Source: Nitrospirillum viridazoti CBAmc (GTDB lineage Bacteria; Pseudomonadota; Alphaproteobacteria; Azospirillales; Azospirillaceae). From it: a stretch of 64,000 nucleotides of DNA. Under the pieces are notes generated by a model. That model ran no database searches. It saw nothing but the letters and a program-made list of their open reading frames with translations, and had not been told where the DNA came from. A program made the translations under genes and the position numbers. The DNA lies in the NCBI RefSeq assembly GCF_000730165.1, contig NZ_CP022112.1:186001-250000 (forward strand), given 5' to 3'. Below, in pieces: positions 1 to 64,000 of the stretch. Position 1 is the stretch's first letter. Each line of letters opens with the position of its first letter.

Positions 1-1
1 G

Positions 2-763
2 GCGACGGGCGAGGCGGCCTATCGTGACCGCGCTGCCGGCCTGATGCGCTGGGTGGCGGACCTGATGGCAGACCCCGCCCAGCCGGGTGGGTTCATCGGC
101 GGACTGGACGGTTTCGATCCCGCCCAACAGCGCCTGAATTACAAGGCGACGGAACACAACATCGATGCCGTGGCGGCCTTCACCTGGCTGGCACGCTTGA
201 CGGGCGACGCCGCCTGGACCCGCCACGCCGCCCTGGCGCGGGGTTTCGTCGCGGCGGCCTGGGACGGGACGGAGGGGCGTTTCCGCATCGGCACCAAGCC
301 GGACGGCCGCAGTTGGGCGCCCGGGGCGGCGCTGGACATACAATTATGGGCGCATCTGGCCATCGGGGATGCGCCGGCCGATTGGCGCCGGTCGCTGGCT
401 TGGGTGGAGGTGCACCACGCCACCGCCGGCGGCTTCGACTTCAATGACGACCGCGACGGCGTCTGGATCGAGGGTACGGCGCAGGCGGCCCTCACCTACA
501 AGATGCTGGGGCAGTCGGACAAGGCGGCGGCGGCCCTGGCCACCGTCCAGGCGGCCAGGGAGCCGGGCGGGCTGCTCTACGCCACCGCCGCCGGCACGGT
601 CAGCACAGGCCTAGCGGTCGGCCCGAGTTCAACCACGGACGACTTCCGCTATTACCACCAGCCCCATCTGGGCGCTACGGCCTGGGCCGCCCTGGCGGAG
701 ACGGGCTGGAACCCCTTCACTGGCCGGCGTGTGGAGGTGAGGGAAAAAGCCACGCGGCCGTAA
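2..763 (+). CDS. alpha/alpha-toroid-like protein, C-terminal part (5' truncated by window edge)
   Basis: The frame is open from the left edge to TAA at 761-763, so the N-terminus lies outside the window; about 253 residues are visible. The visible part looks all-helical and is rich in Trp, Ala and Gly. It has a YKATEHNID stretch near residue 47 and an FDFNDDRDGVW/EGTAQ stretch further on. This resembles the repeated helical hairpins of (alpha/alpha)6 glycosidase-like proteins, but that is a fold impression: I cannot name the family or assign a catalytic acid. The next gene on the same strand, a chemoreceptor, starts 127 bp later. Confidence 0.6.
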   Translation, partial: ATGEAAYRDRAAGLMRWVADLMADPAQPGGFIGGLDGFDPAQQRLNYKATEHNIDAVAAFTWLARLTGDAAWTRHAALARGFVAAAWDGTEGRFRIGTKPDGRSWAPGAALDIQLWAHLAIGDAPADWRRSLAWVEVHHATAGGFDFNDDRDGVWIEGTAQAALTYKMLGQSDKAAAALATVQAAREPGGLLYATAAGTVSTGLAVGPSSTTDDFRYYHQPHLGATAWAALAETGWNPFTGRRVEVREKATRP

Positions 764-890
764 GTCAATGACCAACTTATTCATCGTTTGTTAAGGGCGT
801 TGACGGGAGGATTGAAGGTCCTGTCGTGCCGGCGGAACCGGGGGAAAGCAGGTCACAAGTCATCATTGCCGTGTTTCATGGGAGTAGACG

Positions 891-2558
891 ATGAAGCTGG
901 GCACGAAGATTCTGTCGCCGGTCATCATTCTTGCCATGGTTGCTTTCCTGGTCTTCTTGTCGGGTGTTGTAGGATTGTCGAGGGTCAATCAGGGCGCCAG
1001 CGCCGTGGTCCAATCCAACACCCGGATCCTGACCGCCGCAGAACTTCGGGCTACCAGTCGGGCCCTGCAACGCGACGCCTTGAACCTCATCGCCGAGGAA
1101 GCGGCCGGCCGCAGCGAAATCCTGCAGCGCTTCGGCAGCCGCTTGAAAGAAATGGCGGACCTGAACGATAGGCTGGAGCCCATGCTGGTGGCGGCCAAGG
1201 CGCCGGAGGCGGGCCGCCTGGGGCCCCTGGAACGCGACGTTATGACGGCGCTGGAACTGGTACGCGCCCAAGTCGCGGCGGGCAAGGCGGAGGAGGCGCA
1301 GGCCACATTCCGGACCCAGGTGCGAACGGCGGAGAGAGCGGCATCCGCGCTGACCGACCCCTTGATCGAGCGCGGCATCGCCCGCATCGCCGAGGAGGCA
1401 ACCGACCTATCGGCCACGCAGTCGATGACCCTTGGAATCATGATCGCCACGGCGTTGCTGGGCATCGTGGCGGGTGTCGCGCTGTCGCTGTTGATCGCCC
1501 GGCGCGCCGTGACCGAGCCCATCATCCGGGTCACGCAGGCCATGGCTCGTCTGGCCAGCAAGGACTACGCCTTCGACCTCGCCGGGGCCAACCGCGCGGA
1601 TGAGGTTGGGGACATGGTGCGGGCCATCACCGTCTGCCGGGATGAAATGCGGCGGGCCGACGAATTGGAAGCGCAGCAGGCGCGCGACCGCGCGGAGCGG
1701 GAGGCCAAGCAGGCCCAACGGCTGGCCCTGGTGGAGACCTTCGTCGCGCGGATGAATGGCATGTCGGGGGATTTGAACGAAGAAGCCGGCCACCTCCGCA
1801 CCAGTTCCCAGTACCTGTCACAGGCGGCGCAGGAGACCAGCGTACGCACCGACCAGGCCTCCACGGCCACCAACCGGACGGCGGCCAACGTGCAGACGGT
1901 GGCGGCCGCGACCGAGGAATTGTCCGCCTCTATCCGGGAAATCAGCGCTCGCGCGGCGGAGACGGCCGGCACCTCCAGCACCGGTGCCGACGAGGCGCGC
2001 CGCGCCGCCAGCCAAGTGGCTACCTTGCAGGAGGCGACGGGCCAGATCGGTCATGTCGTGGACTTGATCAACGGCATCGCCGGGCAAACCAACCTGCTGG
2101 CCCTAAATGCCACCATTGAGGCGGCGCGGGCGGGAGAGGCCGGCAAAGGCTTCGCCGTCGTGGCGCACGAGGTCAAGGCGCTGGCGATGCAGACGGCCAA
2201 GGCCACGGACGAGATCCGCACCCAGGTGGCTGCCGTTCAGGGGGCGACCGGGGCTGCGGTGACCTCCATTGGGCACATCGTGGAGATGATTACCGCCATC
2301 AGCGCCATGGTTGGATCCATTGCGTCCGCGGTGGAGGAACAGGCCTCCGCCACAGCGGAAATCACCCGCAACGTTCAGGAGGCGGCCAACGGCACCGATG
2401 CCATCACCGCCGACGTCGTCGGCCTTGCGCGCACCGCCCGCGACACTGGGCGGGCAGCGGATACCGTGCGCGACGTGGCCGGCGGAATCGCCGTCCGCTC
2501 CAGCGATCTGAAAAGCCACGTGGGTCAGTTCGCCGACGCGTTGCGCCAGTCCGCCTGA
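891..2558 (+). CDS. methyl-accepting chemotaxis protein (4HB-type sensor, HAMP, MCP signalling domain)
   Basis: A transmembrane chemoreceptor of 555 residues that would feed a CheA/CheW array. TM1 lies at about residues 8-30. A mostly helical periplasmic region without Cys follows to about 180 (four-helix-bundle type), TM2 is at about 181-203, and HAMP runs to about 255. The long cytoplasmic coiled coil has the conserved signalling tip [18 protein letters not shown] near residue 395. There is no C-terminal CheR/CheB-tethering pentapeptide; the protein ends FADALRQSA. The ATG start has GGGAG 6 nt upstream. The ligand cannot be predicted from sequence. No che genes are nearby, so this is an orphan receptor gene. 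Confidence 0.93.
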
Positions 2559-2570
2559 CAGCGCATTGGC

Positions 2571-2801
2571 CTAGCGGCGCACCAGGGCCGCACCCATCAG
2601 CACCACGCCCAGGATCAGGGCGGCGGGACCGACGAAGGGGGGGACGACGTGGGTGTTCTCTTCCTTCGCGGTGACCTTCAGGTCGCCGATCTTGGCCAGT
2701 TCCTTGGTGTCCTTGGTGGTGAACATGGGTACGGCCAGGGCCAGCACACCCAGAACCACGATAACGGCGCCGGTGATCAATAGTCCGCTCTTGCCAGCCA
2801 T
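2571..2801 (-). CDS. small two-TM membrane protein
   Basis: A 76-residue protein with one hydrophobic helix at about residues 6-25 (LLITGAVIVVLGVLALAVP), a charged middle segment carrying Lys/Glu and a His-Val-Val-Pro-Pro turn, and a second helix at about 54-73 ending in Arg-Arg. It is convergent with the chemoreceptor gene, only 12 bp away. Small inner-membrane proteins of this layout are widespread in proteobacteria and have no assigned role. I do not recognise a named family with certainty. Confidence 0.75.
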   Translation of the reverse strand: MAGKSGLLITGAVIVVLGVLALAVPMFTTKDTKELAKIGDLKVTAKEENTHVVPPFVGPAALILGVVLMGAALVRR

Positions 2802-3211
2802 TTCTCTCTCCGTTCTCAGGTCCGCTTGATCATATGGTGCCCTGTATTGACGGGCGTTTTTTCGTCTTCAACAGTATCGTATTCGGCGCATTCGTCACGG
2901 TTGCTTTGGTCGTACGTCAATATCCCGGCCGCGGTCCTCCGTGATTTATGACGCAGACCTATAGCGTAGGCTCGCGAGCAGTTGTTTATTCGCGTTGCCC
3001 TAGGTTGATGGCGACAGGGTGTACCACCAGCGGCCGGGCAACCCTACTTTTGGCGGGACATTGCGGATGCTCTGTCGGCTCGCCGTGTCGGAACGATAAG
3101 GACGTACATCACCGGGTTTGCTTTTGGCCGGCGCGGAGTTGTATTTTCGGGCGCATTGTTCAGACCTGCCGCCCGGGATGGCAGGACGAGGGTCTTCAAG
3201 GAGTTTGGCGC
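2802..3211. other. 410-bp intergenic region upstream of rfbB
   Basis: Divergent gap between the small membrane protein and rfbB. An in-frame extension of rfbB back to about 2948 has no ribosome site and no homology-like content, so it is treated as leader. Visible structure: a GCTCGCGAGC palindrome at 2971-2980, and a CCTGCC/GGCAGG hairpin-capable pair just upstream of the rfbB ribosome site. No JUMPstart or ops-like element is seen. Confidence 0.5.
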
Positions 3212-4282
3212 GTGAAGATAATGGTGACGGGTGCGGCCGGTTTTATTGGGTCCGCGGTGTGCCGCCTGTTGGCGTCCGAAGGGCAGGACGAGCTGGTGTG
3301 CGTGGACAAGCTGACCTACGCGGCCAGCCTGGAAGCCATCGGTGAGGTTCTGGCCGGGGGCCGTGCCGTCCTGGAAAAGGCCGATGTCGCCGATGTCGAG
3401 GCCATGCGCGACATCTTCAGGCGCCATCAGCCGGACGCCGTGATGCACCTGGCGGCGGAAAGCCATGTCGACCGCTCGATCGAGGGGTCGGGCATCTTCA
3501 TCCGCACCAACATCAACGGCACCCATGTGATGCTGGAAACGGCGCGTGAGTACTGGCAGGCCCTGCCGGAGGAGCGCAAGGCCGCCTTCCGCTTCCACCA
3601 CATCTCCACCGACGAGGTCTATGGCTCGCTGGGTGAGGATGGGCTGTTCCGTGAGGACACGGCCTATTCGCCCAACTCGCCCTATTCCGCCAGCAAGGCG
3701 GCGTCGGACCATCTGGTCAACGCCTGGTACCACACCTATGGCCTGCCGACGCTGCTCAGCAATTGCTCCAACAACTACGGCCCCTTCCACTTCCCGGAAA
3801 AGCTCATCCCGCTGATGATCCTGAACGGGATGGAGGGCAAGAAGCTGCCGGTCTACGGCAAGGGCGACAACGTCCGCGACTGGCTGTTCGTGGAGGACCA
3901 TGCCCGCGCCCTGGTGCTGATCGTGCGCAAGGGCGTGCCGGGGGAGCGCTACAACGTTGGCGGCAACGCCGAGCAGCGCAACCTGTACGTGGTGGAAACC
4001 ATCTGTGACCTGCTGGACGAGCGCCTGCCCAGTGCCACCAAGCGCCGGGACCTGATCACCTTTGTGACCGATCGTCCGGGACACGACCAACGCTACGCCA
4101 TCGATGCCTCAAAGATCAGGCGCGAGCTGGGATGGGAGCCGTCGGTGACATTCGAGGAAGGCATCCGCCGCACGGTCGATTGGTACCTGGCGAATCGCTG
4201 GTGGTGGGAACCCATCCGTGAGGCCAAGTATTCCGGCCAGCGCCTGGGCGTGACCGCCCCCGCCGCGGCCGCCGTCGGCTGA
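3212..4282 (+). CDS. rfbB: dTDP-glucose 4,6-dehydratase
   Basis: Second enzyme of dTDP-L-rhamnose synthesis (dTDP-glucose to dTDP-4-keto-6-deoxyglucose), an NAD-dependent short-chain dehydrogenase/reductase of the cytoplasm. I chose GTG at 3212 because AAGGAG sits 8 nt upstream and the protein then begins [13 protein letters not shown], with the Rossmann GxxGxxG at residues 6-12, giving 356 residues, normal for RmlB. The STDEVYG stretch holds the Thr-Asp-Glu catalytic set and YSASK holds the Tyr/Lys pair. It is followed by rfbD after an 11-bp gap, so the two are surely co-transcribed. It feeds O-antigen or exopolysaccharide rhamnose. Confidence 0.96.
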
Positions 4283-4293
4283 GGGTGCGTCTC

Positions 4294-5187
4294 ATGACGG
4301 GGAAGAGCGTGGGGACCATTCGGGTATTGCTGCTGGGCGGGGCCGGCCAGGTGGGCTTGGCCTTCCAGCGGGCGGCACCGGCCAACTGGCAAGTCTCGGC
4401 CCCGGGCCGCGAGGCGTTGGACATCGCCAACGCCGATGCCGTCCTGGGGGCGGTGTCGGCCGCCGATCTGGTGGTGAACTGCGCCGCCTACACGGCCGTG
4501 GACAAGGCCGAAAGCGAGGTCGACGCGGCCTATGCCGCCAACCGTGACGGTCCGGCGGCGCTGGCCCGCGCCTGCGCCGCGCGCGGTACCCCCCTGTTGC
4601 ACCTGTCGACTGATTACGTCTTCGACGGCACCAAGGTTGGCCCGTATGTGGAAACCGACCCCGTCGGCCCCGTCAGCGTCTACGGCGCCTCGAAAGAGGC
4701 GGGCGAGGAGGCGGTGCGGGCGACTTTGCCGGCCCATGTCATCCTGCGCACGGCCTGGGTCTATGGCCCTGACCGCGCCAATTTCCTGAGGACCATGTTG
4801 CGCCTGGGCGCGGAGCGGGAAGAGCTGCGCGTGGTGGCGGATCAGCACGGCTGTCCCACGGCGGCGGCGGACATCGCCGACGCCCTGGTGGCGGTGGGCA
4901 ACCGCATCCTGGACGGCCAGCGCGACGGTTTCGGCACCTATCACCTGTGCGGCACCGGCGCCACAACGTGGCACGGCTTCGCGGCGGAGATATTCGCCCA
5001 GGCCCAGGTGCGGGGCGCCAGGGTGCCGCGCTTGGTGGCGATCGGTACGGCGGACTATCCCACCCCGGCCAAGCGGCCGGCCAATTCGGTGTTGGACTGC
5101 GCATTGCTGGAGCAGGTTTTCGGCTGGCGGGCGCCGGCCTGGCAGGACAGCCTGGCCCGCAGCCTGGATGTCCTCCTGCCGGCCTGA
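4294..5187 (+). CDS. rfbD: dTDP-4-dehydrorhamnose reductase
   Basis: Last enzyme of dTDP-L-rhamnose synthesis; reduces dTDP-4-keto-rhamnose with NAD(P)H. The N-terminal LLLGGAGQVG is the nucleotide-binding glycine motif, LSTDYVFDG is the family signature, and YGAS-K supplies the catalytic Tyr/Lys. I start at ATG 4294 (297 residues) because GAGGG lies 8 nt upstream; a GTG at 4285 would add only three residues. It directly follows rfbB and precedes rfbA, the same order as in many polysaccharide loci, apart from the missing rfbC. Confidence 0.95.
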   Translation: MTGKSVGTIRVLLLGGAGQVGLAFQRAAPANWQVSAPGREALDIANADAVLGAVSAADLVVNCAAYTAVDKAESEVDAAYAANRDGPAALARACAARGTPLLHLSTDYVFDGTKVGPYVETDPVGPVSVYGASKEAGEEAVRATLPAHVILRTAWVYGPDRANFLRTMLRLGAEREELRVVADQHGCPTAAADIADALVAVGNRILDGQRDGFGTYHLCGTGATTWHGFAAEIFAQAQVRGARVPRLVAIGTADYPTPAKRPANSVLDCALLEQVFGWRAPAWQDSLARSLDVLLPA

Positions 5188-5245
5188 TCCTGACGCCACA
5201 ACTTAAGACTTTCCGTTAACCTTATAAAATACAAGGCTTATTGAA

Positions 5246-6130
5246 ATGAAGGGCATCATCCTCGCGGGCGGCTCCGGCACCCGGTTGCACCCCCTGACCA
5301 AGAGTGTCAGCAAGCAGTTGCTGCCCATCTATGACAAGCCGATGGTCTATTACCCGCTGTCGGTCCTGATGCTGGCCGGCATCCGCGACATCCTGCTGAT
5401 CAGCACGCCGCACCATCTGCCCCTGTTCCAGGATTTGCTGGGCGACGGCGCGCCCTGGGGCATCAGCCTGTCCTACGCCGAGCAGGCGGCGCCAAACGGC
5501 CTGGCGGAGGCCTTCATCATCGGCCGGGACTTCATTGGCAACGACCCCTGCGCCCTGGTGCTGGGCGATAACATCTTCTACGGCCAGGGTTTGAGCGCCC
5601 AGGCCCAGAAGGCCGCCTCGGTGAAGGATGGCGCCACCGTCTTTGCCTATTGGGTTGAGGATCCGCACCGCTATGGCGTGGTGGAATTCGACGAGCGGGG
5701 CCGCGCCATCAGCATCGTGGAAAAGCCGAAGGAGCCCAGGTCCAACTGGGCGGTGACCGGCCTGTACTTCTACGACAATCGGGTGGTGGACGTCGCCCGT
5801 GAGATCAAGCCCTCGCCCCGTGGCGAGTTGGAGATCACCGACGTCAACAACGTCTATCTGCAGCAAGGCAACCTGCTGGTGGAACGCCTGGGCCGCGGCA
5901 CCGCCTGGCTGGACACGGGCACCCACGATTCGCTGCTGGAGGCGGCGGAATTCGTGCGCACCATCGAGCATCGCCAGGGACTGAAGATCGGCTGCCCCGA
6001 GGAAATCGCCCTCGAACTCGGCTTCGTGGATGAAGAGGCCGTGCTGTCCCAGGCCCGGGCCTACAAGAACAGCCCCTACGGCCAGTACCTGCAGCGCCTG
6101 GTCAGCCGTCGCCGCGCGTCGCAGTATTAA
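5246..6130 (+). CDS. rfbA: glucose-1-phosphate thymidylyltransferase
   Basis: First enzyme of the dTDP-rhamnose pathway; joins dTTP and glucose-1-phosphate. It has 294 residues, the normal length. The nucleotidyltransferase signature [11 protein letters not shown] followed by [11 protein letters not shown] is at residues 8-31, and GDNIFYG, EKPKEP and TGLYFYD further on are typical of RmlA. It begins 58 bp after rfbD and is the last gene of the cluster. rfbC (3,5-epimerase) is not in the window, so the pathway must be completed elsewhere. Confidence 0.96.
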
Positions 6131-6194
6131 GGCTCCCTCGATGAGCAGGGTGCCGGCTGACCCCCGGCGCCCCTTTTCTGCGTCCCTCTTCCAG

Positions 6195-6281
6195 GCTCGC
6201 GACCGCGAGCCCCGCAGCGAGCACCGTAGGGCTGAGCGAGGATAGCCGAGGCCGCGGATGCGGCCGCTGGCGCCTGAAGCA
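6195..6281. repeat. structured repeat, copy A (partner at 18670-18764)
   Basis: Imperfect dispersed element in the convergent gap between rfbA and the luxR-type gene. Stem 1 is GCTCGC-GACC-GCGAGC (6195-6210). A possible middle stem pairs AGCCC (6208-6212) with GGGCT (6229-6233). The conserved block GAGGATAGCC follows at 6238-6247. Stem 3 is GGCCGC-GGAT-GCGGCC (6250-6265), followed by GCTGGCGCCTGAAGCA (6266-6281). The second copy keeps the GACC and GGAT loops and both blocks but has different, compensating stem bases. It ends 3 nt before the stop codon of the minus-strand gene. Confidence 0.8.
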
Positions 6282-6284
6282 CAC

Positions 6285-7073
6285 TTAAGGATAAATCAGG
6301 CCCATCTGAATGGCCTTGGCCACAGCGTGGATCTTGGAGTAGCAGCCCAGCTTTTCCAGCGCATTCTGCAGGTGGAAGGTCACGGTACGGCCGGAGACGC
6401 CGATGATCTCGCCCGTTTCCTCCACCGTCTTGCCCCGGCTGGCCCACACCAGGGCTTCCTGTTCACGCTGGGTCAGTGTCGGCGGCGGGGTGACGGGTGT
6501 CAGGCGCATGCTGACCACCCGTTCATGGAAATAAAGGGCGCTGAGGCGCAGCCACGCCGGCGCGGAATCCGGGCTGATCAGCCCCTCCGGCTTTTGCGTC
6601 CAGAACAGGCTGACCACCGCCGAGGCCAAGCGGCCCTGCGGGTCGACCGTGTGGGTCGGAATGACATAGCCCTGGGTGTAGCCGTGATCGGCGGCCGAGG
6701 TCATGACGGCGATGGCACGCTGAGCGTCCTGCTTGGCCCGGCCGCGCGCCGGCATATCCAGCTTGGAGGGCGCTTGCAGGCTGGCATGGAACTCCGGCAC
6801 GTCGGCCCAGGTCAGGGGGGCGGCCTGCCGTTTCGCCATCACCATCAGCGGGTCATGGCTCATATACCCTTCGGACAGGTAGGTGTGGAGAAAATCCTCC
6901 CGCACCGTCGTGCGCACGAAAAGGTCCGGTTCGCCCGGCGCCGGGCCTGGGCGGCTGTCGATGTAGCTGACGGCGGCGTAGCCGAGGTCCTGCGCTAACT
7001 GACTGAATGTATTAAATAAATCCTCAGGATTGTCAGGCTGGCCCAACCGGTTCAGGGCTTCGTCCAGGATCAT
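6285..7073 (-). CDS. LuxR-family regulator with autoinducer-binding domain (probable LuxR solo)
   Basis: A 262-residue transcription factor. The N-terminal part (to about 170) is an autoinducer-binding domain: GYMSHDP supplies the Asp-Pro pair that binds acyl-homoserine lactone in TraR/LasR, and PLTWADV supplies the later Trp. The Tyr seven residues before GYMSHDP's Pro region matches TraR Tyr61, but the position matching Trp57 is Phe (EDFLHTY). The C-terminal LuxR HTH is at about 195-255 (LTQREQEAL, GKTVEETGEIIGVSGRTVTF). No luxI-type synthase is in the window, so it may be a solo sensing foreign or non-AHL ligands. A lux-box-like palindrome lies 78 bp upstream. Confidence 0.9.
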   Translation of the reverse strand: MILDEALNRLGQPDNPEDLFNTFSQLAQDLGYAAVSYIDSRPGPAPGEPDLFVRTTVREDFLHTYLSEGYMSHDPLMVMAKRQAAPLTWADVPEFHASLQAPSKLDMPARGRAKQDAQRAIAVMTSAADHGYTQGYVIPTHTVDPQGRLASAVVSLFWTQKPEGLISPDSAPAWLRLSALYFHERVVSMRLTPVTPPPTLTQREQEALVWASRGKTVEETGEIIGVSGRTVTFHLQNALEKLGCYSKIHAVAKAIQMGLIYP

Positions 7074-7150
7074 GGGAGAGCGTCCAAGGGCCCCGGGAGG
7101 GGCGCGCGATTGATGGGTTGGGGCACCTCTTTCGCGTCAAAAGCGCCTAA

Positions 7151-7170
7151 CCCTGTATGAGTCTACAGTT
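7151..7170. promoter_or_regulatory. lux-box-like inverted repeat
   Basis: CTGTA (7153-7157), a 6-nt spacer, and TACAG (7164-7168) form a perfect dyad with the spacing of the classical lux box; CCCTGTA and TACAGTT each differ at one base from ACCTGTA/TACAGGT. A second dyad, ATGTA-AC-TACAT, follows at 7171-7182. The site lies between the luxR-type gene and the divergent ribbon-helix-helix gene and could control either. Confidence 0.6.
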
Positions 7171-7268
7171 ATGTAACTACATTTCCCCCGCTTTGATAAG
7201 GACCGCCATCACACCCCCGGATAATGCGCTCCGGTAGCGCTTCCGGATCCTTATCTCGGAGCACGGAC

Positions 7269-7616
7269 ATGACCGTACTGACCAGCCATCGCCTTCCGTT
7301 TCCGGTTCTGGCCGCCGTGCATCAGGCGACGGCGCCGCGGTCCCTGGTGCCGCGCAGCGTCCGCGTGGGCAGCCGCCGCACCTCCATGCGGCTGGAGCCG
7401 CAGTTCTGGACCGGCCTGGACCTGCTGGCCCGCCAGGAAGGCTGCCAGATCGCCGAGTTGCTGGACGTGATCGACCGCTCGCGTGATGACGAGACCAGCC
7501 TGTCCAGCGCCGTGCGCGTGGTCGTGGTCAGCTACTTCCAGTGGCTGGCGTCGGTGGAGACCTTGGCGACCCCCGTGCAGGCGCCGCAGCAGAACCTGAG
7601 CCAGGCGTTCTTCTGA
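7269..7616 (+). CDS. ribbon-helix-helix domain protein
   Basis: A 115-residue protein. After about 35 variable residues it has RSVRVGSRRTSMRLEPQFW, a basic beta strand followed by two helices (LDLLARQEG, IAELLDVIDRSR) and SSAVRVVVVSYFQ. This is the layout of the alphaproteobacterial RHH_4-type family, small DNA-binding or protein-binding domains. I start at ATG 7269, with CGGAG upstream; an upstream in-frame ATG at 7224 lacks a ribosome site. It is divergent from the LuxR regulator across a 195-bp gap that contains the lux-box-like site, so it is a plausible quorum-type target. Its role is unknown. Confidence 0.8.
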   Translation: MTVLTSHRLPFPVLAAVHQATAPRSLVPRSVRVGSRRTSMRLEPQFWTGLDLLARQEGCQIAELLDVIDRSRDDETSLSSAVRVVVVSYFQWLASVETLATPVQAPQQNLSQAFF

Positions 7617-7772
7617 TCGACGCTTCCCGCGCCGTTCGTTGATGTCAGGTCATCGGGGCCCAATGGGCGCCCCCAATGGGGCCCCCGCTTCATGGCATAT
7701 TAGTGATCCAAGTCAAGGCAAGGCGCACCGGGAACGGTTATCTGGGAAAACCTTTTCCGGGAGATTGGCCCC

Positions 7773-9269
7773 ATGCCTGCCGCATCGCTTGCCTCTGCTG
7801 CAAATCTAACGCCCTTGGACCGTGTTCGCCGCACCACCACGCTGTTGGTGCTGACGTTGCTGGTGGCGCAGATCTTCGTTCTTCTGGCTGCCCAACTGGT
7901 GGTTCTGGGCGGGTTCGACTGGCGCCAACCGGCGGCGACGCTGCTGGTCGTGCTGGTGGCGGCGGGCGCCTGGGCAACCCTACCGCCGCCGGCCAGCCGC
8001 CTGGTGCTGGCCGCCTGCCTGCCTCTGGCCGGCGCCCTGTCCATTTGGGCCTTCGCCGGCAACCCGTGGCAGACGGGCATGCAGGTCTATGTCTACATCC
8101 TGGTCGCCGTGTCCGCCGGCTTTTGCGACGGGCGCACGCTGGCGGCATCCGCGGCGGCCGTGGCGATGTTCTTCATCGTCGGCGGGCTGGCGGTTCCGGA
8201 GTCGGCGGGCGTCCGCGGTGGGGAATATCTGCGCATCCTGATGTACGTCTGGCTGGTGGTGTTCGAGGGTGCCCTGCTGGCCTGGTTGGCCCAGACCATG
8301 GCCCGGTCCTTCCAGCGGTCGGACGAGGCCCTGGCCGATGCCCGCCAGGCGCATGAGGAGCTGGCCCAGGCGACATCCGCGCGCGAGGCCATGGCCGCTC
8401 AGGCGCGGGACGAACGCAACCGCCTGATGCTGGCCCTGGCGCGGCGCCTGGAAAGCGACGTCGGCGGCCTGGCGGGCGAGGTGGCGGGGGCGGCCACCGA
8501 CGCCCGCGGCTGTGCCGATGATCTGCGCGCCCTGGTGCGCCGCGGGTCGGACAACGCCGGCGCCATCGCCGCTTCGGGCGGGGACGCGCTGGACAGCGCT
8601 TCGCAGGTGGCGGACGCGGCCTCGCAACTGTCTGAGGCCATCGCCGAGATCAGCAGCCAGGTCGCCCGCTCCTCCGGCGTGACGCGCGAGGCGGCGGAGC
8701 GGGCGCGCTCCGCCCAGGCCATCATCAATGGCTTGTCGGAAGCGGCCTCCAGCATCGGCAGCGTGCTGGCCACCATCAGCGAGATTGCGGAACGCACCAA
8801 CCTGCTGGCGCTGAACGCCACCATCGAGGCGGCGCGCGCCGGCGTGGCGGGCAAGGGCTTTGCCGTCGTGGCGTCGGAAGTGAAGAACCTGGCCGGCCAG
8901 ACCGGCCTGGCGACGTCGGAAGTGGCGCAGAAGGTGGCCGCCATCCGCGACAGCACACAAGAAGCGGCTGACGCCATCGAATCCATCGCCACCGTCATCT
9001 TCGACGTGGACGCCGCCACGTCCGCCATTGCGGCGGCGGTGGAGGAACAGGACGCCGCCACCAAGGAGATCGCCCGCAGCGCCGCCGAGGCGGTGCAGAG
9101 CGCCGGCGCCGCCGCGCGGGGGTGTGAGGAGACGTTGTCGGCCTGGACCGACACCAACGGCTCCGCCGACGGCATTGCCGATCTGTCCAAGCTGCTGTCC
9201 GGCCGGGTGGAAAAGCTGCAGACCGTGGTCGATGGCGTGGTCGCCGAGATTCGTACCGACGCGGCCTGA
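7773..9269 (+). CDS. chemoreceptor with multi-TM sensor and no HAMP
   Basis: 498 residues. The first 175 are hydrophobic, with about six predicted membrane helices (the first at about 22-48, the last at about 148-170) and very short loops, so the sensor is likely membrane-buried. After a short coiled coil (residues 175-220) the MCP signalling domain follows, with [17 protein letters not shown] as the tip. I see no HAMP domain. The ATG at 7773 has CGGGAG upstream. The 3' end faces the TRAP operon, with a hairpin between. Receptors of this type are sometimes energy or membrane-state sensors, but nothing here proves the stimulus. Confidence 0.9.
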
Positions 9270-9296
9270 CACGGGGGCCAAAGCCAGGAAAAGACG

Positions 9297-9326
9297 AAGG
9301 AGGCGGCCCCGGCGGGACCGCCCCTT
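9297..9326. terminator. hairpin between convergent chemoreceptor and dctM genes
   Basis: AAGG-GGCGG (9297-9306, one bulged A) pairs with CCGCC-CCTT (9318-9326). It lies in the 73-bp convergent gap. No long T-tract follows, so it is a likely but not textbook terminator. Confidence 0.5.
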
Positions 9327-9342
9327 CCTGTTGGCGGCTAAT

Positions 9343-10689
9343 TCAGCCGGCGTAGACGGCGGTCGGCAGCCAGGTGGCGAGGCCCGGCACCAGGCACAGC
9401 GCCAGGATGGACACCAGCATCAGGCCCACGAAGGGCAGCACCCCCATCACCACGTCGCGCAGGGGGATGTCTGGCGCGATGTTTTTGATGACGAAGATAT
9501 TCAGGCCCACCGGCGGGTGGATCAGGCCCATCTCCATAACAATGGACATGATGATGCCGAACCAGATCAGGTCGAACCCGGCGGCCTTCAGCGGCGGCAG
9601 GATGACGGGCGCCGTCATCAGGATGATACTGACCGGCGGCAGGAAAAAGCCCAGCACCACCACCAGCACCAGGATGGCGGTCAGCAGCACCCATTTCGAC
9701 AGCTGCATGCCCACGATCCACTCCGCCGCGCCCTGGCTGATGTGCAGGTAGCTCATCACGTAGGAATACAGCAGCGACATGCCGATGATCATCATCAGCA
9801 TGGTGGACTCCCGCAGGGTGGACATCAGGATGGGGCCCACCTGCGCCGGTCGCCAGATACGGTAGATGCCGGCCACCATCACCAAGGCCAGGACGGCGCC
9901 CAGGCCCGCCGTCTCCGACGGGGTGGCGATGCCGCCGTACAGCGCGAACATCACGCCGATCAGCAGGATGACGAAGGGCAGCACGCGCGGAATGGCGGCG
10001 AAGCGTTCGCGCGCTGTGAAGGTGTCGGTGCGCAGAAGTTCTGACCACGTCCCGCCTTGGGCGTAGGCCGCCGTAGCCGCCGCCTTTTCCTGGCGATAGC
10101 GCGCCACGGCGTAGATCGCGAACAGCACCACCATCAGCACCCCCGGCCCGATTCCGGCCAGGAACAGGCGGCCCAGCGACTGCTCCGCCGCGACGGCATA
10201 GAGGATCAGGGTGATGGAGGGCGGCAGCAGGATGCCCAGGGTGCCGCCGGCGGCGATGATGCCGGCGGCGAAGCCGGGGGAATAGCCGCGGCGGCGCATC
10301 TCTGGGATACCGGCACTACCGATGGCGGAACAGGTGGCGGGGCTGCTGCCGGCCATGGCGGCAAACAGGGCGCAGGCGAAGACGTTGGCCACGCCCAGGC
10401 CGCCCGGCACCCGGCCCATCCATACATGCAGGGCGGAATAAAGGTCGGAACCGGCGCGTGACCGGCCGATGGCCGCGCCCTTCAGGATGAACAGGGGGAT
10501 GGTCAGCATGGTGATGCTGGCCATTTCCTCATAAACATTCTGGGTGACGGTATCCAGCGAGGCCGCCGGCATGAAGAAGTACATGAACACCACGGCGACG
10601 GCGCCCAGCGCGAAGGCGATGGGCAGGCCGGCGAACAGGGCCACCAGGGTGGCGCCACCGTAGAGCAGGCCGATCTCAACCGTGCCCAT
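9343..10689 (-). CDS. dctM: TRAP transporter large permease (probably malonate)
   Basis: The 448-residue, about 12-helix channel subunit of a Na+-driven TRAP uptake system. It begins MGTVEIGLLYGG and carries the DctM-typical SPATCSAIGSAGIPEM and GGTLGILLPPSI stretches, the re-entrant substrate/Na+ region. I start at ATG 10689, which has AAGGA 8 nt upstream; a start at 10713 would overlap dctQ by 38 bp without a better site. It is the third gene of dctP-dctQ-dctM, overlapping dctQ by 14 bp. The malonate assignment comes from the divergent mat genes. Confidence 0.93.
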   Translation of the reverse strand: MGTVEIGLLYGGATLVALFAGLPIAFALGAVAVVFMYFFMPAASLDTVTQNVYEEMASITMLTIPLFILKGAAIGRSRAGSDLYSALHVWMGRVPGGLGVANVFACALFAAMAGSSPATCSAIGSAGIPEMRRRGYSPGFAAGIIAAGGTLGILLPPSITLILYAVAAEQSLGRLFLAGIGPGVLMVVLFAIYAVARYRQEKAAATAAYAQGGTWSELLRTDTFTARERFAAIPRVLPFVILLIGVMFALYGGIATPSETAGLGAVLALVMVAGIYRIWRPAQVGPILMSTLRESTMLMMIIGMSLLYSYVMSYLHISQGAAEWIVGMQLSKWVLLTAILVLVVVLGFFLPPVSIILMTAPVILPPLKAAGFDLIWFGIIMSIVMEMGLIHPPVGLNIFVIKNIAPDIPLRDVVMGVLPFVGLMLVSILALCLVPGLATWLPTAVYAG

Positions 10690-11257
10690 GGGCGCGTCCT
10701 TCCATAGGGTCATCCCCCGCCTGGGGTGCTAGCAGTTGCAGGGCGATCTGCAGGGTCAGCAGGGTCATACCCGCCGACATGGCGAGGTAGGGGATCCACA
10801 GGGGCGGCGCCCAGGAGGAGAAGGTGGCGTATCCTTCCACCCAGGCCTCATGGCACAACACCCAGGACTTCCAGGAGAAGAAGCCGCAGAACAGCAAGGA
10901 GATCAGATCCGCCACCCGGCGGCGCACGCGCTCCACGCCTGTGGGCAGCAGCCCGCCCACCGCCTCGATGGCGACATGACCACGGCGGGATTGGACGTAG
11001 GCCGCGGACAGGAAGGTGGCGCCGACCAGCAGGAAAATGGCGGTCTCATCCTGCCAGTCGGACGACTGATGCAGGAAGTACCGGGCCAAGGCCTCTTCGG
11101 TCATGACGATGCCGGCGGCCACCACCGCCACCGCCGCGACGGTGGCGATGATGCGGTTGGTCCAGGCCAAGGCCATGCCCGCCCAGCGGATGGGCGCCGA
11201 CGCTCCCCGGGGCAGGCGCGCAGCCCCTGGCCCCTTGTCAAGCCCGGCAGCCCTCAT
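10676..11257 (-). CDS. dctQ: TRAP transporter small permease
   Basis: The 193-residue, four-helix DctQ partner of the large permease. After a short basic N-terminus come helices near residues 27-47, 66-84, 105-125 and 155-178, with DWQDETAIFLLVGATFL and RRGHVAIEA in the expected places. The ATG at 11257 overlaps the TGA of dctP (ATGA), the usual translational coupling; the longer frame upstream lies inside dctP. DctQ proteins stabilise the DctM channel in the inner membrane. Confidence 0.92.
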   Translation of the reverse strand: MRAAGLDKGPGAARLPRGASAPIRWAGMALAWTNRIIATVAAVAVVAAGIVMTEEALARYFLHQSSDWQDETAIFLLVGATFLSAAYVQSRRGHVAIEAVGGLLPTGVERVRRRVADLISLLFCGFFSWKSWVLCHEAWVEGYATFSSWAPPLWIPYLAMSAGMTLLTLQIALQLLAPQAGDDPMEGRAHGHG

Positions 11258-12330
11258 GCCACGTCCTCGGCCAGCTTCAGCAGGGCCGCGGCCTCGGCGG
11301 AACGGTCGGCGAAATCCTTCCAGGCGGTGTCGCGGGCGATGGCGCGCCACTCGTCCATCACCTTGTCGTCCATGTCGACGACCTTCACGCCCGCCTTGGC
11401 ATAGATCTCAGCCACGCGCTGGTCGTCCTTCCTGGCTTCTTCCAGGCCGAAGGGCTCCAGCGACTCACCCACCGTCAGCAGGGCCTTCTGCTGGGCGGCG
11501 GGCAGGCCGTCGAACACGATCTTGGACATCATCAAGGGTTCCAGCATGTACCAGAAGCTCTTCTGCCGGGCGGCGGTCAGGCTCTTGCTCTGCTCTTCCA
11601 GCTTGAAGGAGATCAGGCTGGTGGAACTGGTCACGGCGGCGTCCAGGTTGCCGGTCTGCATGCCGGCATAGATCTCGTTGGACGGAATGGAGGAGACGGC
11701 GGCGCCGGCCGCCTTGAACATCATGTCCATCTCGCGCGACCCGCCCCGGATCTTGATGCCCTTCACGTCGGCGGGATGCAGCACCGGGGTGCCGCGCGCG
11801 GCCACGCCGCCCGCCTGCCACACCCAGGTCAGGATTTTCACGCCCTTGGCCTCCAGCGCCTTGGTCAGCGCCTCACCGATGGGCTTCTTCTTCCAGGCCA
11901 GGCCCTGTTCATAGCTGGTCACCAGGCAGGGCATCAGGCCCAGGTTCATCTCCGGAATCTCACCACCGCCATAAGGCATGGGGTAGAGGGTGAAGTCCAA
12001 GGCCCCCTTCCGCAGCGCCTGCAGCTGCGCCACTGTCTTCATGAGGGAGGAGGCGGGGTAGACCTCGAACTTCAAGGCGCCCTTGGTCTCCGCCTCCACC
12101 TGCGCCGCGAACTTGCGGCACAGCCGGTCGCGGAAGTCGCCCTCCGTCAGTGTGCCGCCGGGGAACTGGTGGGAGATCTTCAGGGTGGTCTGGGCCTGGG
12201 CCAGGCTGGGGAGCAAGCCGCCGGCGCTCAGCACCGTGCCGCCTAGGGTCAGGGCAACGGGGCTGGCCGCCATGCCCCCCAGCAGGGCGCGGCGCGACAA
12301 GGCGGTGTTGGGCGTCTGATCGGTCGACAT
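11254..12330 (-). CDS. dctP: TRAP transporter substrate-binding protein, Tat-type signal
   Basis: The 358-residue periplasmic binding protein of the TRAP system. The N-terminus has SRRALLGG followed by a hydrophobic stretch and AQA, a twin-arginine-type signal. The mature part begins TTLKISHQFPGG, and RGGSREMDMMFKAAGA includes the conserved Arg that salt-bridges a carboxylate ligand in DctP proteins. The start is ATG 12330 with GAGGA upstream; 53 further in-frame codons upstream have no signal-peptide character. It is the first gene of dctPQM, divergent from the GntR regulator. The ligand is inferred to be malonate from the neighbours. Confidence 0.92.
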   Translation of the reverse strand: MSTDQTPNTALSRRALLGGMAASPVALTLGGTVLSAGGLLPSLAQAQTTLKISHQFPGGTLTEGDFRDRLCRKFAAQVEAETKGALKFEVYPASSLMKTVAQLQALRKGALDFTLYPMPYGGGEIPEMNLGLMPCLVTSYEQGLAWKKKPIGEALTKALEAKGVKILTWVWQAGGVAARGTPVLHPADVKGIKIRGGSREMDMMFKAAGAAVSSIPSNEIYAGMQTGNLDAAVTSSTSLISFKLEEQSKSLTAARQKSFWYMLEPLMMSKIVFDGLPAAQQKALLTVGESLEPFGLEEARKDDQRVAEIYAKAGVKVVDMDDKVMDEWRAIARDTAWKDFADRSAEAAALLKLAEDVA

Positions 12331-12718
12331 AGGGGCGTGTTCCTCACCGTGGGCAAGCGCCGGTCTTCTTCTGGTCCGGCGTTGGGGTTGGGCCTGAAGC
12401 GTCGGTTCTGACAAGGAAACGGGTAAAGGCGGGGCCGGGTGTGGCGGCCCGCTCAAGCACTTGGGCGCCAACTCCAGCGCGCTGATCATCCTGGCTTCCG
12501 CAATTGCTCAGTAAATGCTGCAATGGCGAAATATGTCTTTATTTGCAGATGCTTGGGTGATGGAAGCATGTCAGAGCGGCTCGGGGGCGTCAATCTCTGA
12601 AACGCAAGATTGTGCGTCTTGCATGCATGAAGAGGACTGGTGTATGCGTAAAATCAGGCAAGGGGATGTGGGCCGCCGGCCGCCGATAACGCCTGCCCCG
12701 CCCCGGATGAGGTGACCC
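12331..12718. promoter_or_regulatory. divergent control region dctP / matR
   Basis: A 388-bp gap carrying the promoters for the TRAP operon and the mat genes. Two dyads stand out: ATGCTT-N9-AAGCAT (12549-12569), and TCTT-N9-AAGA around a TGCATGCA palindrome (12617-12633). GntR/FCD regulators bind short dyads of this size, so both are candidate MatR operators; the choice between them is open. Confidence 0.45.
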
Positions 12719-13438
12719 ATGGCCCTTCCCGAAACCCGTTCCGAGCAATTGGCCCGTGCGTTGGAGGACGATATCTGCGCCGGCCGCGCCCTGCCGGGCA
12801 TGCGGCTGGACGAACAGGTTCTGGCCCAACGTTTCGGCACGTCGCGCACCCCGGTGCGGGAGGCGTTGAAGATGCTGGCGGCCCAGGGCTTCGTGGAAAT
12901 CCGCCCGCGCCAGGGCGCCGTGGTGGTCGGCCTGGATGTGCGCCAGGTGCTGGAGCTGTTCGAGATCATGGCCGTGCTGGAAGGCCTGTGCGCCCGCCTG
13001 GCCGCCCGCCGCATGACGCCGGCGGAACGGGCGGATCTGATGGCCGTCCACGCCGAATGCCAGCGCCTGGCGGCGGCCGGCGACCCCGACGTTTACTACG
13101 CCATGAACACCCGCTTTCATGAGGTGATCTACGCCGGCAGCCACAACCGCCAGCTGGAGGAAGAGACGCGGCGGGTGCGCAACCGACTGTCCCCCTATCG
13201 CCGCAACCAGTTGCACCAGCTGGGGCGTGTCGCGAAGTCGGTGCAGGAGCATGACGACGTGGTGCGCGCCCTGCTGGAGGGCGATCCCGATCGGGCGGAA
13301 AGCCTGATGCGCCGCCACATCGGCATCCAGGGCGACGGCCTGTCCGACTTCGTGTCCAACATGTCGACACCGCAGGCCGTGTCCAACCCACCGCCGGCCT
13401 TGGCGGGCACGCTCGGCCGGCCTACCATTGTGCAGTGA
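12719..13438 (+). CDS. matR: GntR-family regulator, FCD subfamily (probable MatR)
   Basis: 239 residues. The N-terminal winged helix (residues 8-72) has LDEQVLAQRFGTSRTPVREAL, the GntR signature. The C-terminal helical FCD domain holds the metal/ligand residues, with Asp/His in YYAMNTRFHEVIY and SVQEHDDVVRAL followed by RRHI. Members of this family sense small carboxylates. It lies directly before malonyl-CoA decarboxylase and synthetase and divergent from a TRAP operon, the matR arrangement known from rhizobia, so it probably represses malonate genes until malonate or malonyl-CoA appears. The gene name rests on context. Confidence 0.85.
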   Translation: MALPETRSEQLARALEDDICAGRALPGMRLDEQVLAQRFGTSRTPVREALKMLAAQGFVEIRPRQGAVVVGLDVRQVLELFEIMAVLEGLCARLAARRMTPAERADLMAVHAECQRLAAAGDPDVYYAMNTRFHEVIYAGSHNRQLEEETRRVRNRLSPYRRNQLHQLGRVAKSVQEHDDVVRALLEGDPDRAESLMRRHIGIQGDGLSDFVSNMSTPQAVSNPPPALAGTLGRPTIVQ

Positions 13439-13516
13439 CCGTTCGCCGCCATCTCAATCTGCGTCCGTCCACTCTGGTTTGCCCATTCCGGTTTGCAAGG
13501 CCACGAGGTCCAGCCC

Positions 13517-15010
13517 ATGAGCAGCAGCACCTTCTTCCGGTCCATGTTGACGACCATCGCCGATCGCGGCCGCGCCCTGGTGCGCCGTCACGGTCCCATG
13601 GTGGAGGATTTGCTGGAGGACGCGGCCAAGCTGATGCCGCTGTCCGCCAAGGGGCAGCCCAAGCGCGACCTGCCCACCCTATGCGACACCCTGCTGTCCG
13701 GCCGGGGCGAGGCCTCGGGCGTGGCGCTGGCCGGGCAGATCCTGGACCAGTGGGCGCGGCTTGACACCACAGGCCAGCGGGCCTTCCTGCTGGATCTGGC
13801 GTATCGTTTCGGTCCCGACCCAATCAAGCTGGACAAAGCCATTGACGCCTATCGCGCGGCGCCGGGCGCCGGGACGGCGCTGGCCCTGCACAACGCGGCC
13901 GAGGCGCGGCGGCAGGAACTGTTCCGCCGCCTGAACCTGGCCCCCGGCGGGACCGAGGCGGTGGTGCGCATGCGCGAAGCCCTGTTCCGGGTGATGGCCG
14001 ACGCGCAGGGGGTGGAAAAGCAGGCGCTGGAGGCGGTGGACGCGGACTTCAGCCATCTGCTGGCCAGCTGGTTCAACCGCGGTTTCCTGGTGCTGCGCCA
14101 CATCGATTGGACGACCCCGGCCAATATTCTGGAAAAGATCATCCGGTATGAGGCGGTGCACACCATCCGAGATTGGGACGATCTGCGCCGCCGCCTGGCG
14201 CCGGCCGACCGCCGCTGCTTCGCCTTCTTTCATCCCCAGCTGCCCGACGACCCGCTGATCTTCGTGGAGGTCGCGCTGGCGCCGGACATCCCGGCCAGCA
14301 TCGATGCCCTGCTGGCGGAGGGCCGTGCGCCCATGGCGGAGGAAGACGCGACCACCGCCGTATTCTATTCCATCTCCAACTGCCAGGAGGGGCTGCGCGG
14401 CGTTTCCTTCGGCAACTTCCTGATCAAGCAGGTGGTGGAGGATTTGCGGGGAGAACTGCCCAACCTGCGCACCTTCGTCACGCTGTCGCCCGTGCCGGCC
14501 TTCGCCAAGTGGCTGGCGCGGGAACGTGGGGACGAGGCGTCCGCCGTGCTGGCGGCGGCGGACAAGGCCATCCTGGCGGCGCTGGACCAGCCGGACTGGC
14601 AGCGCGATCCGGGCACCGCGGCCACCGTGTCGCCCGTGCTGCTGCAGGCGGCGGCGCACTATTTCCTGAAGGCCAAGTCCCGTGGCAACAAGCCGGTGGA
14701 CCCGGTCGCCCGCTTCCACCTGGGCAATGGTGCCCGGCTGGAACGCCTGAACTTCCTGGGCGATTTGTCGCCCAAGGGCCTGAGCCAATCGCATGGCCTG
14801 ATGGTCAATTACCTCTATAAGCTGGACGACATCGAAACCAACCATGAGCGCTACGCCGACAAGGGCGAGGTGGTGGCCGCGGCGGCCGTCCGCCGTCACC
14901 TGAAGGCCGAGAGCGGCACGGACGAACCCAAGCCGCCCAAGCCTGGCAAGGCTGGGGCGCCCAAGCGCGCCCGCCCCGCCAGCGATGCCGCCCAGCCGCC
15001 TGTTGTTTAG
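13517..15010 (+). CDS. matA: malonyl-CoA decarboxylase
   Basis: Converts malonyl-CoA to acetyl-CoA and CO2 in the cytoplasm. 497 residues from ATG 13517 (GAGG about 9 nt upstream). The N-terminal helical half is followed by a GNAT-like catalytic half. GVSFGNFLIKQVVEDLRGEL and TLSPVPAFAKWL (catalytic Ser region) and DPVARFHLGNGA (catalytic His) match the MCD family closely. The C-terminus is a Lys/Pro-rich tail with no obvious function. It is followed 47 bp later by matB, so MatB makes malonyl-CoA and MatA consumes it. Confidence 0.95.
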   Translation: MSSSTFFRSMLTTIADRGRALVRRHGPMVEDLLEDAAKLMPLSAKGQPKRDLPTLCDTLLSGRGEASGVALAGQILDQWARLDTTGQRAFLLDLAYRFGPDPIKLDKAIDAYRAAPGAGTALALHNAAEARRQELFRRLNLAPGGTEAVVRMREALFRVMADAQGVEKQALEAVDADFSHLLASWFNRGFLVLRHIDWTTPANILEKIIRYEAVHTIRDWDDLRRRLAPADRRCFAFFHPQLPDDPLIFVEVALAPDIPASIDALLAEGRAPMAEEDATTAVFYSISNCQEGLRGVSFGNFLIKQVVEDLRGELPNLRTFVTLSPVPAFAKWLARERGDEASAVLAAADKAILAALDQPDWQRDPGTAATVSPVLLQAAAHYFLKAKSRGNKPVDPVARFHLGNGARLERLNFLGDLSPKGLSQSHGLMVNYLYKLDDIETNHERYADKGEVVAAAAVRRHLKAESGTDEPKPPKPGKAGAPKRARPASDAAQPPVV

Positions 15011-15057
15011 GTCTCAATAATAACAACGCCCCAAGAAGACGCCGGAGTGTGACCGCC

Positions 15058-16599
15058 ATGGCCAACCATCTCTTTTCCCTGATCCTGAGCCGCATGCCGG
15101 CCCTGGAGACGCCGTTCATCATCATTCCGGAAACCAAGGGCCAGCCCGAGCGGACACTGACCTACGGCGAGATGACGGCGCTGTCGGCGCGCATGGCCAA
15201 CCTGCTGGTGGCCCGGGGGGTGAAGCCGGGCGACCGTGTGGCGGTGCAGGTGGAGAAGAGCGCCGAGGCCATCATGCTCTATCTCGCCTGCGTGCGGGCG
15301 GGCGCCATCTACCTGCCGCTGAACACCGGTTACACCCTGGCGGAACTGGACTATTTCATCGGCGACGCCACGCCCCACCTGGTGGTGTGCGATCCCGCCA
15401 AGGCGGGCCCCATGACGGAACTGGCCCGCGCCAAGGGCGTGGCCGCCGTGGAAACGCTGGGGGGCCAGGGGGCGGCCGATGCCGGCACCCTGCTGGCGGC
15501 GGCGCTGGCGCAGTCCAGCACCTTCGCGGACATCGACCGTGGCGCCGACGACCTGGCCGCCATCCTCTACACCTCAGGCACCACCGGCCGGTCCAAGGGC
15601 GCCATGCTCAGCCATGACAACCTGGCTTCCAACGCCTTGACCCTGGTGGACTATTGGCGGTTCACGGGTCGCGACGTGCTGCTGCACGCCCTGCCCATCT
15701 TCCACACCCATGGCCTGTTCGTGGCCACCAACACCCTGCTGCTGGCCGGCGGCACGATGATCTTCCTCGCCAGGTTCGATGCCGACGAGGTCATGCGCCA
15801 GCTGCCGCGCGCCACCACCATGATGGGTGTGCCCACCTTCTACGTCCGCCTGCTGCAGCATCCGGGCCTGACCAAGGAGGCGACGGCCCACATGCGGCTG
15901 TTCATCTCCGGCTCGGCGCCACTGCTGGCCGAAACCCATGACAGCTGGCGGGCCCGCACCGGTCTGGCGATCCTGGAACGGTACGGCATGACCGAAACCA
16001 ACATGAACACCTCCAACCCCTATGACGGCGACCGGGTGGCTGGCACCGTGGGCTTCCCCCTGCCGGGCGTGGCCCTGCGCGTGGTGGATCCGGAGACGGG
16101 CGCCGCCATCCCGCAGGGGGAGATCGGCATGATCGAGGTGCGCGGCCCCAACGTCTTCAAAGGCTATTGGCAGATGCCGGAGAAGACGGCGGCCGAATTC
16201 CGCCCCGACGGCTTCTTCATCACCGGCGACCTGGGCAAGATCGACGCCCGGGGCTATGTCCACATCGTCGGCCGGGGCAAGGACCTGGTCATCTCCGGCG
16301 GCTACAACGTCTATCCCAAGGAGATCGAGACGGAGATCGACGGCCTGCCCGGCGTGGTGGAAAGCGCCGTCATCGGCGTGCCGCATCCGGACTTCGGTGA
16401 AGGGGTGACGGCCGTGGTGGTGCGTCAGAAAGGGGCGGCTGTGGATGAGGCCGCCGTGCTGGCCGCTCTGGACGGCCGCCTGGCCAAGTTCAAGCAGCCC
16501 AAGCGCGTGCTGTTCGTGGACGACCTGCCGCGCAACACCATGGGCAAGGTGCAGAAGAACCTGCTGCGCCAGGAATACCAGGGGCTTTACAGGAAATAG
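15058..16599 (+). CDS. matB: malonyl-CoA synthetase (malonate-CoA ligase)
   Basis: An adenylate-forming acyl-CoA synthetase of 513 residues. Motifs in order: YTSGTTGRSKGAMLSH (P-loop), ERYGMTETNMNT (A5), ITGDLG and KDLVISGGYNVYPKEIE (hinge), and RNTMGKVQKNLLR with the C-terminal catalytic Lys. GMTETNM together with the mat neighbours favours malonate over other acids. The start is ATG 15058 with CGGAG 11 nt upstream; a GTG at 15049 lies too close to that site. It is the last gene of matRAB, followed by a strong terminator. Confidence 0.95.
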   Translation: MANHLFSLILSRMPALETPFIIIPETKGQPERTLTYGEMTALSARMANLLVARGVKPGDRVAVQVEKSAEAIMLYLACVRAGAIYLPLNTGYTLAELDYFIGDATPHLVVCDPAKAGPMTELARAKGVAAVETLGGQGAADAGTLLAAALAQSSTFADIDRGADDLAAILYTSGTTGRSKGAMLSHDNLASNALTLVDYWRFTGRDVLLHALPIFHTHGLFVATNTLLLAGGTMIFLARFDADEVMRQLPRATTMMGVPTFYVRLLQHPGLTKEATAHMRLFISGSAPLLAETHDSWRARTGLAILERYGMTETNMNTSNPYDGDRVAGTVGFPLPGVALRVVDPETGAAIPQGEIGMIEVRGPNVFKGYWQMPEKTAAEFRPDGFFITGDLGKIDARGYVHIVGRGKDLVISGGYNVYPKEIETEIDGLPGVVESAVIGVPHPDFGEGVTAVVVRQKGAAVDEAAVLAALDGRLAKFKQPKRVLFVDDLPRNTMGKVQKNLLRQEYQGLYRK

Positions 16600-16634
16600 C
16601 CCCTCGTCCGTCGCGCGTTGAAATCGGCATAAAA

Positions 16635-16666
16635 AAAGACCGGATGGGACAGCCCACCCGGTCTTT
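16635..16666. terminator. bidirectional rho-independent terminator after matB
   Basis: AAAGACCGG (16635-16643) pairs with CCGGTCTTT (16658-16666), with an inner TGGG/CCCA pair and a 4-nt loop. A seven-A run precedes it and TTT closes it, so it can serve matB on the plus strand and the DUF465 gene on the minus strand. Confidence 0.85.
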
Positions 16667-16734
16667 CACTTTCAGGACCCCGGCACCCGGTTCGGGTGGA
16701 CGGCGGCCCCACATGGCCAGTGGCCCGCGACGGA

Positions 16735-16902
16735 TCAGTGCCGCGTGTGTTCGTCGATCTTCTCTTTCAGCCTGAGCTTTTCGAATTTCATGCGCTGCAC
16801 GAGGGCGCTGTCATGATAGGGGCGTGCCAGTTCGCTGTGGATACGGTCTTCCAGACTGGCATGCTTCTGGCGCAGGCTTTCGACGAAATTGTCAGTGGCC
16901 AT
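16735..16902 (-). CDS. DUF465 (YdcH-like) small protein
   Basis: A 55-residue gene read directly from the sequence. The protein starts MATDNFVESLRQKHASLEDR and ends FEKLRLKEKIDEHTRH. It is a single charged helical hairpin with the H-x-x-L-E-x-x-I and L-K-x-K-L/R-x-L-K-E/D-x-I pattern typical of the DUF465/YdcH family, which often lies near envelope or cell-division genes and has no established biochemical role. GGAGG lies 6 nt before the ATG. It is convergent with matB. Confidence 0.88.
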   Translation of the reverse strand: MATDNFVESLRQKHASLEDRIHSELARPYHDSALVQRMKFEKLRLKEKIDEHTRH

Positions 16903-17247
16903 AGTTCCCTCCAGCTATCTGTTCAAGGGATAAAGGCGAGATCGCCTTGAGTGCCTTAGACGATGGTCCGGTTCTGGCAGTAGTTCCATCCCGTTTGCCG
17001 CCAGCGCAACAAGATCGGCGCCAGCGTATATTTTCTTTTATTGACGCATCCGTCATCAGGCGACAATCGGCGCCTTGAGGCGGTCATGCCGCGTTTCAAA
17101 AGCTTACGCCCCTCATAGGCCGAAGTCTTCAACAAAATAGGATAGTGCTAGACGAAGGGCAGGGGCGCGTTAAGCCTTTATCCAGCCGCCTATGACAACG
17201 TCGTGACAGCCATATGACACCCGGAAGTCGCCTGTTTTCAAGGCTTC
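16903..17247. other. intergenic region upstream of the MFS gene
   Basis: About 345 bp of lower-GC sequence between the DUF465 gene and the MFS promoter. I see no supported coding frame or RNA gene in it. The DUF465 promoter should lie at its left end. Confidence 0.5.
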
Positions 17248-17275
17248 TTGAAATATGGGTAATTGCCCGTATTAT
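17248..17275 (+). promoter_or_regulatory. sigma-70-like promoter of MFS gene
   Basis: TTGAAA (17248-17253), a 16-nt spacer, and TATTAT (17270-17275). Expected transcription start is near 17282, about 31 nt before the ATG at 17313. The spacer contains a near-dyad GGGTAATTGCCC that could be an operator. Confidence 0.55.
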
Positions 17276-17312
17276 AGGAGCCACCCTGTACCCCGATCGG
17301 ATAAGCGCCGCC

Positions 17313-18641
17313 ATGACCGACGTGACCGCCCCCAAAAATTCCTTTGGCTCCGCGCCATCGTTGGCCCGGCACCTGGCCCGGCAGGTGAACGGGCGCATGC
17401 ATTACGGGTGGGTGGCGGCGGCCCTCGCCTTCGCCACCCTGTTGGTGGGCGCGGGGGTGCGGGCGGCCCCGGGCGTGCTGTTCGTGCCCCTGGAACAGGC
17501 GCTGGGCTGGGACCGCGCCACCATTGCGGCGGCGGTGTCGCTGAACATCTTCCTCTATGGCTTCATGGGCCCGTTCGCAGCTGCCCTGATGCAGGCTGTC
17601 GGCGTCCGGCGCACGATCCTGACAGGCCTGGGCCTGCTGGCGGTGACGACCATCACCAGTACCCTGATGACCCGGCCCTGGCAGATGATGCTGTCCTGGG
17701 GCCTGCTGGTGGGCCTGGGCACGGGCCTCACCTCCATGACCCTGGCGGCCACGGTGGTGAACCGCTGGTTCATCAAGCAGCGCGGCCTGGTCATGGGCCT
17801 GCTGACCGCCAGTTCGGCCACGGGGCAGCTGGTGTTCCTGCCCGGCATGGCCGCCTTGGCCACCCATTTCGGCTGGCAGGCGGTGGGTCTGACGGTGGGG
17901 GCGGCTGCCCTCGCGCTGGTGCCGCTGGTGGGCCTGCTGCTGCCCGACAGCCCCCGCGCCGTGGGCCTGGCGCCCCTGGGCGGGACGCTGGAGGATGAAC
18001 TGCCGCAGTCGAGCGGCAACCCCATCGTCATCGCCTTCACCACGCTGGGCCGGGCGTCGAAGTCGGTGGATTTCTGGCTGTTGTTCGGCAGCTTCTTCGT
18101 TTGCGGCCTATCGACCAACGGCCTGATCGGCACGCACCTCATCTCCGCCTGTTTCGACCAGGGCATCCCCGAAGTGGCGGCCGCCAGCCTGCTGGCCCTG
18201 ATGGGCCTGTTCGATCTGGTGGGCACCACCGGGTCCGGTTGGCTGTCCGACCGGGTCGATAGCCGCAAGCTGCTGTTCTGGTATTACGGCCTGCGCGGCC
18301 TGTCCTTGTTCTACCTGCCCCTGTCGGGCTTCAGCCTCTACGGCCTCTCTATCTTCGCCGCGTTCTACGGCTTGGACTGGATCGCCACCGTGCCGCCCAC
18401 CGTACGCCTGGTCACCGACCGCTTCGGCCGTCGCGACGCGCCCGTGGTCTTCGGCTGGGTGGGGGCGGGCCATCAGATGGGCGCGGCCCTGGCGGCCTAT
18501 GGCACCGGCATCATCCGCACCGAATGGGGCAGCTACTTCCCGGCGTTCCAGGTCGCGGGCCTGGCCTGCGTGTTGACCGCGATCATGGTGCTGTTCATCA
18601 ACCGCCGCCGTAACACCGCGACGCTGGCCCCGGCCGAGTGA
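17313..18641 (+). CDS. MFS transporter, oxalate/formate-antiporter-like
   Basis: A 442-residue carrier with about 12 membrane helices in two halves joined by a cytoplasmic loop near residues 200-230. HYGWVAAALAF at the first helix, GAGVRAAPGVLFVPLEQALGW and VNRWFIKQRGLVMGLLTA are typical of the monocarboxylate/oxalate-formate branch. WLSDRVDSRKLLF is the repeat of the MFS cytoplasmic motif in the second half. The substrate is unknown, probably a small organic anion. The start at ATG 17313 fits the promoter. The 3' end faces the ABC permease and is followed by repeat copy B. Confidence 0.85.
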   Translation: MTDVTAPKNSFGSAPSLARHLARQVNGRMHYGWVAAALAFATLLVGAGVRAAPGVLFVPLEQALGWDRATIAAAVSLNIFLYGFMGPFAAALMQAVGVRRTILTGLGLLAVTTITSTLMTRPWQMMLSWGLLVGLGTGLTSMTLAATVVNRWFIKQRGLVMGLLTASSATGQLVFLPGMAALATHFGWQAVGLTVGAAALALVPLVGLLLPDSPRAVGLAPLGGTLEDELPQSSGNPIVIAFTTLGRASKSVDFWLLFGSFFVCGLSTNGLIGTHLISACFDQGIPEVAAASLLALMGLFDLVGTTGSGWLSDRVDSRKLLFWYYGLRGLSLFYLPLSGFSLYGLSIFAAFYGLDWIATVPPTVRLVTDRFGRRDAPVVFGWVGAGHQMGAALAAYGTGIIRTEWGSYFPAFQVAGLACVLTAIMVLFINRRRNTATLAPAE

Positions 18642-18669
18642 ATAAGTTCAGCGGCGGAAAGTGACCTTA

Positions 18670-18764
18670 GGACGCGACCGCGTCCGCCGGAAGTTTCCGG
18701 GGAGCGCAGCGGACTGGAAACTGAGGATAGCCAAGGGGCGGATGCCCCGCTGGCGCCTGAAGCA
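18670..18764. repeat. structured repeat, copy B (partner at 6195-6281)
   Basis: Convergent gap between the MFS gene and the ABC permease. Stem 1 is GGACGC-GACC-GCGTCC (18670-18685). The middle stem pairs AGTTTCC (18692-18698) with GGAAACT (18716-18722). The block GAGGATAGCC (18723-18732) follows. Stem 3 is GGGGC-GGAT-GCCCC (18735-18748), then GCTGGCGCCTGAAGCA (18749-18764). Loops and blocks equal copy A; stems 1 and 3 each differ by two compensated base pairs. GTCCGC (18682-18687) can also pair with GCGGAC (18709-18714), which would compete with stem 1 or form a pseudoknot with the middle stem. It ends 2 nt before the stop codon of the minus-strand gene. Confidence 0.8.
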
Positions 18765-18766
18765 AC

Positions 18767-20266
18767 TTATAACGGCGCCCGCAGGATGGCCACCAGGCCC
18801 AGCAGGCCGCCCGCCACCAGCAGGGCGAAGGGGTTGTGGTGCAGCATCAGGACGGTGGTGCCCATCCAGCCGTAGCTCATCATCATTTCCAGCAGGGTGC
18901 GGCCCACCAGCTTGCCGCCGGCGCCCTTGCGCGGCTTCAGCACCTGGTCCACCTCGCTTCCGCTGACCGGTTGCACCCACAGGCTGGCCACCACGGCGCA
19001 GAAGGTGGCGGCGATGCCGCAGCTGAGGATGGTCAGCGTGCCCCACAGGCTGACGCCGCCGGCCAGTGCTGCCACCAGGGCCACCGCCGCCAAGGGCGGC
19101 AGGCCGGCCGCCTCCACCTTGGCCTGGCGCAGGCGCTTGGGCGTGACCGGGGCGGCGTTGATCAGGTCGGCGGCCCCGTCGGCCAGGGCCAGCTTGGCCA
19201 GGGTGCCGGCCGTCAGCGCGGCCAAGGGCACCACCAGGGCGGCCAGGGTCAACGGGTCGGTCCGCCACTGGTCCTGCATGGAAATGACCAGGATGATGGC
19301 GCCGCTCATCTGCTGGAACAGCAGCAGGGGCAGTTGCGGGTGGCGGCGCATCAGCCGCCATTCCTTGCGGCGCAGCAGGGGGCCCAGGCGGTCCTGGAAC
19401 TGGTGGGCCTTGGTCGGCGCCTTGGTTGCGGCTGTCGTGGCGCCGGCCGCGGCGGAGGCGGTGGCGATGAAAGTGGGACCCCAGCGCGCGGTCACACCGG
19501 CGAAGATGCTGACGCAAGCGATGACCAGGACGGCCAGGGATAGCGGGTCGCCCAGCAGCGCGTGGCCGGGCAGCAGCACGAAGGCCGCCAGCGGCCCGTG
19601 CCTCAGCCCGTCGGCGCGCGCCATCCAGTCGATATGTGGGCCCAGCAGCCGGGGGATCTGCCCCGCCAGGCCCATGAGCATGCCGGTGAAGGCGGCGATG
19701 CCCTGGCCCACGACGCGGGCGCGCCGCACCCCTACCCAGCGCACCAGCAGCAGCGCCACCAACAGGGCGACGCCCGTCACGGCCAGGGCCAGGGCGGGCA
19801 GGGCCACGTAGGCGGCCAGCCAGTTGGGATGGCCGAAGATGGCGCCCATGTTGGCGATGGGCAGGATCAGGGCAGCGGGAAACAGCAGGGTCCCGGCCAT
19901 CACCGCCAGGGCACGGGCCGGCAGGATGACGGCGGGCGACAAGGGGGATGACAGCAGCAGGTCGTAGTCCCCCCGGGCATAGATCGTGTCCATGGCGCGG
20001 TAGATGGCCGTGCCCATCATGAAGCAGCAGGCCAGCGCCGCCACCATGGCGCCGATTGCCGGCTGCATGTCGGTCGCCCCCCGGCTGGCCCCCCCTTGTG
20101 CGGCGCCTATGGCCATGAAGGCGCCCAGGACGTGGAACAGGATCACCATGGCCAGCAGGGTGATCCAGACGCCGGGGGATGACAGTTTGATGGCCCGCGC
20201 GGCCAGGCGCAGCTCATGCCGCAGCAGCCAGGCCAAGGTCCCCGGGCGCAGGGTAGCGGCGATCAT
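18767..20266 (-). CDS. ABC transporter permease (ABC-2-like)
   Basis: 499 residues with about 10-12 hydrophobic helices. The N-terminal TLAWLLRHELRLAARAI amphipathic helix precedes the first membrane span, and a basic cytoplasmic segment near residue 285 (DRLGPLLRRKEWRLMRRHPQ) splits the two halves. This is the layout of large export-type permeases whose ATPase is encoded separately. It overlaps the ATPase gene by 4 bp (ATGA), so the two form one transporter. The substrate is unknown. Its stop codon abuts repeat copy B. Confidence 0.82.
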   Translation of the reverse strand: MIAATLRPGTLAWLLRHELRLAARAIKLSSPGVWITLLAMVILFHVLGAFMAIGAAQGGASRGATDMQPAIGAMVAALACCFMMGTAIYRAMDTIYARGDYDLLLSSPLSPAVILPARALAVMAGTLLFPAALILPIANMGAIFGHPNWLAAYVALPALALAVTGVALLVALLLVRWVGVRRARVVGQGIAAFTGMLMGLAGQIPRLLGPHIDWMARADGLRHGPLAAFVLLPGHALLGDPLSLAVLVIACVSIFAGVTARWGPTFIATASAAAGATTAATKAPTKAHQFQDRLGPLLRRKEWRLMRRHPQLPLLLFQQMSGAIILVISMQDQWRTDPLTLAALVVPLAALTAGTLAKLALADGAADLINAAPVTPKRLRQAKVEAAGLPPLAAVALVAALAGGVSLWGTLTILSCGIAATFCAVVASLWVQPVSGSEVDQVLKPRKGAGGKLVGRTLLEMMMSYGWMGTTVLMLHHNPFALLVAGGLLGLVAILRAPL

Positions 20267-21015
20267 GCCGGTTCCCGCTCGGTGTTGGCCGGGGCTGCCA
20301 CCAGGTCCAGGAACACGTCCTCCAGGGTGCTGTCGTCACGGCCCACCCGGCCGCGCAGTTCCGCCAGCGTGCCCTCGGCCAGCAATCGCCCGTCCTGAAT
20401 GATGCCGATGCGGCTGACCAGCCGCTCCGCCACGTCCAGGATATGGGTGGTCAGGATGATCGTCGCACCCGCCCGCACCCGCTCCACCAGGATGTCCTTC
20501 ACCTCGCGGGCGATGGCGGCGTCCAGGCCGGTCAGCGGCTCGTCCAGGATCAGCAGGCGCGGGTCGTGGATCAGGGCGCCGGCCAGGGCCGCCTTTTGCT
20601 TCATGCCTCGTGAGAAGCCCTCGCACCGCTCCGCCCGGTGATCCCACAGATCCAGGCGGTGCAGCAGTTCCTCCGCCCGCGCGCTGGCATCGGCCGCGGG
20701 CACCCCCCACAGGCCGGCCACGAATTCCAGGAACTCCAGCGGTGTCAGCTTGTCGTAGATCAGCGGCTCATCCGGCAGCCAGGCCACCTGGCGCTTCGCC
20801 GCGATGGGATCGGCCAGGGCGTCGATGCCGAAAACGCGGACGCTGCCGGCGTCCGGCCGCAGCAGGCCCACGATCATGCGCAGCGTTGTGGTCTTGCCCG
20901 CGCCGTTGGGACCCAGCAGGCCGTAGAACTCGCCGGGCGCGATGGTCAGATCCAGGCCCCGCACCGCCGGCCGGCTGAACGCCTTGGCCAGTCCCCGCAC
21001 TTCCAACGCCGTCAT
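20263..21015 (-). CDS. ABC transporter ATP-binding protein
   Basis: A 250-residue ATPase: Walker A GPNGAGKTTT (about residues 36-45), signature GFSRGMKQKAAL, Walker B LLILDEP, H-loop TTHIL. DSTLEDVFLDLV near the C-terminus is typical of ABC-2 exporter ATPases (CcmA-type). The start is at ATG 21015 just after a GGGGGA site; a longer frame to 21051 adds unconserved residues. It is translationally coupled to the permease downstream. It probably exports a hydrophobic or polymeric compound, but the substrate cannot be read from sequence. Confidence 0.92.
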   Translation of the reverse strand: MTALEVRGLAKAFSRPAVRGLDLTIAPGEFYGLLGPNGAGKTTTLRMIVGLLRPDAGSVRVFGIDALADPIAAKRQVAWLPDEPLIYDKLTPLEFLEFVAGLWGVPAADASARAEELLHRLDLWDHRAERCEGFSRGMKQKAALAGALIHDPRLLILDEPLTGLDAAIAREVKDILVERVRAGATIILTTHILDVAERLVSRIGIIQDGRLLAEGTLAELRGRVGRDDSTLEDVFLDLVAAPANTEREPA

Positions 21016-21227
21016 GCATCCCCCAAGATGACGCCATCCCAGCATTTCCACCTTAAGTCACGCGCCCCGCGGCGACAAGCCGGGCGAAACACATGACATT
21101 TCAACGACAACGCCAGACATCTGTTGCGATCCGGCCGCCGATGGAAAACAAGGATGCGGGCCTGCGTCGCCCGGTCGCATGGGGACCGGGTGCCAGGACC
21201 GCCGGTCGCAAGGGGTGAGTGGGGGAT

Positions 21228-22916
21228 ATGATGACGCGTTGGTATTCCAGGATGGTGGCGCCCCTGATGGGGCCCCTGATGGCGCAGGTGTGCGCCGTGG
21301 CCACCCTGATGGCCGTGCCCGCCGTCGCGGCGGATGCCGGGGCGCCGGCCCCCAAGCTGATCGTGCTGGTCTCGGTCGACCAGTTCTCCACCGACCTGTT
21401 CCAGCAATACCGCAGCCATTTCACCGGCGGCCTGCGCCGGCTGACCGAGGGGGCGGTCTTCCCCAACGGCTATCAGAGCCATGCGGCGACGGAAACCTGC
21501 CCCGGCCATTCCACGCTGATGACCGGCGACCATCCGGCCCGCACCGGCATCATCGCCAACGACTGGTACAGCTTCAAGGGCCCCCGGCCAGGCAAGATCT
21601 ATTGCGCCGAGGATGAGAGCAAGGGCAGCTACAAGGCCTATGTTCCCTCCGACGTGCACCTGAAGGTGCCGACGCTGGGCGAGCGGATGAAGGCGGCCGA
21701 CCCGGAGGTGCGCACCGTTTCCGTCGCCGGCAAGGACCGCGCCGCCATCATGATGGGCGGCCACGCCGTGGACGAGCTGTGGTTCTGGAAGGACGGCCAG
21801 GGCTTCATCTCCTACGAAGGGCGCACCGCGCCGGCGGCCGTGACCGCCGTGAACGAGGCCGCCATGGCCGAGATCGCCAAGCCCGCCAAGGAATATGCCG
21901 AGCCGGAATGGTGCAAGGCCATCGACATGCCGGTAGCGGTGGAGAGGAAGGATGACGTCCTGACGGTCGGGAACGGCCGCTTCGCCCGACAGCCGGGCCC
22001 CAAGGCGGAGGCGCAGTGGCGGGCATCCCCCGCGTTCGACGCCGCCATCGTCGACCTGGCCGTCCGCCTGATCAAGGACATGAAGCTGGGCCACGGCAAG
22101 TCCGTCGACGTGCTGACCGTCGGCGCCTCGGCGACCGACTACATCGGCCACAGCTATGGCACCGAGGGGTCCGAGATGTGCATCCAGGTGGCCAATCTGG
22201 ACCGCACGCTGGGCAAGTTGGTGGCCGCCCTGGACGCCACCGGGGTGGACTATGTCCTGGCCCTGTCGGCCGACCACGGCGGCAATGATATCCCCGAGCG
22301 TGAGCGCCTGCGCGGCATGCCGATGGCGGCGCGCGTGGACGACGGCCTGGTGTCCGAGAACCTGGGCAAGAAGGTGGCGCCCCTGGGCGTGGACGGCGCG
22401 GAACTGCTGTTCGGCGGCGGCAACGGCGACGTCTGGGTGGGTCCGACGGTCGCGGGATCCTGGCGGACCAAGGTGGTGAACGAAGCGCTGGCCCTGTACC
22501 GCGCCGATCCGCAGGTGGCCGCCGTCTACACCGCGGCGGAGGTGGCGGCCGCGCCGGCGCCGACCGGCGCCCCCGACGCGTGGTCCCTGCTGGACCGCGC
22601 ACGGGCCTCGTTCGACCCTAGCCGGTCGGGTGACCTGGTGGTCTTCCTGAAGCCGCGCATTACCGCCATCCCGTCCAAGCCGGCCAGCTACATTGCCACC
22701 CACGGCAGCCCCTGGGACTATGACCGGCGCGTGCCCATCCTGTTCTGGCGCAAGGGCATCACCGGCTTCGAGCAGCCGCTGTCCGTCGAGACGGTCGACA
22801 TCATGCCGACGCTGGCGGCCCTGGTGGGCTTCAAGCTGGCCCTCGGCGATGTCGATGGCCGCTGCCTCGACCTGGATGGCGGTTCCGGCGACACCTGTCC
22901 GGTTACTGCCCAGTAA
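21228..22916 (+). CDS. alkaline phosphatase, PafA/SPAP-type (Thr nucleophile), secreted
   Basis: 562 residues. A signal peptide ends near AVAADAG. The alkaline-phosphatase fold follows with VSVDQFSTD (first metal Asp), ATETCPGHSTLMTGDHP (Thr of TETCPGH as nucleophile, not Ser), SATDYIGHSYG (Asp/His ligands), SADHGG, and THGSPWDYDRRVPI (last His). This matches the periplasmic phosphomonoesterases known from Sphingomonas (SPAP/PhoK) and Flavobacteria (PafA). The alternative start ATG 21231 differs by one residue. It stands alone, divergent from the ABC genes. It likely releases phosphate from organic esters; no Pho box is obvious. Confidence 0.9.
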   Translation: MMTRWYSRMVAPLMGPLMAQVCAVATLMAVPAVAADAGAPAPKLIVLVSVDQFSTDLFQQYRSHFTGGLRRLTEGAVFPNGYQSHAATETCPGHSTLMTGDHPARTGIIANDWYSFKGPRPGKIYCAEDESKGSYKAYVPSDVHLKVPTLGERMKAADPEVRTVSVAGKDRAAIMMGGHAVDELWFWKDGQGFISYEGRTAPAAVTAVNEAAMAEIAKPAKEYAEPEWCKAIDMPVAVERKDDVLTVGNGRFARQPGPKAEAQWRASPAFDAAIVDLAVRLIKDMKLGHGKSVDVLTVGASATDYIGHSYGTEGSEMCIQVANLDRTLGKLVAALDATGVDYVLALSADHGGNDIPERERLRGMPMAARVDDGLVSENLGKKVAPLGVDGAELLFGGGNGDVWVGPTVAGSWRTKVVNEALALYRADPQVAAVYTAAEVAAAPAPTGAPDAWSLLDRARASFDPSRSGDLVVFLKPRITAIPSKPASYIATHGSPWDYDRRVPILFWRKGITGFEQPLSVETVDIMPTLAALVGFKLALGDVDGRCLDLDGGSGDTCPVTAQ

Positions 22917-22929
22917 GACGCTGGCCGGT

Positions 22930-23871
22930 TTACGCGCCCACAGGCGGTTGACTTGGCCCCCCATCCGGCTGCGGCTTGGGTAGCCGCTGCGGCTCGGTGT
23001 CATGGAAGCGGCCAAAATCCAGCAGGCGGTGGCCGTCATCGTGCACCTTGATGATGTCGACGAAGCGCTGGCCCCACAGGACGTCGCCGGCCTCATAGGT
23101 TTTGCGGCTGTAGACCTTCTGTGAATAGTTTTCGTCGGTGCCGCTCAGCAGGACGATGAAGGTCGCATGGCTTTGCCGCAGGGTCCATTCCGTCTGGCCG
23201 TACAGCGGGCTGCTCTCATCGATGCGGTGAACGATGGTCCAGGACAGGGCGAACAGGGGCGACTTGGCCCGCACCAGCTTCAGCTCCTCGAACCCCCGCA
23301 TCATGGTGCCTTCCTCCGTGATGCGCATGGTGCTGAACGACACACTGGCCTCGGCCTCCAGGATCTGGTTGCCGCGCGTGTTGCCCGCCCGCAGCATCAG
23401 CACCGGGTGCCCGTCATGCTGGGTGAACAGGATGTTGCGGCTGAACAGGATCAGCGCCTTGGGACGGGAGAAGCGGGCGAAGATCAGGCCGGTGATCTGG
23501 GCCACGCCCAGCATGCCGGTGAAGGACTCGGCCGCCGCCACGCTGTTGGCGTAGACGGTGTTGGGCGCCATGACGCCATAGCCCATGGTGCCCAGCGTCT
23601 GCACGCTGAAGAAGAAGGCGTCGGTGAAGGACCCGATGCGGGCGTTGGTGACGCCGCCCGGCTCCATCAGGTACAGGCCGGCGAAAATCAGGTTGGCGAT
23701 CAGGTAGATGGCCAGCGCCAGGCCGAAGAATCCGCCCCATGAGATGCTGAGCAGGAAGTGGTAGGGGTCCTGCCAGCGCAAGGCCGGCACCCCCTTCAGG
23801 GTGGCGAAGGGGCGGCCGTCGACGGTGATGCGGCGTTGGTGTAGGCGGGCCAGTCGGCGATGAGGCGGCAC
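22930..23871 (-). CDS. inward-rectifier K+ channel (KirBac type)
   Basis: 313 residues. A slide helix (DPYHFLLSISWGGFF), an outer helix at about residues 46-70, a pore helix with selectivity filter TMGYG near residue 96, and an inner helix with GLIFARFSRPKA at its end come first. The cytoplasmic beta-rich Kir domain follows (ILFSRNILFTQHDGHPVLMLRAGNTRGNQ, then SPLYG, YEAGDVLWGQRFVDII), which gates the pore. GTG 23871 is the only reasonable start. The gene is divergent from kup, so K+ uptake and K+ leak genes sit back to back. The C-terminal 20 residues are Pro-rich. Confidence 0.93.
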   Translation of the reverse strand: MPPHRRLARLHQRRITVDGRPFATLKGVPALRWQDPYHFLLSISWGGFFGLALAIYLIANLIFAGLYLMEPGGVTNARIGSFTDAFFFSVQTLGTMGYGVMAPNTVYANSVAAAESFTGMLGVAQITGLIFARFSRPKALILFSRNILFTQHDGHPVLMLRAGNTRGNQILEAEASVSFSTMRITEEGTMMRGFEELKLVRAKSPLFALSWTIVHRIDESSPLYGQTEWTLRQSHATFIVLLSGTDENYSQKVYSRKTYEAGDVLWGQRFVDIIKVHDDGHRLLDFGRFHDTEPQRLPKPQPDGGPSQPPVGA

Positions 23872-24171
23872 GGGCGAAAAACCGTTTGTTCAGCGGGGGT
23901 TGCGGGGCTTCCGCCACCATAGCCCAAGCGACGTGAAATGTCGTTTTTTCAAGCGCTGGACGGACCCGCCCGATGCTGCACCTGCGATGTCATGGTTGAC
24001 TGCGGTCGTAATCCGTCCCAGGGTGGTGGCGTGGTCGATCCGGCCGCTTTGCCACCGATGTCGTGTTTCAACTGTCGTTTCGTTGCTATCGGATACCTAT
24101 CTCTTTTAGCCATGTGCCCCGACCGGTCCCAGAACACGTCATCCTAACGCAGTCCACGCCGATCCCCACCG
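23872..24171. other. divergent intergenic region kirBac / kup
   Basis: 300 bp without a supported gene. It should carry both promoters. I see no clear dyad or riboswitch-like fold; a T-run at 23942-23947 and a lower-GC segment at 24040-24110 are the only visible features. Confidence 0.45.
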
Positions 24172-26067
24172 ATGCAATCCAGCCACTCTAGCGACCAGCA
24201 CGACGCCGGTCGCCGCCACTGGGCCCTGACCCTCGGGGCTTTGGGTGTCGTCTACGGCGACATCGGCACCAGCCCCCTCTACACCATGCACACGGCGTTC
24301 GACCCGGCCATCACGGGCATGCCGCTGAACGAGGCCAACATCTTCGGCTTCCTGTCGATGGTGGTGTGGTCGCTGGTGCTGGTGGTGACGCTGAAGTACG
24401 TCGTCCTCATCCTGCGCGCCGACAACAAGGGCGAGGGCGGCATCCTCTCCCTCTCCACCCTGGCGCTCAGCGGCAAGGACAGGTCGCGCTCGCAACGGCG
24501 GCTGATGACCGTGCTGGCCATGCTGGGCCTGGCGCTGTTCTACGGCGACGGCATGATCACCCCGGCCGTATCCGTGCTGTCGGCGGTGGAGGGGCTGGAG
24601 ATTTCCGCCCCCGACGTGCAGCATTGGGTGGTGCCCATCACCGTGGTCATCCTGGTGGGGCTGTTCCTGATCCAGAGTGGCGGCACCAATACGGTCGGCC
24701 GGCTGTTCGGGCCGGTGATGTGCTTCTGGTTCGCCTGCCTGGGCGCCATGGGCGTCGTCCACATCCTGCAGGTTCCCCATGTGCTGAAGGCGCTGGATCC
24801 GCGCTATGCCCTGGATCTGGCCTTCAACCACGGCTGGTCGGTGTTCTACATCCTGGGCGCCGCCGTCCTGTCCTTCACCGGTGGCGAGGCGCTCTACGCT
24901 GACATGGGCCACTTCGGCCGCCGGCCCATCCGCCATGCCTGGGTGGCCGTGGTCTTCCCGGCGCTGGTGCTGAACTATTTCGGCCAGGGCGCCCTGCTGC
25001 TCAGCAAGCCCGAGGCCATCGACAATCCCTTCTTCCTGCTGGTCCCGGAATTCCTGCTGCTGCCCCTGGTGGTGCTGTCCACGGCGGCGACCATCATCGC
25101 CAGCCAGGCCGTCATTTCCGGCGTGTTCTCCCTGACCCGCCAGGCGGTGCAGCTGGGCTACATGCCCCGCATGGAAATCCGCCACACCTCGGAAAGCGAG
25201 ATCGGCCAGGTCTATGTGCCGCGCATCAACTGGGCCCTGCTGGTGGCCGTGGTGGCGCTGGTCATCATGTTCGGCAGTTCCGCCAAGCTGACCGACGCCT
25301 ACGGCCTGGCGGTGACCGGCAGCATGGCCATCACCACCATCATGGCGCTGTTCACCGCCCGCGACGTGTGGGGGTGGAGCCGACCGCGCGCCGCCATCGT
25401 CTTCGGCTTCTTCCTGTTCATCGACTTCAGCTTCCTGACCGCCAACTGCCTGAAGATCCCCCAGGGCGGCTGGCTGCCCCTGACGGTGGGCTTGGGCGTG
25501 TTCGTGCTGGTTTCCACCTGGCGGCTGGGGCGCAAGGTGCTGTACGACCGCATCTATCGCGACGCCCTGCCCATGTCGCTGTTCCTGGAGCGGGCGGACC
25601 GCACGCCGGTGCGCGTGGCCGGCACCGCCGTGTTCATGACCGGCAGCGTCGACAAGGTGCCCCACGCCCTGCTGCACAACCTGAAGCACAACAAGGTGCT
25701 GCATGAGCGCGTGGTGCTGATGCGGGTGCTGACGGAAGAGGTGCCGTGGGTGACGCGGGAACGCCGCGTGTCGATGGAAAAGCTGGGCAAGGGCTTCTTC
25801 TCCGTCACTGCCCATTTCGGCTTCATGGAACAGCCCAACGTGCCGCGCGCCCTGGCCGAGTGCCGCCCGCTGGGCCTGGCCATCGATTTGGCAGAGACCT
25901 CGTTCTTCCTGGGGCGCGAGACCCTGGTGCCGTCTTCCCGCTCCGACCTCACCCGCTGGCAGGAGCAGGTCTTCATCGCCCTGTCGGCCACGGCCTTGTC
26001 CGCAACGACATTTTTCGACATTCCGCCCAATCGCGTGGTGGAATTGGGGACCCAAGTCGAAGTTTAA
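24172..26067 (+). CDS. kup: low-affinity K+ transporter Kup
   Basis: A 631-residue K+/H+ symporter of the inner membrane. The hallmark GVVYGDIGTSPLYT is at residues 23-36. Twelve membrane helices extend to about residue 450, with GGILSLSTLAL, GDGMITPAVSVLSAVEGLE and SGGTNTVGRLFGPVM as conserved family segments. The C-terminal 170 residues are cytoplasmic (PRALAECRPLGLAIDLAETSFF). The gene is divergent from a KirBac channel and is followed by a long perfect hairpin and bfr. Confidence 0.96.
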   Translation: MQSSHSSDQHDAGRRHWALTLGALGVVYGDIGTSPLYTMHTAFDPAITGMPLNEANIFGFLSMVVWSLVLVVTLKYVVLILRADNKGEGGILSLSTLALSGKDRSRSQRRLMTVLAMLGLALFYGDGMITPAVSVLSAVEGLEISAPDVQHWVVPITVVILVGLFLIQSGGTNTVGRLFGPVMCFWFACLGAMGVVHILQVPHVLKALDPRYALDLAFNHGWSVFYILGAAVLSFTGGEALYADMGHFGRRPIRHAWVAVVFPALVLNYFGQGALLLSKPEAIDNPFFLLVPEFLLLPLVVLSTAATIIASQAVISGVFSLTRQAVQLGYMPRMEIRHTSESEIGQVYVPRINWALLVAVVALVIMFGSSAKLTDAYGLAVTGSMAITTIMALFTARDVWGWSRPRAAIVFGFFLFIDFSFLTANCLKIPQGGWLPLTVGLGVFVLVSTWRLGRKVLYDRIYRDALPMSLFLERADRTPVRVAGTAVFMTGSVDKVPHALLHNLKHNKVLHERVVLMRVLTEEVPWVTRERRVSMEKLGKGFFSVTAHFGFMEQPNVPRALAECRPLGLAIDLAETSFFLGRETLVPSSRSDLTRWQEQVFIALSATALSATTFFDIPPNRVVELGTQVEV

Positions 26068-26079
26068 TCGGTCCCTGGT

Positions 26080-26133
26080 ACCGTCTGCCGCGCGCCACTG
26101 GAACACTTTTGCAAGCGCCGCGCGGCAGACGGT
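26080..26133. terminator. 15-bp perfect inverted repeat between kup and bfr
   Basis: ACCGTCTGCCGCGCG (26080-26094) pairs perfectly with CGCGCGGCAGACGGT (26119-26133) around a 24-nt loop that contains CTTTTGCAAG. It starts 13 nt after the kup stop. No T-tract follows, so it may act as a transcript-end stabiliser, a terminator or a protein site. Confidence 0.6.
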
Positions 26134-26181
26134 GTCGTGGTCCGGTTTGGGGATGGGCCCCGCCTATAAGGAGAATTAGTG

Positions 26182-26658
26182 ATGAAGGGCGATCCGCAGG
26201 TCATCGTTCACCTGAACAAGATCCTCACCAACGAGCTGACCGCCATCAACCAGTACTTCCTGCATGCCCGCATGCTGAAGAACTGGGGCCTGATGCGCCT
26301 GGCCAAGAAGGTCTATGAGGAATCCATCGGCGAGATGAAGCACGCCGACAAGTTGATCGAGCGCATCCTGTTCCTGGAGGGCCTGCCCAACCTGCAGGAC
26401 CTGCTGAAGCTGAAGATCGGCGAGGACGTGCCGGAGATGTTCGAGGGCGACCTGTCCATCGAGCGGCACAACCGCACCTGCCTGCAGGACGCCATGACCT
26501 ACGCCGAATCGGTGCGCGACTTCCAGAGCAAGGAGATCCTGCGGGAAATCCTGGAAGACACCGAAGAGCACATTGACTGGCTGGAAACCCAGCAGGACCT
26601 GATCCAGCGCGTGGGCCTGCAGAACTACCAGCAGGAGCAGATGGGGTCGGAGTCGTAA
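26182..26658 (+). CDS. bfr: bacterioferritin
   Basis: A heme-containing iron-storage subunit of 158 residues, cytoplasmic, forming a 24-mer. Ferroxidase ligands are visible in [11 protein letters not shown] (Glu18), GEMKHADK (Glu51/His54, with Met52 as heme ligand), LSIERH (Glu94) and DTEEHIDW (Glu127/His130). AAGGAG lies 8 nt before ATG 26182; a GTG at 26179 is closer and less likely. Its ferredoxin partner gene bfd lies 6.5 kb downstream rather than next door. Confidence 0.97.
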
Positions 26659-26689
26659 GACGCCGCTCCGTCGCGCACGGAATTTGGGG

Positions 26690-26720
26690 AAAGGCCGGAC
26701 GCGTCATGCGCCCGGCCTTT
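26690..26720 (+). terminator. rho-independent terminator after bfr
   Basis: AAAGGCCGG (26690-26698) pairs with CCGGCCTTT (26712-26720), followed by TTCG and a T-rich stretch. Confidence 0.8.
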
Positions 26721-26816
26721 TCGTTGTTGTTTTGTGACAACGATGGGTTGCGGCGGCGGCGGGCGCTGGCTTCTGCTATCTCAGTCGCCATCCAGGATGT
26801 TTGCTGAGATGCCGTG

Positions 26817-27350
26817 ATGCCGCGCCGCCTGCCGTCCGTCCCCCTGCCGCCGCTGTCCCGCCGGGGCGTGGTGCTGGGCATGGCGGCCGTGGCGCTGGCC
26901 GGCCGGGCATGTCCCGCCCTGGCCGAGGGCGGTGTCCTGACGGTGACGGCCGTGGGCGACCTGCCGGGCTTCCTGCCGCGGGAGGTGCCACCCTTCCTGG
27001 CCATCGTGATGAACACCGCCGGCAAGAACACGCCCGGCGGCGGGCAATCGTTCGCCGCCGCCGGTGCCGCCCCGCCGGACGGCGCGGCGTCCGATCGTGT
27101 GGAATGGACCTTCCGCGCCAACCCTTATGCGGCCGGCGCCTCGCGCAGCGTGGGGCCGCCCCGTTCCGTTGCCGGCCGGCTGTTCGGCACGCACCGCCTG
27201 ATCTCGGTGGAACTGCGGCTCTATCGCGGCGACCGCTACCAGGCCCAGGTCTTCGGCCAGGTGGAGGTGCAGGGCGGGCGGCGGGACGCCGACCTGCAGA
27301 CCTTCATCAGCGACATGACACGGCGCATCCTCGATGCCGCGGCACAGTAG
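26817..27350 (+). CDS. exported protein of unknown function (Tat-type signal)
   Basis: 177 residues from ATG 26817 (a GTG sits 3 nt earlier). LSRRGVVLGMAAVALAG followed by ALA is a twin-arginine-like signal. The mature part has a beta-rich look: AVGDLPGFLPREVPPFLAIVM, VEWTFRANPYAAG, LISVELRLYRGDRYQAQ. I recognise no family. The OprB-like porin starts 10 bp after its stop, so the two are probably one transcript and this protein may act with the porin in the periplasm. Confidence 0.7.
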   Translation: MPRRLPSVPLPPLSRRGVVLGMAAVALAGRACPALAEGGVLTVTAVGDLPGFLPREVPPFLAIVMNTAGKNTPGGGQSFAAAGAAPPDGAASDRVEWTFRANPYAAGASRSVGPPRSVAGRLFGTHRLISVELRLYRGDRYQAQVFGQVEVQGGRRDADLQTFISDMTRRILDAAAQ

Positions 27351-27360
27351 GGGGACGGGG

Positions 27361-28746
27361 ATGCGGATGGTTGGCCACGTCCTTTTCCGGACCACGCTGG
27401 CCTTGGCCACTGCGCTGGCCTGCGTGCCCGCCCGGGCGCAGCAGGCGGCGGACCAGCCCGGCTTCTGGGACCGTGATGGCCTGACGGGTAACTGGGGCGG
27501 CCTGCGCGGCCGGCTGGCGGATAACGGCGTGGCCCTGAACCTGGTCTATGTGGGCGAGGTGTTCGGCCTGACCCAGGGTGGGGTGAAGCGCGACACGGTC
27601 GGCGATGGCCGGTTCGAGGCGACGGTGGAGCTGGACGCCCAGACGGCCTTCGACTGGCACGGCCTGCTGTTCCACGCCACCGCCTACGGCATCCACGGCC
27701 ACGGGCTAAGCCGCTGCTGCCTGCAGAACATCGCCACCGTCAGCAATATCGAGGCGCTGCCCGGCGACCGCCTGTTCACCCTGTGGGCGCAGCAGGCCCT
27801 GTGGGACGGCCAGGTTTCCCTGCGCGTGGGCCAGCTGGCGGCGGATGATGAATTCGTCACCAGCCGGGGGGCCGCCCTGTTCGTGAACGGCACCTTCGGC
27901 TGGCAGGCCATCACCGGCGCCGACCTGCCGGGCGGCGGCCCGGCCTATCCCCTGGCGACGCCGGGCGCCCGCGTCCAGGTCTCCGCGACGCCGGAGCTGA
28001 CCGTCCTGGGCGCCGTCTTCTCCGGCAACCCGGCGGGCAGCGCGATCGGCGAGGCCCAGGCCCTGGACCCCAGCGGCACCACCTTCAGCTTCTCCGGCGA
28101 TGTCTTCACCATCGTGGAGGCGCAGTACCAGCCGGCGGTGGATGAGGGCGGCCCGTGGGGCAATGGCGGCCAGGCGCCGGTCTTCAAGCTGGGCGCCTGG
28201 TTCCACGGCGGCCCCTTCAGCGATGAGCACCACGCCGCCGGCGGCCAGACCCTGGCCGACCCAAGCTCCGGCGGCGTGCCGGCGACCCGGCGGAACGACT
28301 GGGGCGTCTATGGCGTGGCCGACGTGCCGCTGTGGCACACGGGCGACAAGCCGGACGGGGGCCTGGCCGCCTTCCTGCGCCTGGCGGGCGCGCCCGCCGA
28401 CCGCAACCTTATCGCCTTCTATGCCGATGGCGGGCTGACCTGGAAAGGCCTGCTGCCCGCCCGGGCCGACGACACCGCCGGCCTGGCCGTGGCCTATGCC
28501 CAGATCGGCTCCGCCGCCGCCGGCCTGGACCAGGACTACCGCCACTACGGCCGGCCCTACTATCCGGTGCGGGACCATGAGCTGCTGGTGGAGTTCAGCT
28601 ACCAGGCCGTGGTGGCCGGCTGGACCACGCTGCAACCCAATGTGCAGTATGTCGCGCACCCCGGCGGCAACGTCCTGGTGCCCGGCCGCACCACCCCGGT
28701 GGGCGACGGCCTGGTGCTGGGCCTGCGCACCAGCGTGCGCCTGTAG
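27361..28746 (+). CDS. OprB-like carbohydrate-selective porin
   Basis: 461 residues with a cleavable signal (LALATALACVPARAQQ). The mature protein opens with GFWDRDGLTGNWGGLRGRLADNGV, the hallmark of OprB porins, and continues with alternating amphipathic strands (FDWHGLLFHATAYGIHG, LWDGQVSLRVGQLAADDEF). It ends GLRTSVRL, lacking the usual terminal aromatic residue. It probably lets sugars or similar small solutes cross the outer membrane. Two strong hairpins follow. Confidence 0.88.
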   Translation: MRMVGHVLFRTTLALATALACVPARAQQAADQPGFWDRDGLTGNWGGLRGRLADNGVALNLVYVGEVFGLTQGGVKRDTVGDGRFEATVELDAQTAFDWHGLLFHATAYGIHGHGLSRCCLQNIATVSNIEALPGDRLFTLWAQQALWDGQVSLRVGQLAADDEFVTSRGAALFVNGTFGWQAITGADLPGGGPAYPLATPGARVQVSATPELTVLGAVFSGNPAGSAIGEAQALDPSGTTFSFSGDVFTIVEAQYQPAVDEGGPWGNGGQAPVFKLGAWFHGGPFSDEHHAAGGQTLADPSSGGVPATRRNDWGVYGVADVPLWHTGDKPDGGLAAFLRLAGAPADRNLIAFYADGGLTWKGLLPARADDTAGLAVAYAQIGSAAAGLDQDYRHYGRPYYPVRDHELLVEFSYQAVVAGWTTLQPNVQYVAHPGGNVLVPGRTTPVGDGLVLGLRTSVRL

Positions 28747-28753
28747 GCTGATG

Positions 28754-28795
28754 GCGAGAGCCGGCTGCGTAAAATCAGACGCAGCCGGCTCTCGC
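28754..28795. terminator. 17-bp perfect hairpin after porin gene
   Basis: Arms 28754-28770 and 28779-28795 (core GAGAGCCGGCTGCGT / ACGCAGCCGGCTCTC) pair perfectly around an AAAATCAG loop, 8 bp after the porin stop. No T-run. Confidence 0.65.
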
Positions 28796-28820
28796 TGAGC
28801 CTGTCCGCGAGCAGCTTCAC

Positions 28821-28846
28821 GCCCAAAGGTGATTCCACCTTTGGGC
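28821..28846. terminator. 11-bp hairpin before flavin reductase stop
   Basis: GCCCAAAGGTG (28821-28831), ATTC loop, CACCTTTGGGC (28836-28846). An outer GAGCAG/CTGCTC pair (28809-28814 with 28850-28855) can extend it through unequal internal loops. It abuts the stop of the minus-strand gene and probably ends both convergent transcripts. Confidence 0.6.
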
Positions 28847-28854
28847 GATCTGCT

Positions 28855-29397
28855 CTACAGCCCGCCGGGCAGCTTGGACCGCATCATCTTCTTCCGGTCC
28901 AGCACGGATCCATCAATGATGAAGGTGCCGTCGCCCACGGCATGCAGCATGCGGCGCTCCTCCCGGGCGGTATCGATATGGGCGGCGACGCCCTCCAGCA
29001 CGATGATGCCGTGCCGGTCGACGATGTCGATGACGCGGCACTCGATGTTGGCCAGGCATTCCCGGATCAAGGGGGGCCGGACATGCCGGGCCGGTGCCCG
29101 GCTCAGGCCGAATTTCGCGAACTTGTCCGTATCCCGGCCGGTGCAGGTGCCGATGCCGACGGCGGTGTCGATCAGGTCGGCCGTGGGGATGGACAGCACG
29201 CATTCCTTGGTGCCGACCAGGGCGGCATAGGAATAATTCCAGGGCCCTGTGGTGATGGCGAACGTCGCCGAGAAATCCAGCACCATGGTCCAGGTGATGG
29301 TCATCACGTTGTCCTTGTGGCCGTCATGGGTGGTGACCAGCACCACGGGCCCCGGCTCGATCAGGGTGAATGCCCGGCTGAGCGGTAGAACCTCCAT
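28855..29397 (-). CDS. flavin reductase-like FMN-binding protein
   Basis: 180 residues. The flavoprotein split-barrel pattern is visible: GPVVLVTTHDGHKDNVMTITWTMVLDFSA, ITTGPWNYSYAAL, ECVLSIPTADLIDTAVGIG, then the end of the barrel. This is the flavin reductase/DIM6-NTAB group, NAD(P)H:flavin oxidoreductases or FMN-dependent enzymes. I start at the ATG at 29397 because GGAGG lies 5 nt upstream; 29400 and 29409 are in-frame alternatives. It is a stand-alone gene convergent with the porin, so its partner is unknown. Confidence 0.85.
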   Translation of the reverse strand: MEVLPLSRAFTLIEPGPVVLVTTHDGHKDNVMTITWTMVLDFSATFAITTGPWNYSYAALVGTKECVLSIPTADLIDTAVGIGTCTGRDTDKFAKFGLSRAPARHVRPPLIRECLANIECRVIDIVDRHGIIVLEGVAAHIDTAREERRMLHAVGDGTFIIDGSVLDRKKMMRSKLPGGL

Positions 29398-29518
29398 CAT
29401 CCCCTCCATTCCGCCTGGCCGGCGGTAGGCCCGCGCGGCCTGATACGGCTATACTCCCACCCAGCGGGCCGAACGCCAAGGTGGCGGCCGAAGCGAATGG
29501 GAAGAGAGGGTGGGAAGC

Positions 29519-30478
29519 GTGGGCCTGGCGCGGATGGGAACGGTGTTGCTGCTCGGCGCCCTGATCCTGGGGCTGGCGCCGGCCCGGGCGGACGATGCCC
29601 CGGAGGTTCCCGCCTGGCTGGCCGCCCATGTCGGGGAGGGGGAGGGCCAGATCGCGCCCCTGGTCCTGGCCCGGGCGCAGGCGCTCTATCGGCGTAAGGT
29701 GGCGGAGGGCGCGGTGCGCAACCCCTGCTACTTCGCCATGGACGCGACGCGGCCCAACACCGCGGAGGATGGCGGACCCGGCCGCCGGTTCTATGTGATC
29801 TGTGAGGCGGCACGGACCTTCCAGGCCATTCCCGCCGGCCACGGCGCCGGGCGGCGCCTGGAAGGCTTGGCAGACTTCACCAATGGCCGCGACTGCGCCC
29901 GGAACTTCGGCAACGCCCAGGATTCGGAACTGACGGCCGGCGGCGCCTATGTCACGGCCGAGATCAAGGACAGCTTCAAGGGCTTCTACCGCGCGGCCGG
30001 CGGCGGCGACCTGCCCCTGGTGCGGTCCTTCGTGCAGTTCGAGGGGGAGGGCGACGCCGCCAACGCCCGTCCGCGCGCCATCGGCGGCCATGCCGCCCTG
30101 ACCCTGAAGGGCCTCTGCCGGCGCCGGGACCCGCACGACCCCCACGCCGATGACGGCGGCTATGTCCTGCAGGGCACGCTGGTGGACTACACCGGTGGCC
30201 GCAGCAACGGCTGCACCAGCTGGTCGCCCACCGACGCCGCCGCCCTCGTGGCTTCGGTGAAGGACGCGCCCACCACCCTGTACCTCTATCCCGAGGCCGC
30301 CGACATCGATGCCGTGGCCCATGGCGAGGCGGGCGCCTACTGGAACGCCGCCTGCCTGCGGGCCATCGGCTCCCCCGCCTACTGGCCCCAGGGGGCGCTG
30401 GCGCCGCTGATCGCCCAGTACCGGCGCGACCACCCCCCGCCGCCACCCCGGCCCATCCCCCTCTGCGCCGCGCCCTGA
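29519..30478 (+). CDS. murein L,D-transpeptidase-like protein, secreted
   Basis: 319 residues with a signal peptide (LLLGALILGLAPARA). The body has FYVICEAARTFQAIPAGHG, LADFTNGRDCARNFGNA.DS, the conserved RAIGGHAAL His region and GGRSNGCTSWS, where the Cys would be the nucleophile of a YkuD-type transpeptidase. The match is to the divergent YkuD_2-like family, so the enzyme assignment is inference from motif spacing. The C-terminus is Pro-rich. GTG 29519 has GAGAGGG upstream; ATG 29534 is the alternative. It would act on periplasmic peptidoglycan. Confidence 0.72.
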   Translation: MGLARMGTVLLLGALILGLAPARADDAPEVPAWLAAHVGEGEGQIAPLVLARAQALYRRKVAEGAVRNPCYFAMDATRPNTAEDGGPGRRFYVICEAARTFQAIPAGHGAGRRLEGLADFTNGRDCARNFGNAQDSELTAGGAYVTAEIKDSFKGFYRAAGGGDLPLVRSFVQFEGEGDAANARPRAIGGHAALTLKGLCRRRDPHDPHADDGGYVLQGTLVDYTGGRSNGCTSWSPTDAAALVASVKDAPTTLYLYPEAADIDAVAHGEAGAYWNAACLRAIGSPAYWPQGALAPLIAQYRRDHPPPPPRPIPLCAAP

Positions 30479-30523
30479 GGCCGGGCCGCCATCCTTATCT
30501 TTGCGGAAAGGAAACCCACGTCG

Positions 30524-31132
30524 ATGAGCCTCACAACATCCGCGCCCGACGGCCGCCCCCGCTGTGGCTGGTGCGCGGCGGCGCCGGAGTTCCTGCCCTA
30601 CCACGACCACGAATGGGGCTTCCCCGTGGGCGACGATCGCCGGCTGTTTGAGAAGCTGTGCCTGGAAGGCTTTCAGTCGGGCCTCAGCTGGCGCACCATC
30701 CTGGCCAAGCGCGAGAACTTCCGCGCCGCCTTCCACGGCTTCGACTTCGACCGCGTCGCCACCTTCACCGAGGCCGACGTCGCCCGCCTGCTGCGGGACG
30801 AGGGCATCATCCGCCACCGCGGCAAGATCGAGGCCGTCATCAACAACGCCGCCCGCGCCCAGGACTTGGTGCGCCAGGAGGGCTCGCTCGCCGCCTATCT
30901 CTGGCGCTTCGAGCCTAGGCCGGAGGACTGCGCCCCACCCCAGACCGTCTCCACCTCCCCCGCCTCCATCGCCCTGTCCAAGGACCTGAAGAAACGCGGC
31001 TGGAAATTCGTCGGCCCCACCACCGTCTTCGCCTTCATGCAGGCCATGGGGCTGATCAACGACCACGCCGAGGGTTGTGTGGTGCGGGAGGAGGCGGAGC
31101 GGGTTAGGGCGGGGTTCAGGCGGCCGGGGTGA
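30524..31132 (+). CDS. tag: DNA-3-methyladenine glycosylase I
   Basis: 202 residues. Removes 3-methyladenine from alkylated DNA. RCGWCAAAPEFLPYHDHEWGFPV at the start carries the zinc Cys and His, DDRRLFEKLCLEGFQSGLSW carries the catalytic-pocket Glu and Trp, and the C-terminal FVGPTTVFAFMQAMGLINDH plus EGCVV carries the second zinc His and Cys. Length and order are normal. The AT-rich AIPR insert begins a few bases after its stop. Confidence 0.96.
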   Translation: MSLTTSAPDGRPRCGWCAAAPEFLPYHDHEWGFPVGDDRRLFEKLCLEGFQSGLSWRTILAKRENFRAAFHGFDFDRVATFTEADVARLLRDEGIIRHRGKIEAVINNAARAQDLVRQEGSLAAYLWRFEPRPEDCAPPQTVSTSPASIALSKDLKKRGWKFVGPTTVFAFMQAMGLINDHAEGCVVREEAERVRAGFRRPG

Positions 31133-31238
31133 GGGGTAATCTTTCTTCTATGGGTGGTGGATAGAATTTCAATTAGCATTTTAATTGTTTTATAGAGGGG
31201 CCTAACCATTAGATATCTTGAATGTGATTGCCTTTCTG

Positions 31239-31279
31239 ATGCAGGTTTCCAACCTGGGGTGGTTGCGCTCGACCTGCAT
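31239..31279. promoter_or_regulatory. nested inverted repeats upstream of AIPR gene
   Basis: ATGCAGGT (31239-31246) and ACCTGCAT (31272-31279) are perfect 8-bp arms. Inside, CAACC (31250-31254) pairs with GGTTG (31261-31265). The fold ends 24 nt before the start codon; it could be an operator or a leader hairpin controlling the AIPR gene. Confidence 0.5.
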
Positions 31280-31302
31280 ATCAAATTCTCTGAGGTGATT
31301 AG

Positions 31303-33015
31303 ATGAGTTATATTGATTTATTTAAAAAAGAATCATCATTAATCTCCAAGCTCGGAATTGAACAAGCTCATACGGCCTGGGTTATGGCTCGTTATCTAGA
31401 AGAGGCAGATATTGGCGCCTTGGCAGCAAACGCTCTTACAGACGGACCAAACGACAAGAAGATAGATTTTATATACTTAGACCATGATGGGAAAAGAATA
31501 ATATTTGCGCAGGGATTTTTTGCAAATAAAGCTAGAGATGAGGCTCCAGCAAATAAGGCATCTGACCTGAACACTGCGGCTGCTTGGCTTTTATCTGGTG
31601 ATTTGTCCGTCGTTCCGGACCAAATGCGCTTAATAATGGAGGAATGTCGGGTTGCATTAGAGGTTGATGGAGTGGATTCAATTGAATTATTTTATATACA
31701 TAATCTTCCGGAATCCGTAAATGTTGCTAGGGAATTGCAGACTGTTGAGGACAACATAAAAAAGATATTGGGAGGCAGGGCGATTACGGTGAGGGCTGTG
31801 GAGTTGGGGATTGCTAAGATCCAGCATTTATCTGATTCTCAAGACTCTCATATTGAGGTGAAAGATGATATAGAATTTCCGGCAAAGATTGCTTTCCAAG
31901 AGAATGGACCCAATTGGAGAGCTTATGTTGCGTCTGTTCCTGGCATTTGGCTGCATTCTGTCTTTAATAAATACTCGGATAGCTTGTTCTCGGCAAATTA
32001 CCGCGGTTATCTCGGTGGTGGCCGCCGGCGTAGAGTTAATACGGGAATACGTGAATCGGCAGAGACACGGCCTGCCGATTTTTGGGCATTTAATAACGGA
32101 ATCACCATATTAACGAAGGGATTTAAAATCGACAAATCTGGTACTCCTGTTATATCTGGAATGTCGGTTATAAATGGGGCACAGACGACAGGCTCTATTG
32201 GTTCTGTTGATATAGGTAAGAAAAATATTTCAGATCTTAGAGTGCTCTGCCGAGTTATAGAAAGTTCCGACTCTGCAACAATCGACGAAATTGTCAAATT
32301 CAATAATACACAAAATGCTATTACGAGCTGGGATCAATACAGTAACGATCCTGACCAAAAAAGACTTGTTCAGGAATTTCGTGACCTTGGATTTGTTTAC
32401 AATATTAAAAGGGGATTTGTTGGCGAAGGGGATCAGCTCGGTATTGACGAAGTAATACAGCCTCTACTGGCATATCATGGGCGCCCTCTAGACGCCAATC
32501 GCGGCAAGAATCAAATTTTTGATCGTAAACAGTTATACCAAAACGCCTTTGATGGGAAGAAGGCGAGGCATGTATTATTCGTTTATTCTTTAGGTAAGGC
32601 GATTGATGAGCGACGGCTTGCGTTGAAGAACAAATCGAACGAAGGTTCTTTGTTGCAGGTAGAGAGTGATCAATTATCTTTAATGAGGAATTTAAAATTT
32701 AAGGCTTTTTTTACTGCTATGGTGGCGTCTACTATAGAAACTGCCTTGGGGAAAAAATGTGATGCACAAACGATTGGATTCTCCCATGAGGCGTCTATGT
32801 CCAATACTCTTGTAGAACTTATTGCACGTTGGTCGCCTGTAGTTGACACTTTACTTGCATTAATTACGGCGACAGATTCTGTTAAGGACTTCGGGGTGAT
32901 GTTGTCGGACGACACATTCATTCCAAATTTGGCAAAGCAAGTGAACGCTTTACTGCATGCTATGGGGGCAGCCTCAAAACATTCCGCTTTTGCTGAGCTT
33001 GTCACAGGAACCTAA
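31303..33015 (+). CDS. AIPR-family protein (abortive infection / phage resistance type)
   Basis: 570 residues. FWAFNNGITILTKGF and VINGAQTTGSI (about residues 265-300), then KFNNTQNAITSWDQYSNDPDQ, are the hallmark of the AIPR family, members of which occur in phage-resistance plasmids and defence loci. The N-terminus, NDKKIDFIYLDHDGKRIIFAQGFF (residues 50-73), has the shape of a PD-(D/E)xK nuclease core (Asp55, Gln70), but the expected Lys two residues after Gln is Phe72, so it may be degenerate. GAGGTGA precedes the ATG. The gene is very AT-rich with TTA/ATA/AAA codons, unlike every neighbour, and has no partner gene: a recent transfer. Anti-phage activity is inferred, not shown. Confidence 0.88.
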   Translation: MSYIDLFKKESSLISKLGIEQAHTAWVMARYLEEADIGALAANALTDGPNDKKIDFIYLDHDGKRIIFAQGFFANKARDEAPANKASDLNTAAAWLLSGDLSVVPDQMRLIMEECRVALEVDGVDSIELFYIHNLPESVNVARELQTVEDNIKKILGGRAITVRAVELGIAKIQHLSDSQDSHIEVKDDIEFPAKIAFQENGPNWRAYVASVPGIWLHSVFNKYSDSLFSANYRGYLGGGRRRRVNTGIRESAETRPADFWAFNNGITILTKGFKIDKSGTPVISGMSVINGAQTTGSIGSVDIGKKNISDLRVLCRVIESSDSATIDEIVKFNNTQNAITSWDQYSNDPDQKRLVQEFRDLGFVYNIKRGFVGEGDQLGIDEVIQPLLAYHGRPLDANRGKNQIFDRKQLYQNAFDGKKARHVLFVYSLGKAIDERRLALKNKSNEGSLLQVESDQLSLMRNLKFKAFFTAMVASTIETALGKKCDAQTIGFSHEASMSNTLVELIARWSPVVDTLLALITATDSVKDFGVMLSDDTFIPNLAKQVNALLHAMGAASKHSAFAELVTGT

Positions 33016-33021
33016 AGGTTC
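33008..33021. repeat. palindrome overlapping the AIPR stop codon
   Basis: GAACCT-AA-AGGTTC, a perfect dyad spanning TAA at 33013-33015. It lies at the right end of the AT-rich insert and might be a transcript end or an integration scar. Confidence 0.4.
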
Positions 33022-33135
33022 ATACCACTACGGCACCCCACCCATACGCGAATGCCTCGCAGAATCATCCTTGCCTCTGCGAACGCCTCTCACTATCTTA
33101 GGCGTCAGATCAGCCTCTGGGTGGATGCCTGCGCC

Positions 33136-33336
33136 ATGTACGTCTGCGTCTGTAACGCCATCAACTGCCGTACCGTCCGCACCCATATCGGGGCGGGGGC
33201 GCAGAGCGTGGGGGCGGTGTTCAAGGCCCAGGGGTGCTCGCCCCGCTGCGGCAAATGCTTCGACACCATGCGTGAGATGATCCAGGAAGGTCAGCCGGCC
33301 AACATGTCCGAACCTGTGCTGCGCGCGGCGGAATAA
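33136..33336 (+). CDS. bfd: bacterioferritin-associated ferredoxin
   Basis: A 66-residue [2Fe-2S] protein that reduces bacterioferritin to release iron. The start MYVCVCNAINCRTV gives Cys4 and Cys6; GCSPRCGKCF gives the second ligand pair. Upstream in-frame codons to 33052 carry no ferredoxin character. The gene is separated from bfr by the porin, tag and the AIPR insert, but a functional link is expected. It is followed by a strong terminator. Confidence 0.92.
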   Translation: MYVCVCNAINCRTVRTHIGAGAQSVGAVFKAQGCSPRCGKCFDTMREMIQEGQPANMSEPVLRAAE

Positions 33337-33380
33337 GCGGGCTTCACGCTCCGCCTTTCCTGCAAAGGCGCTTCAAAGGA

Positions 33381-33412
33381 AAAGCCACCGACCCGGCGGG
33401 ATCGGTGGCTTT
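33381..33412. terminator. terminator between bfd and the peptidase gene
   Basis: AAAGCCACCGA (33381-33391) pairs with TCGGTGGCTTT (33402-33412); A-rich before and T-rich after, so probably bidirectional. Confidence 0.8.
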
Positions 33413-33443
33413 GTCGTTTCCGGGGCTGGCCGCCCGGGCGGCC

Positions 33444-35807
33444 TTACGGCGTTCCGGCCTGCGGGGCGCCGCCCGCCGTTACGGCACCAGGGCTGCCGGC
33501 CGGCCGCAGGGTGCGGTCGAAGAAGTCCAGCATGGTGTTGTAGCGGTGGATGTTGGCGTAGGTGTCGTAGAAGCCGTGGCGCTGGCCCGGATAGGTCATC
33601 AGATCGAATTGCGTCTCCTGCTGCTGCAGGGCGCGCAGCAGCTTGGTGGTGTTGTCGAAGAAGACATTGTCGTCGGCCATGCCGTGGATGACCATCAGGC
33701 GGCCCTTGATGTTCTTCAAATCCTTGAAGACGCTGGAGTCCTCATAGGCCGTGCCGTCCTTGGGCTCGCCCAGGTAGCGCTCGGTGTAGGCGGTGTCGTA
33801 GAGGCGCCAGTCGGTCACCGGCGCGCCGGCGGCACCGGCGGCGAAGACGCCCGGGGCGCGGGTCAGCATGATGATGGTCATGAAGCCGCCGTGGCTGTGG
33901 CCGAAAAAGCCTAGGTGCTGACCGTCCACGAAAGGCAGGGACTTCAGGTAATTGGCGCCCTTCACCTGGTCCGCCACCTCCACCGAGCCGAAATGGTGGT
34001 ATGTCGCCGACAGGAAGGCCTGGCCCCGGTGCGGCGTGCCCCGGTTGTCCAGCACCATGACGACGTAGCCGTTGCGCGCCAGCACTTGGGTGAAGCCCGT
34101 CTGGGCATCGCCCCAGGCGTGGGTCACCAGGGCCGCCGCCGGGCCGCCATAGGCGTTGACGATGGCGGGATACTTCCTGCCGCTGGCTTTGGCCGCCTCT
34201 CGGGCCCCCCGCGGCACCAGCATCATGTAGTGCAGGTCGCTGCCGTCATCGGCCTTCAGCACGCCGTATTCCGGCTGGATTTCCCCGGCCAGGTAGGGCG
34301 CGAAGGGATGGCTGTCGTCCAGCTTGTTCTCGATCAGCCAGGTCACGCGGTTGCCCTTGGCGTCCTCCACCGACAGCTGCGGCGGCTGGTGCGGGCCGGA
34401 ATAGCTGTGCAGCCAGCTGCCCCCCTTGGCCGCCATGACGGCGCCGTGCCAGCCGTCCGCGGTGGTCAGGGCCTTCACGTCGCCCTTGGCCAGGCCCACG
34501 GAATAGACGTGGTGGTCCAGCGGCCCCTCGCGGAAGCCGGTGAAGAAGACGCGGGCCCCCGTCTCATCCACCCCGGCCACGGCGTCCACCATCCAGTCGC
34601 CCTTGGTCAGGGCGCGGCAGTTGGCGGCCTCATGGTCGCAGAGGTAGAGGTGTTTGAAGCCCGTGCGCTCCGACGCCCACAGGATCTTGCCGTTGGCCAG
34701 CGTCCGCAGATCCTCGTGCAGATTCAGGAAGGTCTTGCTCTCTTCCGTCAGCAGGGTGCGCACGGCGCCGGTGGCGGGGTTCACGGCCAAGAGGTCCAGG
34801 CGCTTCTGGTCCCGGCTCAGGCGCTGCACCAGCGCTTCCGACCCGTCGCGGCGCCAGTCCACGCGTGCCAGGTAATAGCCGGCGGGATCACCCAGGTTGA
34901 CGCTGGCCACCCTGCCGCTGGCGGCGTCCATGATCTGCAGCGTCACCTTGGCGTTGGGGCCGCCGGCGAAGGGATAGCGCTGCGGCACCACCGTCACGCC
35001 CTCGGCGCCGTAATCATAACGGCTGACCAGCGGCACGTCGGACTCGTCCACGCGGGTATAGGCGATGTAGCGGGCGCCGGGCGACCACCAATAGCCGGTG
35101 TTGCGCTTCAGCTCCTCCTGCGCCACGAACTCCGCCGTGCCGTAGGACAGGGTGCCGGCGCCGTCGTGGGTCAGGGCGCGTTCCTGGCCCTGGGCCAGGT
35201 CGTAGACATACAGGTTGTTGCCGCGCACATAGGTCACCAGCTTGCCGCCGGGGGCGAAGCGGGCGTCGATGGCCGCGTCCTTGGTGGCGGCGCTGTCGGT
35301 GATGCGCTTCGGGCTGCCGCCCAGGGGCATGACGAAGACGTCGCCCGCCATGGGGAACAGCAGGGTGCGCCCCTCATCATCCCAGCCATAATCGACGATG
35401 CCGGTGTCGCGGATGCGCTGGCGTTCGCGGCGGCCGCGCTCCTCCTCGCTTTCCTTGGCGCTGAACTGGTTGCTGTCGACCAGCAGGCGGTCGGTGCTGG
35501 CCTTGATGTCATAGGCCCACAGGTCGGTCTTGTTGGCGTCGTCGGCCTTGGCCTTCAGATAGGTGACCAGGGTTCCGTCGGGGGAGAATTTCACACCGCG
35601 CGCCCGGGGGCCGTTCAGCGCCGGGCTGCCCAGCATGCGCTCCACCGTCAGGGCGGGCCCGGACCCCGCCGGCGTGTCGGCCGCCAGGACGGGCATCGTC
35701 ATCAACGCGCCCGCCAGAACCGTTCCCGCCAGAACCTTTCCTGCCAGAATGTGACGCCAAGCCCCCATCGCCGCGCCGCCGCGGCCGGCGCGCCCCACCA
35801 TTCCCAT
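33444..35807 (-). CDS. S9 family peptidase, dipeptidyl-peptidase IV type, secreted
   Basis: 787 residues. The signal peptide (ILAGKVLAGTVLAGALMTMPVLAAD) is followed by an N-terminal beta-propeller with GYWWSPGARYIAYTRVDESDVP (the DPP-IV substrate-Glu region is the EELKRNTG just before) and a C-terminal alpha/beta hydrolase domain. Catalytic triad: Ser in GFFGHSHGGF, Asp in GMADDNVFF, His in GQRHGF. GHSHG replaces the commoner GWSYG. The start is ATG 35807, with GGAGG 5 nt upstream; about 295 more codons upstream in frame overlap the next gene and are not coding. It likely trims Xaa-Pro dipeptides in the periplasm. Confidence 0.93.
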   Translation of the reverse strand: MGMVGRAGRGGAAMGAWRHILAGKVLAGTVLAGALMTMPVLAADTPAGSGPALTVERMLGSPALNGPRARGVKFSPDGTLVTYLKAKADDANKTDLWAYDIKASTDRLLVDSNQFSAKESEEERGRRERQRIRDTGIVDYGWDDEGRTLLFPMAGDVFVMPLGGSPKRITDSAATKDAAIDARFAPGGKLVTYVRGNNLYVYDLAQGQERALTHDGAGTLSYGTAEFVAQEELKRNTGYWWSPGARYIAYTRVDESDVPLVSRYDYGAEGVTVVPQRYPFAGGPNAKVTLQIMDAASGRVASVNLGDPAGYYLARVDWRRDGSEALVQRLSRDQKRLDLLAVNPATGAVRTLLTEESKTFLNLHEDLRTLANGKILWASERTGFKHLYLCDHEAANCRALTKGDWMVDAVAGVDETGARVFFTGFREGPLDHHVYSVGLAKGDVKALTTADGWHGAVMAAKGGSWLHSYSGPHQPPQLSVEDAKGNRVTWLIENKLDDSHPFAPYLAGEIQPEYGVLKADDGSDLHYMMLVPRGAREAAKASGRKYPAIVNAYGGPAAALVTHAWGDAQTGFTQVLARNGYVVMVLDNRGTPHRGQAFLSATYHHFGSVEVADQVKGANYLKSLPFVDGQHLGFFGHSHGGFMTIIMLTRAPGVFAAGAAGAPVTDWRLYDTAYTERYLGEPKDGTAYEDSSVFKDLKNIKGRLMVIHGMADDNVFFDNTTKLLRALQQQETQFDLMTYPGQRHGFYDTYANIHRYNTMLDFFDRTLRPAGSPGAVTAGGAPQAGTP

Positions 35808-36068
35808 ATCGACCTCCCGAGGCGGCGCGCCATTGCAGGCCGGCGCCGCTGGTTTAGACCCAAGCTGCCCGGCACCGTATCTGATGCGGCGGACAAATGT
35901 AAACGGGAGGCCTGTAGGCGGCGCCGCCGGCGGCGGCCGGCACCCTGTGCCAAAGCGTTGTTTTGAAATTGTTGTTTTGGGCGGGGCGCGGGCGGATGAT
36001 GACGGCCAAGAACGGCGCCGGGCAACGGACGCCAGCATTGGGGGACGGTGGGGGCGGAGGGGGATGCC

Positions 36069-36782
36069 GTGGAACGTGCCGCGAATAGGCCGATGCGGGT
36101 GCTGGTCGCCGACGACCACCCCATGTATCGCGACGCGCTGGAACTGTATCTGATGCGGGACTGGCCGCAGGCTAGCCTGACCGCCGTCGGCTCGCTGGAG
36201 GAACTGGACGCCCTGGCCCATCGGCCGGAGGGGCAGGACTTCGACCTGGTGGTCATGGATTGGCAACTGCCGGGGGGCGAGGGCGGCGCCGGGATGGACC
36301 GCCTGGACGCCGCCGGCATCGACGCGCCGGTGGCGGTGGTCACGGGACATGATGACGCCGCTATCGCGCGCGAGGCGCTGACCCGCGGCGCCTGCGCCTT
36401 CCTGCCCAAGACGCTGTCCAGCGTGGCCCTGGTGCAGATGCTGAAGGTGGTGGCGGTGGGCGGCAGCGTGGTGCCGGCGGACGTGGCCCTGCGCATGGCG
36501 GGGGCCCTGCCGGCCCCTGTGGGCGTGGCCCCCGCGGGTGCGGCCCCTCTGGGCGGTTCCGGCACCGTGCCCGACAGCGGCGGCCTGCTGACGGAGCGGG
36601 AGTGCCAGGTGCTGGAGCATCTGGCCGGCGGCGCCACCAACAAGGAGATCGGCCGGGTGCTGGACCTGCAAGAGGTGACGATCAAGCTGCACACCCGGCG
36701 CATCCTGCGCAAGCTGGGCGCCAAGAACCGGGTGGAGGCGGTGACGCGCGCGCGCGACCTTGGCCTGCTGGGCGGCCCCTGA
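36069..36782 (+). CDS. NarL-type response regulator
   Basis: 237 residues. The receiver domain has VLVADDHPMYRD (acidic pair), VVMDWQLPGG (phospho-Asp) and CAFLPKTLSS (Lys). An Ala/Pro/Gly linker follows at about 135-165. The LuxR-type HTH is LTERECQVLEHLAGGATNKEIGRVLDL...TIKLHTRRILRKL. GTG 36069 has GGAGG about 8 nt upstream; ATG 36093 is the alternative. It is first of a run of signalling genes on this strand (receiver, hybrid kinase), so the kinase at 37399 is the likely partner. It is divergent from the S9 peptidase. Confidence 0.9.
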   Translation: MERAANRPMRVLVADDHPMYRDALELYLMRDWPQASLTAVGSLEELDALAHRPEGQDFDLVVMDWQLPGGEGGAGMDRLDAAGIDAPVAVVTGHDDAAIAREALTRGACAFLPKTLSSVALVQMLKVVAVGGSVVPADVALRMAGALPAPVGVAPAGAAPLGGSGTVPDSGGLLTERECQVLEHLAGGATNKEIGRVLDLQEVTIKLHTRRILRKLGAKNRVEAVTRARDLGLLGGP

Positions 36783-36879
36783 GGGGCCTGGGGAGAAATG
36801 ACCTTAAGGCCTTGGGAATGAAGGAAACGCAGGGGCGGTTGGCGCCGGGCGCGGGGCATGGCGACCATGCAAGATTGTG

Positions 36880-36908
36880 GGATAGCGGCGCGCTATCCTT
36901 CGCTATCC
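36880..36908. promoter_or_regulatory. GGATAGC / GCTATCC operator-like repeats
   Basis: GGATAGC (36880-36886), 5-nt spacer, GCTATCC (36892-36898), then a second GCTATCC (36902-36908) 10 bp on from the first. It lies in the 240-bp gap between the NarL-type regulator and the receiver gene and is a candidate binding site for that regulator or another. Confidence 0.45.
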
Positions 36909-37022
36909 CTATTCCCCGGGCCGATAGCCTTCGTGGCAGGTGCGGGTGGGGAATGGTTGCGCTCATATGCGATCCACAACCTGAACCACCAATTCCTGTT
37001 CATCGCCCGAAAGCCTATCCCA

Positions 37023-37415
37023 ATGAGCGCCATCCTGATCGTCGACGACAACCCGTATTTCCGCGACTATCTGTGCGAGGCGGTTCGGCGCCTGGGATAC
37101 GCCCCCATCATGGCCGCCTCGGCCCGCGAGGGCCTGTCCGTGCTGGCCTCCCAACCGGTGCGTGCCGTCATTTCGGATCTGCTGATGCCGCAGATGGATG
37201 GATTGGAATTGGCCCGGGCGATCCGGTCGCAACACCCCCGCATGCCCCTGCTGATCCTCAGCGACGGGCCGGAGGGCATCACGGCGCCCTGCCTGCGCGC
37301 GGCGCAGCTGATCTATGGGGCCGCCGTTTCCGAAAAGGCCAGTGGCGGCCTCGGCACGATGTTGGCCGATTTCCTGGCCCAGCCGGGGAAGGAGGCGTGT
37401 GAGCCTGCCGCCTGA
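37023..37415 (+). CDS. stand-alone receiver (CheY-like) protein
   Basis: 130 residues, a single receiver domain: ILIVDDNPYFRDYL (acidic pocket), VISDLLMPQMDG (phospho-Asp) and LLILSDG (Ser of the switch). The usual K-P is replaced by SEKASG, so the last conserved Lys is present without Pro. There is no output domain, so it may be a phosphate shuttle or sink. Its end overlaps the GTG of the hybrid kinase by 17 bp, giving tight coupling with that kinase. Confidence 0.87.
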   Translation: MSAILIVDDNPYFRDYLCEAVRRLGYAPIMAASAREGLSVLASQPVRAVISDLLMPQMDGLELARAIRSQHPRMPLLILSDGPEGITAPCLRAAQLIYGAAVSEKASGGLGTMLADFLAQPGKEACEPAA

Positions 37416-40242
37416 CGCCCATTCCGCGCGGGCCCCGCTCGCGCAGGGCAGCATCACCACCCGCCTGTTGTCGATCCTGGTGCCGCTGGTGCTGCTGGCG
37501 GCGGCCGGCACCGCCTTCGTGGCGGTCCGCACCAGCCGCGCGGTGGTGGAACGGTTCGCGGTGGATTACGGCCAGGACCTGGCCAACAGGCAGGCGGGCG
37601 AGATCGCTGCTATCACCCGGGAAAAGATCGCCTTCGTCGAAGGCCTGGCCCGCCAGGTGGAAAGCATGGTCGCCACCGGCACCAGCGACCGGCGGCTGGT
37701 GGCCAAGTATATCGAGCGCACGGCGCTGGCCCATCCCAACATGGTGGGCTTCTGGTTTCTGGCGGAGCCGGACTTCATGGGCCCGGACCAGAGGTTCAAG
37801 GACGGCGACCCTACCTTGGGTCTGCCGGAAAGCGGGCGTTTCGCCACCTATTACGTGGCCGATGGCCAGGGTGGCGTGAAGGCCAGCGAGGTCCGGCCCG
37901 ACTTCTATCACGACGAGTATTATACCCGCCCGGCCCAGTCCCGGGTGCGCCAGGCCATCCCGCCCTACCTCTACACGGTGCTGGGCCGGCCCGTCTGGAT
38001 GATCTCCTACACCGTTCCCGTGATCGTCGACGGGCGCCTGATCGGCGTGGCCGGCACCGACCTGTCGCTGGAGGCGCGGGCGCAGGAATTGGACAGCCGC
38101 CGGCCCCTGGGCGGCAGCATCTACATGATCAACCGCGAGGGCAACTGGACCTACCATCCCGACCACGCCCTGCTGGCCACCAAGGCCACGGTGGGCGAGG
38201 GGGCGCAGTTCCAGCTGAGCGCGGATGAACTGGCCCAGGTGCTGAAGGTCCAGTCCTATGAGGTGGAGCGGCTGGACAAGAACGGCTTGCGTATCCGCCG
38301 CTATGCCGTGCCCATGGTGTTCTTCGAGGGCGACAGCCGCCGCCTGCTGCTGCTGGACGTGCCGGTGCAGGGCCTGAGCGCGCCTTTCGCGGGCATCGGC
38401 ACTGCCATCATGCTGGCGGCCCTGGCGGCCGGCCTGCTGATCAGCCTGGTGCTGGTGGCGGCGGTGCGCGCCATCATCGGCGTGCCGCTGACGCGCATGG
38501 CGCGGACTATAGACCTGCTGGACGAGGGCCAGGCCGTGGCCGTGCCCGACACCGGGCGCGACGACCAGATCGGCGGCATCGCCCGGGCGCTGGACCGCTT
38601 CCGCGGCACGCTGGCGGAGCGTGACCGCCTGCGCGCCCAGGTGGAGGAGAGGACGACGGCGCTGGAGCGCATGCTGGCCGGCGTGGGTGCCGCCAAGGAC
38701 GCCATCGTGCTGTTCGACCGGGACTACACCGTGCTGTACGCCAACCCCGCGGCCATATCCCTGCTGGGCGCGCCGGACGAGGCGGCGGTGGTGGGCCGGT
38801 ACTGGCGCGACCTGCTGACCCCGGAAGCCGCCGCCCTGTCGGAAGAAGGGCGGCAGCGCCGCCGCGCCGACCTCATGTCCACCGGCTACGCCCACATGGT
38901 GAGCGAGACGTGGGAGAGCATCTGGGGCCGCACCATGGAGGCATACGAGACGACGCTGAGCCTGCGGCCCAACGGCGACATCGTGATGGTGCTGCGCGAC
39001 GTCTCCGCCGCCCGCCGGGTGGCGCGCGAGCGCGAGGAATTGCAGCGCCAGGTCCTGCAGCAGGACAAGATGGAGGCCATCGGCCGGCTGGCCGGTGGGG
39101 TGGCGCACGACTTCAACAATCTGCTGGGCGCCATGCTGGGCTATGTCGAGTTCCTGCTGGACGACCTGGATCCGCAGGACAAGGCCCACAGCTATGTCGC
39201 CCGCATCAACGCCGTGGGCAAGCGCGCCAAGGATCTGGTGGGGCAGATCCTGACCTTCGCCCGCTCGGACAAGGGGGAGCTGCAGGCCGTGTCCCCCGTG
39301 GCGGTGCTGGAGGACGCGCGGGGCATCCTGCGCTCGGCCGTGCCGGCCACGACGGAGATGAGCTTCCAGATCGCGGGCTCGGTGCCCAACGTGCGCGCCA
39401 ATCCCACCCAGCTGGTCCAGGTACTGATGAACCTGGTGATCAACGCCCACGACGCCCGCCGGGGCGAGGGCGGGCGCATCCGTATCCGCCTGTTCCCGGG
39501 CCCCGCGCCGGAGGATGCGCGGGTGAAGGAGGGGCACTGGGTGGAGCATGAGGCCCTGCCCTTCGACAAGAGCCGGCCGCACGTGGTGCTGGAGGTGGAG
39601 GATGAGGGGCACGGCATGACCATGGAGGTCATGACCCGCCTGTTCGAACCTTTCTTCACCACCAAGGGCAAGGGCCGGGGCACCGGGCTGGGCATGCCCG
39701 TGGTCTACGGCATCGTCCGCGCCCATGGCGGCGGCATGACGGTGATGTCGGCGGAGGGCGAGGGGGCGCTGCTGCGCGTCCTGCTGCCGGTGGGTGGGCC
39801 GGGCGCTGTGACCGCCCCCATGCTGGCGCCCGCGGCCGTGAAGGCGGTGCCGCACCGCCGCCTGCGTATCCTGGTGGTGGACGATGCGGCGGAGATGGGC
39901 GACATGCTGTTGGAAGGCCTGTCGCGCCGAGGGCATGAGGTCGCCATCTGCGAAACCCCGGCCGAGGCGCTGGAGGTGTTCGAGGAGAACCCGCTGGCCT
40001 TCGACGCCGTTGTCAGCGACCAGACCATGCCCGGCATGACCGGCATGGCTCTCATCGCCCTGCTGAAGACCCGCCGGCCCGACCTGCCCTGCGTGCTCTA
40101 CACCGGTTACAGCGAGCGGTCGGACGAAAAGGCGGTGCTGGCCGGCGGCGCCGACGCCTTTTTCCTGAAGCCGGTGGTGGTGGAGCGCCTGGCCGCGAAG
40201 GTGGAGGCACTGTGCGCCGCCCGGCCGGGGGTATCTGTCTAG
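37399..40242 (+). CDS. hybrid sensor histidine kinase (dCache-HAMP-PAS-HisKA-HATPase-REC)
   Basis: 947 residues. TM1 is at about 20-42. A large periplasmic double-Cache-like sensor extends to about 335 (FWFLAEPDFMGP, GVAGTDLSLE, IYMINREGNWTYHPD). TM2 is at about 340-362, then HAMP, a coiled coil, and a PAS domain near 440-555. HisKA has VAHDFNNLLG, the HATPase has NLVINAHDA, DEGHGM and GRGTGLGM, and a C-terminal receiver (ILVVDDAAEMGD, VVSDQTMPGMTG, FFLKP) ends the protein. GTG 37399 follows GGAGG and overlaps the receiver gene. HDFNN kinases often have complex phosphorelays; the NarL-type regulator is the likely final target. Confidence 0.92.
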   Translation: MSLPPDAHSARAPLAQGSITTRLLSILVPLVLLAAAGTAFVAVRTSRAVVERFAVDYGQDLANRQAGEIAAITREKIAFVEGLARQVESMVATGTSDRRLVAKYIERTALAHPNMVGFWFLAEPDFMGPDQRFKDGDPTLGLPESGRFATYYVADGQGGVKASEVRPDFYHDEYYTRPAQSRVRQAIPPYLYTVLGRPVWMISYTVPVIVDGRLIGVAGTDLSLEARAQELDSRRPLGGSIYMINREGNWTYHPDHALLATKATVGEGAQFQLSADELAQVLKVQSYEVERLDKNGLRIRRYAVPMVFFEGDSRRLLLLDVPVQGLSAPFAGIGTAIMLAALAAGLLISLVLVAAVRAIIGVPLTRMARTIDLLDEGQAVAVPDTGRDDQIGGIARALDRFRGTLAERDRLRAQVEERTTALERMLAGVGAAKDAIVLFDRDYTVLYANPAAISLLGAPDEAAVVGRYWRDLLTPEAAALSEEGRQRRRADLMSTGYAHMVSETWESIWGRTMEAYETTLSLRPNGDIVMVLRDVSAARRVAREREELQRQVLQQDKMEAIGRLAGGVAHDFNNLLGAMLGYVEFLLDDLDPQDKAHSYVARINAVGKRAKDLVGQILTFARSDKGELQAVSPVAVLEDARGILRSAVPATTEMSFQIAGSVPNVRANPTQLVQVLMNLVINAHDARRGEGGRIRIRLFPGPAPEDARVKEGHWVEHEALPFDKSRPHVVLEVEDEGHGMTMEVMTRLFEPFFTTKGKGRGTGLGMPVVYGIVRAHGGGMTVMSAEGEGALLRVLLPVGGPGAVTAPMLAPAAVKAVPHRRLRILVVDDAAEMGDMLLEGLSRRGHEVAICETPAEALEVFEENPLAFDAVVSDQTMPGMTGMALIALLKTRRPDLPCVLYTGYSERSDEKAVLAGGADAFFLKPVVVERLAAKVEALCAARPGVSV

Positions 40243-40265
40243 ACCCCCCACGGGCCGTATGAAGT

Positions 40266-41579
40266 CTAACGCGGTGCCGGCGCCGGCAGATGCAGGGTGG
40301 CGACGGTGCCGTTCAGCAGGGAACTGGCCAGATCCAGGTGGCCGCCCAGCATGCTGGCGATGCCCTGCGCGATGGGCAGGCCCAGCCCCAGGCCCTGCTG
40401 ACGCGCGCGCGCCTGCAGGATGACGCTGCCGAAAGGCACGGCGGCGGCCTGCAGTTCCTCCGGTGACATGCCGCGGCCCTGGTCGATGACACGCAGGGTG
40501 ACACCCTCCTGCCGCTGGCCGATCTCCACCACCACCGCCTGGTCGGGCGGGGAGTAGGTCAGCGCATTGGTCAGCAGCTCGGTCAGGGCGCGGTTCAGCA
40601 GATTGCCATCGATCTCCAGCACGCAGGGCGCCGTCGTTTCCGCGTCGTGCCGGACGCGCACGCGCTTGTCCCGCCCGCCGCCGAACTGACGGACCAGACG
40701 GGTGACGAAGGGCTCCAGCTCGATCAGCTGCAGCTCGCTGTCGATGGAGCCCGACGCCAGGCGGGTATAGTCCAACAAGCGGTTGATGGTGCGCAGCAGC
40801 CGGTTGCCGGCGCTGGTGATCTCTCGCAGATAGTCGTCGCGCTCCGCCACCTCATCCTGGTCCAGCTGGCCGATCAGGTCGCCAAAGCCGAGGATGGCGT
40901 GCAGCGGTGTGCGCAGCTCATGGGTCACCAGGCCCAGGAAACGCTCCTTGGCCTCATTGGCGCGCTGGGCCTTCTCATTGGCGGCGCGCAGGGCCTGCTC
41001 CGCCTCTTTGCGGGTGGTGATTTCCTCCACCGTGCCTTCGTAATAAAGGGGCTGGCCGTTGGCGTCGCGCACCTCGCGGCAGGTCTCGGAAATCCAGATG
41101 ATGGTGCCGTCGCGGCGGCGGATGCGGGACTCAAAGCCCTGGACCACGCCGCGTGCCCGCATCTCCGCCACGAAGGCCTCGCGCCGGCCGGCGTCGACAT
41201 AGAGCTGCACGCCGATGTCGGTCAAGGTACCCAGCATGTCCTCGCGGCTGTCATAGCCGTACAGCCGGGCCAGCGCCGGGTTGGCATCCAGGTAGCGGCC
41301 GTCGACCGTGGTCTGGAACAGGCCCCAGGGCGCCTGCTCGAACAGGCGGCGATAACGGTCCTCGGGATTGGCGGTGTCGGCCTCCGCGGGCGCCGCCTCC
41401 TGAACCGCGGCGACCATCGGGGTGGGAGGTTCGGGGGGGACGGGCATGTCCAGCGCGGCCGGGGTGGGAACCGTCATGGCGGGTGGGGGCTCGATAGCCA
41501 AGGATACCGGCAAACCTGTCAGCAAACACGCCTCCGCGCGCGACCCCAATACGGACATTCGAGGACCTGATGCACCCAT
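40266..41579 (-). CDS. PAS-domain sensor histidine kinase, soluble
   Basis: 437 residues without membrane spans. A Pro-rich N-terminus of about 65 residues precedes a PAS domain at about 72-190 (RRLFEQAPWGLFQTTVDGRYLDANPALARLYGY, ending YYEGTVEEITTRKEAE). HisKA is FLGLVTHELRTPLHAILGFGDL and the HATPase has ELLTNALTY, DQGRGMSPEE and QQGLGLGLPIAQGIA. I start at ATG 41579 with AAGGA 6 nt upstream. It is convergent with the hybrid kinase, 23 bp away. No regulator lies downstream, so its partner is unknown, possibly the stand-alone receiver. Confidence 0.9.
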   Translation of the reverse strand: MGASGPRMSVLGSRAEACLLTGLPVSLAIEPPPAMTVPTPAALDMPVPPEPPTPMVAAVQEAAPAEADTANPEDRYRRLFEQAPWGLFQTTVDGRYLDANPALARLYGYDSREDMLGTLTDIGVQLYVDAGRREAFVAEMRARGVVQGFESRIRRRDGTIIWISETCREVRDANGQPLYYEGTVEEITTRKEAEQALRAANEKAQRANEAKERFLGLVTHELRTPLHAILGFGDLIGQLDQDEVAERDDYLREITSAGNRLLRTINRLLDYTRLASGSIDSELQLIELEPFVTRLVRQFGGGRDKRVRVRHDAETTAPCVLEIDGNLLNRALTELLTNALTYSPPDQAVVVEIGQRQEGVTLRVIDQGRGMSPEELQAAAVPFGSVILQARARQQGLGLGLPIAQGIASMLGGHLDLASSLLNGTVATLHLPAPAPR

Positions 41580-41725
41580 CCGGCGTCCTTGGGCATCCCG
41601 CGGGACGCAAAGGGGCCAGAGCGCACGGGGGTACCCATGGCCACAAGCGGCCAGATCAAAAATGCGAAAACAATACGGACGCGGGCTTTTGCCGGCGTCG
41701 GATCCCATTCGTTTTTAGTCATGAG

Positions 41726-41755
41726 GGGCGGGCGGCCCCAAGGAACCGCCCGCCC
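41726..41755. terminator. GC-rich hairpin after the porin-2 gene
   Basis: GGGCGGGCGG (41726-41735) pairs with CCGCCCGCCC (41746-41755), just beyond the stop of the minus-strand porin. Confidence 0.6.
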
Positions 41756-41772
41756 GCACCCATACTAACGGA

Positions 41773-43113
41773 TCAACCGCCGAAAGGCAGGATCAAATCA
41801 ACACCGAACGTGAACTGGTCGTCCTTGGTCAGGTTGTCGTAGGCGGCGTGGTTGGCCTTGTCGTAACGCACCTCCGGCCGCAGGGTCAGGCCGTCCAGCA
41901 GGCCCAGGTCCGCCGGCTTCCACGTTACGCCCAGGGTCAGCTCGCCATAGCTGGTGCCGACCCCGGGACCGATGGCGCCCTTCTCCAGCGGCTCGCCCTT
42001 CTCCAGGAAGACGAAATCGCGGTTGCCGGGGAAGGCCGCCACGAAGAAGCCGTGGCCGTCCCGCCACCATTCGGCGCGCAGGGTGGCCGTCAGTTCCGGC
42101 GACAGGGTGTAGCTGACGTACTGGGCGATGCCGCCGCCGTCGACGTTGAACAGGTCGTCCTTGATGTAGTTCAGCTCGGTGATCAGCGTCAGCTCGTCCG
42201 TCGCCTTGAAGGTGGCGGTGATGTCGCTGATCCAGCGGTTCTCGTGGTTGGCGTCGGCATAGCCCAGCGGCGCCTTCAGGCTGGGGTTTTCCGGGCCCAC
42301 GTGGGTCAAGGCCAGCACGGTCAGCTTGCCGTCCACCAGGTTGTTCAGGCCGATACCGAAGATGCCGGCTGCGGCGCCGTTGTTGTCGCCGTCGCTCAGC
42401 GTCGTGTTCACGCCGCTGTCGACGCCGCCGTACAGGTCGATGTCCGGCGTCAGGTGCAGGGTGGCCAGGGCGCCGGTGTGCTTCAGCGGCAGGCCGAAGT
42501 TGAAGATGTAGCTGTGGCTGTACAGCAGGTTGGACGGGGCGGCGATCACCTCCGCGCCCAGCGGCGTGGAGAACGCGCCCACCTTCAGGTCCAGGCCGCC
42601 GGCGCCGGGGCTGGGGAAGTGCAGCAGGACGTTGGCTTCCACCAGGTCGAACTGGGTGCGTTCCTTGATGCCGGTGTCCAGGATGCCCAGGAAATGGGTG
42701 TAGCGCGCGTCGGTGCCGTAGAAGCCCTGCACCTTGAAGCCCCAGTCGAAGCCTTCGGCCTTGGGGTCCAGATCCTTGGAAACGGTGCCCGACAGCTGGT
42801 TCAGGACCAGCTGGTTGGTCTTGTCCGTGAACAGGTGACCGTAATTGGTGCCGCCGGTGGGGCCGTTGCTATTGAAGGTGGCGCCGGCCTCGACATAGGC
42901 GGACCACTTGATGCCCGGCGGGGCCGCGGCGTCGGCGGCGGGGGCCGCCTCCTGCGCCAGCGCGGGCGTGGCGATGGCGGACAGGCCCACCATCAGGCTG
43001 ATGGCCGCGGCGGCGGTGGCCGCCAGCAGGACGGTCTTGGTGGTGCGTCCGCGCGGGGCCGGCGTGCGGGTGGCAAGCGGACAATCGACTTCAATCTCCC
43101 GAACTGAGGCCAT
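41773..43113 (-). CDS. outer-membrane beta-barrel protein, porin-2 (BBP2) like
   Basis: 446 residues. A long N-region precedes a hydrophobic signal (VGLSAIATPALAQ). The mature barrel opens with KWSAYVEAGATFNSNGP and shows alternating strands (FDWGFKVQGFYGTDARYTHFLG, LDLKVGAFSTPLGAEVIAAPSNLLYSHSYIFNFGLPLKHTG). GAEVI.AP.N.LYSHS is typical of the OmpL-like porin-2 group. The end GVDLILPFGG differs from the classical terminal Phe. It is divergent from amtB over a 674-bp gap, so nitrogen-linked expression is possible but not shown. Confidence 0.82.
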   Translation of the reverse strand: MASVREIEVDCPLATRTPAPRGRTTKTVLLAATAAAAISLMVGLSAIATPALAQEAAPAADAAAPPGIKWSAYVEAGATFNSNGPTGGTNYGHLFTDKTNQLVLNQLSGTVSKDLDPKAEGFDWGFKVQGFYGTDARYTHFLGILDTGIKERTQFDLVEANVLLHFPSPGAGGLDLKVGAFSTPLGAEVIAAPSNLLYSHSYIFNFGLPLKHTGALATLHLTPDIDLYGGVDSGVNTTLSDGDNNGAAAGIFGIGLNNLVDGKLTVLALTHVGPENPSLKAPLGYADANHENRWISDITATFKATDELTLITELNYIKDDLFNVDGGGIAQYVSYTLSPELTATLRAEWWRDGHGFFVAAFPGNRDFVFLEKGEPLEKGAIGPGVGTSYGELTLGVTWKPADLGLLDGLTLRPEVRYDKANHAAYDNLTKDDQFTFGVDLILPFGG

Positions 43114-43787
43114 TGTTTTATTCTCCGTGAGGCTTGTTGATTGTTTTATGTAGGCGATGACTGCGTATTGCGTCGCAGCAAGATCGATGCCAACCGCCCC
43201 CTACTGCCTGAAAATAAGGCGGTGTCCTGATCGCAGGCGCCTGAGGCGGTTGGCCGCAGTCCAATGGAGGCAGCCACAAAAGGTTGATTTGCCAAGCCTC
43301 GGCCTGTTGAGGCTGTTTTTACGCTAAGAAGTTGTAAGAAACGATATTTGGAGTGAAACTGGTTTCCATAAGTTGTGCCGGCGCAGGGAAATTTGAAAAA
43401 ATATGCACGATTTTTAGGCGTGGAACGAAATTGTACGTTTCGCCCAGAACCGGTTACCGCAACCATTAGGCCCAGCCGCTTGAAACAGCTTCAAAAATAA
43501 GCTGAAACCACAAGCTGTGGCAAAGTGAGAAATGCCTTAAATATGGGCAATGACCTGTGGTGCCGGGCGATCAGCCGGAAAAGCGTGCGGATTTTTTAAC
43601 CTTTCGGCAACAAATGGGGGTGGCCTGCGGGGGTATGGGGGCCAGCATTCCCGCCATCCCGGGGCCTTGTTCGCACTGCGGCACGAACTTTGAAAGGAGG
43701 GGACGGTTGGCTGATGGCCGGACCGGTTCCCGGGGGCAGACCTGGGGGTACCGGAACCGGCTTAAACGAACGGGAATGGGGAGCCAG
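43114..43787. promoter_or_regulatory. 674-bp divergent region porin / amtB
   Basis: Holds both promoters. Visible: a 10-bp direct repeat ATTGTTTTAT at 43112-43121 and 43140-43149 flanking the porin ribosome site, a lower-GC stretch at 43300-43440, and the AAGCTG array listed separately. An in-frame extension of amtB through 43557-43787 has no coding character. I found no convincing sigma-54 -24/-12 pair. Confidence 0.5.
43486..43517. promoter_or_regulatory. AAGCTG hexamer array, 13-bp spacing
   Basis: CAGCTT (43486-43491, the reverse complement), AAGCTG (43499-43504) and AAGCTG (43512-43517) start exactly 13 bp apart. The first two form a dyad with a 7-nt spacer. Position fits an operator for amtB or the porin. 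Confidence 0.45.
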
Positions 43788-45203
43788 ATGAACCGTTTGC
43801 TTGGGAACCGTTTACTTGGATTGATGGTGATGGCGCTGGCCGGCATGGCGCCGGCGCTGGCCTTCGCTCAGGATGCCGCGGCACCCGCCGCGGCTGCGGC
43901 CGCCGCTGCGGCGCCCGCCGCGCCCACCATCAGTGGGGGCGACACGGCGTGGATGCTGACGTCCACCGCCCTGGTGCTGATGATGACCATTCCCGGCTTG
44001 GCGCTGTTCTACGGCGGCATGGTCCGGAAGTTCAACGTGCTGGCCATGGTGATGCAGAGCTTTGCCATCACCTGCCTGGTGACCGTGCTGTGGGCGCTGG
44101 TCGAATACAGCCTGGCCTTCTCCGCGGCCAGCGACGCCGCCGACGCGAAGGAATTCATCGGCGGCTTCAGCCGCGTGCTGCTGGCGGGCATGGACCCGAC
44201 CGGTACCCACGCCCTGGCCCCGACGATCCCGGAGCCGGTGTTCATGATGTACCAGATGACCTTCGCGATCATCACGCCGGCGCTCATCACCGGCGCCTTC
44301 GCCGATCGCATGAAGTTCTCGGCCATGCTGATCTTCATCACGCTGTGGTCGCTGGTCGTCTACGCCCCCATCGCCCACACGGTGTGGCACCCCAATGGCT
44401 ACCTGGCCAAGCTGGGCGTGCTGGACTTCGCCGGCGGCACCGTCGTGCACATCAACGCCGGCATCGCCGGTCTGGTGGCCTGCCTGGTGATCGGCAAGCG
44501 CAAGGGTTACCCCAACGCCGATTTCAGCCCGCACAACCTGGTGCTGAGCCTCATCGGCGCCTCGCTGCTGTGGGTGGGCTGGTTCGGCTTCAACGCCGGT
44601 TCGGCCCTGACGGCCGGTCCGCGCGCCGGCATGGCCATGACCGTGACCCAGGTGGCCACCGCTGCGGCGGCGCTGGCCTGGGTGTTCGTCGAGTGGGCGG
44701 TTAAGGGCAAGCCCTCGGTTCTGGGCATCATCTCGGGTGCCGTGGCCGGTCTGGTGGCCATCACCCCGGCCGCCGGTTTCGTCGATACCGTCGGCGCTTT
44801 CGCCATCGGTATCGCCGTCGGTATCATCTGCTTCTTCTCCGCCACCTCGCTGAAGAAGGCCCTGGGCTATGACGACAGCCTGGACGCCTTCGGCGTGCAC
44901 GGCATCGGCGGCATCGTCGGCGCCATCCTGACTGGCGTCTTCGCCAAGATGGCCGTGGCCAACAGCGAGGGCGCCTTCGCCGCCACGCTGAAGGACGCGC
45001 CGGACACGAAGCTGGGCTTGATCGAGGGCAATGCCGCCCAGGTCATTACCCAGTTGGAAGGTGTGGCCTTTACCATCGTGTGGTGCGGCGTCATCACCTT
45101 CGTCCTGCTGAAGGTGATCGACCTGGTGATCGGCCTGCGTGTCGATGAGGACATCGAGCGCGACGGCCTGGACATTGCCCTGCACGGCGAGTCCATCCAC
45201 TAA
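43788..45203 (+). CDS. amtB: ammonium transporter AmtB
   Basis: 471 residues. A signal-like leader (LMVMALAGMAPALAFAQD) and an Ala/Pro-rich stretch come before the 11-helix channel. GGDTAWMLTSTALVLMMTIPGLALFYGGMVR is the family start, DFAGGTVVHINAGIAGL and FGVHGIGGIVGAI carry the twin pore histidines, and the C-terminal tail (RVDEDIERDGLDIALHGE) is the P-II-responsive segment. The ATG at 43788 has GGGGAG 5 nt upstream. glnK follows 152 bp downstream, the reverse of the common glnK-amtB order. Confidence 0.96.
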   Translation: MNRLLGNRLLGLMVMALAGMAPALAFAQDAAAPAAAAAAAAAPAAPTISGGDTAWMLTSTALVLMMTIPGLALFYGGMVRKFNVLAMVMQSFAITCLVTVLWALVEYSLAFSAASDAADAKEFIGGFSRVLLAGMDPTGTHALAPTIPEPVFMMYQMTFAIITPALITGAFADRMKFSAMLIFITLWSLVVYAPIAHTVWHPNGYLAKLGVLDFAGGTVVHINAGIAGLVACLVIGKRKGYPNADFSPHNLVLSLIGASLLWVGWFGFNAGSALTAGPRAGMAMTVTQVATAAAALAWVFVEWAVKGKPSVLGIISGAVAGLVAITPAAGFVDTVGAFAIGIAVGIICFFSATSLKKALGYDDSLDAFGVHGIGGIVGAILTGVFAKMAVANSEGAFAATLKDAPDTKLGLIEGNAAQVITQLEGVAFTIVWCGVITFVLLKVIDLVIGLRVDEDIERDGLDIALHGESIH

Positions 45204-45218
45204 GCCTTGGTTGCGTAT

Positions 45219-45247
45219 CCTTGGGGATGGCCGAGCTATCCCTAAGG
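45219..45247 (+). other. RNA hairpin between amtB and glnK
   Basis: A 10-bp stem, CCTTGGGGAT (45219-45228) with ATCCCTAAGG (45238-45247), one G-U pair, 9-nt loop. It could be a processing or attenuation site setting the ratio of AmtB to GlnK. No T-run follows. Confidence 0.5.
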
Positions 45248-45355
45248 GACTGAAGTCCAAGCGGATCCGTGGGAACAGAAGTCGGCCGGTGATGTTAGAC
45301 TGACCCTGCCGACCCGCCCCCGGCGATCACGAATATCCAATCAGGGAGTGGTCTG

Positions 45356-45694
45356 ATGAAGTTCATTATCGCGGTGATCAAACCCTTCAAGCTGGATGAG
45401 GTGCGCGACGCCCTGACCGGTCTGGGGGTCCAGGGCCTGACCGTCACTGAAGTCAAGGGCTATGGCCGTCAAAAGGGCCAGACCGAGATTTACCGGGGCG
45501 CCGAGTACGCCGTCAGCTTCCTGCCCAAGATGAAGATCGAAGTGGCCGTGCCCGACGATCTGGCCGACAAGCCGGTGGAGGCCATCCAGGCCGCCGCCAA
45601 CACCGGCAAGATCGGCGACGGCAAGATCTTCGTGCTGGAACTGGCGCAAGCCGTCCGTATCCGCACGGGCGAGACCGACACCGACGCGCTGTAA
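45356..45694 (+). CDS. glnK: P-II nitrogen regulatory protein
   Basis: 112 residues. The T-loop RQKGQTEIYRGAEYAVSFLPK contains Tyr51, the uridylylation site, and KIEVAVPDDL and GKIGDGKIFVLELAQAVRIRTGETDTDAL complete the P-II signatures. It is a trimeric sensor of 2-oxoglutarate and ATP/ADP that blocks AmtB when nitrogen is plentiful. GGGAG precedes the ATG. Alphaproteobacteria often have GlnB plus GlnK/GlnZ; amtB linkage points to GlnK/GlnZ. Confidence 0.95.
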   Translation: MKFIIAVIKPFKLDEVRDALTGLGVQGLTVTEVKGYGRQKGQTEIYRGAEYAVSFLPKMKIEVAVPDDLADKPVEAIQAAANTGKIGDGKIFVLELAQAVRIRTGETDTDAL

Positions 45695-45788
45695 GGCCGC
45701 CGGTCAAGGATGCACGGCACCGGCCAGCCCGCGATCAGACCCCGGGCTGGCGTTGGGAACTGTGTTGTCCGGACAGGTTGAAAGAGAG

Positions 45789-45818
45789 GGGCGGCGGCCT
45801 TGGGGGCGCCGCCCTTTT
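45789..45818. terminator. rho-independent terminator after glnK
   Basis: GGGCGGCG (45789-45796) pairs with CGCCGCCC (45807-45814), followed by TTTT and preceded by an A-rich stretch; it also serves the convergent S8 peptidase gene. A weaker hairpin, CCAGCCCG/CGGGCTGG, lies at 45724-45750. Confidence 0.8.
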
Positions 45819-45822
45819 CCAT

Positions 45823-48147
45823 TCAGCTGGCGGCCAGCAGGGCCAGGGCGAAGGGCTGTGGCCCTTGGGGCACGTTGGCGCCGATCACCTGCACGATCCA
45901 GGTGCCGGCCGCCGCCGCCGGCACGGCGATGGCCTCGACATTGTTGGCGCTGTCCATCGTCTGGCCATTGGGGGTCTGGCTATTGGGCCCCTGGCCGCCG
46001 GATCCGGCGTTGCCGGTGAGGGTGGAGCCGTCAGGCCCGCGCAGCACCAGGTTCAGGTTGTTCACCAGGCTGGCGCCGGGATAGTCGCTGTAGGCCATCA
46101 CCACCCGCAAGGGGTTGCCGTCCACCACCACCTGCAGGCTGTGTTGGTAAAGGTCGCCGGTGGCGACGCTGTCGCCGTCCAGGAAGGTGGCGCGCAGGGG
46201 GGCCGCCGGCGCCAGGATGGTATCCAGGTGGACGCGACCGAAGCCCTGGTTGATGTCGGGCACCGGGCCATCCGTTCCGCCCAAGGGCACCGCGCCGGCG
46301 ATGAGCGCGGCCTTCAGCAGGGCGGCGGAAGGCGCCGGGAAGCCCGCCTGGGTGCGCAGATATTCGCGGATCAGGGCGATCGCCCCGGCGACCAGCGGTG
46401 CCGCCGTGCTGGTGCCGCTCTCATACATGTAAAAAGGCGTGGCGGGGGCGTAATAGGGCGTCTGGCCGTTGTAGCTGGCCAGCCGCTGCGACCGGGTCGA
46501 CAGGATGAAGGTGCCCGGGGCCACCACGTCGGGCTTTATCCGCCCGTCCTGGGTGGGCCCCCGGCTGCTGAAGGGGGCCATCTGGTCGGGGCCTCCCGCC
46601 ACCAGGGCATCGACCGGGGCGGCCTTGGCGCCCCATTTGGCGCCATTGGTGAGGGCGATGTCCCGCCGGTTGTTGGCGCAGGCGCCCACGGTGACGCAGT
46701 TCTTGGCCGTGCCGGGCGGGGTGACGCTGCCGGGATCGATCCGGCCGTCGCCGTCATTATCCGCGCCGTCGTTGCCGGCGGAGAAGACGATGCAGAAGTC
46801 CGGATTGTTCCAGATGAAGGTATCGATGTCCGTGCAGTAGGAATTATAGGCCTGCTTGGTGCCGCCGCCCCAGGAATTGGAATGGATGCGGGCGCCCTTG
46901 CCGTAGGCCGCGCTGTACAGCACCTTCAGGTCGCTGGGCAGGCCGGCCAGGGAATAGGGCGGTGGCGGGGTTTGTCCGTCGACGGGCTTCCAGTCCAGGA
47001 ACTGTTCCACCGCCTGCATGACCACCTGCGCCTTATAGGCCAAGCCGCGCACCGGGCCGGCCAGGTTGGCCAACTCGGCGCTGGCGGTGCCATCCCCCAG
47101 CAGGGCCCCGGCGGTATGGGTGCCGTGGCCGCGGTTGACGTCGGCGGGGCCATCGTCCGCGCCGGGGTTGTTGATGCGCGAGGCGTAGCTGGGGCTGATG
47201 GGATAGCTTTCCAGGGCCAGGACGCGGCCGGCGAAGTCCGGGTGGATGGTGGCAGGATCGCCTGAATCCAGGCCGGTGTCGCACATCGCCACCACCTCGC
47301 CGGCACCGGTCAGTCCCAGGCCGATGGCGTCCGTCAGCACGTTGGCCGAGCCGATGATGCGGGTGGCCTGGTCGGTGGACGGCATGGGCAGCACATGGCG
47401 GCCGATGCGCTTCACCCCGTGCACCCGGGCCAGGGCCAGCAGCTTGTCGCGCAGGCTGCCCTCGCCCGGCGTCGTCGTTTCCACCACCAGCAGGGAACTG
47501 CCCGGCGCCTCGTCCAGGATGGTGAAGCCGGCGGCGGCGACATCGGCTTGGTGATGCCGGGCCTGGGTGGCGCCGAAGAACTCTACGGTGTAGGCGTCAG
47601 GCAGGGCTTGGCCATGCTGCGCGCCTGGCACCGGCGGTGCCGCCAGCACGTCGATCTCATGGATCAGGCGGGCGGAATAGGGCAGGTGGCCCACCCATCG
47701 GACGATGTCCAACTGGCTCAGCACGCCCGCCTCGTCGGCGCTGGCGATAATGGCGAAGTGCTGATAGGGCTCCACCACCTCCGCCCCCGTCGCCGCCACG
47801 GCGGCCAGCCAACCATCCTGGATGGGGCCCACGAACTGGACGATGTAGTGATGGGCGCCTGGCGGCAGGGCGGCCTGATCCTCATAAGCCGGGTGGGCCT
47901 CATGGCTGCCGTCGGGGGCTACGCGCGGAATGGCGGTGTCAATGGGGGCAGCACCGGTGTTGGCCATGCTCAGCGTGTACAGGGCGCTGATGTCTTCGGT
48001 CAGGCCGGTGGCCAGCACGGCCGCGGCTGCGGTGTCTCCATCCACCTCGACGATGCGGAAGGCGGGGTAGTCCCGCACCAGGCGGACGCCGGGCAGGGCC
48101 GCCAAGGCCTGCGCCGACGCATCGAAAACCTTGATCACGCGTGGCAT
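45823..48147 (-). CDS. S8 (subtilisin-like) serine peptidase without visible signal peptide
   Basis: 774 residues. The first 230 form a propeptide-like region with two inhibitor-I9-like repeats. The catalytic domain has Asp in VVAMCDTGLDSG, His in RGHGTHTAGALLG and Ser in ESGTSTAAPLVAG. DGADNDGDGRIDPGS in the middle is a Ca2+-binding-like loop. The C-terminal 130 residues are a beta-sandwich with RVVMAYSDYPGA and NNLNLVLRGPDG, as in KP-43-type proteases. The N-terminus MPRVIKVFDASAQAL is not a Sec or Tat signal, unusual for this class. A 12-bp hairpin lies 17 nt before the start. Confidence 0.9.
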   Translation of the reverse strand: MPRVIKVFDASAQALAALPGVRLVRDYPAFRIVEVDGDTAAAAVLATGLTEDISALYTLSMANTGAAPIDTAIPRVAPDGSHEAHPAYEDQAALPPGAHHYIVQFVGPIQDGWLAAVAATGAEVVEPYQHFAIIASADEAGVLSQLDIVRWVGHLPYSARLIHEIDVLAAPPVPGAQHGQALPDAYTVEFFGATQARHHQADVAAAGFTILDEAPGSSLLVVETTTPGEGSLRDKLLALARVHGVKRIGRHVLPMPSTDQATRIIGSANVLTDAIGLGLTGAGEVVAMCDTGLDSGDPATIHPDFAGRVLALESYPISPSYASRINNPGADDGPADVNRGHGTHTAGALLGDGTASAELANLAGPVRGLAYKAQVVMQAVEQFLDWKPVDGQTPPPPYSLAGLPSDLKVLYSAAYGKGARIHSNSWGGGTKQAYNSYCTDIDTFIWNNPDFCIVFSAGNDGADNDGDGRIDPGSVTPPGTAKNCVTVGACANNRRDIALTNGAKWGAKAAPVDALVAGGPDQMAPFSSRGPTQDGRIKPDVVAPGTFILSTRSQRLASYNGQTPYYAPATPFYMYESGTSTAAPLVAGAIALIREYLRTQAGFPAPSAALLKAALIAGAVPLGGTDGPVPDINQGFGRVHLDTILAPAAPLRATFLDGDSVATGDLYQHSLQVVVDGNPLRVVMAYSDYPGASLVNNLNLVLRGPDGSTLTGNAGSGGQGPNSQTPNGQTMDSANNVEAIAVPAAAAGTWIVQVIGANVPQGPQPFALALLAAS

Positions 48148-48164
48148 GGTGCGGTTCCCCCAAG

Positions 48165-48203
48165 GCCCTGGCGGAGCCGGCTTATGCCAACCTCCGCCAG
48201 GGC
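48165..48203 (-). other. 12-bp hairpin in leader of S8 gene
   Basis: GCCCTGGCGGAG (48165-48176) and CTCCGCCAGGGC (48192-48203), perfect, between the MipA-like gene and the S8 start. It may end the upstream transcript or shape the S8 leader. A GGTTGG/CCAACC pair (48235-48256) lies just beyond. Confidence 0.55.
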
Positions 48204-48279
48204 TGTATTTCCTTTGGCACCACTATCTTAGGGTGGTTGGGGGCGCGCCGCCAACCGCATTGGCATGAACATTATGCGG

Positions 48280-49155
48280 TCAGAACCGGTAGGCGACGCT
48301 CAGGTTCAGGGTCAGCTGCGAATGGGCGCGGGTAATGGGGCTGTCGGCCGCGTCGCCCAGCAGCCTCTGGTAGGCGCCGTCCGCCGTCATGAACCAGTGT
48401 TCCGTCCAGAACCATACGGCGCTGGAGCCGAAGCCGGCGCTGCTGAAGCCGCTGCCGGGCGTGTATTGCCGGTATCCGCTGCGGATGGATTGGTTGGGGT
48501 TGATGCCGAAATAGCGCCGCATGTAGGAGGAGTCGGCGTAGGTCGCGGTGGGGCCGACGAAGACGAAGAAGCGCTCCGACCCGGCGACGGGCAGATAGGC
48601 GCTGACATCCCCCACCCAGCCGTGGTTGCCGCCGAAGCCGCGCCGCGCGGCGGTGCGCAGCACGACGGGGAAGATGGTGTACTCCGCGAACACCTTGGCC
48701 TCCGGCGCGGGCGAGATGTCACCCAGGCCGTGCAATTGGGAACTGTCGTCCTGGTCGCGGCCGACATCGAAGCCCAGGGCGACGCCGGCGCGGAAGTTTT
48801 CCCCGCGCAGCAGATTGACGCCCAGGCCCTCGCCCATGGAGAAAAAGGCGATATCCTTGTAGCGCACATCCAGGTTGATGCCCGGCTGCACATGGTATTC
48901 GGACGAACCGACGTAGCGCGGCTGCAACGACGTCGCGGCCCCGACGCTGACATCCCAGGTGGGCAACGGATTCTCGAACTTCGACCGCAGCAGCACGCCG
49001 GCCGAATATTGCCATTCACTGAGGGGGGAGGGTGTCTGCGCCTGGGCCTTGCCGGGCATCAGGCAGAACAGACAGAGCGCCAGGCCGAGCATCAGGCTGA
49101 TGAGCGCGGGGCGACGGATGGTCCGCCGCGAAAATGGGGGGCCGGAAACGTCCAT
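48280..49155 (-). CDS. MipA/OmpV-family outer-membrane protein
   Basis: 291 residues from ATG 49155 (GGAGG 11 nt upstream). The signal LISLMLGLALCLFCLMPGKAQAQ is followed by a beta-barrel: WDVSVGAATSLQPRYVGSSEYHVQPGINLDVRYKDIAFFSMGEGLGVNLL is the family opening (P.Y.GS..y...P....RY.d..f....GlGv), and the protein ends in Phe (LSVAYRF). MipA proteins scaffold murein enzymes; OmpV proteins act as porins. It lies directly upstream of the S8 peptidase on the same strand. Confidence 0.88.
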   Translation of the reverse strand: MDVSGPPFSRRTIRRPALISLMLGLALCLFCLMPGKAQAQTPSPLSEWQYSAGVLLRSKFENPLPTWDVSVGAATSLQPRYVGSSEYHVQPGINLDVRYKDIAFFSMGEGLGVNLLRGENFRAGVALGFDVGRDQDDSSQLHGLGDISPAPEAKVFAEYTIFPVVLRTAARRGFGGNHGWVGDVSAYLPVAGSERFFVFVGPTATYADSSYMRRYFGINPNQSIRSGYRQYTPGSGFSSAGFGSSAVWFWTEHWFMTADGAYQRLLGDAADSPITRAHSQLTLNLSVAYRF

Positions 49156-49529
49156 GATTGTTTTTGCCTCCTGAGGAGAGGATAGGCTTCCGGGGCCGAA
49201 GAAAGCGGGTGATGTGAGAACACCCAAGGATTTCAAAGGTTCCCGTGCCATGGGGATGGATCATGGATGGCACGGTGCCTGGTTGGTGCGACTTTTTCGA
49301 TTCAGCCAGAGGGCGACCTTGCCTCAGCAATCGGGCCATCCGCTTCGACCGGCTGGTCGCAGGCCGGCATGGCGCCAGCTATGCCCCCGCTTAAAACTTT
49401 TATCCGGGCGTCCTATTTCGGATGCTTTTGTTACGCTGTGCCAGCTAGGCCGTTTCGACAGGGGCGGCCCGGCGTGGGGCCCAGGTGTGGGGCCCAGGTG
49501 TGGGGCATCGAAAAAGAATGGGGGTTCCA
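49156..49529. other. 374-bp divergent intergenic region with short tandem repeat
   Basis: Between the MipA-like gene and the S10 peptidase. It contains a 13-bp unit GTGGGGCCCAGGT repeated twice plus a partial third (49474-49506), ending just before the peptidase ribosome site. No gene is supported here. Confidence 0.6.
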
Positions 49530-51116
49530 GTGAAGAACAGGCGTTGGGCACTGCTGGTGGCGGCCGTGTTGGCCGTGACGCTACCGGCGGTCATGGCTCC
49601 TGCCGTGATGGGCGTCGCGCAGGAGAAAAAGGACGACAAGCAGGATAATAAGGAGGGCGCGCCGAAGGCCGCCCCGGACGCAAAGGCGGACGCGCCGAAG
49701 CGCGTCACCGTCGACCGCTCCGGCACCTTCAATGGCAAGCGCGTCGATTACACCGTTTCGGCGGGGGAGACCTATCTGCGCGATGAGAAGGGCGAACCCG
49801 TCGCCAGCATCTTCTCCGTCGCCTACACCAGGAAGGGCGCCAACCCCGCTACGCGACCGGTGACCTTCCTCTACAACGGCGGCCCCGGCTCGGCCAGCCT
49901 GTGGCTGCACATGGGCGTCTTCGGGCCTAAGCGCGTGCAGATCCCGGCGGACGCCGAGAATCCCGGCCCGCCGCCCTTCCCGCTGGTGGACAACGCTTTT
50001 TCCATCCTGGACGTGACCGACCTGGTGTTCATCGACCCGGTCGCCACCGGCTACAGCCACGCCATCGGCAAGGGGGAGGAGAAGGACTTCCTGGGCGTGA
50101 AGGAGGATGCGAAATCGGTCGCGCAGTTCGTGCGCGTCTGGCTGGGCGACAACAAGCGCTGGAACAGCCCCAAGTTCCTGGGCGGTGAAAGCTATGGCGG
50201 CATCCGCACCGGCGCCATGCTGCCGGAATTGAGCGGCACCACCTCCACCGTGTCCCTGAACGGCATCATCCTGATTTCCCCGGCCATGGACTACACCTCG
50301 CTGACCTTCGCGCGGGGCAACCTGGTGCCCTACTGGTCCTTCCTGCCCAGCTATGCCGCCACGGCCTGGTATCACAAGAAGGTGGCCGACACCTCCATGG
50401 GCTTCGACAAGTTCCTGGCCGACGCCCGCCAGTTCGCGGCAACCGAGTACGCCTCCGCCCTCATCCTGGGCAACCGGCTGTCGCCGGATCAGCACAAGGC
50501 GGTGCTGGCCAAGCTGGCCCATTTCACAGGATTGTCCCCCGCCTTCATCGAGCAGTCGCACCTGAAGATCCAGGACCACCGCTTCATGAAGGAACTGCTG
50601 CGCGACCAGGGCAAGAGCATCGGCCGCATCGACGGCCGTTACCTGGGTGAGGACTACGACAGCTCAGGCGACCGGCCGGACAACGACCCCTCGCTGAACG
50701 GCATGAGCGGGGCGTTCAGCGCCGTGGTGAACACCTATTTCCGCAACGACCTGGGCCTGGACATGGGCGGGCGGGAGTACAAGGTACTGGGCTCCCTCTA
50801 TCGCCGCTGGAACTACGCCCAGGTGGACGGCGGTGGCAGCGAGCCCTACCGCGGCACCGACGTCGGCCCCTTTGTCGGCGACGCCATGCGCCAGAACAAG
50901 GGCATGCGGGCCTTCGTCGCCATGGGCTATTACGACCTGGCGACGCCGTTCTTCCATACCGAGAACAGCTTCAACGACGCGGGCGTGCCCACCAACCGGG
51001 TGTCGTTCAACTACTATCCTGGCGGCCACATGATGTACGTGCAACCCCAGGCCATCGAAAAGCTGACCCAGGACATCCGCAAATTCATCGTCGCCGGCAG
51101 CCCGGCGCAGAACTGA
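49530..51116 (+). CDS. S10 serine carboxypeptidase-like protein, secreted
   Basis: 528 residues. The signal peptide RRWALLVAAVLAVTLPAVMAPAVMGVAQ is followed by a Lys/Asp/Ala linker and the alpha/beta hydrolase domain. NGGPGSASLWLHMGVFGP is the S10 oxyanion and substrate site, GGESYGGIRTG holds the nucleophile Ser, GYYDLATPF the Asp, and YPGGHMMY the His. The enzyme would remove C-terminal residues from periplasmic peptides. GTG 49530 has GGGGG 5 nt upstream; ATG 49518 is the alternative. With the S9 and S8 enzymes it makes three exported-type peptidases within 18 kb. Confidence 0.9.
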   Translation: MKNRRWALLVAAVLAVTLPAVMAPAVMGVAQEKKDDKQDNKEGAPKAAPDAKADAPKRVTVDRSGTFNGKRVDYTVSAGETYLRDEKGEPVASIFSVAYTRKGANPATRPVTFLYNGGPGSASLWLHMGVFGPKRVQIPADAENPGPPPFPLVDNAFSILDVTDLVFIDPVATGYSHAIGKGEEKDFLGVKEDAKSVAQFVRVWLGDNKRWNSPKFLGGESYGGIRTGAMLPELSGTTSTVSLNGIILISPAMDYTSLTFARGNLVPYWSFLPSYAATAWYHKKVADTSMGFDKFLADARQFAATEYASALILGNRLSPDQHKAVLAKLAHFTGLSPAFIEQSHLKIQDHRFMKELLRDQGKSIGRIDGRYLGEDYDSSGDRPDNDPSLNGMSGAFSAVVNTYFRNDLGLDMGGREYKVLGSLYRRWNYAQVDGGGSEPYRGTDVGPFVGDAMRQNKGMRAFVAMGYYDLATPFFHTENSFNDAGVPTNRVSFNYYPGGHMMYVQPQAIEKLTQDIRKFIVAGSPAQN

Positions 51117-51130
51117 GGGCCGTGCTGAAG

Positions 51131-51154
51131 CCAAGGGGGGCTAGCCGCCCTTGG
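51131..51154. terminator. hairpin after S10 peptidase
   Basis: CCAAGGG (51131-51137) pairs with CCCTTGG (51148-51154) around an inner GGC-TA-GCC pair. It lies in the convergent gap. Confidence 0.6.
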
Positions 51155-51196
51155 CGGTCGGCGGCCGCCGGCGCTTGAGGAACACAAGAAGGAGCG

Positions 51197-51706
51197 TCAG
51201 CGGTCGCGCACGACGCTCAGGCTGTAGGACATGTCGCCCACCTGCAGCTGATAGCCCATACCCAGCATGGAACGGGACACGGTGGCGCTCTCGCCGCCCT
51301 TCAGGTGGATACGGGCGTTTTCCTGCGAGCGCCAAACCTGGCCGTTCTCCAGGGTGAAGATGGGCCGGCCGGCGGGGTCGGGGCGCATGGAGACGATGCG
51401 GGACTGGATATTGTCCAGTTCCGCCGCCACCGGCGGCGGGGGCGGTTCATGCTTGCCGAACGTGGCCTCGGTCTGGTCGGCCTTGACGCTGGGCGGGCTG
51501 CCAAAGGTGGCCTCCACTGCCTTCTTCATCTCCACTTCCAAGCCGTCGCTGCTCTTGTCGAAGCAGGCCAGGCGCTGGTCCCCGTCGGCAATCTTCTTGC
51601 AGGCCACCACCTCGCCAGCGGCGCTGGGGGCGGTCGCCGCCTGGGCCGGTGCAGCCAGGGCCAAGAGGGCCGCCGCGAGGGGGGCGGCAATGTGGGCGTG
51701 CCTCAT
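51197..51706 (-). CDS. periplasmic protein of unknown function, ACKKI/RLACFD type
   Basis: 169 residues from ATG 51706 (GGGAGAG upstream). The signal AAPLAAALLALAAPAQA is followed by VVACKKIADGDQRLACFDK, a Cys-pair motif shared with several secreted proteins including type VI-associated VasI-like ones. The C-terminal half, IQSRIVSMRPDPAGRPIFTLENGQVWRSQENARIHLKGGESATVSRS, looks like a small beta domain. No secretion genes are nearby, so the role is unknown. It follows the TonB receptor on the same strand, 133 bp beyond its stop. Confidence 0.78.
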   Translation of the reverse strand: MRHAHIAAPLAAALLALAAPAQAATAPSAAGEVVACKKIADGDQRLACFDKSSDGLEVEMKKAVEATFGSPPSVKADQTEATFGKHEPPPPPVAAELDNIQSRIVSMRPDPAGRPIFTLENGQVWRSQENARIHLKGGESATVSRSMLGMGYQLQVGDMSYSLSVVRDR

Positions 51707-51839
51707 CCATCTCTCCCATAACCCCGGCGGCCATGGTCGCGCGGGGGCTGAACGCGAAAGGGGCCGGACCGGTTTCCCGATCACGGCCCCGACTTCTCGA
51801 AGGAAGGGGCCCGGCGTCGCCGCCCGGCCCCCGCACTCA

Positions 51840-54800
51840 TCAGAACTTCACCGTCGTGCCGACGAAGAAGGTACGGCCGACGATGTCGTACGAGCCGCCG
51901 CCACCCGTGGTGACCGGGAACGTGGCGTACGAACCGCCCTGGTACGAGCCCTGGTACAGGAAGGGCACGGCCGGGGGCATCTTGTCCGCCAGGTTGTTGA
52001 TACCGCCGAACACCGTGATGTTCTTCCAGCGGTAGCGGGCGGAGATGTCGTGGTACCAGTAGGTCGGGATCTTGTTGAAATCAGCGATTTCAGCAGTGGA
52101 GTTCGGGAAGGTCTCGGACTCGCCGATGAAGCGGCTGGACCAGGTGACCGTCAGGTTGTTCCAATCCCAGGTGCCGGTGAAGCGGCCCTTCAGGTGCGGA
52201 TAACCGACAGTGCCGGCGCGGTACAGCTTGTTCTCGGCGTGGGCCGGGTCCTGGATGATAATGCTTTCCGGAACCCAGGTGCCGGTGAAGCCCAGGTTCA
52301 GGCCGCCCATGTTCTGCAGGCCCACCTTGTCCAGTTCGAAGGCGTAGTCGACCTGGAAGTCCAGACCGCGCACCACTTCCTTACCGATGTTGACGGTGTT
52401 GCCATAGATGGTGGCGATGGAACCGTCCGCACGGCGGGTGATCAGGCCGCACTGCGCGGCGGCGCTCAGATCATAGCAGTTGGTCAGGATGGAGTTGGAG
52501 GTCAGCGCCGCCTGGCCCTGGGTGATCTTCACCAGCCAGTAGTCGGCGGTGACGTTCAGGCCCGGGATGAAGGTCGGCGTGAACACGGCGCCGGCCGTCA
52601 GGGTGCGGCCGATTTCCGGCTTCAGGTTGATGTTGCCGCCCGTACGGGTGGACGGGTTGCCGAAGTCGCTGGACTTGTAGCCGGCCGGGACCACCTTGGC
52701 GCAGTTGGCGGCGCGGGTGGCGTTGGCACCGATGTTTTCGACCGAGCAGGGATCGCTGACGCCCAGGAAGTTATCGCCGGCCGGGGTGAACAGGTCGTCG
52801 ATGTTGGGCGCGCGCACCGCGCGGGCGATGCCACCGCGCAGCTTCACGTCGTCGTTGACGGCCCAGCCCGCCTGGATGTTCCAGGTGCTGGCGGGACCAG
52901 CCAGCGAGTAGTCGGAGTAACGATAGGCCAGATCCAGGTCCACGGCCTTGGCGAACGGCAGGTCGCGCAGTACGGGGACGCTCAGCTCGCCATACACTTC
53001 CGTGGTGTCGTAGCTGCCGGACACGGAACCGTTCTGGTTGCCGTAGATGGTGCCGGTGGGCTGGTTTTGCAGGAAGTCGGTCTTGTCCACCGACTCTTCC
53101 TTGCGGTACTCGACGCCGGCGGCGAAGCTGACCGGGGCCACGGTGCCGCTGAACAACGCCGGGAACTTGAACAGGTCGCCGTTCAGGTTGAAAGCGGCGT
53201 CGTGCTGTTGCAGCGTCGCCATTTCCTTGGTGTAGGTGTAGGCGTAGGCCTTCTGCGCGGCGCTCAGCGGGCCGACCACGAACGGGTTGATTGGAGTGCA
53301 ACCGTTGGCCTGGGCGGTGGCGTCGCGGCAGACGATCTTGCCGCCCACGTTCACGGCGTCCAGCTGCTGATTGAACAGGCTGACGACCTTGTCGGTGTTC
53401 ACGAAGCTGGTACGGTTGCGGCCGTAGTCATAATAGGCCTCGTAGTGCCAGCCGTTGGTGAGGTCACCGTTCAGGCCGAACACGCCGCGCATCACCTCAT
53501 ACTCATAGGCGTACTCGCGCGGGCCATACCAATCGTCGTTCACGCGGGTGATGGTGAAGCTGGACACCTTGTCGGTCGCCAGCAGCGCCTTCAGGTCGGA
53601 CGGCAGGTAGGCATTGTCGGCCTGGATGGTCAGGGCGCCGGAGCCCAACTGGCCATTGGTGCCGGTGCCCGGGGTGCCCGTGCCGTTGGTGAACGGCGTG
53701 GACCGGCTGGTGCCGCGGCTGTCGGAATACTTCAGGTCGGCGAAGAAGTTCAGCGTGTCGATGGGCCCCAGGTCCTGCGCCAGGCGATAGTTGACCAGGG
53801 TGTCGGCCACTTCGCGGATGTTGGGGGTGCGCAGGGTCAGGTACTTGGACGGGTTGTAGCCGTCCCCACCGATCGAGTTGGCGTCACCGGCGCTGGTCTT
53901 GTTGCCGGCGGGGATGCCGTTGATCAGCGTGCCGCGGTTGAACGGGACGATGCCCGAGCCGTCGGGCTTGAAGGTGTAGCTGTACTGCGGGTGCGCCGCG
54001 TCCAGCCAGGTGCGGATGACGGGGGCGCCGCTGGCCGCCAGCACCGACGACAGGGTCGGGGAGATGGTGATGCGGTCGGGGATGCCGTCGCTGGCGCTCT
54101 TGCTGGCCGGGTTGGCCACCAGGGTGTAGTTGTACAGCGCCTCGGGGCGGTCCTTGCCATACAGGCCCAGGTCGTGGTTGTAGTCGACCGCCAGGGTGAT
54201 GTTGCCGCGGCCGCCGTCGAAGTTGTGGCCGACGATGGCGCTGACATCGGTGGACTGGTAGCCATCCCCATCCGACCAGTTGTACTGGATGGTGGCTTCG
54301 GCGCCTTCGTAGTTCTTCTTGGTGATGACGTTGACCACACCGGCGACGGCGTCGGCGCCGTACACGGCCGACGTACCGCCCGTCACCACTTCGATGCGCT
54401 CGATCAGCGCCGGCGGGATGCTGTTCAGGTCGACCAGCGAGGTGCCGCCGGAACCGTTACGGCCGGACAGCGAACCGACGTGGCGCTTGCCGTCCACCAG
54501 GGTCAGGGTGCGGTACTCACCCAGGCCGCGCAGGTTGGCGAAGTTCACGCCGGCGCCGTTGATGAAGCGGGCGTTGGTCGACGGACCCATGTCGTTCTGG
54601 GTCTGCGGCAGCTGGCTCAGCACGTCGACGGTCGAGGTCAGGCCGGTGGCCTGGATGGCCTCGGCGTTGATGACCTGGACGGGGGTGGGCTGGGTCAGGT
54701 TGGGGCGCGCGATGCGCGAACCGGTGACGACGATTTCCTCGAGGGAATCATCGGCGGCGGCCTGCTGCTTCTGCTGGGCCTGGGCGGTGGTCGCGGCCAG

Positions 54801-54872
54801 CGCCATCAGGGCGCCCGCAGCGATGCCATGGCGCCACACCTTACGGCGGGCGGCGACGGAAATCTCCCTCAT
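51840..54872 (-). CDS. TonB-dependent receptor
   Basis: 1010 residues. Signal RHGIAAGALMALAATTAQAQ, TonB box-like SLEEIVVTGSRIAR, then the plug (TPVQVINAEAIQATG, LRGLGEYRTLTLVDGKRH, IERIEVVTGGTSAVYGADAVAGVVNVITKK), then a 22-strand barrel with long loops, ending FFVGTTVKF. It moves a scarce ligand across the outer membrane using the proton-motive force; the ligand is not readable. ATG 54872 has GAGGAG 5 nt upstream. Its leader contains paired ATTTTGTNACA repeats. Confidence 0.95.
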   Translation of the reverse strand: MREISVAARRKVWRHGIAAGALMALAATTAQAQQKQQAAADDSLEEIVVTGSRIARPNLTQPTPVQVINAEAIQATGLTSTVDVLSQLPQTQNDMGPSTNARFINGAGVNFANLRGLGEYRTLTLVDGKRHVGSLSGRNGSGGTSLVDLNSIPPALIERIEVVTGGTSAVYGADAVAGVVNVITKKNYEGAEATIQYNWSDGDGYQSTDVSAIVGHNFDGGRGNITLAVDYNHDLGLYGKDRPEALYNYTLVANPASKSASDGIPDRITISPTLSSVLAASGAPVIRTWLDAAHPQYSYTFKPDGSGIVPFNRGTLINGIPAGNKTSAGDANSIGGDGYNPSKYLTLRTPNIREVADTLVNYRLAQDLGPIDTLNFFADLKYSDSRGTSRSTPFTNGTGTPGTGTNGQLGSGALTIQADNAYLPSDLKALLATDKVSSFTITRVNDDWYGPREYAYEYEVMRGVFGLNGDLTNGWHYEAYYDYGRNRTSFVNTDKVVSLFNQQLDAVNVGGKIVCRDATAQANGCTPINPFVVGPLSAAQKAYAYTYTKEMATLQQHDAAFNLNGDLFKFPALFSGTVAPVSFAAGVEYRKEESVDKTDFLQNQPTGTIYGNQNGSVSGSYDTTEVYGELSVPVLRDLPFAKAVDLDLAYRYSDYSLAGPASTWNIQAGWAVNDDVKLRGGIARAVRAPNIDDLFTPAGDNFLGVSDPCSVENIGANATRAANCAKVVPAGYKSSDFGNPSTRTGGNINLKPEIGRTLTAGAVFTPTFIPGLNVTADYWLVKITQGQAALTSNSILTNCYDLSAAAQCGLITRRADGSIATIYGNTVNIGKEVVRGLDFQVDYAFELDKVGLQNMGGLNLGFTGTWVPESIIIQDPAHAENKLYRAGTVGYPHLKGRFTGTWDWNNLTVTWSSRFIGESETFPNSTAEIADFNKIPTYWYHDISARYRWKNITVFGGINNLADKMPPAVPFLYQGSYQGGSYATFPVTTGGGGSYDIVGRTFFVGTTVKF

Positions 54873-55001
54873 GCCTCTCCTCAATCTCTCTTCTGTCTTG
54901 ATCGTTGGCCGGCGCCGACGGCGCCCAGCCAGCCCCGCGCCCATATCGGGGCAGGATTGCGACCAATTTCTTTTGCAGAAGTGCGATTGAGTAAACGGCG
55001 G

Positions 55002-55049
55002 ATTTTGTAACAGTCGGTATCAACCGATAAGTGTGCGAATTTTGTCACA
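55002..55049. promoter_or_regulatory. ATTTTGTNACA direct repeats around a dyad
   Basis: ATTTTGTAACA (55002-55012) and ATTTTGTCACA (55039-55049) flank TCGGT-ATCA-ACCGA (55014-55027). Located 130-177 bp upstream of the TonB receptor start, a likely regulator site. Confidence 0.5.
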
Positions 55050-55154
55050 TTTTTGATAACGGCAGAAATGCTAAGGTATCAAAAATGGAAATGTTATTAC
55101 CTAAGGCCTATGCCGTGGCCGATCGCCGCATCCTCCGCCCCGTGGAAACGAAAA

Positions 55155-55178
55155 CGCGCCGCAACCGGGGGCGGCGCG
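55155..55178 (-). terminator. terminator of the methyltransferase gene
   Basis: CGCGCCGC (55155-55162) pairs with GCGGCGCG (55171-55178); read on the minus strand it is followed by TTTT. Confidence 0.7.
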
Positions 55179-55223
55179 GCGCGAGACTCGTTTGTTGTCT
55201 GAATATTGTATAAACTAATCAGC

Positions 55224-56054
55224 TTATTGCAGGGGCTTCCGGAATTTCAGCACGAAATTATCGGCTTCGCCCACAGCCAGATAACGGTCCCGGTCCCTAT
55301 CCTTAAGCGCTAGGGTCGGTGGCAGGGTCCATACGCCTTCCGGCCAATCCTTGCTGTCCTTGGGGTTGGCGTTGATCTCGGAACTGCTCACCAGCTCGAA
55401 GCCGGCCTTCTTGGCCAGCGCGATGGCGTAATCCTGCCTTACGTAACCGCTGGTTGCTTTCGGATCTTGCGGCTGGGCATCGCTGGCGCGGTGATCCTCG
55501 ATGCCCAGGATGCCGCCGGGCTTCAGCGCCCGATAGAAGGCGGCCATGGCCTCGTCCGCGTAACCGCCACCCATCCAGTTGTGCAGGTTCCGGAAGGTGA
55601 CGATCAGGTCGGCACTGCCGGCGGGGGCGATGTCGAAGTGCCCCCGGCCGAACTCCGTCACCTTGACCTTGCCGTAGCGCGCCGGGTCGGCGGCCAGCTT
55701 GGCGTCGAAGGCGGCGTTCTCGCGGTTGGCGTAGGCGCTGTCCGTGCCCCGGGGGTTGGCGGCGGCGTAGTAGGTGCCCCGGTCATGCAGGTAGGGCGCC
55801 AGAATCTCCGTCCAATAACCGCCGCTGGGCGAGATCTCGACCACCGTCTGGTGGGGCGCGAGGCCGAAGAAGGCCAGTTCCTGCAAGGGATGGCGGGCGG
55901 CGTCGCGCGCCTGGAACTGGGGTGATCGCGCGGGTGAGGCCACCATCTGTGCCAGGACGGGGTCGGGCTTGGCTTCCTCGGCGCCCAGGGCGGGCAGGCT
56001 CAATACGGTGGCGCTGGCCAGGACGGCCAGGCGAAGCAAGGGCCGCAGACGCAT
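55224..56054 (-). CDS. exported class I methyltransferase-like protein
   Basis: 276 residues. A clear signal peptide (LLRLAVLASATVLSLPALGAEE) is followed by a Rossmann methyltransferase domain: VVEISPSGGYWTEILAPYL is motif I with Gly-Gly, then ADLIVTFRNLHNWMG and FYRALKPGGILGIEDHRAS, the post-II and motif III region. SAM is not normally available outside the cytoplasm, so an exported methyltransferase is odd. This family is widespread in alphaproteobacteria and its role is unknown. It lies upstream of the TonB receptor on the same strand with a terminator between. Confidence 0.82.
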   Translation of the reverse strand: MRLRPLLRLAVLASATVLSLPALGAEEAKPDPVLAQMVASPARSPQFQARDAARHPLQELAFFGLAPHQTVVEISPSGGYWTEILAPYLHDRGTYYAAANPRGTDSAYANRENAAFDAKLAADPARYGKVKVTEFGRGHFDIAPAGSADLIVTFRNLHNWMGGGYADEAMAAFYRALKPGGILGIEDHRASDAQPQDPKATSGYVRQDYAIALAKKAGFELVSSSEINANPKDSKDWPEGVWTLPPTLALKDRDRDRYLAVGEADNFVLKFRKPLQ

Positions 56055-56137
56055 GGGGGAATTCCTCGGGGCTGGGGGCCGTTATGCCGGCCCGTCGTCA
56101 TGATCGGGAAAGTGTACGGGAAAAGCGCCCGTCGGCG

Positions 56138-57076
56138 CTATGGGGCCGCCGCCGGTGGTTCCATGCCCCCGTCGTGAAGCGGCCCTACGGAGGGTGAGCT
56201 CAGCAGATGGTCGGCCAGCAATTTGGCGAAGCGGGGCAGGCGGGCCCGGCCGCGGGTGCAGACCTTCAGATCGCGTACCGCCCAGCTGTCGGTCAGGGCG
56301 ATGCAGCGGATGTCCATGGTCCGGGCGGCACGGCGCGCCGTCGTTTCCGGCACGATGCCGATGCCGACGTTGCCCTCCACCAGGCGGCAGATGCCATCGA
56401 AGCTGCGCAGCTGTACGCGCAGGCGCAGACGCCGGCCGGCGCGGGCGGCCCGGTCGGACAGGAAGCGCTGCAGCGCCGCCGCGCGGTCCAGGCCCACGAG
56501 GTCGTGGTCCATCACCTCGGCGAAGGTCACCGTCTCACGCCCGCCCAGCGGGTGGGTGGGGGCGGCCACCAGGACGAAGCGGTCCTGGCGGAAAGGGTAG
56601 GTTTCCAACTCGCCCGTCTCCACCGTGCCGGCGACGATGCCGATGTCGCCGGTGCCGTCGGCGATGGCGGCCACGATCTCATCGCTCAGCCGTTCCTCCA
56701 CATCCACCGACACCAGGGGGTGGGCGTTCAGGAAGCTGCTCAGCAGCTCGGGCAGGAATTCCGTCAGCGCGTTGGTGTTGGACAGGATACGGACGTTGCC
56801 GGCCGCCCCGCCGGCGTAGACGCTCAAATCCTCACGCAGGCGTTCCGTCTGCTCCAGGATGGCGCGGGCATGGGCCAGCAGGGCGCGGCCGGCGGGGGTG
56901 GGTGTCACCCCGTGCCGTCCCCGGTCCAGCAGAATGGCGCCCAGCGACACCTCCATGTTACGGATGCGCGTGCTGGCCGCTGCCAGGGCCAGGTGCGCCC
57001 GTTCGGCCCCCCAGGTGATGCTGCCCGCCTCCACCACGTCGCGGAACAGGGCCAGGTCGGTCAAGTCGAATTGCAT
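56138..57076 (-). CDS. LysR-family transcriptional regulator
   Basis: 312 residues. The HTH is FDLTDLALFRDVVEAGSITWGAERAHLALAAASTRIRNME, with the remainder an effector domain: VRILSNTNALTEFLPELLSSFLNAHP opens it and GDIGIVAGTVETGELETYPF is in the middle. ATG 57076 has AAGGGG upstream; a longer frame to 57097 adds seven residues. It is divergent from a small membrane protein gene, the usual LysR arrangement with its target, but that target is of unknown function. Confidence 0.92.
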   Translation of the reverse strand: MQFDLTDLALFRDVVEAGSITWGAERAHLALAAASTRIRNMEVSLGAILLDRGRHGVTPTPAGRALLAHARAILEQTERLREDLSVYAGGAAGNVRILSNTNALTEFLPELLSSFLNAHPLVSVDVEERLSDEIVAAIADGTGDIGIVAGTVETGELETYPFRQDRFVLVAAPTHPLGGRETVTFAEVMDHDLVGLDRAAALQRFLSDRAARAGRRLRLRVQLRSFDGICRLVEGNVGIGIVPETTARRAARTMDIRCIALTDSWAVRDLKVCTRGRARLPRFAKLLADHLLSSPSVGPLHDGGMEPPAAAP

Positions 57077-57256
57077 GGAAGCCCCTTCGCGGGTCACCCT
57101 TCGTCATCGGCGAAGGCACACTGCGCGCAATACACATTGTTGCCAAGGGTTCGGTGACCGATACTTCGCCTGTGACGGAGCGATTGCCTGAACGGACGCT
57201 CCTCCGCCCGGGGCTCCGCATCGCCGGCGGCCCTTGAAACCATAAAGGACACCATC

Positions 57257-57493
57257 ATGACCGGCCGCCTTTCCGGTGGCGCCGGCAGCGCGTTGTCACG
57301 CGCGCTGCTGGGGCTGCTCCTGCTCGCCTTCATCCTCTTGCTGATGCTGCGCCCGGCGATGCCGGTGGCGCTGGACAGCCAGGGCCACCGCTGCACCCTG
57401 GTGCGGGTGGTGCCGGACGCGGATGAGATGCCACCGACGCAGGTGGCGAAGCCCGGCCCGCCCTCTTTCGGCCCGGATGCCTACGGCGACTGA
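57257..57493 (+). CDS. small single-TM protein
   Basis: 78 residues with one strong hydrophobic helix at about 14-34 (LSRALLGLLLLAFILLLML) and a Pro/Asp-rich tail. AAGGA lies 8 nt before the ATG. Divergent from the LysR gene. No family recognised; its coding status rests on the ribosome site, the helix and the position. Confidence 0.55.
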   Translation: MTGRLSGGAGSALSRALLGLLLLAFILLLMLRPAMPVALDSQGHRCTLVRVVPDADEMPPTQVAKPGPPSFGPDAYGD

Positions 57494-57579
57494 GTATTTT
57501 CGACCGCAGGAAACGGGATGGCCGCCGCGTCGGCGCGGGGCAGGGTGGGACATCGACCACCTCACCATCGGTTGCCATC

Positions 57580-58053
57580 ATGACCCTGTCCTTCACCGTC
57601 ACCGGCCTCGATCCGGCCCCTTTCGCCCCCTTGTTCGCCCTGGATGAGGCCGGCCTGCTGGCCGCCGGCGCCCGCCGTCAGGTTGTGGACGCCGCTGGCG
57701 CCTTCCCCTGCCGCGTCAGCCTGGATGATGCCCGCCCGGGGGAGCGCGTGGTGCTGGTGAACCATCAGCATCAACCCGCCTTCACCCCCTATCGCTCCGC
57801 CCATGCGATCTATGTGCGCGAGGGCGTGGGTGAAGCGTGCCGGACGGTGAACACCCTGCCGCCGGCCTTGGAACGGCGCATCCTGTCGCTACGATGCTTT
57901 GACGCGGGCCATATGATCGTGACGGCCGACCTGATGGACGGTGCGGAGGCCATCCCCCTCATCCGCCGCCTGCTGGACAGGCCGGATGTGGCCTACATCC
58001 ACGCCCATTACGCCAAATACGGCTGCTATGCCGCGCGGATCGACAGGGCGTGA
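57580..58053 (+). CDS. DUF1203 family protein
   Basis: 157 residues, full length for the family. ARRQVVDAAGAFPCRVSLDDARPGERVVLVNHQHQP is the family core, followed by HAIYVREG and YIHAHYAKYGCYAARIDRA at the end. No membrane span or signal. The conserved Cys/His/Arg residues suggest a small-molecule or metal site, but no function is established. It lies downstream of the small membrane protein, possibly co-transcribed. Confidence 0.85.
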   Translation: MTLSFTVTGLDPAPFAPLFALDEAGLLAAGARRQVVDAAGAFPCRVSLDDARPGERVVLVNHQHQPAFTPYRSAHAIYVREGVGEACRTVNTLPPALERRILSLRCFDAGHMIVTADLMDGAEAIPLIRRLLDRPDVAYIHAHYAKYGCYAARIDRA

Positions 58054-58219
58054 CGTGAAACAGCGCTGACGATGGCCATGAAATGAAGGGCAGGGGCACC
58101 GTTTGCCAGGGGTAAGGCGCTTGCGTCACCTTCCCCGGGCAAGGGAATATCGGCGTCCCGCCGGCCCGGCGGGCGCCGTTGCTTCGTCGTCGGCGATCAG
58201 ATGACGGATCAGCGGACGG

Positions 58220-59272
58220 ATGCGGCGGTCACGGCAGCAGCGGGACAGGGTGACCATCCAGGACGTGGCCCAGCGTGCCGGCGTGTCCGCCATGACCGTG
58301 TCCAACGTCGTCAACCGCACTGGCAAGGTGGGGGAATCCACCCGCGCCCGAGTCCGCGCCATCATTGAGGAAATGGGCTACGTGCCCAGCCAAGCGGCCC
58401 GCCACTTGGTGGGGGCGGCCCCGGCGCGCATCGGGCTGATCTACCTCGATATCGAAAGCATGTTCCTCAGCCTGGCGCATGGCGAGGTGTCGGCTGCGGC
58501 GGCGGAGAAGGGGCTGCAGCTGATGGTGCGCCGCGCCAGTGCCGCCACGCCCGACAGGGCGGCGGCGGTGGCGCTGTCCCTGGTACGGTCGGGCGCAGAC
58601 GCCTTGCTGTTCATCCCCCCCTTTGCCGAATTGCTGACCGGGACGCCGGCGCTGCGCACCCTCGGCGTGCCGGCGGCGGCCATCGCCACGGCCGGTCCCT
58701 TGCCCGACATGGCGACGGTACGCATCGACAACCATGCGGCGGGGCGGGCGGTCGCCGACTTGCTGGTCGCGCGGGGCTATCGCCGCATCGCCATCATCAC
58801 CGGCCCGGGCGGCCATTCCGACAGTGTGGCCCGGCTGGACGGGTACAAGGCCGCGCTGGCGGCGCACGGCATCCCTTTCCGGCCGGAGCTGTGCGCGGAA
58901 GGGCTTTTTAGCTTTGAAACCGGGCTGGTCGCCGCCGACACCCTGCTGGACCTTTCCCAGCCGCCGGATGCCATCATGGCTGCCAATGACGATATGGCCG
59001 CCGCGGCCTTATGGGCCGCGCACCGGCGGGGTTTGGTGCCGCCCCGTGACCTCGCCGTTACCGGCTTTGACGACACGCTGGTCGCCACCCGGGTGTGGCC
59101 GGCGCTGACCACTGTGCGCCAACCCATAAAGGACATGGCCATCCGCGCCATCGACCTGCTGGTCGAGGCGCTGGGCCGGCCGGCTGCGGAGCGGGCCGCC
59201 CCGGCCACCACCCCGCGCGACGTGGTGCTGGACTTCACCCTGGTGGAACGCGGTTCCGTGCGGCAGGCGTGA
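58220..59272 (+). CDS. LacI-family transcriptional regulator
   Basis: 350 residues. The HTH VTIQDVAQRAGVSAMTVSNVVN is followed by the hinge (RHLVG) and a periplasmic-binding-protein-like domain: IGLIYLDIESMFLSLAHGEVSAAAAEKGLQLM, RIAIITGPGGHSDSVARLDGYKAAL, PPDAIMAANDDMAAAALWAAHRRGLVPPRDLAVTGFDDT. It should sense a sugar or nucleoside. No sugar genes adjoin it; the next gene is an ABC permease with its own sigma-54-like promoter, so its targets are elsewhere or unknown. Confidence 0.93.
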   Translation: MRRSRQQRDRVTIQDVAQRAGVSAMTVSNVVNRTGKVGESTRARVRAIIEEMGYVPSQAARHLVGAAPARIGLIYLDIESMFLSLAHGEVSAAAAEKGLQLMVRRASAATPDRAAAVALSLVRSGADALLFIPPFAELLTGTPALRTLGVPAAAIATAGPLPDMATVRIDNHAAGRAVADLLVARGYRRIAIITGPGGHSDSVARLDGYKAALAAHGIPFRPELCAEGLFSFETGLVAADTLLDLSQPPDAIMAANDDMAAAALWAAHRRGLVPPRDLAVTGFDDTLVATRVWPALTTVRQPIKDMAIRAIDLLVEALGRPAAERAAPATTPRDVVLDFTLVERGSVRQA

Positions 59273-59322
59273 AGAAGCGTGATGTCGGCGGCGCCCTTTA
59301 GTAGGCGGGCGTGTGCGCCGAT

Positions 59323-59355
59323 TGTCCGTTACCGGACACTGTGCGCCAACGGACA
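59323..59355 (+). promoter_or_regulatory. two tandem enhancer-like inverted repeats
   Basis: TGTCCG-TTAC-CGGACA (59323-59338, perfect) and TGTGCG-CCAA-CGGACA (59340-59355, one mismatch), centres 17 bp apart and about 70 and 53 bp before the -24 element. The position suits an NtrC-type enhancer-binding protein. Confidence 0.65.
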
Positions 59356-59398
59356 GAGGTTCCCCCCGTCGTCTTCAGCAAAAGCAAGGACTTAAGCG

Positions 59399-59414
59399 CG
59401 GCCCGCCTTTTGCT
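59399..59414 (+). promoter_or_regulatory. sigma-54-like -24/-12 promoter
   Basis: CGGCCCG-CCTT-TTGCT: GG at 59400-59401 and GC at 59412-59413 with exactly 10 nt between. Against TGGCACG-N4-TTGCA it differs only at the first T, the A of CACG and the last base. Expected start near 59425, about 31 nt before the ATG. Confidence 0.65.
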
Positions 59415-59455
59415 TAAGGCAATGGCCTCATTCCGCAGCCAGGGGAAACCGCTGA

Positions 59456-61855
59456 ATGATCGTCTTGCCGTCCATTTTTCGCCGCCACGCGCTGATCACC
59501 CTGCTCAACCTGTTCGGGCTCACGGCGGGGATCGCCGGCTTCCTGATGGTCAGCCTGTATGTGGCGGGGGAATTGACCGTGGACCGGGGGTTCACCGGCG
59601 TGGACCGGCTGTACCGGGTGGGGACACGGTTGTCCGTGGGCGGCAACGACATCGTCCTGGGCGCCACCACGCCCCTGCTGGTCGAACCGCTGGCGCAGGA
59701 TTTCCCGGAGGTGGAGGCGGTCACCCGCGCCTCGGAGGAGGATGTCGACCTTCAGGATGGGGATCGCGTCCTGACCACGCCGCTGTTGTGGGCGGACGCC
59801 AACCTGTTGCGGGTGCTGGACTATCCCCTGGCGCGGGGCGACAGCGCCACGGCGCTGGCCCGGCCTGACGGGCTGGTGGTGACACCGGATCTGGCCCGCA
59901 CCCTGTTCGGGGATGCCGATCCGATGGGCCGCACCGTCCAGGTGGCGGGCGGCCAGATGCTGACCGTCACCGGCGTGCTGAAGCCGCTGGCCGAAACCCA
60001 TCTGAAGTTCACCGGCATCGCCGCCGACAGCGGCCGTGGGGACAAGAACTGGGCCCATATGGCCGCGGAGCAGTGGAGCCACATTGGGGAAACCGCCGTC
60101 TACGTCCGGCTGCGTCCGGGAGCCTCCGCCGAGGCGGTGGCCGCGCGGCTGCCGGATTTCGTGCGGCGCCGCGCCGTCCTGAGCCAGTTGCCGGATGATG
60201 TGCGCCAGGGCTTCATGACCCTGCGTCTGGACCCGGTGCCGTCCATCCATCTGCACATCAAGACCTTCAACCAGTCCAAGCCGGGCGGCGACGTCGGCAC
60301 CGTGGGCCTCCTGTCGGCCGCCGCCCTGCTGATCCTGGGCGTGGCCATCGCCAACTACACCAACCTGGCCACGGCCCAAGCCATCCACCGGGCGCGCGAG
60401 GTCGGCATCCGCAAGTTGGCTGGTGCCCGGCGGTGGCAGCTGGTGGCCCTGTTCACCGGCGAGTCCGTGGCGCTGGCCATCGCTGGCACCCTGACCGCCC
60501 TGGCGGTGGTGGAGGTGCTGCTGCCTCCCTTTCAGGCGCTGGTGGGCCGGCCGCTCGGCTTTTCCTTGCTGCGTGACGGCGGTTTCCTTGCCCTGGTCCT
60601 GGCCACGCCCCTGGTGGTGGGGGTGCTGGGTGGCCTTTATCCCGCCCTGGTACTCTCCGGCTACCGCCCGGCGGCAGTGCTGAAGGGTGGCACGGCGCCG
60701 GCCGCCGGCCGCCTGCGCGCGGTGTTGGTGGTGGCACAGTTCGCCATCTCCATCACCCTGATCATCGCCACGGTGACGGTGCTGCGCCAGGTGGCGCACG
60801 CCCGCACCGCCGCCTTGGGCTTCCTGCCGGAAAACCTCTACGTCGTCAGCCAGCTGCCCCACGACGCCCAGCGGGCGGCCACCATGAAGACGGAGTTGGC
60901 GAAGGTGCCCGGCATCCAGGGCACGGCCTTCAGCAGCCTCGTCCCCGCTGACATCAGCCAGTTCATGACCCAGCTCACGGTGCCCGGCGACACCCATGGC
61001 GCCACGCCGGGCAAGGCCTTCATGCCGGAATTCTCGGCGGATCCGGACTTTATCGCGACCTATGGCCTGGATCTCAAGGCGGGGGTTGCCCTACCGCCCG
61101 GCTGGCGCCCGGCGGCGGATGGGGAGCGGCGCTATGTCTGGCTGACCGAGGCGGCGGCCAGGCGCCTGGGTTATGCCCATCCCACGGACGCCGTGGGCGA
61201 CCGCTACACTGATGAGGAGGATCATCCGGTCGAGGTCGCGGGCGTGCTGGGCAATGTCCGTTTCCGCACCGCCCGCGACGCGGACGAGGCGCTGATGTTC
61301 TCCGTCGGCGCCACCGGCGGCTTCCTGACCGTCCGCCTGGCCGCCGGCGACCCTCGTCCGGCCCTGGCCGCCATCAACGCCCTGGTGGATCGGTTGTATC
61401 CCGAGGCGCGCCGCGCGCCGCGCGGCTTCGCCGACGACCGGCTGGAAGCCCAGTACCGGACGGAGGAGCGCCAGGCCAAGGTCTTCGCCATCTTCAGTGC
61501 GCTGGCCATCGTGCTGGCCAATCTGGGCCTGTTCGGCCTGACGGCGCTGGCGGCGGCGCGGCGGACCAAGGAGATCGGCATCCGCCGGGTCGTGGGGGCC
61601 CGGGCGCGCGATATCGCCTGGCTGATGGTGTGGCAGTTCGCGCGGCCGGTGCTGCTGGCCAACCTGGTGGCATGGCCCTTGGCCTGGTGGGGGCTGCACC
61701 GCTGGCTGGGGCAATTCACCGTGCGGGTGGACCAGGGGCCGGGCACTTATCTGGCCGCTGGCGCCGCCGCCCTGGCCGTGGCGCTGGCCACCGTGGCCAT
61801 CCACGTCCTCCGCGTGACCCGGGCGCCGCCGGCCAGCGCCCTGCGGTATGAGTAA
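59456..61855 (+). CDS. ABC transporter permease, MacB/FtsX type (first of a tandem pair)
   Basis: 799 residues with the ten-helix double layout: TM1 at about 15-35 (ALITLLNLFGLTAGIAGFLMVSLYVAGEL), a MacB-like periplasmic core to about 280, three helices with NYTNLATAQAIHRAREVGIRKLAGARRWQLVALF, then a second core and a second FtsX unit ending LTALAAARRTKEIGIRRVVGARARDIAWLM. REVGIRK and KEIGIRR with GA are the FtsX signature repeated twice. No ATPase gene is visible in the window. It is followed after 14 bp by a paralogue, and a sigma-54-like promoter lies upstream. Confidence 0.9.
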   Translation: MIVLPSIFRRHALITLLNLFGLTAGIAGFLMVSLYVAGELTVDRGFTGVDRLYRVGTRLSVGGNDIVLGATTPLLVEPLAQDFPEVEAVTRASEEDVDLQDGDRVLTTPLLWADANLLRVLDYPLARGDSATALARPDGLVVTPDLARTLFGDADPMGRTVQVAGGQMLTVTGVLKPLAETHLKFTGIAADSGRGDKNWAHMAAEQWSHIGETAVYVRLRPGASAEAVAARLPDFVRRRAVLSQLPDDVRQGFMTLRLDPVPSIHLHIKTFNQSKPGGDVGTVGLLSAAALLILGVAIANYTNLATAQAIHRAREVGIRKLAGARRWQLVALFTGESVALAIAGTLTALAVVEVLLPPFQALVGRPLGFSLLRDGGFLALVLATPLVVGVLGGLYPALVLSGYRPAAVLKGGTAPAAGRLRAVLVVAQFAISITLIIATVTVLRQVAHARTAALGFLPENLYVVSQLPHDAQRAATMKTELAKVPGIQGTAFSSLVPADISQFMTQLTVPGDTHGATPGKAFMPEFSADPDFIATYGLDLKAGVALPPGWRPAADGERRYVWLTEAAARRLGYAHPTDAVGDRYTDEEDHPVEVAGVLGNVRFRTARDADEALMFSVGATGGFLTVRLAAGDPRPALAAINALVDRLYPEARRAPRGFADDRLEAQYRTEERQAKVFAIFSALAIVLANLGLFGLTALAAARRTKEIGIRRVVGARARDIAWLMVWQFARPVLLANLVAWPLAWWGLHRWLGQFTVRVDQGPGTYLAAGAAALAVALATVAIHVLRVTRAPPASALRYE

Positions 61856-61869
61856 GGGGAAGGTGTCCG

Positions 61870-64000
61870 ATGTCGATGTTCACGCTGCCCGTCTTTCTCC
61901 GTCGGCATGTCCTGTTCACCCTGCTGAACCTGGCGGGTCTGGCCGTCGGTATCGCCGCCTTCCTGCTGGTCAGCCTCTACGTAGCGGAAGAGGGGACGGT
62001 GGACCGGGGTTTCGCCCATGCCGACCGCCTGTACCGCGTGGGCAGCCAGCTGAACGTGGGCGGCCAGTCCATCAAGCTGACATTCTCCCCCGATGATTTG
62101 GCCGAGTCCCTGAGGCAGGAGGTGCCGGAGGTGGAGGCCGTCACCCGTGTCGAGCAGGATCGGGTGATGCTGGGCGCAGCCACCCGCTACTTCGAACAGC
62201 GGGTGCTGTGGGCCGATCCGGATTTCCTGCGGCTGCTGGATTATCCACTGGAGCGGGGCGATCCCGCCCTGGCTCTGGCCCGGCCCGATGGCGTGGTGGT
62301 GACGCGGGAACTGGCCCGCACGCTGTTCGGGGACGCCGACCCCATGGGCCGCACGATCGAGGTGCGGCACGGGCCGGCCCTGACCGTCACCGGTGTCCTG
62401 GCGCCGCTGCGGCAAAGCCATCTGGTCTTCACCGCAATCGCCGCCGAGGCCGCGCGGGGTGACAAGTCCTGGGCGCATGCGAAGCCGCGCGCCTGGTCTG
62501 ACATCTCGGGCGTCACCACCTACGTCCGCTTGGCGCCTGGGGCGTCGGCGGCGGCGGTGGGCGCGGCGCTGCCCGCGTTCGTCAACCGGCACAACCCGCC
62601 CAACCCCGACAAGGCGGGCGGCGGCATGGACAACATGGTCAGTCTGCGGCTGGATCCCGTGCCCGACATCTATCTGCGGGTCAAGGCGCTGGGCACCGTC
62701 GCCGGCGGGGACGTCGGCACGTTGCAGGTCCTGGGCGGCGTCGCCCTGCTGATCCTGGGCATCGCCATCGCGAACTACACCAACATGGCCACGGCCCAGG
62801 CCATCACCCGCGCCCGCGAGGTGGGCATCCGCAAGCTGGTGGGCGCCCGGCGCCGGCAACTGGTCGCCCTGTTCACTGGCGAGGCGGTGCTGCTGGCCGC
62901 CATCGGCACGGTGGCCGCCCTGGCGCTCATGGAACTGGCCCGGCCGGCGTTCCAGGGACTGGTGGGCCGGGATGTCTCGCTGGCGCCCCTGCCCCGGGGC
63001 TGGCTGCTGCCCCTGCTGCTGGCCACGCCCGTCCTGGTGGGCGTGCTGGGCGGTTTCTACCCCGCCCTGGTGTTGTCGGGCTACCGGCCGGGGGAGGTGC
63101 TGAAGGGTCGCGCCCAGGCGCCGGGCGCCGGCCGCGTGCGGGCCGTGCTGGTGGTGGCGCAGTTCGCGGTGTCCATCGCCCTGATGGTGGCGACCTTCAC
63201 GGTGCAGCGCCAGGTGGCCCATGTGCAGGCGGCTGGCCTGGGCTATCAGCCGGACAGCCTGTACCTGATCAGCAACCTGCCCGTCGACCTCGCGCGGGCC
63301 GCCACCTTGAAGGCGGAGGTGGCACGCCTGCCCGGCGTGCGTGCCGCCAGCCTGTCCAGCTTGGTGCCGGCCGCTGAATCGGAAAGCCTGTCCAGCTTCG
63401 ACCTGCCGGAGAACACCCGCAGCACCCTGCGCCAGGCGCGGGGCATCGCCAGCTTCACCGCAGACCAGGATTTCTTCGCCACCTATGGTGCGCGCCTGGT
63501 GGCGGGCAAGGGCCTGCCCGCCGGCTGGAAGCCGGCGGAGGTGGACGAGGACAAGCCGCGTTACCTCATCCTGACGGAAACCGCGGCGCGGCGCATGGGA
63601 TACGCCAAGCCGGAGGACGCGGTGGGCGAACGTCTCTCCATCAACAGCGAAGACCCCACCGAGGTCGCCGGCGTGGTGGCGGACATGCGGTTCCAGTCCG
63701 CCCGCCGCGCCGACCTGCCGCTGATGTTCCTGATCAAGGCCAGCGGTGAGCACCTGACCGTGCGCCTGGCCGCAGGTGACCAGCGGGCCACGATGGCAGC
63801 CGTGAATGCCGTGGTCGACAAGCCGTACCCCGACGCCGAATACCTGCGCCGCGCCTTCGCGGATGAGCGGATCGAAAGCCTGTATCAGTCGGAACGGCGC
63901 CAGGCCCGCGTCTTCGCCGCCTTCGGCGGCCTGGCCGTGGCGCTGGCCAATATGGGCTTGTTCGGCCTGACCGCCCTGACGGCGGCCCGGCGTACCAAGG
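61870..64000 (+). CDS. ABC transporter permease, MacB/FtsX type (second of a tandem pair, 3' truncated by window edge)
   Basis: Open from ATG 61870 to the right edge, 710 codons seen. It begins MSMFTLPVFLRRHVLFTLLN and repeats the organisation of the previous gene: TM1, periplasmic core, NYTNMATAQAITRAREVGIRKLVGARRRQLVALF, second core, and GLFGLTALTAARRTK at the edge where the second FtsX unit starts. Clear similarity throughout to the upstream gene shows a tandem duplication. GGGGAAGG precedes the ATG. The two permeases may form a heterodimer with an ATPase encoded beyond the window. Confidence 0.88.
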   Translation, partial: MSMFTLPVFLRRHVLFTLLNLAGLAVGIAAFLLVSLYVAEEGTVDRGFAHADRLYRVGSQLNVGGQSIKLTFSPDDLAESLRQEVPEVEAVTRVEQDRVMLGAATRYFEQRVLWADPDFLRLLDYPLERGDPALALARPDGVVVTRELARTLFGDADPMGRTIEVRHGPALTVTGVLAPLRQSHLVFTAIAAEAARGDKSWAHAKPRAWSDISGVTTYVRLAPGASAAAVGAALPAFVNRHNPPNPDKAGGGMDNMVSLRLDPVPDIYLRVKALGTVAGGDVGTLQVLGGVALLILGIAIANYTNMATAQAITRAREVGIRKLVGARRRQLVALFTGEAVLLAAIGTVAALALMELARPAFQGLVGRDVSLAPLPRGWLLPLLLATPVLVGVLGGFYPALVLSGYRPGEVLKGRAQAPGAGRVRAVLVVAQFAVSIALMVATFTVQRQVAHVQAAGLGYQPDSLYLISNLPVDLARAATLKAEVARLPGVRAASLSSLVPAAESESLSSFDLPENTRSTLRQARGIASFTADQDFFATYGARLVAGKGLPAGWKPAEVDEDKPRYLILTETAARRMGYAKPEDAVGERLSINSEDPTEVAGVVADMRFQSARRADLPLMFLIKASGEHLTVRLAAGDQRATMAAVNAVVDKPYPDAEYLRRAFADERIESLYQSERRQARVFAAFGGLAVALANMGLFGLTALTAARRTK

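Follow-up and report, generated by a model that had tools for sequence, protein, structure and literature searches.

Insertion sequences of the IS1031 group in the IS5 family (ISfinder) generate a 3-bp TNA target duplication. REPs are described in PMC3733652 as palindromes of 20-40 bp that are tied to Y1 transposases. For CIR (Caulobacter CcrM-associated intergenic repeats; Chen and Shapiro 2003), PMC2229807 reports a length of ~110 bp and lists the target duplication as unknown. Judged by this description, CIR is the nearest known family to the element described here. The element occurs twice (copies c1 and c2) in the window, the 64,000-nucleotide stretch of the Nitrospirillum viridazoti CBAmc genome that was analysed (Table 1).

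Table 1. Element copies, their parts and adjacent genes in the window.
Feature	Position	Strand	Basis or remark
Nucleotidyl transferase gene (next to c1)	5246-6130	+	PF00483
Intrinsic terminator-like hairpin, separate from the element	6148-6172	+	between plus-strand gene and c1
c1, core-only element (H1, middle, H3, tail), subtype A	6194-6281	+	model R1, 73.9 bits, 6191-6284
c1 hairpin H1, stem GGCTCGC/GCGAGCC, loop GACC	6194-6211	+	sequence
c1 hairpin H3, inner stem GGCCGC/GCGGCC, outer stem GCC/GGC, loop GGAT	6245-6271	+	sequence and model R1
c1 tail GCCTGAAGCA (family form GNNTGAGG)	6272-6281	+	3 nt short of minus-strand stop codon
LuxR-type regulator gene (next to c1)	6285-7073	-	PF03472, PF00196; stop codon 6285-6287
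MFS transporter gene (next to c2)	17313-18641	+	PF07690
c2, core-only element, subtype B (middle stem)	18666-18767	+	model R1, 94.3 bits; bounds in the earlier note 18670-18764
c2 hairpin H1, stem GGACGC/GCGTCC, loop GACC	18670-18685	+	sequence
c2 middle stem AGTTTCC/GGAAACT (subtype B)	18692-18722	+	sequence and alignment of copies
c2 hairpin H3, inner stem GGGGC/GCCCC, outer stem GCC/GGC, loop GGAT	18730-18754	+	sequence and model R1
Possible ABC exporter gene (next to c2)	18767-20266	-	PF16962, under curated cut-off; stop codon 18767-18769
Candidate degenerate H3/tail remnant, 3' of a gene	51129-51185	+	weak: 16.6 bits, E 0.072; second search E 0.97

The two copies have GAGGATAGCC and the loops GACC and GGAT exactly in common, and the 16-mer GCTGGCGCCTGAAGCA is identical at 6266-6281 and 18749-18764. 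These identical blocks and fixed loops had been reported in the earlier note, and both are present in the window sequence. Stems 1 and 3 differ between the copies and yet are paired in each, also as reported. Both copies lie in convergent gaps, and each ends shortly before the minus-strand gene's stop codon (3 nt for c1, 2 nt for c2). The reported middle stem is clear in c2, but the c1 candidate (AGCCC/GGGCT) is weak and overlaps an arm of stem 1. Folding energy alone is unremarkable for c1 (z -0.90) and moderate for c2 (z -2.54); the case for more than chance pairing rests on covariation.

An exact-pattern search of the genome returned just c1 and c2, which reflects the limit of the pattern and not of the family. 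A covariance-model search, as proposed in the earlier note, raises the count for this Nitrospirillum genome to at least 146, a lower bound because 150 of 13,840 candidates were scored. The family was found in all seven genomes of the genus Nitrospirillum, and relatives in 29 of the 385 alphaproteobacterial genomes sampled. A phylum sample (n=398) yielded 12 carriers, all of them Alphaproteobacteria. BLAST searches of plasmid and phage collections, with the low-complexity filter on, gave no match to the element. It was unmatched by Rfam in the window and in two sets of loci. The outcomes that the earlier note had set as refuting its claim were not seen: copies are numerous, their stems are compensated and Rfam gives no match. 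Elsewhere in the loci of one set, Rfam reported one tRNA and two weak matches. No description of the element turned up in the literature searched, which covered few subscription journals.

Full-length relatives are ~144-161 bp long and have four or five hairpins. They consist of TACC, a palindromic hairpin (H0), H1, a variable middle part, AGCCAAG with H3, the GNNTGAGG tail, a hairpin H4 and GGTA. Their termini are TACC...GGTA or close variants, these ends being part of the search pattern by which full-length copies were found. The usual loops are GACN in H1 and GGAT in H3. Copies c1 and c2, which are devoid of the outer hairpins and termini of these relatives, are probably trimmed derivatives. 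Matching TNA triplets, the mark of an insertion with a 3-bp duplication, flank 15 of the 21 two-ended copies (4.1 on average and at most 11 by shuffling); inverted ends together with a target duplication are what characterizes MITEs. At one site, the empty sequence in one strain is CCAACTGA, and the occupied site in another strain has TGA on each side of the insert. In genome G125, all nine two-ended copies have an identical length (144 bp), but only three have matching triplets (0.76 on average and at most three by shuffling). Three of the nine belong to the 21, and among the other six there is one match. Core-only copies, which are the bulk of those examined and include c1 and c2, show no duplication above shuffling for 4-mers (82/173 vs 80.3) or 5-mers; for flanking 6-mers, there are 13 vs 6.1 by shuffling (maximum 14).

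With a single exception, the 147 placed copies are intergenic (63 in convergent, 79 in codirectional and four in divergent gaps). Among the gaps of each type, the element occupies 10 of 39 (convergent), 17 of 139 (codirectional) and two of 65 (divergent). In many copies, the tail adjoins a stop codon. The duplicated triplet terminates a supported reading frame in seven of 15 cases and is without a supported frame in the other eight, the codon model behind this support having been trained on Nitrospirillum. Among seven strains, the c1 and c2 sites show presence/absence and tandem duplication.

The claim of compensated stems holds across the family. In an alignment of 20 copies, 99.4% of the cells pair. 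Six pairs have double changes, which none of the 500 shuffles reached; for further pair types, 21 of the 500 reached the observed number. H1, sought via its GACN loop, is present in 194 of 219 copies. Some variation is seen in the loops, that of H1 being GACN in 15 of 22 copies from distant genomes inspected by eye. Computation supports the family as such, its termini and duplication, its placement at gene ends and the turnover of stems with pairing kept.

We consider it likely that c1 and c2 belong, in trimmed form, to a mobile DNA element that is non-coding and inserts at TNA. The "mobile structured repeat" considered in the earlier note agrees with the high copy number, the presence/absence at orthologous sites, the defined ends and the 3-bp duplication in full-length relatives. 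The element would insert at a TNA triplet and duplicate it. All four such triplets (TAA, TGA, TTA and TCA) are a stop codon on one strand, so that an insertion at a gene end would re-create the stop codon and leave the protein intact. A trans-acting enzyme may recognise the DNA in its folded state, as a single strand or a cruciform, through loops and unpaired bases, which would leave the stem sequence free to vary provided that pairing is kept. Exchange between copies may help to maintain stem complementarity, and core-only copies like c1 and c2 are probably older ones that have lost their outer parts by deletion. It is tempting to speculate, as a tentative and rather unlikely extension, that there is an alphaproteobacterial folded-DNA mobile family with a mobilising enzyme that reads loops rather than stems and targets stop-codon triplets, each insertion restoring its stop. 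In 400 kb of genome G000 and 751 kb of G125, neither solitary ends nor solitary H3 tails revealed an obvious parent element. The family offers a bounded and testable mobile element, with ends, a target triplet and recurring loops, in a class where intergenic repeats abound and their movement is unexplained. A stop-codon target would let a selfish element live in dense genomes without gene breakage, and the turnover of stems with kept pairing is a natural experiment on folded-DNA recognition.

Stem complementarity might itself be unselected, the palindromes being kept perfect by hairpin-templated mutation or by gene conversion among copies. In 65 pairs compared at orthologous sites, some of them cross-comparisons within tandem arrays, stems change as a whole (57 double vs 26 single changes), and few intermediates were seen, which fits this explanation. 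However, most of the distant copies inspected have the H3 loop, AGCCAAG and the tail in common while their stems differ, which suggests selection or a function during movement. Unselected complementarity is rather unlikely. Compensated stems, a position 3' of genes and seldom in divergent gaps, and the tail next to the stop codon would also suit a selected RNA in 3' untranslated regions, e.g., an mRNA 3'-end stabiliser whose fixed loops bind a protein. Such a 3'-end RNA module, proposed in the earlier note, is quite improbable. Pairs of G-T (0.8% of 2,039 element pairs) are hardly above A-C mismatches (0.6%), unlike the 9.3% G-T and zero A-C in 12 tRNAs (270 pairs), and this rarity argues against selected RNA. 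Moreover, some copies immediately precede start codons, related strains lack the element at the same site, and both orientations (43 and 36) occur between codirectional genes. The terminator suggested there fares worse. Placement in convergent gaps would be consistent with a bidirectional intrinsic terminator, and strains without c1 carry terminator-like hairpins at the c1 site (judged by eye). Yet the combination of a G+C-rich hairpin with a T-run is rare (a T-run lies 3' of H3 in one of 160 copies and of H1, on the opposite strand, in seven of 160). No terminator was found in the c2 gap, and the one in the c1 gap is outside the element. An intrinsic terminator is scarcely credible and was rejected.

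A REP element mobilised by a RAYT (Y1 tyrosine transposase) is very improbable, even though the "REP-like" label applies to location and hairpin habit. Copies occur in convergent and codirectional gaps and in clusters of both orientations, and GTAG precedes H1 in some copies, neither c1 nor c2 among them. In the strict sense, REP identity was rejected because the element has several hairpins and ~144-161 bp vs one hairpin of 20-40 bp, and no Y1 transposase gene was found in the genus: Y1_Tnp (PF01797) is absent from all seven Nitrospirillum genomes and from 16 of 20 other carriers (present in four), while five of 14 control genomes were positive. To our knowledge, the RAYT mechanism is not expected to leave the matching target triplets seen in full-length copies. 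According to PMC3733652, GTAG REPs resemble the element in being palindromic and clustered, in adjoining gene 3' ends and in their convergent or codirectional gaps, but differ in size and in their link to Y1 genes, which were not found in Nitrospirillum. CGTC REPs, as described there, are likewise mainly alphaproteobacterial, near gene 3' ends and without a known dedicated transposase, but they have stems of 8-9 bp that nearly always start with A-T pairs, a CGTC tag and a CCA tail. Neither the two window copies nor the aligned ones show this stem type, tag or tail.

The IS1031 group has the same 3-bp TNA target duplication as the element. The carriers G092 (77% complete) and G125 have no gene matching DDE_Tnp_1, the one Pfam model searched; G000 has 20 matches to this IS5-type domain. 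Bacterial MITEs (RUP, ERIC, Correia) share with the element a size of 100-200 bp, the non-coding character, inverted ends and target duplication, but PMC2229807 lists them with TA termini and with inverted ends that are longer (7-24 bp), and its available part does not describe for them a TNA target or fixed-loop hairpins common to several bacterial families. For CIR, that same part of PMC2229807 gives features which the element shares: alphaproteobacterial hosts, intergenic location, TA at the termini and hairpin arms joined by a linker. GANTC, which in CIR lies at a terminal loop, occurs in 24 of 70 H0 hairpins vs four of 205 control windows and touches the loop in 20. It is possible, if somewhat unlikely, that the element is a CIR family member acting as a methylation-linked regulatory site; GANTC is, however, absent from c1, c2 and 46 of the 70 H0 hairpins. 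By description, the element is set apart from CIR by its length in copies bounded with matching triplets (~144-161 bp vs ~110 bp), its four or five hairpins, its TNA duplication and a copy number of at least 146 in a single genome.

The cores of the two window copies of the hairpin repeat, c1 and c2, have identical shared parts (GAGGATAGCC, the GACC and GGAT loops and a 16-mer) and different stem bases, as the earlier note had described; each also lies in a convergent gap and ends close to the stop codon of the minus-strand gene (3 nt before it for c1 and 2 nt for c2). The middle stem, which had been claimed for both, is clear in c2 and unclear in c1. Folding energy alone sets c2 moderately apart (z -2.54) and does not set c1 apart (z -0.90). 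Seven strains of the genus were compared at each site. At the c1 site, the element is present in this genome (G000), G059 and G061 (two in tandem); G060, G062 and G063 lack it and have, as judged by eye, terminator-like hairpins in its place; in G064, the downstream match is missing. At the c2 site, it is present in G000, G059, G061 (two copies) and G064, with a remnant in G063 and none in G060 and G062. Between G000 and G059, the outer stem of hairpin H3 changes here from GCC/GGC to GCT/AGC, which is a compensated change at a single site.

Coordinates of the window copies and of related features (L, fetched loci around copies; C, contigs; G125, a carrier outside the genus)
Feature	Location	Strand	Description
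c1	window 6194-6281		core only, subtype A
c2	window 18666-18767		core only, subtype B
Possible degenerate copy	window 51129-51185	+	may be a degenerate remnant (H3 and tail) of this repeat family, directly downstream of a gene
Interrupted copy	L263 ~4006-4110 (G000:C1 ~304,006)		H0 and H1, cut right after GCCAAG by insertion-sequence-like sequence, possibly IS110-like
Solitary palindrome	L402:4593-4640 (G125:C110)		H0-like, TGCCAAG...CTTGGCA ends, no core

The exact core of c1 and c2 occurs twice in the whole genome. With a copy from a relative as the blastn query, at least 11 to 16 copies per genome were found in the seven genus members, few candidates being scored in each. A covariance model built from 20 copies (R1) gave at least 146 matches in this genome at E <= 0.01, with 150 of 13,840 candidates scored. 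Searched over 800 kb of fetched stretches plus the 64-kb window, it gave 44 matches at E <= 0.001: 36 in C1:1-400,000, none in C1:1.0-1.1 Mb, five in C2 (200 kb), one in C4 (100 kb) and two in the window. The outer half of C1 holds 79 of the 108 listed copies; DnaA, sought among five early ORFs of this contig as an indication of the origin position, was not found.

Within the family, R1 matched 20 of 82 genomes (7/7 in the genus, 9/11 in genus g11 and 4/45 in genus g3). Across the class, a second model (R2), built from 16 copies of g11 and g3, matched 29 of 385 genomes (23 of 277 genera); in a phylum sample it matched 12 of 398, all 12 from the same class (the out-of-class share of the 398 is not shown). 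AGCCAAG, the GNNTGAGG tail and an H3 loop of the GGA type persist in most of the 22 distant copies inspected; the H1 loop is GACN in 15 by eye, and the others have ATTGA or no clear H1.

Pairing is maintained while the stem bases change. In the 20-copy alignment, 99.4% of cells are paired and double changes occur at six pairs, which was reached by none of 500 shuffles; the number of further pair types was equalled in 21 of 500. For the 16 copies taken from related genera, pairing holds in 95.6% of cells, with double changes at nine pairs and one-sided changes at none. Among 219 unique copies, H1, which was searched via a C-GACN-G loop, was found in 194 (GACC 109, GACT 67, GACG 17, GACA 1), and H3, picked by at least 4/5 Watson-Crick pairs, in 175 (GGAT 158, GGAC 14, GCAT 3). 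H1 is perfect over six pairs in 163 of the 194, with 15 distinct perfect arms, and pairing falls to 28-40% when one side is slid. A middle stem of subtype B is present in 51 of the 219, with 29 different arm pairs, a few of them mismatched. Copies with matching flanks showed 57 double versus 26 single changes in H1 and H3 (65 comparisons, including some cross-comparisons within tandem arrays; 14 stem comparisons were not possible).

If the stems were selected in a one-strand RNA, G-T pairs would be expected to be tolerated much better than A-C. Across 2,039 pairs of H1 and H3, 96.6% are Watson-Crick, 0.8% G-T and 0.6% A-C, whereas 12 tRNAs parsed from the same sequences (270 pairs) have 9.3% G-T and no A-C; H1 alone has 14 G-T, 7 A-C and 31 other non-Watson-Crick pairs. 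The rarity of G-T therefore favours DNA-level palindromes, although the high G+C content and the way H3 was filtered weaken the comparison.

Palindrome H0 (5') and hairpin H4 (3') flank the core in the carriers G092 and G125 and in some Nitrospirillum copies, with termini TACC...GGTA or close variants; H0, H4 and both termini are missing from c1 and c2. Both ends were found by pattern in 21 of 229 unique core copies. Matching outside triplets (TTA, TAA, TGA or TCA) flank 15 of these, compared with a shuffle mean of 4.1 and maximum of 11 (one letter of each triplet, the inner one, is set by the end pattern and is likewise kept in the shuffle). In 7 of the 15, a reading frame with a good codon score has this triplet as its in-frame stop. 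All nine G125 copies with both ends are 144 bp long; triplets match in three (shuffle mean 0.76, maximum 3), and among the six not already counted in the 21, one matches. Strain B4 has an empty site with the sequence CCAACTGA; at this site strain BR 11880 has TGA on either side of the insert, the right-hand sequence being somewhat different between the two. At core-only copies, 4-mer duplication does not exceed shuffling (82/173 versus 80.3).

It is tempting to speculate that an enzyme moves these folded-DNA elements by reading the hairpin loops rather than the stem sequence and targets stop-codon triplets, so that insertion restores the stop. We consider this boldest reading unlikely, its odds being slightly lowered because the H1 loop is not constant throughout. 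Y1_Tnp was not found in the genus or in 16 of the 20 other carriers, nor DDE_Tnp_1 in G092 (77% complete) or G125; no obvious parent element emerged from a look at the solitary ends lying within 400 kb of G000 and 751 kb of G125. Several G092 contigs start or stop within the element (L319, L321, L322, L323, L328, L329). Near-identical copies thus seem to break the assembly, and recent spread in G092 is likely. Tandem arrays with a period of ~103-120 bp occur at L004, L042, L050, L054 and L330, and copy number varies between strains at one locus.

According to our own simple codon-usage gene caller, 146 of 147 placed copies fall between genes. Of these, 63 lie in convergent gaps, 79 in codirectional gaps (43 in one orientation and 36 in the other) and 4 in divergent gaps; orthologous copies in different strains were counted separately, and 7 further locus-edge copies and all hits in seven loci of other organisms were dropped. 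Among gaps of at least 60 bp in an unselected 400 kb, the element occupies 10 of the 39 that are convergent, 17 of the 139 that are codirectional and 2 of the 65 that are divergent; two of the 36 copies there overlap with a gene call. The convergent copies and the facing codirectional ones total 99, and 82 of them have both a recognisable tail and a stop codon within 50 nt; the tail-to-stop distance is 1-14 nt in 55 of these and 34-37 nt in 13, mainly copies retaining H4. Among the remaining 43 codirectional copies, some directly precede a start codon. An additional short CCGGCGNNTGAGG-like tail lies between element and gene edge at L060, L081, L093, L128, L143 and L185.

No match to the element was found in Rfam or in the plasmid and phage collections. 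The CGTC and GTAG REPs resemble it in location and differ in size and structure (PMC3733652). The nearest description, compared as a description only, is that of CIR, an alphaproteobacterial intergenic repeat of ~110 bp with arms and a linker, GANTC at a terminal loop and TA at the ends, its target duplication being listed as unknown (PMC2229807). In our set, GANTC is present in 24 of 70 H0 hairpins versus 4 of 205 windows further upstream.
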